Source: Baylisascaris procyonis | Lineage: Eukaryota > Nematoda > Chromadorea > Rhabditida > Ascarididae | DNA: 64,000 bases | Assembly (NCBI GenBank): GCA_037389465.1 | Contig: JAZARR010000250.1 | Span: forward strand, 2,899,001-2,963,000 | Direction of reading: 5' to 3' | Shown: piece after piece, positions 1 through 64,000 of the stretch | Numbering within the stretch: position 1 is the first letter of the stretch | Layout of the letters: each line of letters starts with the position of its first letter | Notes under the pieces: model-generated | What the model saw: the letters and a program-made list of their open reading frames with translations, nothing else | Databases searched by the model: none | What the model was told of the DNA's origin: nothing | Translations under genes and position numbers: made by a program

Positions 1-440
1 CTGCAAAAAAAGAAAGATGCCGGAAAAATTCAGTCACTGTGGAAAATTTTTTGAATATCACAACTTGTTAAATGCATCCAAGGGAAATATGAACAGAACG
101 AATGAACGAGATGGGTGAAGCGAAGATGAAGACGAAAGAGAAATAAGCATATACTTCAACTCAATGAAGGTATGCTTTAAAGTCTCAACTCATGTCGTAT
201 TTGCATAGTGTAGGAGAAAAGGCAGCAATACAAATTTTGAAAAATAAGATTCCCTTCATAATTCATAAAATATCTCTAGTAATATAATTACTTTCTGTTA
301 TTATTGAAGCTCCAAATGAATTGAATGGAAAATGGAAAGTCCCCACTTACGGATGCGTGAATTTCATATCAATATGGGATAACAGAAATAAATCATCAAG
401 AAAATCAAAGAAAGATGATTTCGAAAAAAAAAGAATTTAC

Positions 441-495
441 GTTCTTCGTCGTCCAGCTCTTCAAGTTCAGTGCCAAAAACGACCAAATTAGTCAT
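441..495 (-). CDS. Possible first coding exon of an unidentified gene running off the left edge
   Basis: On the minus strand an ATG (493-495) opens an 18-codon acidic stretch beginning MTNLVVFGTELEELDDEE. It reaches a good donor (C|gtaaat, intron starting at 440) in phase 1. The amino-acid composition looks like real coding sequence, and the donor is better than most chance sites here. I see no matching acceptor or second exon in the remaining 440 bases, so the rest of the gene would lie outside the window. Without a partner exon this is a guess; I do not recognise the protein. Confidence 0.25.
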
Positions 496-2212
496 CGTCG
501 ATTAATCACTTCCTGAATCCAATACGATACAATGTTTTCTAAATAATATTCAAAATGATAGCGAGCAGTTGCATACAATCGCAAACAACCACCGCTAGAT
601 GCCTCTTTAACGTACCCACCGACAACGGAATTATATTTTTAAATGCCTTGCCCGAAATGTATATATACCTGCCTCAAGATATACTCTGTTTCAGTCTTTA
701 AATCCCTTTCACATAGAAAGTGAGACATGAATACAGAAAGCACAAGGAATTGCTTAGTTAGTGAAGAAAGCTTCTTAACCATTCAAATATACTACGACCG
801 TAATCATACAATTATGGATACCTATTATTTAAAAAAATTCCCTATTTATTCCACATTCTACATTCTACTTTTAGTAAAAATATTCAGAAAAAGGAAGAAA
901 CTCATGTAAACGATTCCTATCTTGCTGACAAAAAAAAGTTATCTTGTAGAAAAAAATCAGATAGCTAAGAAATAACTGCTAAAACCTCAACGACTCGTGA
1001 AATTCAATCAGACACGATGAATATATAAAAACTTCTCGTAATAAGATCATTAAACATCTTGTGTTTCTAAAAAAACACTAAAACATTTTAGAAATATATT
1101 TTAAAAAATATAATAAATTTCTGGAACAAGTAATCCCATCAAAACGATCGACTGCTTGCAAACTTTCCTGTAATCCAACAAAAGTCCAACAATTTAGCTC
1201 AAATTAAAACTCAATAAACTCTCATATCGATTATAAGCCGATATATCAGTGCATTCAAACTATAAATATTATCAAGTGGAAAAGAGACGGCAAAACCAGC
1301 GACCCAATTGCAACGCTATCAACGTGTATAATTACTTAGAAAGCTGCTCACAATGCATTTATTAGCTGGGAAAAAACAACATGAATGAGTAAATATATAA
1401 TGAAACACGATAATATTATGAGCACATTACTCTTACAAACCAACCGAAAGAATGTATTTATGGATTTAAAATTTTATCAACGAAAATTCACAAAAAAATT
1501 CCCATAAATCCATTGAAATAATGAGTTCAAAAATAGTCTTCAAAAATGTTTTATGGTTCAAATACGGAAGAGAAATTAGAACCGAATTGTCATGTCACTT
1601 GAGGGTGCAGATAGAGCAAATATTTCCTTGATAATCTTCAACAATATAACGAAGCCAACGACGTAAAAAGGTGTGGGGTGAAGAAAGATGGATCCTTGTG
1701 CATTTAAGTTAACAAAGAAACGATAATCGACGAAGCTCACTCTTTGATTTGCATCAATGCATCGATACAACCCTCTCGGCACTCGTCTTGACCACATCCC
1801 ATTCTATAGATAAACTAATCGCAGTAATGCTAAACATCAGGCAAAAACAAATCTGCACCTTTCGAAACTTAATTAGGAAAACCCCGAAAATTTTCTAACC
1901 TTTTCTAAAATCAAAGAAAAACTAAAGATAAAAACCAAAGGGTGGCAATTCACTATAGGTTTTATTCCAACGAGTTATTACAACTACAAAATAAGTAACA
2001 ATAAATTACTGCAGATAGGTGAAACGAACCTCAACGTTTTTACAGTACACCTTTATAACTGAATTTCAAGAACGGCAACTCAAGTAAGGAAGCGCCATGA
2101 GGTCGTTGGTTAAGCAATTAAATAAAATTCAATAATTCACGAATGCAATCAGCAAATAATAGATACTATGCATTCAACAATAATTGAAGAGTCATTCAAC
2201 AACACTCTCTAT
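496..2212. other. Gene-poor stretch downstream of the Y14 gene
   Basis: No convincing exon was found on either strand. The minus-strand motif AATAAA (positions 1961-1966) lies about 250 bases past the Y14 stop codon and is a candidate polyadenylation signal for that gene. The rest is AT-rich sequence without recognisable structure. Confidence 0.4.
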
Positions 2213-4434
2213 CTAGCGTCGTTTCTTCTTCGATTGCGCAGCACTACCACGAACGAAACACCAACCAACGTTGATCGTTTGTCCCAGAAATTTAGTGCCA
2301 TTGAGTCCCTCAATTGCAGCCAACGCTTCCTTTTGTGTTTCATATTCGACCAGCGCATAACCCTTTAATATTATTTATCACAATGCATAGAATGGAAGCC
2401 TTGCTTTTTTGAGACAGTATTTAAGCCACTTCTAAATAACTTCTCAAAATAATGTGACTTCTCAAAAATACTGTTGCCGCTGAATAATTGCATCAGATCA
2501 CAACAACAACACCACAAAAAGTTTACCCAGGCAATAATATACACTCCTTTTCGATGTGCATATTATCTACTTTAAATGCAAAGCCTTTCAATAGCAACCA
2601 ATCATGTCATACCTAAATAATCCACAAAAGTGACACCACAGTTTCATGGCGGTCGTAACAAAGCTTAAAATTACAAACCACCGAACTCTAAATATACCAT
2701 CGACTCAGAGATATGAAAAGAGATTTAAAACCATAAGGGAATAAACCACAAATCAACAGAACTAAAATTAAAGAAACGAATAAATAAAAGCGCTTAAAAA
2801 ATAAACCTTGAGGAAACCAGTTCGTCGATCAATATTCAAATTGATGTTCTTGATGTCACCGAACTCAGCAAAACGGTCACACACTTCATCCTCATGTGCC
2901 TCTTCGTGAACGTTTGTCACGAACACAATCCAACCCTCAACAGATCTGAAACATATATTCACGTTTAAATCTTCAATCAACGATGGCGTTTCGAAGTCAT
3001 CGAGGTCACGTGAAGTGAGTGATTTTAGTGTTTCAAACGTTTTTAAGCGAAACGAGAACTCTCCCATTTGTATCCCCCAATCAGCTCTCGCCACCTTTAA
3101 TTCTACTCTGTTGGTTACAGCAACAGAGCGAGTACATTTTTTTATAAATAAGACTCTCTCAAAACATAGAGGTGCATTTGGCTGATGCATAAACCAATAG
3201 CATCGCGTACGATGCCTTCGGCCCAAAAGAAAAATTTTGGAGGATCACAGGCGAAAAATAAGAACCTTTGAGGGGCGGTTGCAGCACCTTCTCCATCAAG
3301 TGCTTCATAATCGGTGACATCAGCATGTGTCTCCCCTCCGAACCCACGTCCCTTCTTCTTTGTTACTCGACTTTTCATCGCATCTACTGAAAACAAGAAC
3401 GAACGTGAATTAAGAAATGCCTAACAAAGCTACTGAAACACAACGAATCAAATGCCCAAAATGCTATCGGCTAAGCGAGAGCACCGAAGCAAAAAGCCCA
3501 TCATCGATGCCATCTCTGTACGTCAGTTTCAACCAGATAGGCAGTTTACAGAATAGAATAGCCGATGTAAAAATGTTTGGATGGTATATCGTAAGTTGAA
3601 CACGCGTATCATCATTGGCTACATAGAAGCTTGCAACCATAGGATGTAATTTGAGGCTGGTCCATCTTGCTGATTAACGGCGACCGCTTCTGCTTCCTTT
3701 ATTCAACCTCTCCATTCACAGCGTCAAAGCACTCACGCCCCCACACTTCCACTCAATAGCATAAAAAGTGGAAAACATAGAATGCACTCTGCGAAGGAAC
3801 TTTAAATAGAGACATTTTGCAAACCTTTTTCAGGAATGAAATTCATCAGAAAATTAAAACATGACTTACCGCCTTCTTCAAAACCCAATCTGTGCTGCCC
3901 TTCCGCCGTCCCCTGAATGGTACCAATCCCATCGGTTTGGCAAGAACACATAAAAGGATCATCCGTTTCATGATTCAGGATTCAAATAAGATTCTACCCA
4001 CGAAGCATTAAAGATCGCATTGACGTTGCTGACGAAAAAATGGTGGATAACGGGATCTCAATTAAGATTATTTTCAAATAGCCACAGCTTGATTGAAAGA
4101 TGAAGATTCTCCTTTCCAGGAGGTTATCTGAATGAACAGGAAGAGATGGAGATCTTGATGGAGCCAAGCGGAAAGAAAAGACGAAAAAAAATACCTTGCA
4201 AGTTTCAGATCAAACTTGGGACATTGATAGCCAGAAAATAAAAGCTTTATGCATCAGTAAATTTAACTACATCAGTAATCGACCAAAGAAACAGCGCCGC
4301 TAAACAAAATAAAAATGGCAGCATTAAACGTTCTAAAATATGAAATATGAATAAATAAGAGTACCTTGTTCCTCTTGATGTTCCATATCGATATCGTCAT
4401 CCACATCAATAACGTCTCCAGTGGCAGCAGCCAT
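2213..4434 (-). CDS. rnp-4: RNA-binding protein 8A / Y14, exon junction complex core subunit
   Basis: Y14 binds Mago nashi and, in the exon junction complex, marks spliced mRNA for export, localisation and nonsense-mediated decay. Four exons on the minus strand join in frame: 4365-4434, 3266-3386, 2807-2945 and 2213-2362, giving 159 residues. The acidic N-terminus ([15 protein letters not shown]) precedes the family segment [10 protein letters not shown] single RRM starts at [15 protein letters not shown], has RNP2 IVFVTNV, the family-typical [20 protein letters not shown] across the RNP1 region, and ends at GWCFVRG. The tail is short and basic (SKKKRR), unlike the arginine/serine-rich tail of the vertebrate protein. 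The start codon is chosen because it opens the acidic N-terminus and lies 13 bases after a TTTTCAG acceptor. The symbol is that of the C. elegans orthologue. Confidence 0.95.
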
Positions 4435-4450
4435 GATGATTTCACCACTG
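4435..4450 (-). promoter_or_regulatory. Probable spliced-leader acceptor just upstream of the Y14 start
   Basis: Read on the minus strand, the sequence AAAATTTTCAG ends at 4448, and the ATG follows after 13 untranslated bases. A strong 3' splice signal this close to a start codon is typical of nematode trans-splice sites. It could also be the acceptor of an intron in the 5' untranslated region. Confidence 0.55.
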
Positions 4451-6647
4451 AAAATTTTATTTATATAAAGAACAATATCAACAGAATATATATCAACGAT
4501 AAAACGTAACGCGATAGACATGCATATCAATGATTCGATTCAATAGCACATAAATACAACATAATATTTGTAATTGATTGTTGTGATAGAATAAGAGTAC
4601 TAATATCAACAACAAATAATTCGTATTTTCCCACTTTGTCAGAACAACAGTAAAGTTTATTAATTCTCACGACCTTTTGATCTAATCACTAGTAGTTAAA
4701 TTCTCAAAATATTGTAGATCCTTTTTTCGTTAACCGCTAAATAAGCCAAAATTATAGCTTTAAAAAATCAGCATCGTAAACTTATTACAAATTATATTAG
4801 TTCCGCTATGTTACAACCTGCTCATTTATCCCTCAAAACAAGCAATTTTGCACAATAACGAGAAAAGACAAATATTTTAAGGAATATATGAAAAGTGATA
4901 GAACATAAAATACAAAAGAACACGTTGAAATAAAGACTATTTGCAATGCAATCGAAAGCAAAAGTAAAAATTTGCATCATGTAGCACACGAAAAGTAACA
5001 ACAAAACCGATTCCTACTTCTACATCTTTGTACTTCTTAACGAAAATCACTTGAAAGGGAAACGCCGGAAAGCTATAAAGTGTCGCCAATTTAAGAGACC
5101 GATGAAATCACTGAGAAACTTTACACTGAGCTTAGACATTCCACTAGATCAGTGCATAAGATTGTAAACGTTATATCCTCACTACTATTCCTTTACTCCT
5201 CCCCCCACCAACAATACTCTAAATTCGTATTCCCGTTGCATATTCCATGACAGCAGTAAATACAACAGTACTTGTGGATCGCCCGTTCCTTACTTCATCA
5301 TAAACCGTCCATCCTACGCAAGAATCACTGAAATAAACAACTACAAGAACTCTCAAATCAATACGCTATCAACTGCATCGTTATCAAAAAAAGAAGCAAA
5401 AACCAGTGTAATTCAGTAGTCGTTTCTTGCGATAACACCTAAAATTGAATCTAAAAGTAGATTAAAGCAACCCCAAGAGCTAAATATTCTTCTATTTTTT
5501 TCGTTGCTTACACGATTAAATCTTTACTTTTGTCAAACTGTTCAACGCATTCTCTCCCTCCACAACCCTTCCCTTTCCTTAGTAAGGAAGTTGCATCTAT
5601 ATAGATGTCCTGTGACTGCTACCATACACAATGTTTCCTTGTGTCCCCTCACTGAAATCGCTATACATCTAACGAACTACATTCCTGCTCCTTCAAGCAA
5701 ATAGATGCCCGAATGCATCTATGTTTGCTACCACTATTACGCAGCATCTACGCAAAGAGAGTTTTTCACAGAGAGGGGATGTGACGGCAATATGTCGATT
5801 AAATACCTCTGTAAGAGAGAGAATCAGACGTCTAAATAACAAATGGTAATAAGAGAACCAATTCAAACAGCAAATCCAACAAAATATATGAACGATTAAG
5901 TAATCAACAATCGCATTGGTTGAATTGATGTCTAAACTTCCACAAAGGGAAGGAAAACTCTTTTGAAATAACTGAATTAATTAAATGCAACAAGAAGGGA
6001 TATGCAGGCGAACACTTAGATGAGATAATAGCTAAAGGATAAAGGGAGCAGCAATAAGAATATGGTGCTCATTAAAGATGAAATAAAATTCACACTTGAG
6101 TTTTTTAGCCAAACTGTACGGAAAATTTGGCATTAATAAGTAACTGGCTTCCTTATATTTTCTGACCGTTAAATATTGGAATATTGAAGAGGAGTTTTCA
6201 GAACTCTTTCACTTGGCCATAAAGGCGTTCTATAGAAAAATCTCTACTTATCATTGTTTAAATGTCAAACACAAGAAAAACTATTCCGCCACTCACAACA
6301 AGCAAGAAGTTGTTCCGCACTGGATGTTCGATATTCGATTAAGAAGCATAAATTTTACAGTCTAAACAATCTACTGCTTGAGGGAGCGGGTAGATGAAGG
6401 CGGCTCCTCTCTTGGTCTCCAATTACTTTCATAATGATTCGGTGACGATCACTCGATGCAAAATGCGTTATTACCAGAATGAAATTAAAATCGTTAATTA
6501 TAAAGCACTACGCTTTGATTACAAAACAAGAGTTCCCAATTTGAAACCTAAATGTGAAACTCTTAACCCCCAATCCTTCCCCCCCCTCCCATTCAACTGC
6601 CCCTTCCTCCATCTTAGTCGTTATCATTCATTGGGTGGCTTTAATTT
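4451..6647. other. Spacer between the Y14 and SNF5 genes
   Basis: About 2.2 kb separates the SNF5 stop from the Y14 start on the same strand, far more than the roughly 100 bases typical of nematode operons. I see no further exon, RNA gene or repeat in it. Confidence 0.4.
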
Positions 6648-9600
6648 CTATAGGCCTCCGTAAGGATTAGCGTTCACAAGTCTACGCATTCGACGCGTAT
6701 TTCTGTCTTGATCGCGCATTTTTTTCTCGATTTCCGCATCCGTCAACGTCTCCAAGAAAGGACCCCAGGCGTCTGCATCGGCTGGATTTCTAAACGGGCA
6801 ATCGACTGTCGGCAGCGGCGATTCACTGCAATGATACGCATTGCTGTAGAAAAACGCAATCGAAATCAACTGGCATCAACGAAAAATCCGCGAGAACAAC
6901 ATCAATTCTAACAGCGTAAGCATCTAGCACCTTTTGAATCTAGTTCATAGTAAAAGTTTTTCTGCAAATCGAATCAGTACAAGACAATTTCAAATGTACC
7001 AATACGCTAATCAATTCCAAATGGAAATGCTTTCGATGCTTACAACCTAGAACGTAGTACATAACTCAGTAAAGAATTTCTTACATCTAATTCCACCACC
7101 CAACTTTTGAAATATCGCAGAAAGAGGAATCTCCCTCGCTAGCATGATAAATCAGGACATGACGTACCAAAATAATCATATAACATATACAACTATTATC
7201 TGATTGCAAGAATACAATAAACTTTTGCTTCCCAGGACGGCATTCACTTATATCACTGAGTACCTAAATCGGACAATATAATTCTTATCATCCTCATTAC
7301 AACTTGCATTATCGTAATCCTCCGATCAAACCTCATTCAGATAATGTGAATAATTCATTTAACTGACTAGAGCAAAAATAACACGAATATGGAAATTAGC
7401 TGTAAGAAAACAACTCAATTATTAGCTAATAATAATTACAATTTCTACAATGAAAGTATTGTGTCCAAAATTAAAAAGAGATTGAAATCACAACTCCCAT
7501 TGAGGATTTCATATAAAAACTTTTAAAGCCAAAAAGAAAAACAAAAACAAAAAAATGAAGTATTCTACATCATAAACCTGTAGGCGTAGGTGCGTTGATT
7601 CCATGATAGTTGACCACGAATAGAGTAGCTGATAGCGGCCACAAATTCGCCACCTAGTCCCAATTCGGCGGATAACTTCTGTGCAAACCATTCCGGATTG
7701 TTCTTTTCTTCACTCATATCCCATTCGAATTGATCAACAAGTGACTGATTTCCAACATGAATATTCAGCTTTAGTAGAGCACGTTGGTCACTCAATGCCG
7801 TATCAACGGGAGTTGCCTCACCAGATGCCTAAAATATTCTAGTCCAATTGAATAAACTAGTATCACCGATTGTGTTAACGGTCAAATGGTGCAAAAAGGA
7901 GAAGATTTCTTCAACGTGCACTTGAATCGAAGGGAATAAAAATTTTTTAAAAAATACTTAAAAAATTCACACAATAAGTAACAGTCTACCGGAAAGACAA
8001 CGCTACAACATGTAATAGAACATTTTCGATTATGTTGTCTCAACGTGACAGCGGTAGAGTGCAACTGCAATTACGTGATCCGCTTGCATGAAATATGTGA
8101 TTCACAAGTGTAAAATAAATCGAATTCAATGCTCAACAAGTCACCTCAATTTGCTGATGAATTGCCTGCGCAATAGCAGCATGGAATGTTCCCGATGGGA
8201 GATCGAGATCGTCACACATCGTCTCGGCGATCATCTCCGGCGTAATCAGTTTTTCATTTCGATTATAACAGAACGTATCGCGTAATTTTATTCCATCCAA
8301 TTCCATATCAAGCCTGTAATAGAAAATACACTAGCTAAGGCGATACTCAAAGGTATGCAATAAAATAAACAAGAAGCAAGATTTGATTAAGCTGTTTTCT
8401 TTTCGCAGAGACAACAGACTCATCAATGGGCACCAAAACATGACTAAATTTGGCAAGAAGCGCTTTGAAATATCAATAATACCAACGGTTATGAGCGGCT
8501 TACATTTGATATAATACGTAAAGCACAATCGAATGCATTCGGTGAATATGATAAAGGAGGAACTATTTGTAATATACGCAACGACTTTAACTAAAAACTT
8601 GTTTTCCCAACGAACGTTCGCTCCTCTCAGCGAATTTGTGCAACTTCTAGTGGCTTTCTGCTCTCTTGGACAACAATAAATTTCATGCAAAGTGAACGAC
8701 TGTGAAGAAAAATGTAAACGCTTCAAAACAAATTGTTCACAACTCTTTTCTTCAATGAGCTAGAATCCTTCATAAGGATCAATGCTTATCACTCTTGACA
8801 ACACCCAAATATTCCCATAATTGAGCAAAGCACCTTATCGGAACAAGATCCTCTGCTTGGTCGGCATTCTCGAGAACGCGTTTGTACATATCGAGATCGT
8901 CAGGTGAATATGCATAATCACGAGTTTTCATATGCCCACGGGCATGGGCAACTGGCGTTGAGCATGGTACCGACTCGAGATGATGTGAACCACTACTCAC
9001 CTTCAACGAAAACTTGATACAGGCACCAATAGTGAACATACCTTTTTTTACCTATGAAGCGGGTTCCATGGCTGTGCAATATGAGGAAAGTTTGTCTGCA
9101 AGACAGCAGTCAAATAATAAACAAAGATACACTCGCGGCTATTCTAAGCAGAGGCAAAAACGATGTAAAGGGTGCGCAACAGATCAATAGTGTACCAACC
9201 ACAATTAAATGACATCTTTCATTCATATTTTAACTGCCTGTTAATGAATACAGGAAAATGAGCATTACCCATGAATTCATCACTTCCGTAATTATATCCC
9301 TTCACCGATCCCAAGGAGGATTTCGACTCCGAATAGGATAATACCTAACAGAATATTCAAGCTCAGCACTATTTTACCCAAAACACCCATCCACGGACAA
9401 TTAGTCGCGAATAAAAGGGTGTAGAAGTAACGTTGGTGAAAATCTATGTTCAGTCGCAGCAACACCCAAAAGCATTCCGAAATCACTTATATTACATGGT
9501 ATCAACAACATTCACTTATGCCAGCTCATATCTCTTCACTGTAAAGGTTTTATGCAAATTTTGCTTGATAACGACAATTATAAGACTACTCAATTCGGAT

Positions 9601-11210
9601 GATAGGTGAACAAGCCTCGAATATAATAAAAGATCATTTAAAAATTCAGAGGACTACAGTGAAAGTGAGAGCTGCATTCACTTTAATTACACCTGTAAAG
9701 TTCAAACAGAGGGCTATAAAAAAGGAAATCTGATTCAGAGATGTTATAGCATAGAACATATGAATGCGGTTCCGCGGCTATAATCGGTTATCATTGCCTA
9801 AAATTAATCCAAATAGACGCAAGAATGGATCAACGGCAAAAAGAATCAACGATGAATAAACCTGTTGACCAAGCCAAGGTCCAGTTCCGGATCTTGTTGT
9901 TTTCAGTGGTGAGTTCCCATTCAAAATGCCTGAACCACATGATGAGAGGTTCGCTGTTGATCCACCTCCACTTGCGCGATATTTCTCTTCATTCCCGTTA
10001 AGAATTTCATCCACCTGCAATATAACTCAATGAATATTCAGCCATCGGTAAAGTCTACTTCATTGCTGAACTACACAATAAACTGAAGTTATGAAACATA
10101 TGACAACAAATATTTCTGCTTGCAAACAGCGAAATGCTCGACTCGTATGAAAGAAAGAGAGATGAAGGAAAGTAGAAACGAAATGAAAAGTTTAAATGCT
10201 CGCAGTCCTCGAATCAAACATTGCATGAAAACGTTTATGCTGCCCAAAAAAGCCGCTAATACCTTTAAATTCCGTATATTCATTTGACCATATAGATAAA
10301 TAAAAGTCCCCCCTCCTCTACTAAATTCAATCTGCGCACTTGATATATCATAAATAATAACTAAAATTTTTCGACATTCGAGATTTTGAGTTAATAATTT
10401 CATCGATTATTTAAAAAAAAAAAGAAAAAACTCAAAGAAGAAGACTCGCCTCATTTGCCTTTACAAGCATAATATTGGTGTTGAGAAATGACGATGGACA
10501 AGCCATTTCTTGCATTTTTCGCTTCTCTTCGATAGTCGCAAATCGTTTCCATAATTGTGGATATTTTTTGTACAGTGATCCACGGTGAAATTTCATATAT
10601 TGACCTACCTGAAAATAATTACGCAATATGCATATTTCATTTTGGATTATTCCCAGTAGGATTCTTTAAAGAACGATTATTAAAAACCCAAAGAACTCAT
10701 TTTTTTAGATGTGAAAAAAAGGATGATGGAGAGCATTGCGCCAAACCTGCTCTCTGTCATGACTCAGTCTGATTCAGATTCGGTTTATGTTTATGTCAGA
10801 ACGGTCTAAGCATTGTCCAGTTTTTTAGCCAAAGCCAATCACCCGAGTGGGACATGATATAACTCATTTGCATATGGTCAGGAGCTAGACTTGATTCAGC
10901 CTTTTTTCCGGTAGCTATCGGAGCCGGATTGATTCCATATCCTGGCTGTACAGTCGACAGAAAAAAGAAGGGGGGGGGGGGGGGGTGGGGGAGAAAAGAT
11001 GAGTTGGTGGGATGGATATCATGGTGTTTACAACAACGATAACGAGCACGCTAGGAAAGACCATTAGCCACAGATGGAGCAATTATCCTCATATGTAAGT
11101 TCGTTTATAATGTTGGGAAGGGAACTTACTTCTGCACCTATATAGTATCGCTCACCAGAATCGTCAATAGCAAACGATTGTGGTCGATCACCGTAGTATT
11201 TTGAGGACAT
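6648..11210 (-). CDS. snfc-5: SNF5 / SMARCB1 / INI1, SWI/SNF chromatin-remodelling core subunit
   Basis: A core, non-ATPase subunit of the SWI/SNF (BAF) nucleosome-remodelling complex in the nucleus. Eight minus-strand exons join in frame to 398 residues: 11130-11210, 10450-10608, 9862-10014, 9052-9095, 8834-8995, 8145-8313, 7578-7828 and 6648-6825. The N-terminal winged-helix region shows [12 protein letters not shown], then [20 protein letters not shown] and the [16 protein letters not shown] block. SNF5 repeat 1 (about residues 197-258) begins [15 protein letters not shown]. Repeat 2 (about 276-345) has [20 protein letters not shown] and [20 protein letters not shown]. The C-terminal helix (about 364-390) contains [20 protein letters not shown]. 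Length is close to the usual 380-390. Exon 2 must end at a GC donor to keep frame. Exon 5 begins at a weak GAGTAG acceptor, where either AG keeps the frame. The symbol is that of the C. elegans orthologue. Confidence 0.95.
10972..10990. repeat. Long G run in intron 1 of the SNF5 gene
   Basis: An almost pure run of G on the plus strand, interrupted by one T, lies in the first SNF5 intron. Because the gene is on the minus strand the transcript carries the C-rich copy. It is a mononucleotide tract prone to length variation; guanine-quadruplex potential would be on the non-transcript strand. Confidence 0.8.
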
Positions 11211-14200
11211 CTCGTAGTTGGGGATTCAAGCGAAGATGGATCAAATCGATCTAAAAACTGATCAGCAATCACCACAATGCCAAAAACTATTGACCGTAAT
11301 CGAAAGTGATGGCAGCAAATGAATAAGTTGCTAACAATAAACAAATAAATAATTTCATTACTAAACAATTTTAATAAACAAAAATAAAGTGGGTGAAGGA
11401 AACGAATAAGTTGCTAAAACTTGGGAGCGATTCTAGAAACAAGACAAATGACCTGGCCAAATACGCTAGTCACATAACAACAGTTCAGCACTTTTCAAAC
11501 AGAAAGGGGAGAGAGGTGGGTAAAGGTGACAGAGAGGGAGTTTACTGAACATTTGGGAAAACAAACGTTCAAAGAAACATGTAATCAATGCAGAGAAATA
11601 AACACACCTTATCCTACGGTTGAATAAATGGTGAATTAAAACGATATTAAAATGTTTTTTGGTGTTGTATAAATGAAATGACCCCAAACTTTCAGAATTA
11701 AAGTAAAACAAATGATCGTTGGTAAATACGCTGGCGCAATCTCCCTCGAAAGCAATAGATCCTTCAAGTCGGATTGCAGCAATGACTGCAACAAATACTG
11801 CCGGTATGTTACCGTAACAAAAAAACCCCGTCTTGGAAACCTTGTCTTCTGGTTTCATGAGTGCTTTAGAACGAAATACTTGAAGACCTATCCTGACCTT
11901 TATTAGTACCGATAAGGTTACATGTGCTATACCCGTACTGCGCCCTTTCAAAGAAAAACCACCTCCTTCAATGATATTTGATACACGATGCTCCCAAAAC
12001 GATAAGCAGACATGTGTCTATCATTTCTTTGAATCTAGATGCACTATTAATATACGCGCTATTGTGCGGCTATAAAACCAAATAATGACTAGATGCAATT
12101 TTATTCTTTCAAAACCAAATAGAGAAACTATTAGAAATGCCAAGTAATAACTAGACTTTCTAGAGCTTAAAATAGAATTATGGGCATGTAAATGAATAGG
12201 ATTGTCAACATTTCTTTGTATACTCAGAGAAAGCGATCTAAATAACGCAAAATCAAAGCGAATAACCACAATGTGACCATCCAGAAATTCACTAATAGAT
12301 TCCTATGCTTTTAGCGATATAGTGGAAGTGAATTTGGGATTAAAATCGTTGGCAAAACTATCTATGCCTCGCGATGAATTTGCAACTGTATAAACAAATG
12401 CAATCTGCAAAAGGTTTATCGTTAAACAAAGTCATACACTCAGATCACCAATAAATATTCTCTATAATACTACTTACTTTTATAATTACAAACAAAACAC
12501 CACTAAATACTCGCTACCAAAGTAATCAAACCCTAACGATTATAAACAAATAACGAAATATTTGAAATACAATCAACATGATTTCATTTACAAATAGTGT
12601 ACGATTCGCCACATTTCTTGAAAATCCTTTGAAAATTAACATTAAATTTAACAACACAAAATCGCTAGAATAGAAGACGCATCATCAACTGAATGGTCCA
12701 GACTTGATTTATGATTTAGCTGGATGAGGTCGTTGAGGATTTAATAGAGTTTAAAAAACGCTGGACTTAATTTTTTATAAATTTCAAGAGTTTGAAAGTG
12801 AAAAGATTAGAAATAATGAGGGCAGGGAAGGGGAAGGATGGGTGGGGAAGGGGGTATGGGAGTGGGGAAACGAAGAAATGAGCAAAGAGATTAATCGGAA
12901 TTCTGCATTTTTATTGGCAAACCTAACAAATCACTGTTGCATTTTTTGCAGCCTTGCATAATTTATAGTCGACTTTTTCTCCGTCGTTTAGGAATCTTTA
13001 TAATTGAGCAAGTATTGACGGATGAAAATATACAGGAGAAATGCATACTGATGTTGTTATTCATAAAAGAGAGCGCCGAATTCACTTAGAATAAATACTC
13101 TACAAAACCAACTAGCGTTGGCTTTTTAATTTTTTTTTTTAAATTTTTGCTTAAAAACATTATGGCCGCATCGTGTCTGCATGTGTATGTGTATGTCTGT
13201 TTGTCTGGCGTTCCCATTAACTTCAGTTGCCTAATTCGAGAAAGCTGTAAAGATGGAACTTCCTGGCGTACGATCTATCCCATTTAATTTCTAAACTGAA
13301 TTTCATTCTTATATCAAGTTGGATGTGGAAGAAAAAGTTGTATTCGCTAAGAATTCATATAGTCGATGGATCATTTATATAACACATTAACAAGTATTTT
13401 TCTTTTATTTTTGAATATATGTGTTGTTTGCCTAGTGGGATAGATCAGAACAAACTATATGCCGTGCCAGCCTGGCTGGTGCGCTTTCCTAGATGCCATT
13501 GTTCGTGGATAATAATATGTTGTTCAACAAATGAACAGAAATTTATGGGAAATAGTTTATTATAAAATTGGTATTGTTGTAGCAATGAATTGATGTTAGA
13601 AGAACGTAAAAGCAATATGTGAGCACAAATATTCAATAAGCTTTATAATCGGAGTATCTTTTAAAGAGCATTAATTATTATGCAAGTTTTAAATGTTTAT
13701 ATTTATTTGTAACCTTAAATATTCACATATAAGCTTTTCTTGTTCGTGAATTAAATCAATTAATTTCCAAATATTGGTAGTATAGCGTCTGCATTAGCAA
13801 GATTTAAAGATGAACCTCTCATCCCTCTCATATCGCCTTGTCTTACCTATGAATTATGTCAATGACCGCAATTTAGGAGACATGAACTCATGGTGGATAT
13901 GACTTTTGACATCAATGATACGATACGATTCCAGCAACGAGAATCGCTCTGTAGAACATTCATCAGTGATCGTAATAACGCACATTAAAAATCTCCCTTT
14001 GCATCTTATCTTTGCAGATCTATGCATTTCCCCAGTCAATTCGAGCTTCTGCATCAGTTTATTTGCTCACTTAATTAGACACATTGCTCAATGATGACAA
14101 ACTTCAAGTCGTTCTTAAACTAACAATCGTCGTCCTCGACGAAACATGAATATTTATCAATGGTAAGTTTTGCATCTTCCCTTTTATGATGCAAATTTTG

Positions 14201-14325
14201 TAAGTCAAACAATTCATGAAAGGAGGGAAGAAGGATTCTGTGAGGGAGTAGTGAGAAGGTAGAGATAGAAGAACAAAAGCGATCTTGAACACGAGTATAC
14301 AGTCACCATTACCCAATCAATATGA
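11211..14325. other. Spacer between the SNF5 and MIG-18-like genes
   Basis: About 3.1 kb without an exon I can support. It holds a 161-codon minus-strand open frame (11466-11951) that lacks recognisable motifs and is treated as chance, a purine-rich patch near 12820-12870 and short A/T runs. Confidence 0.4.
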
Positions 14326-14860
14326 TTATTTATAAGTTTCTTGTTGTTTCAAATAAAGCGATCGGCTTCGTCTACTTGGCGCTGCAGCGATGCATTCAGC
14401 GAGAGTATGTGCCTCACAATGAAAACGATGATAGAAGGTGGTCTTATCAATACGATAGCATCGATGCACTATACCACCCATTAATATATCTCGGCCAAGT
14501 TCTATAAACACACCACCCTCATCCACACAGCCTGAAAATAGAACATTCTTTGAGTGGATTAAATAGACCATTCTTTGAGTGGATTAAATAGAATATTCTT
14601 TGAGTGGATTTAGTAAACGCGAAATGGCGCTTTTAAATTTTATGCAGTTGAAAAATGTGTGAAATCGAGGATAATCTATACCTGAAAGGGGGCATATTTG
14701 AATGGACTGGAAATGAGCGCATACTGAGCACCCAAAATCATCGACTTTGAGAAGTCAAACGCTTAATTAACAGGAAAGATGTCTTTTGAGACCGCACGCG
14801 AGCCCTCATTTACATATGATATCAATTACATATATCTCCATTAAATCACTGTTCTAACCG

Positions 14861-14928
<68 letters not shown>

Positions 14929-17900
14929 CACATTTTATGCATATTTTCTAATCAATAGACTTGAGTTCATTATTTCTTCGCATTGTATAAATTTATTGCT
15001 AAAAAGTGACTTTAATTTTTTTAAATGATCCGAAGAGGATATAATCAATCAAATCAGTTCCATCCAAAATGATTCACATCGTTATCTCAAAAAACAAATC
15101 TTTAGAGAATCTGAAGAAAAATAATTTTTTTTAATGGAGTTCTTTCAGATATTTTTCCGTGGAATCTTCGAATTATCCTTAATGCTAATCGACTCTAACT
15201 TGCAAATATTTTTAGAAGCATATTTAAGGAAATAAATATGAACAATTTAAATGATTTTCTAATACTGCAAATTCTACTTTCAAATTTTTTCTTGGGGTTT
15301 TTTTCAGACCCAAATAATGTTTCACTATGTAAATTCCGACATCCGTTTATTTGCATGCTATCACGTACAGCCGAATGACATACATACACTCAAGTGGTCC
15401 ATCAATTACCAATGAAAGAATTTACTTAGTTTCGAATTATACCGCTTTTATCGATCGTCAATAGTCGTTTTTTCCTTACAAACGATATGAATATATTTCA
15501 CATATGAGTTTTAATGCAATCAAATGCGACTCACCGAGCACCTTAAGTGTACCATCGGAACTACACTGATATCTAATGTGCTTTTCAGTCCAAATTTGGC
15601 CTTCATTAAAGAATTCATCGTCTTTCTTGCAGCCAATCACTGAAATTGTCATGATGGAATATGTGTTGTCTAGTCATTATTCAAATAACTAAGATATCTG
15701 CTCATAGAGATGATATTATAATTGCCAAAATTTCATATTCCCACAAGCTGAACGTATCATCTCCGCATAGCTCCTCTAAGCAATTTGTCGAATGTTTTGT
15801 TGCGATATCGAAATTGCCAATCCCGAATGACGTCAGAGTAGATCAATTCATCGGTATTTTGATTCAATCAAAAACTTTCTCCTCATCCTGCATCCTTTAC
15901 GCGTTAATTCGGTTACTTCACTTTCTCAACATTATTCAACACAGTGCAGTATCCCACATATTGAATATGATCGTTATCGATTTATTGATCAGCTAATGAT
16001 AACAACTTATTTAAAACGATGCACTTACAATTCACCGAATATCGTACTTTGCCTTGTGATAATAATTCACAATTGTGACGATAATGGGCAATCACACGAA
16101 CACTTCCCAATGGTATTATTTCATCTGTATTTTGTATATAACAACCTATAAAATGCTATTATATAATTCTGTATGTACTGATTAAATCGAATAAAGTTAT
16201 TAGCTCATATATTAAACAATGATAAAATTTTTACCTTCTGTAATTGATCGAGATATATCAATTTTTTTTTTCTCAAACGGAAATTTGTTATGCGATCACG
16301 TTAAGTGATAAATTTTCAAATTTTTGATGATTTCTAAAATTTAGAGAAATTCAATTTGCAATGAATTCATTACCGACAATTGAGATTCCATCTTTTTGAC
16401 AGATAAGCTGAAATGATCCATTCCTGAATCTATCACCAACGATATAATGAACACCATTTTCGAAGCATGTCGACTCTGAAATGAAAAGCAATTGAAATCA
16501 AGCAAATAATGATTGGAGGCAAGGCTTGATTGAAGCTTACAGATATCGATTTATCGATTTATCGATCGGTAACTTATTGAGACATGTTCACAGATATATT
16601 GCTAAAATATAGTCGAATTTGTGAGAGCACTAAAGTGGAATAGATGACGTCATTTCCCATTTAATATCTGCGAAGAAGAAAAACTTCCTATTCCAGGGGC
16701 TAGATTCATGCCCATTTATGCGATTAGATAATAATAACTCTTATTTTGTTTATATCTCGACGGTTGATACAGCTAACGTTCAATGATACGCATACAATAC
16801 AGAAATATCGTAGAATTTTTAATTCAACCTAACCGCATCAATTATAATTGAATCGGGTGAGATTCGACGTTCATTCTTCGAATATCAATCACTCGTTTTG
16901 GGTATCATTTGTCATTCGCAACTTTATATGATTAAATGAGTTGAAATATCTCTCGAAATGACATCCCACAATTCTCATACACTATTAGCATTCACTATTT
17001 TGCAAGAACGATGGTCGTCTATGATGAGGGATTCCAACAGAAATATAAGGATTCTTTGGAAGAATATGTAAATTTCCTGATGAGCTGATGGGATTTCTTA
17101 TAAAGCTGAAAAGCGCGAATATCGCTTGTGGTGAATGTTTAAGCTGTAAGGATTTAATTATAGTGCTGTAAAATGCAATATCGGGCAAGTTATACTCGAT
17201 AAATGAGTGTTGGGATCGTGCGATGTTATTAGCGATTCACTAGAAAACTCTAGTGGTTCCCTACTAAAGTGGACGAATCGTTTGCAGTGCTATAGCGGTT
17301 TGTTACTGTGATAATTTATCAGTCTATCATAGTAACGTCTAAGAGACTATGAGGCTACTAGAAATTCACAGCAAAGATGAAACGATTTCATATAAAGCTG
17401 TGCAAAATTACCTAAAAGTCTGTAGATATTCCCTGAAAAATCATAAAGTTATTGCATATATCTGTTGTGATTCATTATAAGGCTATAGAAATGCCCCAAA
17501 GGTTGCAGCTATTCTCTTTGAGGTTATAATAATACAGATACTGTAGGGATTCCCAATAAAATTGCAACGGTTTTTTGAATATGTCTAGCTATATGTGCTA
17601 TAAACGACGAAGTGCAAAGATGGAAGAGGGTTTGTTGTGCAAAGATTTACCTTGTTCGTAGGTAACCGTATCGCCATGAACGGTGCATTTATGTTTTATT
17701 CCATTACGAATGAACATACGACCGACATGTATAACCGATTTATCATCTGCTATGCAAGCTAGAATAATAACGCATTATCCACTAGTAGAGCGTTCGAGTT
17801 AAGCATTTTTTTCTTCGTTTAGAAAAAGGAATCAATAAAGAGAGAGTTTCTTTCGAAATAATTAGAATTATTTGATACTAATAATGAACTACACTTTTAT

Positions 17901-20330
17901 TAGACCAGCTAACTTTTATTAAAGAGTAAAAATTTTGTTGAGTGATAAATTTTTAATTAAAAGACAAATTTTATGAAAATGAAACGCTAGGAACAGCAAA
18001 AAAAAAGATCGGATATGATGGAAATTTTTTGGTGAATTATTCTACCTCAATGACTATTTTTTACCGTTTTTCCGACGAAAGTCATCTGTATTCAGCGAGT
18101 TTTTTTTCTTTTTAGTTGTAAAAAAATTTCACATCGAAAAATTATAACGTTTGAAAATATTTACTGCATGAATATCTAACTAATATAATCGATTTGCGAT
18201 AAAATAAGCATTTAATAACTAACCAATAACTTCCGAGGTTCCATTATTACATTTATAATGGAAATTGCCTTTTGTGAAGCTTTGTCCATGTTCATGTGTA
18301 CCAATTCCAGTGACTATACATGGGAATGGTGGTTGTGGTCCATTTGATACTAAAAATTCGGTGATTTCTTTCAATAATCCATTCATATTATTATGAAAAT
18401 GAAAATGATAAATGAAATTATTTATGCTTCAAATATATATTTTAATATTTAAATATGCTATTTAGAAGGAAATATTAAATCTAGAATATTATATTATAAA
18501 ATCTATAAATTTGCAATCGTTGGTTATAATTTGCTAATATTATAAACTCAAATGAAAATGAATTGTTCGCTTCTTTAAATCTATTTCAAGTGCATATAAA
18601 ATCAATAAATACCCTCATTACATGTTCGTTAAATTGAATAATATCTTTCATAGATGACAAATTATTTAAGTTTACAAAATAAAACGATGAGAAAATAGAA
18701 CAATTTCATAGCGATTATTTTCAGTAATCTTCATTTGCAAATAAAATTTTAGTTTCATTGGCATAAAATTTGCGGAGAAAAAACTTTTAATAATTGGAAA
18801 AAAAATTAGAAAAAATCTGAAAATATCTGAAAAAAAACGCATATAAAATTTTTTAAACCAATATATTCTTATAATTATTTTAGGTTTTTTTTTTTTTGGA
18901 AAAAAATTCTATTATTTTCGTTTATAAAAACTTCCAACAACGTTGTTGAAAAATTTCTTTTTAACGTACAAATAAGATATATTGACCATATTGTCAACGT
19001 TTTACATCGAAATATTCAATAAAAAAATCTATCCTTGAAATGATGCGTATTAGAAACGATGAGAATAGTGACATAGATGTGCCGATGAGCGCTTTAAAAA
19101 AAAAGACACAAAACGAATATTTTTATAATGCAATTTGAATGATTGTTGACTTTTTAAGATTGAACACACATCCGTTTTCAATAAAAAAACATATTTGAAA
19201 TTAAAGGAAATGCAAATTCCTTTTGAGGATAATCGATAAGGCGGATATATGTTCGATGCTTATCGAATTGATAAAGAAATAACACAATTCTTGACAAATA
19301 TAATCAAATAGCGTAAAAGAATTATCACTTCAAATCCCGAATAATCACCTCTAAGGAGTGCTAAGAAGAACTTATCAATATAGCCAGTCAACTACTCATG
19401 GAATACTTACTGGGAGTGGTAGATATGTGAAGAGATCACTTCAATTGATCGGATTCTATTTATGAAAATTTTATGATTCTAGAGTCTCAAGTGCTAAATT
19501 ATATCCATGAAGATGACCATATATTGTGATGCATTGAAATATAATTTCGCAGCGATTTCACGCATTGAAATTTCATAGATCACAATGAAAAACGCCATAA
19601 AATGATACAAGATGGTGCTCTTAGTACATAAGTGTAATTCAATCTATTCTTGAGTGCACGTCAATAGGCGTCTACACCAATTGTGACGAACCAACAATTA
19701 TCCAACTCTAAATTATTCCACCTATATCCTCTAGCCTCTTTCTTTTACGCTCTAGGGACCTATATACATGTGCAGCATTATTTTATTTCCGGTGCTATCA
19801 AAAATACAGCCTTATCTTAACATTCATTTCGTAATTAGCCCAATATGCTTGCGAGACCTTCTCGAAGGCATTATAAATAAAGGTTGTCATTTGAATTTTT
19901 CAATTATTTCATCCAACTAAGCTTTATTATACATTTATAAACTTCCAATGTAGTTGCAGAAAAAAAGTTCCCGATCACTGAAATATGCCTTTTGATTTAT
20001 TCAAAAGGACGTTAGAAGGACGGAGATATGAAGAGAAGTTATTATTTCATCGAATATATTGAATTTTACAAAGCACAGTGATAGCAACCGGAAACCCATA
20101 GATTATTTATAGCCACAAATTTAAAATTGCATTGGACAGCAATGATATTAAAAACAATGAAGAAAAAAGTATTGAAAAATGCCACCTGCAGGAATTATAA
20201 CCTTAGTGTCGGATTGTGGATCGGCTCCATGTGGGAATAGCACAAAAGCGCTTTCACTATTCGTTTCGTCAGTTTCAAATGAAAGCGATAATGCAACAAA
20301 GAGTGTAATGAGTATTGTTGAATAAAACAT
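14326..20330 (-). CDS. Secreted protein of six two-cysteine modules, MIG-18-like (fibronectin type I-like repeats)
   Basis: Seven minus-strand exons join in frame to 302 residues: 20186-20330, 18224-18349, 17651-17758, 16374-16475, 16029-16145, 15535-15639 and 14326-14531. Exon 1 encodes a signal peptide (MFYSTILITLFVALSLSF) and a short linker. Each later exon is one module of about 35-40 residues on the pattern Cys - about six residues - Gly - hydrophobic/aromatic - Cys - Gly, for example ACIADDKSVIHVGRMF ending in KHKC, or GCKKDDEFFNEGQIWTEKH ending in YQC. The last exon carries an extra Cys pair and a basic tail. The pattern resembles the nematode abnormal-cell-migration protein 18 (MIG-18) repeat, a fibronectin-type-I-like extracellular module. 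That assignment is from memory of the family's spacing and was not tested by a search. All six introns are phase 1, so every module exon is symmetric. Function is otherwise unknown; an extracellular-matrix role is inference. Confidence 0.85.
14536..14610. repeat. Three tandem copies of a 25-bp unit beside a 3' splice site
   Basis: Copies at 14536-14560, 14561-14585 and 14586-14610 differ only at two bases (AGAACATT, AGACCATT, AGAATATT). On the minus strand the repeat supplies the sequence directly before the acceptor AG of the last exon of the MIG-18-like gene, so its pyrimidine-rich TTCTATTT has been triplicated. Confidence 0.95.
14862..14927. repeat. TA dinucleotide microsatellite, about 33 units
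   Basis: An uninterrupted alternating TA run, in the last intron of the MIG-18-like gene. Confidence 0.98.
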
Positions 20331-20347
20331 TCTGTGTTTATATTCCT
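20331..20347 (-). promoter_or_regulatory. Probable spliced-leader acceptor upstream of the MIG-18-like gene
   Basis: On the minus strand CTTATTCCAG ends at 20346, and the start codon follows 15 bases later. Position and shape match a trans-splice acceptor. Confidence 0.4.
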
Positions 20348-20492
20348 GGAATAAGCAAAATACAACTCGTTGTTAAAGTTGCACTTCGAAATATTCACGA
20401 TGATCAGCGACATTCCCATGAGTACAAATTTAGCTATAATCTCTTCCATTATTTGACGATCAAAAAATTTGCCCGCGGGTACAGGCGACCCC

Positions 20493-20566
20493 GCTATCTT
20501 TCGCTCAATGGTGCAACATTAGCTCTGTAAATGTAAGGTGGCGGGTTTCAACCAGCCGATATATAA
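20493..20566 (+). ncRNA. Degenerate tRNA-like sequence (tRNA pseudogene or tRNA-derived short element)
   Basis: The segment has a D-arm-like CGCTCAATGGTGCAACATTAG (close to an internal A box), an anticodon-arm-like stem ACATT/AATGT around a nine-base loop containing TGT, and a T-arm-like GGCGGGTTTCAACCAGCC (close to a B box). The acceptor stem does not pair properly and the anticodon loop is too long. It is probably a decayed tRNA(Thr)-like copy or the head of a tRNA-derived SINE, not a working gene. Confidence 0.35.
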
Positions 20567-23474
20567 CGTTTTGCATTGCTCACTAAAAATGGTTAAGATC
20601 TGATTCTGAGCAAAACTAAAGTAGTTGACTGTAATATATAACATAAACTATACATTTGTAATGTTTTTTGTGACGTTTTGTTTAATTTTAATTATATAAT
20701 ATGGGAGATAATAATGAAAATATGAATCGTTTAATTCAAATATAGTAATGTGTTTTTAATTAAAACATGTAATTGATAATAAAATTACTGCTAGAGCGAT
20801 AAAATTATCGGCACATTAAGAGCAATAAAATGAACAAAATTTTGTTGAAATAATGAAAATTGTCAAGACAATAATCTCATTCGAGAAACATAAAAAACAT
20901 TGCGAAAAGTAACGAAAAAAAAAACTGTCGGAAAATGTGTTTCAGAAATATGCGCGAAGGAAATTGCAGAATTCTGCTAATTTTCGAACAAAATTTTTCG
21001 AACTCATTAATGTTTTTTTTTTTGAATAGAAATACATAAATTTGCATTTTTGGCAGGAAAATCTACAATACAATAAAAAATTACAACATAAATACAAAAA
21101 AAAATAATAATGCAATAATACGCAATCACATAGAAAATAAAATAATTTAGAGATGTGATAAATGGAAATGAATTATTTCACTAACTGCATCTATGCACAA
21201 TGTATGTTAATTGAAATAGCCTTTCCCTAACGAATTTATATACTAATTGAAGCAAAGAAGCTCAAGTTGCGTTCATTCGTCGGCAATCATTCAATGCTGC
21301 CTAGTAGAGATGGTTTCGAGTATGATTTATAGTAAGACATTACGAGAAGGATTTTACAGTTAGACAGTACTAGTATGACACAAAAGTGGTCAATGGGGAA
21401 GATAATATTAGTAAGGAAGACCTCAACAGAGAGGGTGGGAGATGAGAGGGCCTCATATATGATGTATGACAGTCGGTATCTTCGAAAAGTGGGTGGAGAG
21501 GTGTGATTGAAAGATGATTTTCATAGTGAACAACGAGGTTTGTATCTGTTGAATAGCGATGACCTTTGTGATGCGAAACGTTCACGCTTTTTTTTTTCAT
21601 TTAGAAATATTCTTTCATTGAAATTGAAAGTGAATTATTTTTTAAAACAATCAATTTCAGGCATTGTTTTCTGAATACGCAAACTCGCAACGTTTTCATC
21701 AATTCTTAAATGCTGTAACGAGGAGCCGTACGTTGGATCAATAACGGTCTTCAAGGTCAAATTATTGCACAATTGCAACTTTTCATCTAAAAACTGCATT
21801 ACTGAGACGTTTGTATCTATGAGTGTATATTTGTGTGTATGCAAATATGCATACACATTTATTTATTTATTTTTCTATTTATTTTATTTATATATTTATG
21901 CGTATATTTAAGTTCATATTTATATGTTCAGAATTCTTCAATAAATCTCCAATAATTGCATCAGAATTTCATAAAGAAAATGCAGCATATAGAATTTATT
22001 CTTGCAAAAGCTCTTGCAAAATATTGATGTCGTTAAGCGTGATTCTCACAATTTTGTTACCTGACTAAAAGAATCGCCATATATATATTTTTTTTTCAAT
22101 ATAGAAAATCATCAAGTGAAAACCATATTATTTTTATCACTATAAGAGTGGAATGCTACTCTCACATACTTCATATACTTCATACTGATTAAAGCAAATG
22201 TGATAGTACTTTGAGAGGAACCGCTTTGAGCACTTACAGTATTAGCCATCCTATATTTCCGTTGAAAATCTTTTTTTTTTAAGACTCAGTAAGCCTTATA
22301 ACCAGCTAAAACCTCCTTAAAACGCTTTTATAAATTCCTATGACATTGAATTTCTCGAGTAGAATTTCAAAAAATAAGATAAAATATGCATTGAAGATAA
22401 TCGATAAAATCGACAAGCAAATTGGAATGTGAGTCATTTAATTTGTACTCTTATTGCATCAATGATTACTTAGTTTTATGTTGTCTTCTTTGTGATATGT
22501 GCAAATATCATTAGATGTCCTTGAAAATTTTTGATTACTTTACAAATATTTGTCAATATTTCGAGTCTTGCACTCACTATGAATTGATTCATTTAAATTC
22601 AATGTTGTATGTCCCATCCATCTACAAATATTACGGTTTTGATTTAATATAAATAGCTAAATGACAACGAAATAATTTCACGTCGCTGTTTTTTTAACCG
22701 AATTAATCTTAGCAAAAAGCAATTGTAATCGTCTAATAACTCAATTCTAATAAAAGACGATCTTAGTGAAAGATAGGACGATAGGAGTGATCATATAAGC
22801 AGCAATATGCCAACACTTCAATAAATGAACCAAATTTATAAGAACTATGAAATATACTTTAAAATGAGCATTAACTTTAATAATTATAGACAATTTCATG
22901 TCAATTGACGAGTTGTTAAACAGCACAAATTAATTTATTAAAATGCAAATTATGAAAATTTAAATATTACAAATAAATAAAATTTGCATAAAACATTTCA
23001 ACATTACTAGCTATAATACCTTATACAGCGTATAAAACTTGGAGCAGAGTATAGAGGTGATAAAGCGTCTCGACAAGAAATCTGTGATGACTGATTTTAA
23101 ATAGACGTCTTCGAGCAAACAGAGGATCATTTGTAACGAATAAATAGAATGCCTTGAGGTTTTAGAGTCTTTTGTTTCATATCTATTAGTGCAGAGACAC
23201 TGACCTACTGCAGAAGTGTTATGCATAATTAGTGCCAAACATCAACTTAAAGATAAATTTATTGGAATAATTTTATAAAAACCCGTAATATGAATTTCAA
23301 ACAAACCCGACGATGTTACTAAACAGTTCAGATTATTGAAAAACTTCATGCGAAAAGCAGTATAGATTCATGGGAAACATAGCATATTGCCAAACAAAAC
23401 ATAACACATCATTAATTAATCATTATAAAAGTTTATTTCATTGAGTAGTTACATAGCCGATATTTAAGAATGGG

Positions 23475-23544
23475 ATCGGCCAATGAAAACGTAATTGGGA
23501 AGTCATCGCATCGGCCAATGAAAACGTAATTGGGAAGTCATCGC
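23475..23544. repeat. Exact tandem duplication of 35 bp
   Basis: Two identical copies, 23475-23509 and 23510-23544, each starting ATCGGCCAATGAAAACGTAA. A third partial, mutated copy (ATCG..AATGAAAAC) follows. The unit contains CCAAT. Confidence 0.95.
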
Positions 23545-24945
23545 ATCGATAATGAAAACTATGAGTGATTATTGCCCAAAAATGATTTATTCTAAATAAA
23601 CAAAGAAGAATTTCGGCAAGTAAACGAGAAGTCGCTCAGGTCAAGAAAATTTTTCGCTGATCAGATCCAAAGAGGGATCAGTCTATACCATTTTTCTCAA
23701 TTTTTGCATGCGGATATAGCGATAATTTCAAAATAATGACATCATAAAATAGAACAAGACAAAAATTCAAAGATTTTTCTTTTCATGTAGAAATTGGTAA
23801 GTCGGCGTTGGATTATCGGCTAAACTTAACTTGCATTCTTCGTTATTGAAAAAGAATTGAAAATCATTTACTTCACTTCAGATCGTTGATAGATCATTTA
23901 TAAATATTTGAGTGTAATTATTTCTCATTACCTCACATATATTTTAAATTGTTTCATTTTCAATGAGTCTTCAAACGATTGCTTTTTAAGCATTTGAATC
24001 ATAAAATATTCGATGACATTAAGCTACTCTTTGATGATTCTACTTGTACTTTTTTACGAAAGCTATATTACGACAAAGATCTTCGTTCATTCGTCGGCTC
24101 AGAATAGCTCTTTAATAAGCTTACTTATCCTGTGATTGCCGTTTATTCTTCCTATCCATAACTTCTTTGCAGATAAATTCCCACACAAATTCAGTGATTG
24201 TAGCGTATAGCTACTCAACAATTTTTCTATGTCGTTTTCGCGCCTTCAACGATCGTTTATCGCGGGAAAGCACATTAACCTGGGACGAATTCTATGGATG
24301 AGTATTTGTTGTTGTTAAGCTGTATGTGTTATTCATCGGTTGTGAAGTATGACTGGAACATTCGAAACTTCTTTTTGAGCTTGGAAGGTTTACTTTTGGC
24401 CAAGTTTTATCTTTATTATACACGAACTTGTCATTTGATTATATGCTTCATTTATAGCACATTGAAATATTTTAATAAATGTAGAGAGATAACAGGTTAT
24501 AATAGAAGTGATAACTTCCAATATGCGGAAGTTCTTCTAATAGGTTTGCAAACGCTGATTTTGTTGTTGCGCAGTTTTTACTGTGGAAAATATTGCAATG
24601 GGCGTGAGTAAAATTTGGTAACGATCGCGACTAAAATCAGGACCGCTTGATTCACAACCATGTGGACGATGAACCGAAAGATTTTGCCTACCGGATTCAA
24701 GTAGACTGAAGGTGATCCCGACCAAGACATAATTCATTCCATATTGTAATAAGTCAAATCAACTGCTGCTCGCGATTGCAGTTGAATTCTGATTTAACGT
24801 TCGCCACACGAAAACATTTCGAGTCATGGTCTATAACGATTTTGATCCCAGCTCGATTATGATTGTAGAGCAGTTTGACTATGATCGTAGAACAGTGTGC
24901 ACTATGAAATGCTCTTGTAAATGTCGCTTTGATACTACGATAGGG

Positions 24946-24953
24946 TATATAAG
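24946..24953 (+). promoter_or_regulatory. Candidate TATA box upstream of the USP-OTU gene
   Basis: GGGTATATAAGAAC lies about 390 bases upstream of the USP-OTU start codon, at the beginning of the less AT-rich leader region. A TATATAAG match is weak evidence in AT-rich DNA; its position at the composition change is the only added support. Confidence 0.25.
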
Positions 24954-25341
24954 AACTGTTATTGCCCACTCTGATTCAGTTTGTTTATTCGTTTATCTAC
25001 AGTTGTTGGCTCGTGTTTCTTCGTCCGTCGGTGCGATGCCTTTGAGCCCAGGTGGGGCCGTGGTTTTAACTAATAAATGTGTTTGGTTTTCGTCAGGGCG
25101 CTCGACAAAGAACCGGTGGCCCTGAAGGATATCGGGTCGTTACGCGGTCTATTATTTCTCCGTTATTTGTGCATTTAACGGATCGCCGTAGGTGCTTCAA
25201 TGTGATACTTGTATAACCGGTAATGTTTGTGTTGTATCATTTTGCTTTTAAAGGAGGATTGTTTGCAGGAATATTGATCTTTGAATATCGCTACAATTCA
25301 CCCTGCATTGAGCGCAGTTGTCCGATGCAGGCTAACTCATA

Positions 25342-28300
25342 ATGAGTGATGACCGCGATTGGCATGCTAAGGTGAGTGCGCACTAATGCCTATGGCTTTT
25401 TTAAACATTAGTGCTGGTTGATACGACTTGAGCCAATGCTTGTTTTTTTGAAGAGATCCGGAATTTGGCTGAAACTTTTTGGATGAAAAAGTTTTGGGAA
25501 TTTTTGGCCCCTCAAGGTATCATTTTTTTTTTTTTAAGTTGCGTTTTATTTGGATATGCCAACGTTCTGATCATTGCTTTTTTTATATTCTCATCGGTTT
25601 TATTGTCACTGCTGTGTCGTCCTCTTCCGCCCGCCTACGCATTATTGATTACCGGTTAAAAACCAGAAGATCAAATTAATCGATAATTTGCCACTTTTAA
25701 ATCCTTTTAGCAACCTTATTTTGAAGTCATGGAGGGCAAATAAGAAAGTAAATGATAAAAGTAAATGGTTGAAATAACACTTAGAATCCTAATGCGCATA
25801 GATTTATTTGTTATAAAACTTTGAATTTTTTAGGTGCGATGCGTCCCACAAGGGGTGCAGCTCATTCCACCGATGCAAAACGGTACATTGCGGTGGAATA
25901 GCAAAACGGAACATCTGGAATGGTGCCCTAAAACTGGCTGCAAAATGGTTTGTAAGAATTTTTGAAAACGTTAAAACAAATTTGTTTTATAATCGAACTT
26001 TTTTTATTAGAAGTGTTGCTATCAAAGACATGTCAAAGTTCATAGATGACATTCTTCAAGATAAAAAAAAAATTGGGAGTAACGGAGAATGCAAAGGTCA
26101 ATGAGCAGGTGATATCAGTTAGACCATATCAGTGAATTTTTAAAGTTTTATTTTTTATTTTTTATTTTTTTATTTTTGAATTTTATAGGGGCTTCTATTT
26201 TCTTTCACATTTCACAGTAAATTTTAAAGTAGAAATTACGTACCAAGGATTACGTACCAATCGCCTACCAAGGATTTTGGAAACACTTGATATGAATCGT
26301 TTCTAGCCGGGATATCGATATGAAGTGCGGCATGAAGATTATTGTTTTTCTATGCCATTATTGGAACTGATTTGTATCTTTATCATTTTTCATAGTCATA
26401 GTAGTATTTCATTAATATTGTTTAGGTTGTATTTTTTAACACCAAAATTGAAGCTTTTCTATCCCTTGCTTTTCCATTTGCTATTAATCTTCTTTCTTTA
26501 TTTTTATACGATTTTATGTTATTTTTCCGACAGTATTTTTTTCAGCTTTCTTTCGCTTACGTTTCTTTCATTGTATTCGTTAATATGTTTTCAAAATCTG
26601 TTTAGTCTTATGGAAAGGATGCGATATTTCTACCAACAAGGGCACCATTTTATACAACACTCTCATTAATTGCGAGAAGCAGTGGATCGTCTTCGAATTC
26701 AATTATGGAGATCACTGTCGATTTCGGTTCAAAGGAAAAGATGAACGATGCGTATAGTTTTCTGAAAAATATTTTACCTGGTAAATACGCTTTCATAAAT
26801 CAATTTATTTCGTGTGAGGTAATCCTTCCAATCTTGATTTCATGATTGCATCAAATTTATTTGCACTCAGGCTAGTTGGCTAAGCTGGTTAGTTATTTAA
26901 TGAAATTTTTATTTAGCGTATATTAGTTTATTTCAAAAAGTGCATTATTTTAAATTAAGAAATGGAATTGTAAGGCGTTTTCAAGTGGAATTTAATATAA
27001 TCGTGGTATATCTACCTTATGCTTTTAGTGCATTGACATAATTTTCGCACAAGAAGTGGTGAGGTGGTTATACGTTTATTAGTGGTACAGCATCCATTAA
27101 ACGCAGCATTTAGCGTTGTAGATTGTGATTGGAACGATTATGAACCACTGAATGGCTGGACTTGTTCGCTGTGCATGAACGACGTTTAGACTTAGGTGAT
27201 TGGAACTAAACTTTTAGTTGAATGAGCCGTGTATTGAGAGTGAGCTCTATACTTCAAGATAGTGTTTGCGATCAAATCTACTTGAAGTGTAATTTGTGTG
27301 AATTATGGAATCTAATGCATCTCCTCTATCTTGCAGTGGCGGCACCTCAAGATGGTCGAATTCCTAAGTCGAGAGGCCTCTATCAAACTTCTCGAACTGC
27401 GAACTGTAGGACTCCAATGATGCCAGTTCAGAAGTACAAACCTCTCCCGAATTTATTTGATTGCTTTGCTTTTTAATTTCTTTATTTGCCTTTTTTGTTT
27501 TGCATTATAGAATGTATTGCAGAATGAGTGCATTCAATATGCATTTTCACTTAAATACCTTATCTTATTCTTGTTTCCAGAAATCTTTGTTGAGAATTCT
27601 ACCGGAAAGCATAAAATTTTAAACCTCTCGGCAGTGAAAGGAAGAGTGGTTAGCATACATATGTAACATAGAGATGTATTTTAAGGGCAGTGACACCGCA
27701 TTCGAAACCTTCTATCACCGACAGCGCTCGTCAATCATTCGACAGGTGTGGATGGAAACGAGGTAAGTTGCATGCAAGATTTTCCTGCTTCAGTGCTATG
27801 AGGTTTTAAATTTCGCTATATTCATCGCATGTGTGAAGTTGAGGGAAGAGAAGAGGAAGCGGGATAACGATATAGCGATTCGCTGATAGATTATTTTCAC
27901 TTCTTTTTATCTCATATATTCTGCATAAAAGTGAAATTTTTCATTTCCAGCGACTAACTGAAGAATATCTTATTCATAAGTAGTTCACCGGAAATGGTCA
28001 CTTGATCTCGATGCTTATCGGCAAGGGTCTGAACTGGGACAGCAATGTGAGATAGATAATCTGAATTAAATGAAAACATGATTCGTCTCATAGTTTGTTT
28101 TCAGTTGATTGGATGCTTTTGTCGTATAGCCGTACCGAATGCTCACTTGTCTCAATTATTGCAATAAAAAGCCATCCTTGAGCTGCATTTATCTGCCTTT
28201 GTTTGAGTGCTAATCCCAATGAAATTTGCTGGAATAGATGCCGCTGGTATGCGCATACAAAAGTGGCATTTACAGTTTCTTTTATTAGGTTTTAATTTGG

Positions 28301-31300
28301 TGTAATGAAAGGTTAAAGTTGTAAATACGTTCACCTATGCAATTTTTTATGATCGACTTTAATGCTCCATAAACTTTGACTACGTTGTGAAGGAGTCATC
28401 AGATTCATAGATTGGATTGTCTCGCTCACGGTAACTGAAAGAGATTTATGCAGAAATAGCATTTTTCTGAGTGTTATAATACTGTGTATTCATTCACCAG
28501 CGTTCAAATCTTCAGTGATATGCCTTGTTCATAAAAGTATATGAGAGGAATGACGTATGAATAGTATACAAATTTTCAGTTGAAAATGCAAGTCCACTAC
28601 TACCGAAGAAATCTCGGGCCGTTGTCGCGACAGAGGGATTTAATAAATCGTCATCGGTTATTGCGGCGGATCACGTCGATAAATCATCGCCATTCCGAAG
28701 TGATGGCAAGGCATCAATGATGTTACGAGATTTCGTATCGGGGTTTTTAGACGAATCTAATTCGAGTTCCAACAAGAGGTACTCTATTTTTCTTGAGAAG
28801 TCTTGATTGCTGATTTTAATAAAACGTGGATTTCAGTTTTATAGCATGACGTGATTGTCACGAAGTATTTGCTTAAGTGGCAGGTGATCAGTACTGGATG
28901 AAAATGTCATGATTTATCGGGGTTAAATTGAAAGATGAACGAAAGTTTTGGCGAGTTATTCAGAGGTTAGAGATAGATTGATCGAGAAATGCTATTTCTG
29001 CACCAAAAAAGAAATACGAGTAGGCTGTCGTTTTATATTTGTCAAAAAAAAGTTTGTTATCTGAAAAAAAACATTTTCTTTATTTTCTGTTCGTTTGTGT
29101 TTCGTTTTTATAGGATTGCTTAAGAGGGTAATAAAATTCGTAAAAGTGCTTCTATTAAATTCGTTACTAAAAAAATATCTTTCGTTCTTATCAAAAGCTG
29201 TTAAAGAAAGTTTCTTTTTTTTCGGTTGGCGAAAGATGTTCTGAGTAGTCTACCGGCAATGGTTTTGACGATCATTTAGGACATTGTGTCATGCTTGGAT
29301 TCCAGGTTATATAAGGCAGACGTTTTATGACTCTATAGGTGTGCAAAATTGTTTTACTTTGATCCATGCAAGTGGAAGGTATGGGTCATGCAGGTGAAAA
29401 ACTCTTTGGTTGAGAGAGTAAAAAGTTGCGTAATGGAAATATAGCATGAATCGAATGTTGAGCACTTAATCTGTGGAGAATGAAACAGGAGTATCGACCA
29501 AAATGACCGTCAGTGAAATCAATCTTTGCAGCCAAGAGCCAGAGGCAGTCGATCGAAATAAATATGGGGTGGAACCCGGAAAAGCGGCAGTTGAAGCGTC
29601 GAAAAACATTTCTAGGAGGCGCATGAAAGCATCATTGGAGCAGGAAACTGCTGTGACCCCGGAAAATAAAGTTTTGAAGCGTCGAGAACATTGGTCGGAT
29701 TCTTTCTATGGAGATCAGCCAAAGATAGAAAGGTTAAATTGACCTCTTTTATTTACACGCTTCAGTTATTGGTTAAGATATGCCCCACCTGAATCTGATG
29801 AGGTCATTGTTTGGATCAAGGAATTTCGATTGGTCTTCCATTTAGGCAATATTTATTCGTTAGGATGGCCTGGAATTTCCTTATGGGTTATCTGGTCGTA
29901 TCCAGATGTATATTAAAACATTACCATCTTTTCTTGTGTTACCGATAAAAATTACTATATGTAATCTAATTTTCAGGTGGAATGGCGCTAGTTTTTTTAA
30001 TGAAGGTACTGGGAAAATGCATTCATCGTTACGAAATTGGTTGATGGGGATGTGGCTCATGCAAAAGATTTTTTGAAGTCTCGGGCCTTCAGTTCCTTAA
30101 TGTTTTCTCCATTTATCACGAATTGAAGTTCTTAGGTTTTTTTTGTCTTCGTTTTTCACTGGAATTTTTTCTGACTTTATTAATGCAAAAAGGTATTTAC
30201 AGACCTCAGCTGAATAGGAAGGTTCAACACGAGCGGGTTCACAAGAGTCGAACATCAATGAGGTCAATCCTTGCAGCGGTGGAACGAGAGGTATTTTTCA
30301 TCTTATAGTTTATTCATAATGGCAGTTGTGAATGAGTTTTTGTGTCAATGTTGCTTGAAATATTTGCTTAGGTAAGGACATTCTAAGGTGGCAATGTCCA
30401 TCATGCAGGATAGAGAACGCAATAAATTTTGTTAGTTTTGTGTGTTAGAAAATACGGCGCATATAAGAGCAGACGTAGAAGAAAGGTTCATAATTGATTC
30501 AGCAGTGTTAAAGGGACAAGGATCTCAGTTTTTGGTCATGTTGGGGAGCTTATTAATTATTTTCATATCAATTTGCTGCCGTTCTGTGGTCGCTACCTTG
30601 ATTTTGCGAACCGTTCTTACTGAGATTGATGCGGATTTCATTAGTGTATGCTGCTCAAGGATCTTTGCAACTTGTATTTCATTTCGGGAAATGGTTGATA
30701 TGCAAAGCGGAGAGAATGCAAGAGGAGGTAGTAATCTTAGAAGGGTGCAATAATCGTCTAATGTTAATATGCACCATTGATCATATCAGAGGCTTATTGC
30801 TCAGGAAAATGATAAAGATGTCGCTCAATCGACTACATCGGCTATTTGCTGCTCTCCACAACCTTCAACAGGTTTTCGACGTCGAATAAGTGACGTCAAT
30901 GAGACGCATTTATGCAGTCTATCGCCGATGAAATCTCCTATTAAAAAATCCTCAAGCGTTGCACCATTCTCTCCGAAAAAAGACGAACATTTCAATCTTA
31001 GCGGGTTGGTTTTTTTTTTTTTTTGAAAGTTTTTCGGCAAATTTTCAGATTTCTCATTATTTTTTTTTTCTATTTGGAAGGTGATGAGAATTTATGAATC
31101 CTACGTTAAACGACGGAATTTTCATAGGAATTTGACATTTGAAAAGAAGAGGGATTCTTTAATTTCTTCCTTCATTCCATATGTTGTTTTTGAGTCAATT
31201 TTTGTTCAGTTTTGTGAATGTGTAACAAATCACGAATGTTAACGTAGGGAATTGATTCACAAAAGCACAAAAACGAACGCTCCTACAACGACAGTTATTG

Positions 31301-34300
31301 ATGTGAACAGAGTAGAAAAATTTCAGATTTGCGAACTTGGGTGCTACGTGTTATATGAATGCGGTGCTTCAAGCAATCTTTAGTGTTGAGACATTTTCGA
31401 AGGAGCTTTTTGCAACATGGGAGAAGTGCAAGGCGAATGATGCAGATAATGGGAGCTCCAAAGAAGGCGTTGAACTGCTAGGGTTTGTTTACGAATAGCT
31501 TGCCTGAAATTCAAGATTTTTTCATTGGATTCATACGATTGCTATAGTAGTTCAAACGATTTTATTGAATGACGGTGATATGTGCATATTTGCTTGCTAT
31601 TTGAATGTAACGATTTTTCAGTAGTTTTTTTTTTTGAGGCCATTTTTATCAAGCCGTCTGGAATGGAAAGAGGTAATTTAAAAGCATGTTGGCAATTCCT
31701 TGCAAGTAATGAAGAGGTGATTATTTAATTTCTGATCGCCCGAATTATTTGAAGTGGGGCTATTGAGAACTTTTTTTTTGCTTCTCATGCAACTTGCTGA
31801 ATGTTTTTTTCATCCTAAAGTACTGTCGCTTTATGGCCTAATAAACCTTCACTCAATCATTAAATGAAATGCAATGAATTAGAAGAAAATTTGATAACGT
31901 AGAGGTTGCCTAATTATTCAAATATGATGCTATAAACATTTGCCATTTTAGTGCTCTATCAACATTGGCAAGTCGCCGTTTATTAGCATCATCAGAGGAA
32001 AATAAACGTTTACTGAGGGGTGTTATGGACGCCATCAGAAATGATACTTTCTCAGAGAATCACCAAGAGGTGACGCTAATAGCACTCTTATTTGTTAACG
32101 TCAATTTCTCATCTTCATATTGATGTGTTCATAATTACCTATTCACTTTCGATGATCGAAACTCTCTTTTTTTGAGTTATACAAATTCAAGAGCCAATCA
32201 TGTTGCGTAGTTCAACTATCTCCTGTTGAAATAAAAAATCATCAATGAGACCGCATAGCTGTATTAAAATTGAGCTATAAAATGAATGCTCAGAAGTAAT
32301 GTGGAGTGGTGGGGAATTGTGGCAAATTTCTTCGGAACACCTGTTCTTGTTCTTGTTCAACATCGAACGATGGAAAAGAAACCATTGTGCAGAAATGTGT
32401 AGAGATGGTATTTTGCAGCGATGCTGAATTCTAATTGTTTGCTTGGTTAGCTGAGTTGAAAGTTTCCATGCTTTTTTAAGTCGTCAGTTTACAAATTGAT
32501 GACCTGCAAACCCAAAATCAGAGGTCGAGGTGAGGGAATTCTCTCATGAACAGTTGTGCAAACGGCTAGGAATGGAAGTGGTTGGAATGATGGGATAGAG
32601 TGCATAGTTGTGTTGTGATAGGAGCAATGTTTTCGGCTTCTTTAGTCACTTTGGAAGGGTGGGGTAGAGGGGAGGGAAGGAAAGGGGAGGGAAAGTAGGG
32701 GGATAGCGGTTAGCTAAAGGAATGTTTTAGATACGGACATCGCACAGTGATATTTTAATTTAGGACGCTCAAGAGTTTATGGTTCATATTTTCGACCAAT
32801 TGTGCGACGAGTGCAGCAACATCCTTCCTAAGAGGTTTGATCTCGAAAAGAACGAAAAGGAAATCGTAAATCCGGTGTTGTCGAATTTCATGTTCACCCT
32901 TAAACACGACATCAAATGTGAATGGTTGGTTGTTGTTGTTCGGAAGCTCATTTCATTCTTTCCATGAGTTATTACAATTATTTTTGCGAGTTTATAGCCT
33001 AGTAATATCATTTTTTCAGTGATTTTATTTAGTGGAATATTTTTACAATCGGCAAAATTGACTTGCCATAACGTAAAACTTTTAGTTACCATTAATGTTT
33101 GTAGTCAAATTGTACTAATGAAATTGTTGTTGGATTTTTAGATATTTTAGCGAGTTATTTGTTCTTTTATTCAGTTTTTCTCTCACTTCGGAAGTATTTC
33201 ATTATGAGCATTTCAGTTGCTTCAAAACATATACGACTTATGAAGAAAGCACCAGTCTACCGATCGATTTCGGTCAATCCGCCTTCGGGTGAGATATTTT
33301 GCTTGCATCTGTTTGAATATCCAATTCAACAGTTGTATCTTTTGAAAGAGAGAGGGAGAGATAAGAGCATAAAGATGGCTAAGAATGAATTCTTGTTTGT
33401 CCATAGATGAAAAAGGCTTGGACTGGTTTTGATGCGTAAGAGGTTTTGCACTTTAGTGCGCAGTTTTGAACATCGGTTGATTTTATCTGATTTAAGATCA
33501 TCGAATCTGAAAAGGAAGACGTTGACATCGATACAGACGATGCTTGATCACTGTTTGCGTAGCGAGAAGGTCGAACATCGCTGCGACGGATGTGGTTCAG
33601 ACAGTGCCCTCATCACCCACAAATTCCAGAAGATGCCTAGGTAAACACTTCATTTGGCAGGAGTTTTGATGAATAGCCGCAGTAGAGCATGATACCAGCA
33701 ACGGGAAATTCTTTCAGCGGTTGATCAGTCTTGAAGAGTATTGCAGAAATGTTATTTTTGGATTTAAGAAAAATTTCGATTAGCAAAAACCGTTTAATAA
33801 TGAGCGGTTGGGCAGCATGTTTTATGGTTTAGTAGTAAGTCTTTGAGATGCAATGCAAGTTTTCCTGAACGCATATAGCATAGGGAAGAAAGTCTACACA
33901 GGCATGCTGGTCCAACCTTACAGAGTTGTATAAGCACAAAGTGCTTGATAGTTGATATTCGGGTATCATGTTTCCGTAGTTTTTCAGATTACGTAATAAT
34001 AGGAATGTAGCAGAAATATATTCAAGAGCCGGTATTAGTGTAGCGAAGAGCCAAAAGCAAGTCTTGATAACACACTAACGTTCGACGCAAAGATGTCGTT
34101 CATCATGCATATATTTTATTACACGTCTTGGAGTTTGTTGAGGCATAGTTGAGACTGTTAATGAAAGTTTTGTTTTCAAGCAAGTTTCAGCGTCTCTTAT
34201 TTCCGTTGTTTTGATGCTTCGCTTCTCAAAAACGTATTATTTCTATTTGCCACTGCAAAAAATGGTAGGAATATGCAAATTTTGAGTTAAAAATAAATGC

Positions 34301-37300
34301 ATTACATAAAATGTTCTGAAGTTGTCGAGTGTGGGATATAGATTTGCCGCTTGTGTGAATTAATGAATTGATTAGAATACCAGCACCAAAAGTTTGGTTT
34401 AGTTCAGGGCGAATTTTATTAGGTTTGGATGCATTGTTAATTTTCTTGGAGGCCTGCTGTTTTTTTTTTTTTTTTACCGAAAGTGTTTCACATGTTCATC
34501 TCACGATAAGGAGCCGCCTGGTTTTGTTTTGTGGCTAAGAGAAAACGAAAAGAAGGGAATTCCCTCTCCAAAGCCAACTATAGAGCTGTGTTCGTTTGTG
34601 GGCTTCTTTGGTTGAGATTGCATGTGGGACTTCGAAGTAGCAATTTTTCTTTCGTACGATACTCACTCGTTGAGTTATCATTTTTCTAAACCTATGTTCT
34701 CTTTTAGAAACTGAATTCTTGCATACGGTTTCATAGCTGGTTCTACCGTGAAGAAGATGCTGATAGTCAGTGCTTTTTATAAAGATGTTGATAACAGTCG
34801 ATGCTTTTTACAGGTGTTTGGTGATGTATTTGAAGCGCTATACATTTGATGCGGATCCGTATTACCAGAAACGGGCCGATCGTGTTGACATCCCTCTATT
34901 CGTTACACTCGATGGTCACTGTGCCGAACACGTTGAAACGTTTACTCGAGTATCATCCGCTATCAAGTAGGATTTGTTTCTTTTTTGATTCAAAACTATT
35001 TGTCGCAAGGAAGAGACGCAAGTGGAGCCGGTTGCTTTCGAATGGAAAATATTTCAGGAATCTGGATCTCTGGTCGATAAATCCGTCACACTCTAAGCAG
35101 CGTTCTCCCGAAGGGGAGCTGCAGTGCGCAGAAAGACTTGCGACGACTACACCTGGCGTATCTCGCAATCCCGAATGTAGCAGCAGCGGATTAGGACAGT
35201 CAGCGAGTGATGACGGTTCCGACTCATCTTTGCACTACCACCGTCGCAAGTCAAACGCACTTCCTAGAAGGCTGTGGTCAGCCGATCGTGATTCAACACG
35301 TTCCCCATGTGCGAAAGGTGTGGTATTTTGCATCGTTTAAATATCAGCTCTTCGTTTTTTGGTTTCTAGCCTTCTCTCTTATTCTGTTTCCCATAGCTCA
35401 ATACTGCAGTATTTCAAAAGGAATTAAAATTAATGTTTTGTAACCACAAACGTTCAAGCGTTTTCTCGGCAGCTAGTTGTAAATTATTCACCACCAACTT
35501 TGATTTCAGCCAACTTCCAAAAAATTATATTTTTGTGTGCATATACAGATTTAGAGAAGCCGCACGTAAGCGGAGATGAAGCAGAGATTCTGCAAACGTC
35601 GTCTTCACCTTTGAAACGACCAGGTGGCCACCCATTTACTGTCAGCAAGCTTTCCAGATCGCTCAGAAGTGATAACAGTCAGTGTTTTTCCTAATATTTT
35701 CGCACTTATAAGTTGACGAATTTCACCTTCTGGTAGAATGTTTCGCAGTGCCGTTGAACAGAAAGTTAACTCTCCCGTAACATGCGCTATTCAAATAGAT
35801 TGCAGTTTCTGTGGAATTAGGTTTGTTAGCTCAACTTTTTTTGGAAAATTAGGTATGTTAACTCGGCTTTTTTCTAAGAAAAATAGGGAATGGGGAAGGG
35901 GGGGGGAAGGGTCGCAATGGCAATAGCAGATAACATCATCTTGTCTCAAGAATTGAGCAGGAATATATGTTTTAATGAATTTGACTGTAGTTACGTTTTT
36001 CTCTGTGTTTAGTCTAATAATAAAGTATTCTGCATATCTCAGAAAGTGTTCTCTTTTGCACTTTTCGAAGAGAGGCTTTAATATTTTATAAATTTATGCC
36101 GTATTTATTGCCGCAATTATCTTCAGGTATAGGAGCGCCGTCAACTTTATGATTATATTTTAATTCGTCAGAGTATTTTTACTGTACTGTTTTTGAGTTC
36201 AAGTCAATAAGTCGGTCACGACTTTTGAAGTTATGCCGAGGTATTATGATAATTGTTTTTGATCAGTTAATTTTTCAGCTTGCAATGCCGGTCCAGATTT
36301 GGCATCTGAAGCATCCATTTTAAACAATGAGGAGCAAATGGCGAATGATGATATATTTTCCTCTCCAGCGGAAAAGAAGGGACGTATTGATGTATGTTTA
36401 TATTTTCTCATATTATCTTTTATTATATTATCGTTACTGTCGGAATTTCGGAGATTTTTTATGTTTTTATTACTTGATATATTCATTTGTTCGATTACGG
36501 AAGCGCTGGGTAATTTATCTCGCGCGCAGCTCTTCGTCTTCTACAGAACGATCGATATTCATCTTCTTCATAAGTGGTGAGATGGTCGATAGAAATTCCC
36601 TATGTAATATATTAAAAGTAGTAAATATTTTTAGAGTTTAGTAACGAGTGTAACCTAGCGGTGAAGAAATTTAGGGGAGGGGGATGCGATTATCTCTTCA
36701 TTTGTTTTATGCTCGACTGTGTGTTGCTTTTATCTCATCAACAGCTCATTTAGCAAATGCATTTGCAGAACTCAGTGAATGTCGTTTCGGATTTGCTTAA
36801 TAAGTCGAGTGACGTCACCGATGCTGATACGAGATACGTGAGGTAAACATTTATCGATCGGTTTATTTTTTTTATGCGGAACAGAAAAGATAACAAATGT
36901 GATTGGCATGCTGCGTATTATCTTATTTATGTTATCTTCTTGTGATCATTTTTTTTTTCGTCGTTTGAATCATTTGAGTGAAATTTTGAGTGAGAAGGAG
37001 GTAAAGAATAAAAAGGAGACGAGATTCTTGGGCGGAAGAATGCAAAAAGAGATATTATCAATAATCTAAGATTGAACGTAAGTGGAACTGCAATGACAGA
37101 ACTTCAATATTCGTTTTCATGCTTTCATTACCGCTTATTGATCTCAGTTTTTTTTTACTTTATTTCCCATTTTTTATCACTCATAAATGTATTTGTGCAT
37201 TTTAATAAATGGGAACGTAAAACGCTGCATCATAGGTAGAATTCCTTTCAATAATGCTTTTGTCCGCAAAATAACAGTAGTTTTGATTTAGCGCGGTGAA

Positions 37301-40300
37301 TGGAATCTCGAGTGTTGCAGTTCTTGATCAAAGTAGAATTGCTCGTAGTGCATTCTCACGGCGTAATGGTTAAGCTAAATGTTGCGATACATTTCGAGTG
37401 AATATCTCAATCTTTGACAAAAAAGTGGATTAATTTTTGTTTATTTTTCTTCATGAAGACAGAATGAGGCAATACCACTTTAATAAACTTCCTCTGACAG
37501 TTATTTCTCCACGAAAATGGATCATTGTGCAGATGAATTATTGAAACTTGATTGGTCGTCCCAAAAATCACAATGATGATAATTTTCAACCCCTCAGCTT
37601 TGATTTATTTAATTCTTTGTCGGCCACATGCATCCGAAACAGAAATTTAACCTTGTAAGCTGAGATTAAGTTGATAGTTTGGGGGAGTTCGGGAGGAGGG
37701 GTGAAGAGAGAAAGGATAGGACTGTTAGAAGTTTGTAATCACCATCTTTAACCAACCAGGTTCTCGTGACGTGGCTGTTGCTGACGGTAATATATGATTA
37801 TAATACTGATGTTACTGAAAAACGTCTTTTGCTGGTATCTTTGGATAAATTAAGCGTTCCGATTTTCAGTCCGTCCATCTCTCCTACTCCTTCAACTTCG
37901 ATAAGACGAGGACCTTTTACGACCGACGAATTAGCGCAGATGTCGGAAAGTGAGCAAGTGAAAGTGGTTGGTACTCATTAATTTAGTAATTTCTTAATAA
38001 TTAAATTAATAGAATATTGTTTTTTCTTCCTGTGATCGAGATTCCTCGTTTCCTATAATTTGCTACTGCGTTGTTCATAGATTGCAGAAATTTTGAGTTA
38101 TTGAGAGTTTGTTATTGACGGTTCTTAGAAAGATTTACGAAAAAACGTATAATGGTAGCAAAGGCATTTTGAAGTTGATTCTTTCGAAGCTGCTAGTCTC
38201 ATCGTCAACTCATTTGTGTTATTTTACAGAATGTTCTTCATTTGCCTACTGCAAAATCTTTTGCAAGGAGTTCAAAATGCGATCCTAGCAGATCTGCGTG
38301 GATTGGGTTGTGAATTATGGTCAGTAACGGTCTCGGTCAGGCTGCTTCTTCCTTTACCTTAGTAATAATGCTGCTCGTAGCGCACATGGTCAGGAATGTC
38401 ACTTTCATTACTTAAGCTTGTAGTTTGTTGAGAAAGTAGGTTTGGGGCGTTTATTGGTGTTAAAAAATTTCGTTTTCTGAATAATTGTTCATCATTTAGG
38501 CAATCGAATGGAGTGTATACGGAGAAGGAGCACCGATACGAGAATCTGAGAGCATGATCAGAGAAGAGGTTTGCTGTTTGATGTGTTCTAGTTAGCTGTA
38601 TCTTCGAGTGCACATTGAGGTTTATCCCATCGGCCAAGATGTGTTATTCGAAGAGATATTTGCTGACTCAGATGATCTATTATTCGTGTGCAACAATCAC
38701 TGCACCAATATCCTTTGACATATGACAGTTCCAGAGAATTACTAAGAGCTATAAGCAATACTGCCTTGTTTTTATTTGCGCCTAATATAAAAAAAGTTTA
38801 AGGTTTCATCAGTACCATCCATCCATGCACGGATGCAGCTGGTGAAAGAGTGTTGGAGGGGAGGGGGGGAGGGTTATTTTTACATGAGAGAATTTTTTTC
38901 TGCACTCTTTCGTTTCCTTATTTCTTGCACTTTTTCGATTATCCTTACGTTGGCCGTCATGGTCTATTGTGCGTTTCATGCGCCGTCCATGCGTGCAGCA
39001 TTTCACATAGGCAAGTAGTTATTAAGGAATTTGAGGGAGGAATAACTGTAGTTCAGGAGAACATATTGTTAATGTGCTGTTGTTTGAGGCGGTTGTCGCT
39101 GATTCCTCAAGAACACAAATCCGTGGAAGCAGTCAAAGCAGTGATTTGGAATCTGAAGTAAAGAGGGAAGGCGAGCTTGAAGAAAGTAAGTTTATTGTAA
39201 TACCCGTTTACATCAAGTCTAGCTTCGATGAGGTGGTTTTGGCGATGAATTTATAGTGAAGCAAAACATGACGGATCTTTCGAACAAAGTTCAGCAGGCG
39301 GTACGCCGACATTTAAGAGCACTTCGAAAAAAAGAATAAGGATTGATGCGAGATGATTAGGTAGCAAATACTGAAAAAAGTTTTTGAACTGCATATCTGT
39401 GCATAAAAGGTGCTGCGGTGCTATGATGGTGAATTCAAACTTTCGTCATTCAGCTACCGAGTTGCGCAGATGCTTGTATTTCGTAGCAAATTTCTTGTGT
39501 AGATTTTATTTTATGCCTATTCTTATGTTAGTTCAATTTTTGTATTTGGTTTGGCTACCTATGAGGATATTTTAGAAAATATTCTATATTGTTCCTGCTC
39601 AGGTTTATCTTCAGTCCTGTCGAAGAAATTAGATTTAGGGGATGAACGTGCCGACATTGCAGCAGAAGAGAGATTTGAAGAGAATAAAAAATCGGAGGCG
39701 TCACTAACCAAGCGAGATGTGGAAGAGACGCTTTCAGTGTCTCAAGGGACTGCTAGCATTGTCGAAACATCGTTTTTCCCGGTAAAATTTTCCTAAGAAT
39801 TTTGGGTATTGGAGGAATGCTTAGAAGTTTTGATAGCTGTATTTTGAAAGAGAGGCGATAAAGTAGAGTTGAGAGCACATATTAAATGACAAGAACTGTT
39901 GCTTAGAGGAGAATTTCTCCTTATTTTCTACTTAACCATCATATGATGCTGATGCATTGTGTACATAGATAGTTTAATGGGGTTGGAGAGTGAAAGGCGG
40001 CTGTAGTTTTGTAGCTTAATTCCTCTTAATTTATATCCTTGTTTTATAATTCCTTCCAGCAAAGGCACCACGTTTGTAATTTTTCTCTGCAATTTGTCGA
40101 TAATCTAGTAACAGGTCGGCCAATTAGCCAAAAGATATTGGCAAAACATATGCTATCCAGGGCCGATCATTGAGCTATTCCGAATTGTGTTCGCTCGAGA
40201 ATGTATAGGATTCGTAAAATTCCTTTTGAGCTCGTAAGTTTTATTTTCTACGCTCAGTTTTTTATTTTTTAGGCTAAAGTTGAAAATGGTGGCACCTTTA

Positions 40301-43300
40301 CTATACGTTATAATCCGATCACGCAGCAGTGGAGAGCGAAAGCGTGCTGTTTTCTTGGATTGGATTTAGCAGAGCAAGCGTTACGGTATTCTTTATGACA
40401 TTAATCCTCTTTAGAGCATCCGTATTTTCATTCTTATGTTTCTTTCTTTTTTATGGATTCTTTTTCAAAATTTCATTTGGTTTGGCTACATTCTATTCGC
40501 TAAAGAAGATTGGATTTCTTTAATTTCCTAAAATTGTTGCGCATAATTGTTTTCGGTTTATGCTAGATGTTATTGAAGATGATGTGCCACGAAGTATTTC
40601 TAATCTATTGCTTTCCGAAAATCTGCTTTATTTGGTTAATTCTTAGCTGCTGAGTGTTTTCGATTACTTGTTATCTCCAAGTAAATTGTATCAGTTAATT
40701 GAAGGTGACCTTGATGATTCTTGGCTAAATAGAGCTTTATTCTCCATGTCTAGTGTTCTGTTATTCACTATTAAAAACGATAGTTTAGTGCTGTTTCATT
40801 AGAAAAAAGAGTAATGAATATTTGTTGTTTGTTTTTAGAAGGGAGGATTGTGTTGCAGAGATGAAAATGAGCCAGGTGAAATGGAGATGAGTGTATACGA
40901 TTATCCTAAACGTGTGGCATCGGTTGCGGGTGATGGCAATTGTTTATTCCGGGCTCTTGCTTACGCTATCACTGGTGGCTCCGATAAAGGACATGCTCTG
41001 CTTAGAGAAAAGGTTCCTCTTTATTTGCTTTTATGGTGATATCGGTTGAAGGGCTCAATTTTTCAAGTGTCGGTGAGGTATGACATCTCTCCTGACAAGC
41101 TAGTTCTAGTTACTTTTACCTATGTAGATGTTTTTGGGGGATAAATCGCAATCGGATCTATCCATGAATAGAATAGGGACAATATATTTGGTGAAACATC
41201 ATTGTAGATTTCAAAGTAATCTGATTCGTTCTGTCCACTTGAGTGCTTCTAGAGGATGCAAGTATCACTACGATAATGATTTCAGGTGGTATCGTTCGAA
41301 ATGGCGTACGAAGATCGATTTCGGGAATTGAAAGGACTTGACGATGAGAGTTGGCGTGAATATGTGAACGATCTTTTGAACGACCGTACTTGGGGTTCAG
41401 GCGTTGAGATTTCTGCTTGTGCATCGATGCTGAATATCGATATCTGGACATTCCTGGATGGTCAATGGTTGTGTTATAGGCCTCGCTTTAGGCGCTCAAA
41501 AGATGGAGTTTTAGAAGGTTTCTTTCAGCAGTGCATTTGCCCAACCATCAAACTTTTTTGCATATACAGCGCATCCTGCTTTTATATTTTTATGATCGAA
41601 GGGAAACTGGTAGCAGCCCGAGAGGTTGACGTGTCGGTGCATTGAATAAAGGTGTCAATAACCGGAATGATTTGGGTATCATTTTTGAAGCACGAGTGAG
41701 TATTCTCAATGCTACAACTTAAGTTCATAAGTTTATCAGGCTATTTAATTTAACCTGTCACGTGATGGCTGAGTGAAATCTTTCGGTTATTAATCACTCA
41801 CTGAATAAAATTTGTGTACTATCGGTAAAGTGGACGTTGATGTTTGAGGTGTTGGCGGAAGTGAATTGCTGCATCGGGAATGATTGTAAAGCTGCATTGC
41901 GCTGAGCGTAATCCTCCCTCCCACTAGTTGTCGACTTTCATCTAATTGAAGAGGCGTTCATTGTTGATGCGAATATGATTGTTTGCAGATTTACCACAAC
42001 GTGATTACAAATTCGGCAAGAGGAAGGGTATTTACCTATTAAACGAACACTGCCACTTCAGTCCTGTGATCGAACCATCTGTAAATGCTTAATATTTATT
42101 TATTTCGTGTGGAATTATTGTTGATAGAAACGTTATGAGAGCGATTTGGGTACATGTTTCATGGGATAAACGAGAACATAGACTATTTTATCAGGACTGT
42201 GAAAGGACCGGGAGCGTATGGTTGTGTCACATTAAATGACGTGTGCAGGAAGATTCAAGGTGGCATATGGGATGCTGCTTCATTCTTATTGTTTCAGCAT
42301 CTTCACAAAAGAATTCCAACATTTTCTACTGAAAATTTTTGTCGATTATCACCGCATTCAAGTGGGAATATCTCTTGAATTATGATATTTCCATAACTTA
42401 AGGGCATTTCCATTCTTGATCGCAATTTCCTTTCCGTCTATGAATAAATTGATTGAAATAAGGCATTTTTTGCAACATTTTTACTTGTAATGTTGTTTTT
42501 ATTCAAATATTTTATAGAATGTGCAGCTTCTTGCCCAACAAGCATACGATGAACGAATCCGTGCAATTGTCGCCAATGCTGAGGTATGTTACCAAAGTGA
42601 ATCCAATTTTGTTTATGAGACGGTCATTATTGCGGACATATATAAATGCTTAATTAGTTCTCATGCATCATGGGACGAAAGTAGATCTAAACAGTGCAAT
42701 TCAAACAGATATGCTTTGAGAAGTTGTTTTAATTACATCCCTTCCTTCGTTTTGAACCTCGTGTCACCTTCTTGAAACATTTATCTTTTATGAAATATGA
42801 CTGAAATGTCTTTTAAATGTATTTTTTTCACTGGATTAATGACTAATGAGTTAATTAGCAAATTTTTCTTTTTTCTGAGGTTGAGCCTGAAAGGCAGGTT
42901 AAAGTGTTTAATGTTGCCTAATTGATTCGATTATTTCTTAACTTCAGGTCGGCGATATGGAGCCATCGTATCGGCTTGTTTCAATTGTTAGTCATCGTGG
43001 CTTGAAAAGCAATTCAGGTTAGTAACGCAAAGTTTTTTTTTTTTATGAATTTCAACTGGATATTGAATGTGATACCCATTCTTCGATAAAAAATATTCTC
43101 TTCTGTAGGTAATAAGTGAATTTTAAAAATTCATTTATTTGGTTGATCGTCAAGTGGATTTTATCTATTTATGCCTCAGTACCTCCCTGAAACCAGTTTT
43201 GTGCTCCTTAATTCCATGTCTCAGCCATTCCCCTATATGCTTCATGGCAAAGGGGAATAGGCGCTGGATTTCGTCCGAAGTGTTTTTTAACCTCAAAGCT

Positions 43301-43803
43301 TATGCTGTAATTTCTTGCTAGTGACTTAACACTGTGGTGAACTAAATGCGTGCTGTTTCTAGGGCATTATGTATGTGACGTATGGAATCGGAAGGAACGT
43401 CGTTGGTTACATTGTAACGATAATAGCATCTCTGCGGTATCTGAAGAGGCAGTTCGTACTGGTAGAACGGAATGTGGCTATTTGTTCTTTTATATGGCCA
43501 AGTAAGTCCACAATGTTTCTCTCACCTAGTTATTGATGGGCTGTTATGTGAGACAGTTTTGCAAATGGAATTTTTATGCAATGTTTGTGAATAGTCACCA
43601 GAATGCTTATATTGAGAGAATTCTTTCTTTTATTTGTGGCACGAAATTTGGAATATGCAATAGGCGATTATTTTTTGCGTATATAATCACATTGTTTTTG
43701 AAGCAACTTTAATAGATATAATAAATTCAGGAATATTTCATTGTTATAGTTGAATTGTTTTAGATCACTTCTGGAAGAAAATGATTCAAGTGGAAATGAG
43801 TGA
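25342..43803 (+). CDS. USP37-type ubiquitin-specific protease with an inserted OTU protease domain
   Basis: Predicted deubiquitinase of roughly 1,350 residues. Exons supported by frame and phase: 25342-25371, 25834-25947, 26606-26780, 27337-27433, 27686-27762, 28580-28778, 29514-29732, 29766-29802, about 30203-30290, 30805-31004, 31327-31482, 31952-32069, 32764-32924, 33217-33288, 33497-33640, 34814-34966, 35058-35317, 35549-35677, 36279-36391, 36769-36842, 37870-37966, about 38230-38306, possibly 38500-38570, about 39059-39185, 39603-39781, 40273-40385, 40859-41012, 41286-41517, 41989-42080, 42128-42149, 42249-42259, 42518-42583, 42948-43017, 43363-43501 and 43764-43803. Order: USP37-like N-terminal PH domain, serine-rich linker, USP cysteine lobe, long acidic/serine-rich insert, OTU domain, USP histidine lobe. 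The junctions around 29802-30203 and 37966-39059 do not close cleanly in phase, so one or two exons there are wrong or missing. From 39603 to the stop every junction closes. Start codon MSDDRDWHAK lies 11 bases after an AG. Confidence 0.8.
25834..26780 (+). other. USP37-type N-terminal PH-like domain (two exons)
   Basis: Exons 25834-25947 and 26606-26780. The segment PPMQNGTLRWNSKTEHLEW corresponds to the start of the USP37 PH domain (human reads MQTGITKWKEGSFEI). The second exon ends with a helix-like SKEKMNDAYSFLKNI, matching the C-terminal helix of that domain. This places the protein in the USP37/26/29 group and not merely among USPs in general. Recognition is by eye. Confidence 0.55.
31327..34966 (+). 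other. USP domain, N-terminal (cysteine) lobe
   Basis: Six exons. The Cys box is FANLGATCYMNAVLQAIFS, with the nucleophile in TCYMN. DAQEFMVHIFDQL follows, the QDAHEF box of USPs. Then come LPIDFGQSAFG, the zinc-finger-like pairs HRCDGCGSDSALITHKF with an earlier IKCE-CC, and the conserved LVMYLKRYTFDADPYYQKR strand-helix before the large insert. All five internal junctions close in phase. Confidence 0.92.
35058..39781 (+). other. Low-complexity insert between the USP lobes
   Basis: Exons here encode serine-, acid- and lysine-rich sequence (for example SSSGLGQSASDDGSDSS and SPSISPTPSTSIRRGPF), without a recognised fold. USP37 proteins carry an insert with ubiquitin-interacting motifs at this place. 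Here only loose candidates are seen, such as LTKRDVEETLSVSQG, and none is a clear ubiquitin-interacting motif. Confidence 0.6.
40859..42080 (+). other. OTU cysteine protease domain inside the USP reading frame
   Basis: Three exons, 40859-41012, 41286-41517 and 41989-42080. The catalytic Asp-Gly-Asn-Cys is in VASVAGDGNCLFRALAYAI. The middle block has DRTWGSGVEISACASMLNID, the tWG..vEi motif of OTU enzymes. The histidine motif is in GIYLLNEHCHFSPVIEP. The preceding exon 40273-40385 (NGGTFTIRYNPITQQWRAK) joins in phase. The domain looks complete: Cys, the WG.EI segment and His are all present. It has no own start codon context, promoter or terminator that I can see. It resembles the OTU domains common in nematode mobile elements as much as cellular OTUs, but I cannot place it in a subfamily. 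Confidence 0.85.
42249..42259 (+). other. Eleven-base micro-exon in the USP-OTU gene
   Basis: GTGTGCAG|GAAGATTCAAG|GTGGCA. It is needed to convert the phase-1 donor after YESDLG (42149) into the phase-0 acceptor at 42518. Without it the frame stops immediately. It adds only RFK plus part of one codon. The ubiquitous AG/GT ends make chance possible. Confidence 0.5.
42518..43501 (+). other. USP domain, C-terminal (histidine) lobe
   Basis: Exons 42518-42583, 42948-43017 and 43363-43501. EPSYRLVSIVSHRGLKSNSG continues as GHYVCDVWNRKERRWLHCND and ends GYLFFYMAK. The catalytic His is in SGGHYVCDV and the third catalytic residue in the CND of LHCNDNS. Sequence and order match the USP37 C-terminal half. 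The exon ends at a perfect donor (AA|gtaagt), leading to a final exon SLLEENDSSGNE. Confidence 0.92.
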
Positions 43804-46800
43804 AAAGTGTGTGTTGATGAGTTCACCTCATGTCGTCTGGAGAATGGGATGGAAATATCAACATCTCTTTGGCCTATTAAGCTTCTATCTTTTTTTTTAT
43901 CATTAATATCAGATGTCCCTTTCGTTTTCGATGTTGTCAGAGTTGAATGAGGTGTTTATATCAATTTGTTGCAATGTTTGGAGCCAAAGTTTATTGACAT
44001 TTTATGTTGTTTTCACCATTGTACTTTATTCTGTTCACTTGAAATGTTTATGAAGCTGTGTTACCAATTTTATACAATTGTATTAGAAGTGAAGATTTTC
44101 GCCTGCAATACTATACTCTAGTGTTGTGCTGGTTAATATATAATGAGTTTGAAGGAGTCGGAGAGTTAATGCACGTTTTGCTGAGAGACTTAAACGATCG
44201 TGCTTGGATATAGCGAAATTTTGTTTTTTCTTGAGGCATGAAAGACAATTGTTTGATGAATAGGCGCCCTTGGTTAATTTTATTTGTTCTTTTTATCGCT
44301 TATTTGAATGATTAGCGCTTGTTTATACCGTAAATTAATTGATTTCGATGGACTAAACAGCGATAAGATACGGTTGAAGCGTGCATTTAGGAGAGGATTT
44401 TTTTTTTTTTGCTTCTTTTCTTCATTGTTTTATTTCACAATATACCTGTAAACTTTGTTAATTGTTTTGTAAAGTGTATTTTTTTGGCGATCTGAAGTAG
44501 GAACTCGCATTTATTTGCGCTATTTTTTTTCTTTGAAATAGAAAAGTATTACTCGCAGGTAAAATGTAGAAATGGAGAGGAAATTGTTGTTAAATTCTAT
44601 ATGCTGAAAGTTTAGAAAAACATACACCGGTATGGCTTTTTTTTCGTGGCGTAAAAGAAGAGAGATGCATTTTTATGAAGTGATAGTAGTTTTCGTTGAA
44701 TTGATGGTACACAGCCGTACATACACCCACACTCTGAGATGTTGATGTTTCGATAAATTTAATGCGTAGGTAATAGGATTCATCGTTTGTGAATCGCTAT
44801 TGTGCTCTACCTCGTGTTTTCGATTTGCTCAAGTCATGTTTCAGGTGGCTACTTGACGTAAAAATGAACGAGAATGGGATTTTTGATTCATACATTCCTA
44901 TAGGCGTCCAAAGGTTTCCTATAGGCATCATTTTCATTTCCCATTTGTACTGTAATTGTGCCTGCTGTTTTTCGTTTTTATGTGACAGTGTATATGTTCA
45001 AGGTTTTTTTTTTAAATCTTAACTTTTTATTTATTCGTTCCAACAAAGAGAGTAATATTTGCCAACAAAGATCTAATTTCAGGTTTTTCGAGGCATTTGA
45101 ATGCAGCAGTTGCATAGGGAATATGCTGCGTTGATGAAAATGTTGTATGGTTGTGATCCAAAATTTACAAGAAATAGGTTGTTTTATGTTTAGTTTCAGT
45201 TATTTGACTACGAAACTTCAGTCTATCTATCGCCATAGTGAACTCGGAGAGGAGGGGAGCAGTTCATGAAACCATGGATACCCTTTAGGTGTTGCCTGCA
45301 ACGGATCGCGTTTCGGTTGATGGCTGAGACCATTTTCAGAGCGAGTTCTGGTAATATTCCTTGTGGAAGTAAGCTTTATAGATGTTCTGCGTGAAGGCCA
45401 AGAGAGCAATGAAAAAAATCCCCTTATCGGATTCTAGAGCAATGGTTCAGCGAAATGATTTGGTGGCATTGCTTTGTTCGTTATTCTTATATTATGATGT
45501 TGCACTTTTTCTAACGCTCATCATTTATTATAGCTCGTGGTATAGGTGTTGATATTTGAATTCCTCTATTGCATTGTTTATTATCATTTTCAATTGGTGC
45601 TATTCACTGCGCATGCTATGAAAAGCTTGTGCAGGTTTTATTTAAAAAAAAAAAATCCAATATAAATTTGAAGCTCAGTGTTTTGTATTTGCAATAAAGC
45701 AGTTTTTAGCGTAACGGAACAATAAAGCCTAATTGGCTAACATATACTACGGAAACGGTACATATTTGTCGTTTAAAGGTGTCGTCTAGATGGTTAATTG
45801 CACATTTAAAAGTGCTGATGTATATATCGAGGGAATGCATGTTTTTAGCAACATCTTTATGGTTTTTGTTCCTTGCTACTGTTTTCAAAATGTTGTAATT
45901 TCCATGATAAATATTAGCACATTTGATGTTTTGCATTGAGTCATATATGAAGTTGACTTTTTGACATCGATACGTAAAAAAGCAGGTAAACATTCAAAAC
46001 CCTAAACTTGAAGTTTCATTGGAGGTGCAGTTGTTCGGAAAACTTTAAGCTGCGCCTGGGTTCCCAGATTGTAACACTATTCGTTAGCGACTCGAACCAT
46101 TTAGTTACATTGAATTTAGAACAAAGAGCAATTTCATGTTTCTAGCGAATGGCGAGCTATCATACGAGTTTACCGTTGAAATGCTTACAATGGGTTAATG
46201 CCACTATCATTTGATGCTTACAATGGTTTGCGTCTTCAATCGCTGATTTCAGTGATATCAAGTTCTAACCACCAAACTTAAATTATCGCAGCAATGTTCC
46301 ACTACCTTCCTTTTTATTTCCTAGAGTGAATTTGCGATGCATTTTCTTAATGTAGATGCTGTATGGGTGGAGGGGAGGGGGATCTAGAAGATAGGGATCT
46401 AAGGCACGACGAGATTCAATTCGCGGTGATTTCACAGAGTTATCCACACCATTCAGCGGACGGATTTCAGGGTGCATGAGTTGTGAATATTTGTCAATGA
46501 TGTGAAAGGATGAGTTATTTTGTATTTTTTGCTCGCAACTGCACTTCATATAAAAGACGAATTGAACTTGTCTATCACATATAATTCACTTTTGAATATT
46601 AGCATAGATAAAATTGCTCAAATGATATTATTATAGAGATGAAACCACATTTATTATGCTTGATGCGTTTCTCTATTCGTTGCGCAATCATCGCTTCCAA
46701 TAAAATGTTGCAAAAATTATTTCGATGTTTCACTGCTCAATGAAACGAGTGTTAATTTAACGCGAAAAGTGCATTTTTTTTGTGACGTAGTTACATTCAC

Positions 46801-49075
46801 GTTTCATTATCATTCATAATTAGTAGCTTCATGTCCACCGAAGGATTTGTGCATTAGAGGTATTTCATTCTTCTATTGCGCTTACTTTGAACCAAATTTG
46901 CAGCGTGAATTTTGCAATGAGCTTACCACATTCTGGAATTATCGATTGATTAGTAAAAAAATCAATTGATATTTATGAAGAACTGTTTTGCGAACTATGG
47001 GAAAGAATGAGAGGGGTGGGGGGGGGGGCGTTTCAAAGAAACTAGGATTATGCATCAGATCAGCCGATTGCATTAATGCTCTAAAATTGTTAGAACAATA
47101 TTTATTTATCAACGAATTTCTCGAGTAGGTTACTATGTAGTAACAAGTTTCGATCCTCAACTAACATATCGCTTATCTTCGATTTGATGTTTAATTTAAA
47201 AAAAAAGAACAAAAAACATTTGAGATAATATTCTTAACGAAATGATTTTGTCGCATTAAAATGTCTTCTTGTCTATCGCCTTATACGAAAAATGGAATTG
47301 GCTATTTTTTCCCCTAAATTTGCATATGATGAAATATTGAAGAGTTCGATTTAAATCACGTCATTTTCTTGCACTGTTGTCATATTATTTGTTTGTTTGT
47401 TCAAATCTGCTCTTTTTTTCAATATTTCGTCGTTAAATTTTAATATCCTAAATGAACAATCGTATAGACTTTCATTATCAGTTGCAAATATTTATAATGA
47501 TTAATGTCACTTCCGATTTTTAGTGTCATCTAATACTGCAATATTTTTTACCTGCCAAGCTTTATTTCGTATATTGGTGAGTTTATTCAGCTAATCTCAA
47601 CTTCTAATACACGTGCAATTGTGTTTTCATGACGGCGTCATCAGATATTGCTTATTAAATCAACAGGAAATTGTAATATTTTATGAGTGTTGAAATACAA
47701 GTTAGGAGTGAAATACTAGGGAATTTCAATAAGAAGAGGAGGGAAACGGGAATATGAAACGCGCACAAAAAAAAAAGCAAAAGATGGGAACGATCTCGTT
47801 GCTGATCGAGAAAGGTCGAATGAAGTCAAGTGGACACCACCAGACAAATGCTAGCAGTATCAGTGATATGATCAAACCATAAATATGCTCATTTTATTGC
47901 CACTATATGTTAATGTGTTAATTTAATTTCAAATTTAATTTTATGTTGATTTCAACTCGATCAGTAGTCCTCAATTCGATTCGTTGAATATTTCTTTACG
48001 TATGAGCAAAAGAAGATCGCATCTCAGAATGCCTAAATCATTGATGAACAAATATTCTCTCATTTCATTTTTTTTACAGCATATCAGCAAAAGTGAATTC
48101 GGTTGCATTTTTTATCGTTAATGATTAGCAATTTTTGTTATAAACGAATATTTTTGCCTATTATTCTCTTTTCTTTTAATTCTTATTTTTCTATTATTTT
48201 TCACTTTTTTTTCTCTCTATTTCTCAGCTAATTCATTACTACTTAGTTGTCAAGTTTTGAAAACATTTATTTACACGTTTCTTTTTTCGTTCTTTTTGTT
48301 TCGCACTTTTCAATCAATGTTTATTTTTTGTTGTGCAATATTTTTTTTTACTACAGCTCTATCGATTATTCATTGCAAAAAGTGTTTAAAATTTTCAAAT
48401 TATGCATTATTGGTTCATTTTTTTTTCGTATAAAATTTCCATATACTCCAATCCATCGAATTAATTATTCATAGTCTCTATACATTGATTAGTGTTTCAT
48501 GAGACATTTTATCTTGCTCAGTACGTAAGGCTCACAGATAGCGGATGTTTATATAAATATACCATCTGACTTAAGTTTATTCGTGTTTAAGTATGGGTAT
48601 ATGTGCCTATTAGAATAATATTTCAAAATAACAGTTATTGTGGACAAAGGTTATCAATTCAGTGAGCATAACATTTTCACTAATGATTTCCTGACCATCT
48701 TTTATATTGATTAATTAGTTTTGAAAAGAGTTATAAACAATTTGAGAGTGTCAAATATTCGCATTCGTTTTATTTTAATCAGTTTTCATTTCGCATCACT
48801 TTTGAAGAGGATATGAATATTTTATTTGTCTATAGAAGATATAGATGCTTGAATCATTTGAAATATGTCTACATTATTGTCGACATTTTATTATTTGTTG
48901 GCATTTTATGCAATTATGAGATTAAATGTATATAATGGTAGTTCCTCGGAGGCATTTCTTCCTGCTTATTTTGGCGTTAAATGCTCCAGGATTGCATGTA
49001 TATTTTGGTAGAAATCCGATCATCTATTTTAAGCGGTTTATTTTAGGCGAAAGAGCGAATTGAGACGAATTCAGT
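43804..49075. other. Gene-poor region between the USP-OTU and receptor genes
   Basis: About 5.3 kb. A less AT-rich patch at 45227-45409 has a minus-strand open frame behind a fair acceptor but no partner exon. Short G runs occur near 46370 and 47018. The rest is AT-rich with homopolymer runs. Nothing I can call a gene. Confidence 0.4.
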
Positions 49076-49093
49076 GTGGGTGACATCGAATCG
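49075..49093 (+). promoter_or_regulatory. Possible spliced-leader acceptor upstream of the receptor gene
   Basis: GAATTCAG ends at 49074 and the first ATG follows at 49094. The frame is open back to a GTG in this leader, but no ATG precedes 49094 in frame. Confidence 0.35.
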
Positions 49094-51282
49094 ATGGAAT
49101 CGTTCGGTGATCTACTTCCCACCAATAGCAGTATCAACTTATTACCACTACTATCGTATGTAATTGAGGGACCACCACTCATAGTGTTCAACTTGTTCTT
49201 GCTTTGGTTTCTTGTGCTAAGCAATGAGACACGTGGTCAATGTCCCTATCAAGTTCTTGCTGGATGTGCAGCCTTCGATGTGGTGTTCTGTTCAGCTTAT
49301 CTCACAACTGGTATCTATCGTCTTCAATTGCTGAACTCTTACGATCGTACGTTTCAATTATGCTTGCTATATGCTACCTCTCACTGGAAAAATGAACTTA
49401 CATAGAGAGAGGGTGATATCGAGCAATAAAGGAATTAAATGGAAAAAGACAATACAATAAAGATAATTTTTATCTTTTAATTGCTCATAAACAACTAATA
49501 GATATATTTAATGCTGTTCGGTGTATTTGATCATCGACTTTTTCCAATCGGGATCGTTGCAGTCGACAAATTCCTCTCCATGCAATCCCAATCGACAATC
49601 CTCTTTTCACGCTCTACTAGCTTTGTATCCTTTGAAGAAATTATATTTGTAATCACTGCTGACTTTTCAAGCTTATATAGTGTATCTTTAAAAATTTGTT
49701 TTTTTAAGTGAGTACAATTATTCGCTTAGAATTCTTCTTCAGCGGCTTCAAATATAAAAAAATGAGCCTTTCTGAGAGTCCATAAAATTGAACTAAGTTG
49801 ACAAAAATTGTTGCAAAAGTTTTGTTTAAAAAAAAAAAAACGTTTCATCGCTATTTCGATTGGAATTTATTGTATTTTTATCGCATTTTTCTCAGATAAG
49901 TGGATCTCCTTTGATTTGGTGTGAATTTTATGAAATATAAATGTGCAAAAAATTGGAATATTATTCTCTCATCAAATAGCATCCAGAAACATAGCCACAA
50001 TCACCATTGAATTTATCGTTGAAAATTTTTTTTCGTAGGCGATTATGTAATTTCACCTTTATTTTATTTAATGTGTATTCTTTAAAAATACAATGCACAA
50101 ATTTCGACGTTCAATTGATACTGATAATTGTAGTGATCTACTTTCATAAGTAGCCGAATAACCTGCTATATTGATTATCTTTTGATTAACTGATTAACCT
50201 CTTGTGTATGATCCATTCTATATCTTTTAGATGATTTAGAATCGATAATCTACTAATCAACCTAGTTAGAATTAATTTATGAACGAATCATCGATTATTT
50301 AAAATGGAGATATTCATCGGGCTCAATGGAATTTTCAATGAATATTTTTAAAGTTCAATAAAAAATCTCTTCGAAATTTTATTAATTTATCAATTTCAGC
50401 AAGTATTCATGTTTCACGTTTATATTGCCTAAGTAAAGTTCACAATTTGTTGCATCTATTCATAACGCCTGAATCAGGGATTATTTGTTTCGTGACGGCA
50501 ATTGATAGATTCTTCTCTTTATATATGCCGCTGAGGTATCGTAAAATATTAGCATCTTATACATTTTTAAGAGTGTATAATTTATACCTGCTGATTGCTT
50601 TTAATGCTTAAGCTATTTTATTTTGTTCAGAGAGAAGCAAGACGAACTATTCAACTGGTGGAGAGCATAAAATGAGCAACAAATTTATCTTTAAAGATCT
50701 GTACAGTTATTATAACATTTGGCACATATGTTCCTTTCAGTTAGGCATATTACTGAATGTGGCACGCTAATTCTATCTTCTAAAAAAATAATTCCTGTTT
50801 AGATTCTCCATACTTTAAATATTTTTTTCAAATAGTATTTTTCAGTGTTCTTCACTTGAAGCGGCACATGCCAATACACACTGTAGATTAGATTATTTGA
50901 TCAGATGAAGAATAGCAGCATTATGAATAGCACAATATGCGCTTTTCACGCCACTATGTTGCACCAATCGCTTGCGGTAATATTCAAAAAATAATGAATA
51001 ATATATTAGTGAAGCGATTGGCCCGTTAAGTTATCAGCTGAACAACCTTCTACTTATAGCACCTGTGCAAAATTATGTGCGATTAAATTTCAGGGTGTGC
51101 ATAACTCATTGAAGTAATGATAATCAACCAAATCAAAACTCATTTGGGAGTCTATCACAAAGTGTAGAATGCATTCATTCAGTTTCATTGTGCATGTATT
51201 CCATTCCCATTAATTGATTGAAATTATCTGAGAGGGATAAATTTTTCCAGTAGAAATGGCATTACTGCTATTTATTTTTGCG

Positions 51283-51339
<57 letters not shown>

Positions 51340-53814
51340 TCATAAAAATTGCGCATGATTCGATTAATTACAATGATGTTAATCATTTTCAATAGGTTCA
51401 TTTCTATAAAATACTGTTAGTAAGTAACTTTTTTGAAAATGCGAAGTGATATAAATAATCATTTGAAGAGAATCTCATTTCCTTCAATGCAACGTTTCGA
51501 ACATGAAACTTTTGACCGCAATTAGAAGCATAAAATACTTCCACAGTTTGATGATTATTTTACTTGGCTTCCTCATCTCATTACGTTAGAAATCTTAATT
51601 GAAAAATAGCTGACGAAATGAATAAAATTAAAAATTTCATAAAATACTTGTATATAAAAATTTTTATTTTGTGATCACAATATCGTTCAATGATTATTTC
51701 TGATAGACAAACGAAAAATTTTTTTTTCGAAATCTTCGAAATATTTTGTTCATCGAAGTAAATCTGAAAGTATCAAATGAATAGAGTATAATTATTTTAC
51801 TTCATCTCAAATTCATAAGTGAATATTGTTCTCCGATTTTTTTTTCGCTTCTATTATTCTGATGGATAATATTTTCAGATATATGCGACTACCAAACTAT
51901 TATCCACTAATTCTTTTCTTTATTGGTATCATTCCGGTTGTACCATTTTATGTGATCAGTTTTTTGCAGTCATACGAAATGCGAGAAGTTTTGGATGTTA
52001 GTTGTTTTTGGTTTTCATGAGTTTCTAGAATGGGACAAATGATAATGTTGACCGTCCCATTCATCCACCAATTCGTCCAACTTTTTCCAGAGTTGTTCTA
52101 AAATCAAAATTGAGATTAATACCCTACAAAAGATAGTTAAATAAGCAATACCAGAACAATCTCCGAGTCTGCAAACTTAAATTCAGTATTGTAATAGTTG
52201 AATTGATGAAAATTGTATCGCCGACGAGACTATAAACGTGCTTATTCCAAATCACCATTTAGGATAGTATAGTGAGTGAAATATCGAAACACTGACAAGC
52301 GATTATTGATCCAATCTTACGTCTGCGGGAAGGGAGATTTTTCTGCAGGGGATCTTCAAATTAGATGGCTTGCTTACAGCTACTAGTGATGATTGATCTA
52401 GCTTGCCTAGGATTCCATTAAACGTATTTTAATCGTGCCTTTGCTATCCACTACATGATTGGTTTAATCGCGTCACCAATCAAATTTAAGAGGTTTACGA
52501 TCATATTTCTGTAATATTGAAATTGTGGTAATATAAACAACTAAAGATGTTTAAATCCTCTTGCATATTTATGCATGGGGTCATAAAAAATTGAATATTC
52601 ATACAAATGAGTTATAAATTTGCATTATAAAATTGGTCTATAAAATTAATAACAAAAGATGAAATGAATTGAAGAAAACGCCGAATTATTGAATGAAATA
52701 ATCCTTTAAAAAAACTGTCATTAAATCGAACGATGCAATACTGTTTTAGTTCCGTTTTTTTTGTTTGCTTTGATATTTTCAATGTTATTTATTTTGTTTG
52801 TAACACAAAGATTCCACAACAACAGTGAACATTACAAACAACAACTATAATCTCAAAGATCCGGTCGTTCATCAGCTGACCCTGATGTTTATCCATTGCT
52901 ATACTTGCGATATGTATATTCTGTTTATGATGTCATCTATATAATGAAGATTCAATTTATTAATAAAAATATTAAATCGACCTTAGATAAGCAACTAATG
53001 CTTATAAAGCGTTTGACTGCATCAATTATTTTAGGTTACCGTATATTGCACATTTAATCAATCGATAACTGTAAATATGTATCGAATATTACGGTGTTTT
53101 CGATTCATCACAACAATTATCGCTATTCTTCTTTATATACCAATATGCTACAAAATTTTTTCGGTAAAATGTTTTAAAAAATTTCTCTCTGCTTGAGTAG
53201 TTTTATTTTTTAATAAAATAGAATTTTGTGTACTTTTTTTTTCTTTGATGGGAAATAAAGATAAATTGCATTATTAATTTTTTTCCAATTCGAAGAAATT
53301 TTAACGCTTCTAACTGCCTAAGTTTTATAGCTTCTAATTGTCTATCCGCCTATTCATCATAAATTCCCATAGTGGAAAATTTTCATTTTCCACTATAGAA
53401 AAAAAAGCTAAAAGAGTTTATTTCATGCAATGATGCATCCACTTATTGAAATTTTTTTTTTTTTTTTTGCAGTTAATCAGATTGACTTCTGAAGTTTCAC
53501 ACACTCAAGAATTGTCTTCCGCTAAACTTCGTCGTGCAACAGTGATTATTACATCGCTGACAATAAATCAAGCGGTTTCATTCGCGATACCTGATATCTA
53601 TGTAATATTATTTCCGAATCAAAAATGGAGTTGGGCGTTTATTCTGAATTTCAATAATGCCCTCTTTAATGCAATTATATTTATTATTATGCAAAAGGAA
53701 TTACGACAATTTATTCTTAAAAAATTCCACAAAACAAGCAACATTTCTGTGATTCCGTTTAATGTTCGACAGAAAACTCAAACCGCTTTTAATAATACAC
53801 GTCAATGTTGGTGA
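49094..53814 (+). CDS. Seven-transmembrane serpentine receptor (rhodopsin-like, possibly Srsx class)
   Basis: Five plus-strand exons join in frame to 325 residues: 49094-49346, 50400-50535, 51879-51996, 53035-53163 and 53473-53814. A candidate N-glycosylation site (NSS, about residue 11) precedes TM1 (about 17-43, with LFLLWFLVL). TM2 includes QVLAGCAAFDVVFCSAY. TM3 ends in TAIDRFFSLYMPLRY, a DRF variant of the DRY motif (about 120-122), with a conserved Cys at its outer end. TM4 is YYPLILFFIGIIPVVPFYV, TM5 FITTIIAILLYIPICYKIF, TM6 VIITSLTINQAVSFAIPDIY and TM7 FILNFNNALFNAIIFIIM. The short basic tail ends at a TGA. The spacing of D-R-F, M-P-L and Y suggests the nematode Srsx-type chemoreceptors, but I cannot fix the class without a search. 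Probable plasma-membrane chemosensory or peptide receptor; the ligand is unknown. Confidence 0.85.
51285..51338. repeat. TA dinucleotide microsatellite in the receptor gene
   Basis: Uninterrupted alternating AT run of about 27 units in intron 2 of the receptor gene. Confidence 0.98.
53369..53396. repeat. Perfect 12-bp inverted repeat with a 4-base loop
   Basis: ATAGTGGAAAAT, loop TTTC, ATTTTCCACTAT. It lies in the last intron of the receptor gene, about 75 bases before the acceptor, and would form a hairpin in the pre-mRNA. Confidence 0.9.
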
Positions 53815-53959
53815 TTCTTTTGATCCGATTCGTGATCCGATCCGATTTGATCCGTGACTCAATGGTGATCCGATTCTTTAATTTTAATTTTTATTTAGAT
53901 GCTTCAATTCTGGAAATCTTTTATGTTCATAGAGAGAGAGAGAGTTTCATTATTGGGCT

Positions 53960-54390
53960 TATCTCCCTCCCTTTCTCTCTTTTCCCGTCTCTCTTATTAT
54001 CTCTCTACATTTTCCTTCGTTTCTCCCTATCTCGCTCTTTCTCTCCCCCTGTCTTTCTCATCCTATACCTGCCTTTCTCTTTTTCCATCTCTCTCTTTAC
54101 ATCTCCCTAACTTTTTTCTCCCCTTCCTCTTTTTTATCTCTTTCTATCTCTTCCTCTGCCCCCACCTATCTTGTCTTCCGTCTCCCTCTATCTCTCCCTC
54201 TCTAACTTTTCTCCCTTTCTACTTTCACCTTTGTCCATCTCTCCTTCTTTTTTCTCTCTTCCCCTCTTTTCTCTTTCTCTTTCTCTTCTTCTTTCTTCTC
54301 CCATTCTTTCCCTCCCTTCTTTTCTTTCTTCTCTTTCCTTCCCTCCCTCTTCCTATCTCATTCTCCCCCTCTTCCACTCTCTCATCTCAT
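53960..54390 (+). repeat. Long polypyrimidine (CT-rich) tract
   Basis: About 430 bases in which nearly every plus-strand base is C or T, built from irregular TCTCCC, CTCTTT and TTCTCCC units with a few interrupting A and G. It starts some 150 bases after the receptor stop codon. The long open frames through it (for example 53899-54462) encode only Ser/Leu/Pro/Phe and are composition artefacts. Confidence 0.9.
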
Positions 54391-57286
54391 CGAATAATAC
54401 ACAACATCCTTATCGAAGATGAAATGCAACAAAAGAACCCCTCCTATCTTTCACTCATGTGATCAAATTTATGCTCTTATGTACCTTTGTATGTTATCGA
54501 TAAATGAATACCGGTATAGCGATTGAGTTTCATCTACGGAGGATCGTTCATTTCAAGGCAATTCATCGATGAATGAATTGCATATAATATCTATAATGAA
54601 TCGTATGGATCAATGGATCGTATATAATATCAAAATCTATCAAAACGTTTGTAGTAAATAAGCAGCAAACATGGATTTAATTCAACAAATCGATCTTAGC
54701 AAATCAATCATAAGAGAAATTAAAGTGACCTCAATGGCAACAACGATGATCCTCTTTGAGATTTTTTAATGCTCAGCAAGTTACTCATTATTCGAATGAT
54801 TACACCTTTTTAACCAATCGTCACATGAAAAAAAAATTTGAATACATATTTCACTTTCTTGAGGGGAACCAAATCGAACGAGATAAACTTTTTTAATCGT
54901 TTCTAGACTTTCGCATACTCATTTAGTCACTTTTATAATGCGACAGATTCTCAAATTAGAATGGGATTAAGGGGAGGGAAAGGGTGATGATCATGAGAAG
55001 TGAACTCTTCAAATTTTGAACGAAAAAAAAAACATTTTCACACCATAGAATTTTTTTGCACCATTGAAATTTTCTTTTAGTTATTCAATAAAACGTGAAT
55101 AAAAGGAACTTAAACGAGAAAAATATTGCTATTTATTATTTAAGTCTTTGATTATTCGATTATTTCTTTAATATTTGAAGAGCTGCCTATTGATCGTCAT
55201 AGCTATTCCTTTCGGCGTCATATCATCGTAAATATCTCGCTTGGTTGATGGTATTTCAATAACTCGACCATTAAATTCTTCATAAAACCTAATATCAAAT
55301 ATTCGGCGGTTACTGTATTAAAGCGAAGTAATCAAACTTTGTTTCACTCTAATATCTCATCAAAATACCGTCGTATTTTTGCCGAGGTCAAGCTTGCAGT
55401 TCGTATTTTGTAGAGGTCAAGTTCCCACTCTGTTGGCTTTGAGGTTTAGCGAATTGAACTAGTCAATCTAAGTTGTGTATTGTTCGATTAATTAAAATAT
55501 CAAAAACACTCGCGAATCGCCTCGCAAACGATCTATTGATTTTGTTAAGTCGATTGCTTCTCTAAAGGAGGACAATTCCTTTCACGAAGGATAACTTGGT
55601 CAGCCTATGGAAACTATCAACGAGATTCATAAAAGTCTTCAAAAAATTACTAATCATCACAGATCGAAGCCTTAAATTACCCTCTAATTTCTCAATGTGC
55701 TACTGTAGTACATTCCTCACAACAACACAACCATTACACTTAGAATATGAAGAGAATTGTTTCCTCAGATTTGTTTGTCGAAATATTTGGGGAGGGGAAG
55801 AGGAGGAGGGGGAGTTGGTGATGGAAAGGGGAAGGGCTAAATTGTTCATGGCTGCGATCAATTTGCTTTCCTTCATTATGCATCATCGGTCGTTCCTTTA
55901 ATCATTTTTCAATGACGTTTGCCTCACATAAAACGCTCAAAAATTGTATTTGTATTATTCTCAAAATTATACTGAATAATCCGATCGTTATGTGCAAGAA
56001 ATCAATGAAATATGAATAATGATATATTCGGCAAATAAGTTGATTGAATCGCTATTATGAAGTGTTTATGTTCGAAACTCTCGGTATAAATAGCAATGAT
56101 GGGTTCCAACCTTTTCTATGTTATTCAAGTAATGCTATCTTTTATTTCTCTAACGATCCTTAGTCGACGATTGTGGAAAAAATTTTTTTCACTTTCTGGG
56201 AAAGCGTTTTTGTTACATTATTTTGTCAACAGTTTGGTTACTACTAGCGTGCTTTGTCGACTGTTGTATCTCTCCCGTTCACCGTTTCATCCCTACTTCC
56301 TTCCTCTTCTCGTCCTCTTGCTCCTCTCCATGTATGCAACAATGATTTAAAAAAATCAACGTCATCCATATGCGTTCTTCTACTGCTTATAGTATTTCAC
56401 TGCAGCATATTCGCAATTTATGATCACAAAAAATAATTTGGTGTAGGAAACTTTTTATACAAACCTGAAAATGAGAGGAGAGGAATCGGCAGCAACTTCG
56501 CCTATCACTCCGCCTATCATACACAATGGTGGGAAAATCGTTGCTTAAATGCCTATTTTTGCATTCATTGGTTGATCACTGACCATCAAACGCATAAAGA
56601 AATGCATTTGTGTTTGCACGCATATATGTATCCATACATACAAATTTTAACACCTTCCTTCTAGTGCTCGGCGCTTAACGCATTGATGAGAACACAAGTG
56701 TATGATGGCAAGTTTATTAATGCGTGAAGTCTAGGCGAGCAATAAGCAACCAATCGAATGAACTTTTATTAAGCACACAATTTGAATATTTATTCAGAGG
56801 TATGCGATCATGACTGATTGTCATGCATACGGTTGACCGCACAAGAAAAAGGCGCTCAAAAAATCATCTCTCTTTTTTGCTCCAAAGAAGTGACATTTTC
56901 GCTTTTGTTCCCCATCATCGAAGAGCGCTTCACTAGATTCCCTTCACTAGATTTTGATAGCATCATCCGTTTTCCAGAAAGGGATCCACCGTGGGAGGAC
57001 ACCGTTAGATGAAATCGCAAACCAACTGAAATTTCTAAGCGCACTGATATTTTCGATCATTTTTTTTTTAGCTCTGCAAGAGCTCACAAGCATAAGAGAG
57101 CATATGCATTTATGTTGTATAAATTTCGGTCTGTTTTCTGTCGAAATATGTCAGCTTGTACTTTTAGAGACTTGAAATCTGTTATTGCCCACTTTACCAA
57201 ATTTCCTTCACAGTGGCAACTTCTGGCGAAGTCGGATCTATGTATATACGTGTAAAGTAGAACTTCGGTAGAGGGAAATGAAAAAT

Positions 57287-57287
<1 letters not shown>

Positions 57288-57323
<36 letters not shown>
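57288..57323. repeat. TA dinucleotide microsatellite, intergenic
   Basis: Uninterrupted TA run of about 18 units between the receptor and astacin genes. Confidence 0.97.
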
Positions 57324-57326
<3 letters not shown>

Positions 57327-58516
57327 GTCTGTCCCGTTCCTTCAGTTCAGAAACTGGAGCTCCCTTAAAGAATTCTGTTTCTTTTGTGGAAATGGCCGTT
57401 GCATGTATGCATGGCAAATTCATTAAAAACCCTAATACCTTCTAAAAAGAGTTGCAACACATTAAATAACATTACGATTTCTCTATATAAACAGATCTTT
57501 ATATAAAAGATCCTATATAAAAGAGATCTTCATCTTGTATCACTATATTGTTTGTCCACATAACTCAAAAGAAGAGTAATGCAACACAATTTACATTTTC
57601 TTCATTTACATAATCAGTAGCCTATTCAGAACCACTTAATTTAACTGCCCTCCTGAACAATATCAAACATCACTTCACAGCCTTAGTCAACTTCTCTCTA
57701 ACTTAGAAGAAAGCAGGCTAGATTACTCTCTAGTGCTCTCCGAGGCAAATCTTCTCCTATAGCAACACCACAATCAGATTTTTTTGGCAAATTTCTTTTT
57801 TCCGAACTTGCCATCACTATCTGCAGTATTTTGTACCATTGAAAAGCGCTTTATTGACGGATATAAAGCGCAAAAAAAAGAGTCAGAGTTTTTGTGCCAG
57901 CCAGCTGTTCAACACCAACTAACGAATGTAATGCACTCCCTCTATGTCAGTAACAGTGTTATATCGAATAAATCTTTGAGTATTCTAAAACTTTCCAATT
58001 GTTAAATGATTTATATTCATTATTGCTATAGTAAACCAAACAAAGATCGTATTATGCAAAATTTGGGGAGGGGGCGTATGTAAATATGTAAACGGTATGA
58101 ATGAGTAATGCTTGATAATGTGCAAACATTAGATTGGTGGGCAACGATCATCGTCATGAATCCGCTTAATCGTAGCGGATATGCGTCGATTGTGATAGGT
58201 GATTAGTTGACGTCTATGAAAGATCACCTATATGTGTGTGCAATGACGAAGCATCATACGATGAGATAACAATAATCCGAATGTTTTCAGCGTCATGAAT
58301 GGCACAACAATGAATGCTCTCCCGTTGGAAATCAAGCCTATAGTGCACTATCTAGTTGCCTATAATAGGCATTAATATCGATGAGAGATTCAGTGGAAAT
58401 GGATGATGTAAATGGTGACAAAAATATTGAAGCACTATGAGTGACTAACGAATCTATTAAAATGTTGAGCTCGAATGTGGTTTAATAAAGCTTCCCTGTC
58501 TACCATACACTCTTCG

Positions 58517-62672
<4,156 letters not shown>

Positions 62673-64000
62673 TTATGAATCGAATACCATTGAATTTTAT
62701 CAAACAATAATAAAAGATAGTAATTAGTATAGGAGAATATCACATGACGTTGAATAAATGTGCTAGTTCGTTTAATGCAACTATACTACAAATTTTTTGT
62801 CAAGAATGGGAATGATCAACAAATAAGATGCTTAAATATTACTGAACAACTTATCATCTGAGTGCCGTCTGCCATTGCAATGCAGAATCTCTTAGAAATA
62901 TCTATAAAAATTGGCTCATTAAGCGACAATTTATATCAACTTATGAGATGGAAAATCAACAAATCTTTCCGATAACTTCACAAAACAAGAGACGTGGAAT
63001 TTTTTTAGGTGGAATTAAAAGCTCGAAGATTTCCGTCATACTCAGCCGTATTAGTTTATTAATCAATAAGCCGGAAATGCCTATGTAAGAAGCATATCAA
63101 TTGATGAATCAAAAACTTACTACATACAACGTCGTATTTTTTGCTTATGAGCCCAGTGTAATTTCATCTAGTTGGAATTAATTCTGCGTTTGCAAAAAAC
63201 CAGCCATCTTATTCCTTATTAGTTTTCTGTTAATGAGCTGAAACAGTCTAGAGGCATGAAATTTTTTGCATTCAACTACCGCATCAAAAACACTACCGTA
63301 TCAAAAACAAGTCTGCCTCGTACAAAGCAGTTTCGGTTATATGAAACTCTATTCTATCAAAACCTATCAGCTTATGATAACTAGTCCAAAAATTGTCACC
63401 CAGAGGCAGCAAATTTGATATTTATTTATATCGACATCAGGAACAACTTTTCACACGCGAAAACTTCGTTCTTACTAGCTCCCACCCATGTTTATCGGTT
63501 AAAAAAGCGAAAGTTGCTTTTTTTTTTCTGTGAATTAAACGGAGGTAAAAAATATTATTATAAAATACGTATTTGTTGAAGGCGTGATAGATGACGATAA
63601 CAACATTTTGTTGCATTTTTAAAAGTTTTATGTTATTTTCGAGATTTCAACTTTTCAAAGATCTCCTTATTTGCTCAGTTAAATAATGGTAGACCAATAA
63701 GATGAACTAGATTTTATGCAAATAAAATAAAAAATTTGCATAATTTAACAATAATATTTATTGTCACGAACGAGTCGTTATGACGTCATCTGTAGTGATA
63801 ATCCTTCTTTCGAAGTTGAAAACGTTTTGTGAGTGCAATCATCTCACTGCAATTATCGCTTATATTGTGTATACAATAGAAAATCGCCTATAATACATGC
63901 GTATAACATAGTTAATCCCTATATTTTATAATAAGTAACATTTTATCAACAGCACTGCACTCTATGTTTTTGCGTTGTTCTATGAGCATTGTGATACTTC
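62673..64000. other. Downstream of the astacin gene to the window end
   Basis: AATAAA motifs at 62709-62714 and 62753-62758, within 90 bases of the astacin stop, are candidate polyadenylation signals. The remaining 1.2 kb is AT-rich and shows no gene or repeat I can support. Confidence 0.45.

What the first reader, a model, noticed from the sequence alone, without database searches (positions are those of the whole stretch)
31327..43501. One gene appears to encode two unrelated deubiquitinase folds: an OTU domain nested between the two halves of a USP domain
Seen: a USP Cys lobe (31327-34966), then a complete-looking OTU core (DGNC, WG.EI, NEHCHF; 40859-42080), then the USP His lobe (42948-43501), all on the plus strand. 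Intron phases close at every junction from 39603 through the OTU exons to the final exon. The OTU has no separate start, and the USP histidine exons have no other partner. Known: USPs tolerate large insertions between the lobes, and USP37 relatives carry ubiquitin-interacting motifs there. Inference: the insertion site has received a second catalytic module, so the protein could cut two chain types or have one site guide the other. I know of no described USP-OTU hybrid, but I could not search.
Basis: partly seen in the sequence, partly recalled or inferred. Interest (0 to 1): 0.9.

Follow-up and report, generated by a model that had tools for sequence, protein, structure and literature searches.

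The report
Two deubiquitinases nested in one protein
A nematode gene, predicted to have 31 exons, encodes a USP-type deubiquitinase with a second, unrelated deubiquitinase fold (OTU) set into its middle; a number of other nematode proteins in the databases share this layout, and both sites are predicted to cut ubiquitin, which no test has yet shown.

The parts
25342..31004 (+). exons 1-9: start codon at 25342, PH-like N-terminal domain (residues 1-105) and linker 1
   Evidence: tblastn of P0014, splice choice, full model; the N-terminus of relative P0021 is modelled as six strands plus a helix
31327..34966 (+). exons 10-15: USP Cys lobe (GFANLGATCYMN, QEDAQEF, zinc-finger cysteines, LKRY); catalytic Cys402 at 31349-31351
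   Evidence: PF00443 positions 2-189, E 4.7e-31; model
35058..39781 (+). exons 16-23: linker 2 with a UIM-like motif SESEQVKVAIEWSVYG split between exons 20 and 21 (37870-37966, 38500-38568); exon 23 starts at 39603 or, as relatives suggest, 39639
   Evidence: motif by pattern in 7 of 23 proteins; Pfam UIM not reported in the relatives scanned
40273..40385 (+). exon 24: segment before the OTU core (AKVENGGTFTIRYNPITQQWRAKACCFLGL); enters in phase 0
40859..42080 (+). exons 25-27: OTU domain, D1064/C1067 at 40932-40943, H1190 at 42054-42056; leaves in phase 0
   Evidence: PF02338 E 4.9e-9; profile of eight such OTUs matches OTUD1 4bop, E 5.5e-13
42518..42583 (+). exon 28: short link, helical in the model of a relative, from the OTU to the USP His lobe
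42948..43501 (+). exons 29-30: USP His lobe (SYRLVSIVSH, SGHYVCDVW, WLHCND); H1245 at 43365-43367, N1262 at 43416-43418
   Evidence: PF00443 positions 197-254, E 2.4e-14
43764..43803 (+). exon 31: C-terminal tail SLLEENDSSGNE and stop codon TGA at 43801-43803
   Evidence: matches the P0014 tail SLLEESDTSGSE

Best explanation
This locus encodes a USP26/29/37-type deubiquitinase, likely the counterpart of C. elegans DUO-1, with an OTU domain between its Cys and His lobes, and it would likely work as a two-site enzyme in which the tethered OTU trims ubiquitin chains that the USP site then removes from the substrate. Shown from the sequence and calls: the nested order, both catalytic pairs, strong conservation of the OTU, the same layout in other nematodes, and a relative's contig too short to be unspliced. 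Predicted: the two USP halves close into one USP fold around the insert, with the OTU held close on one side by a helical link of roughly 20 residues and loosely on the other by a long disordered linker that carries a UIM-like helix. Inferred: the UIM-like helix holds a chain, the OTU (closest in sequence to OTUD1, OTUD5 and OTUD3 among solved structures) shortens it, and the USP site cleaves the rest. Also inferred, by kinship: a nuclear germline role in keeping meiotic chromosome proteins from degradation, as is proposed for DUO-1.
Against: No RNA from this species was available, and no activity is shown for either site. The residue two after the OTU histidine is S here and S, T, I, Q, K or R in the relatives, never the Asn or Asp that I recall as usual there, so the OTU must rely on the Asp of DGNC or could be weak. 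Pfam finds neither UCH_N nor UIM in the seven relatives scanned; the UIM-like pattern is in 7 of 23 proteins only. The OTU cassette is phase 0 at both ends, so skipping it would keep the frame and OTU-free isoforms are possible. OTU placement relative to the USP in the model is not reliable (pTM 0.52). The published DUO-1 paper's main text does not contain the word OTU. I could not obtain the DUO-1 sequence, so orthology is inferred. In the USP tree the Angiostrongylus protein falls outside the other nematode USP-OTU rows, on a long branch.
Confidence: 0.6

Rival explanations
1. The OTU is a pseudo-enzyme or binding module: it holds ubiquitin or a partner for the USP site and no longer cuts.
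For: The position two after the His is not Asn/Asp in any of the 22 proteins in which the His was found, window included; a non-catalytic insert that regulates a USP is known, the coiled-coil insert of USP25 (PMC6255862, passages).
Against: Cys of DGNC conserved in 23 of 23 and His in 22 of 23; Asp, Gly, Asn, Cys, the Trp of WG/WA and the His are invariant among eight such OTUs. A mere binding module need not keep them.
Confidence: 0.25
2. Two overlapping genes: the OTU exons form their own message inside a long USP intron.
For: In-frame ATGs at the start of exon 25; an AATAAA at 42443 between OTU and His-lobe exons.
Against: Single contigs of relatives encode USP-OTU-USP in one frame; 22 AATAAA lie in 25342-46000, so one more means little; phases close through the OTU exons; the layout recurs in annotated nematode proteins.
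Confidence: 0.03
3. Alternative splicing makes both a USP-OTU-USP form and a plain USP form; the OTU cassette is a regulated option.
For: The cassette 40273-42080 enters and leaves in phase 0, so skipping would keep the frame and leave both USP lobes.
Against: No OTU-free long nematode isoform was seen among the hits; the one nematode entry there without an OTU match, Cercopithifilaria P0048, is 355 residues long. These searches were limited to candidates sharing words with the query.
Confidence: 0.12

Closest known systems
C. elegans DUO-1 (PMC13012089, PNAS 2026)
   Same: Nematode protein placed with USP26/USP29, as this one is by its nearest named OTU-free hits; class name recalled as 'Deubiquitylating with USP/UBP and OTU domains' (memory, no call).
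Mammalian USP26, USP29, USP37
   Same: USP domain with a long linker between Cys and His lobes; best named OTU-free hits P0036 (USP29) and P0038 (USP26). For USP37 I read only that it has tandem UIMs proposed to raise its activity (passages in PMC5361193).
   Different: No OTU match in P0036 or P0038; USP26 P0038 has the Pfam UCH_N domain, not detected in the seven nematode-type proteins scanned.
OTUD1, OTUD5, OTUD3
   Same: Closest solved OTU domains by profile: E 5.5e-13, 5.6e-10, 1.1e-9.
   Different: The matches cover about profile positions 23 to 114 of 170, without the His segment; OTUDs are, as far as I recall, not set inside a USP domain.
USP25/USP28
   Same: A folded insert splits the USP catalytic domain and, in USP25, regulates it (PMC6255862, passages).
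   Different: The insert is a coiled coil, not an enzyme.
22 database proteins with both UCH and OTU (Parascaris, Anisakis, Toxocara, Syphacia, filariae, Angiostrongylus and four unnamed)
   Same: Same domain pair; in the seven scanned here the OTU lies inside the UCH match.
   Different: The names shown are USP-domain, OTU-domain, ubiquitinyl hydrolase, ubiquitin carboxyl-terminal hydrolase, unnamed, uncharacterized or hypothetical protein, none pointing to the pair; Wuchereria has two types, about 1066 and about 860 residues.

Membership tests
USP (ubiquitin-specific protease) | UCH profile with catalytic Cys, His and Asn/Asp | tested here: met
   PF00443 2-189 and 197-254; Cys402, H1245, N1262
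USP (ubiquitin-specific protease) | USP fold formed by both halves together | tested here: met
USP26/29/37 subfamily | Closest relatives outside nematodes are USP26/29/37 | tested here: met
   Best named OTU-free hits USP29 and USP26 (capped candidates); in a USP tree of 17 USP-OTU rows and 12 of the 26 OTU-free hits, 16 nematode-type rows group (92/90) beside USP26/29, Angiostrongylus elsewhere on a long branch; one clade for all 17 is not rejected, p-AU 0.26
USP26/29/37 subfamily | N-terminal UCH_N (PH-type) domain | tested here: inconclusive
   No PF16674 hit in the seven USP-OTU proteins scanned, while USP26 P0038 has it; the model shows six strands and a helix at moderate confidence
USP26/29/37 subfamily | UIMs between the lobes | tested here: inconclusive
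   UIM-like pattern in window, P0014-P0017, P0020, P0021, 7 of 23; no Pfam UIM hit in the seven scanned
OTU | OTU profile, DGNC cysteine, later His | tested here: met
   PF02338 above cut-off; Cys in 23 of 23, His in 22 of 23
OTU | Asn/Asp two residues after the catalytic His | tested here: not met
   S in window; S, T, I, Q, K, R in relatives. Recalled as usual but not universal, so it is no bar to membership; the Asp of DGNC is present
OTUD1-type OTU | OTUD1 as nearest kin, K63 preference (recalled) | tested here: inconclusive
   OTUD1 best among PDB sequences only; chain choice not testable here
C. elegans DUO-1 orthologs | Reciprocal best match with DUO-1 | not tested

The most novel reading that the evidence does not exclude
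Nematodes, before the split between the Ascaris and Angiostrongylus lines, built a single enzyme with two unrelated deubiquitinase active sites, an OTU nested inside a USP, both working; the OTU edits the chain and the USP frees the substrate, and the meiotic phenotype of DUO-1 depends on both.
Probability: 0.4. Interest if true: 0.72.

Novelty: new member of a known kind. Interest (0 to 1): 0.48.

Why it matters
If both sites work, one polypeptide unites two unrelated deubiquitinase folds, so chain editing and substrate release could be coupled in space. It also gives a concrete, testable idea for DUO-1: in the parts of its paper that I saw, its meiotic function is discussed as that of a USP relative, without an OTU. 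A conserved nematode layout absent from the mammalian relatives found here is also worth knowing.

Tried and rejected
Separate OTU gene inside an intron: rejected on relatives' single contigs. Exon at 42195-42259 (open frame TVKGPGAYG...): rejected, wrong phase after 42080 and not matched by P0014. Exon at 38230-38319 and acceptor 39052: rejected, phases do not close; 38500-38568 then 39089-39185 fit and match P0014. Exon 23 start: 39603 was used, but 39639 scores better against P0014 (451 against 437) and P0015 (413 against 396); exon 17 start 35549 or 35555 is undecided. First AlphaFold job with 9 sequences gave mean pLDDT 46.3 and was not used for folds. The fold lists of the second model show only USPs in the 50 rows printed, so they say nothing about the OTU or the N-terminal domain. 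NCBIfam gave nothing useful. Rfam: no match in the window. Pfam OTU search of the own genome gave 0 matches, but rang in 0 of 14 control genomes, so uninformative. P0014 against the own genome: 28 of 30 matches in this locus, two weak matches elsewhere (E 0.07 and 0.23), so no second copy seen. Whether the short (about 850-residue) type exists in this genome did not complete. OTU tree of 16 USP-OTU rows and 13 OTU-only hits: forks weak; one clade for the 16 not rejected, p-AU 0.469. Literature: searches found 0 papers; one search listed 2, one search listed 18 and one search listed 20 of 21, none of them opened and no title or abstract start pointing to a USP-OTU hybrid; the DUO-1 paper was the only listed one with duo-1.

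Full report
WHAT WAS CHECKED. The finding says that one plus-strand gene carries a USP deubiquitinase split by a nested OTU deubiquitinase. The window lies in a 272.8 Mb assembly of 293 contigs without a name. The nearest named protein is P0015 of Parascaris univalens (93% over the C-terminal 281 residues; family Ascarididae), so the source is an ascaridid nematode (inference).

THE GENE. Joining the exons by hand gave 22 exons from 30784 to 43505 with all phases closed. A search with its C-terminal part brought P0014, a 1288-residue protein 95% identical there. Mapping P0014 back with tblastn and choosing splice sites gave the full model: 31 exons, 25342-43803, all 30 introns placed at GT-AG sites, 3909 coding bases, one frame of 1302 residues, stop at 43801-43803. 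Two junctions first chosen from a UIM-like sequence and phase alone (37966 to 38500, 38568 to 39089) were later matched by P0014. A third was not: both relatives lack the first 12 residues of exon 23, and the in-frame acceptor 39639 scores better than 39603, which would give 1290 residues. Exon 17 may start at 35549 or 35555. Neither touches a domain.

ONE TRANSCRIPT. P0014 sits on a contig of 4227 bases, P0016 on 4010, P0021 on contigs of at most 3651, P0022 on 2684. The window's gene spans about 18.5 kb with its introns, so P0014's contig is almost certainly assembled from RNA (inference; I take the source tag 'lgn' to mean Logan assemblies of public reads, from memory). It runs in one frame from the start through USP Cys lobe, OTU and USP His lobe. 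It is not RNA from this very species.

DOMAINS. Pfam on the spliced pieces: UCH PF00443 positions 2-189 (E 4.7e-31) and 197-254 (E 2.4e-14), with OTU PF02338 (E 4.9e-9) between. In six of the seven USP-OTU relatives scanned, one UCH match runs from profile position 1 or 2 to 254 across the OTU; P0017 lacks the beginning. Catalytic residues here: USP Cys402, H1245, N1262; OTU D1064, C1067, H1190. Across 23 proteins (window plus 22) the OTU Cys is in 23, the OTU His in 22 (missing in the Toxocara model P0018), the USP His in 20 (missing in P0029, P0030, P0033, whose ends lack that segment), and the USP Cys in 19 (missing in the truncated or short P0017, P0031, P0032, P0034). The residue two after the OTU His is never Asn or Asp, a point against full OTU activity.

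CONSTRAINT. Against P0014 the OTU is 142 of 146 identical, the USP His lobe 67 of 69, the USP Cys lobe 232 of 254, the linkers 235 of 288 and 272 of 340 aligned; against P0015 the OTU is 139 of 146, the His lobe 65 of 69 and linker 2 is 218 of 324 aligned. The OTU is thus not drifting. Only protein identity was measured, no dN/dS.

KIN. 22 proteins carry both domains: all 9 hits and 15 of 41, two shared; one search scored only the 7992 candidates sharing most words. Eighteen have names, all nematodes: Parascaris, Anisakis, Toxocara, Syphacia, filariae and Angiostrongylus (two looked up, the rest from general knowledge). In Wuchereria there are two types, about 1066 and about 860 residues (P0020 against P0026, P0027, P0033). 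Of the 26 OTU-free hits the best are USP29, an unnamed ena protein and USP26. The USP tree (17 USP-OTU rows, 12 of the 26 OTU-free hits) puts 16 rows of the nematode type together (92/90) beside USP26/29 (98/98); Angiostrongylus falls elsewhere on a branch of 2.5 changes, but one clade for all 17 is not rejected (p-AU 0.26). In the OTU tree one clade is likewise not rejected (p-AU 0.469) but the forks are weak. One insertion before the two lines split is the simplest reading, not proven. The OTU is closest to OTUD1, OTUD5 and OTUD3 among solved structures. P0014 finds only this locus in the own genome, 28 of 30 matches, the other two weak.

WHAT IS KNOWN. C. elegans DUO-1 is described as an ortholog of USP26 and USP29, nuclear in the germ line, needed to assemble and maintain meiotic axes and synaptonemal complexes, with PARG-1 as a partner (PMC13012089; abstract, sections 5 and 11, and passages). 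Its main text does not hold the word OTU. I recall, from no call, that the class name duo stands for 'Deubiquitylating with USP/UBP and OTU domains'. So curators noticed the pair; searches showed no paper whose listing points to it, in a library that lacks most subscription journals and all preprints.

MECHANISM. The best-supported reading is a two-site enzyme of the USP26/29/37 kind. The linker's UIM-like helix (SESEQVKVAIEWSVYG; P0016 SEEEQLNLALEQSRNE; pattern in 7 of 23) would hold a chain, the OTU would shorten it, the USP would release the substrate. UIMs are proposed to raise the activity of USP37 and OTUD1 (passage in PMC5361193). Every step after 'two intact-looking sites' is inferred. 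The chief rival is an OTU kept for binding or regulation. The cassette 40273-42080 is phase 0 at both ends, so an OTU-free isoform is possible.

VERDICT.

Noticed in passing
window 2774-3244, minus strand: An exon with an RRM match (PF00076, E 6.8e-6 for the whole frame); by eye it resembles the exon-junction protein Y14/RBM8A (recalled, not tested).
   Followed up: partly
window 49064-49402 and 53434-53811, plus strand: Hydrophobic frames that look like exons of seven-transmembrane receptors; Pfam gives no match at E 0.1.
   Followed up: partly
window 53899-54459: A long pyrimidine-rich tract that leaves open frames rich in S, L, P and F; probably not coding.
   Followed up: no
window 23475-23559 and 14536-14610: Short tandem repeats of 35 and 25 bases.
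   Followed up: no
P0020 against P0026, P0027, P0033 (Wuchereria bancrofti): Two types of USP-OTU protein, about 1066 and about 860 residues; the UIM-like pattern is absent from the short type, and in the related P0022 the OTU nearly abuts the USP His lobe.
   Followed up: partly
P0018 (Toxocara canis): The database model lacks the OTU His segment and part of the USP zinc finger; probably a gene-model fault rather than a real loss (inference).
   Followed up: no
window 25342-26780: The N-terminal domain is modelled in a relative as a PH-like fold but is not matched by the Pfam model for the USP37 N-terminus in the relatives scanned.
   Followed up: partly
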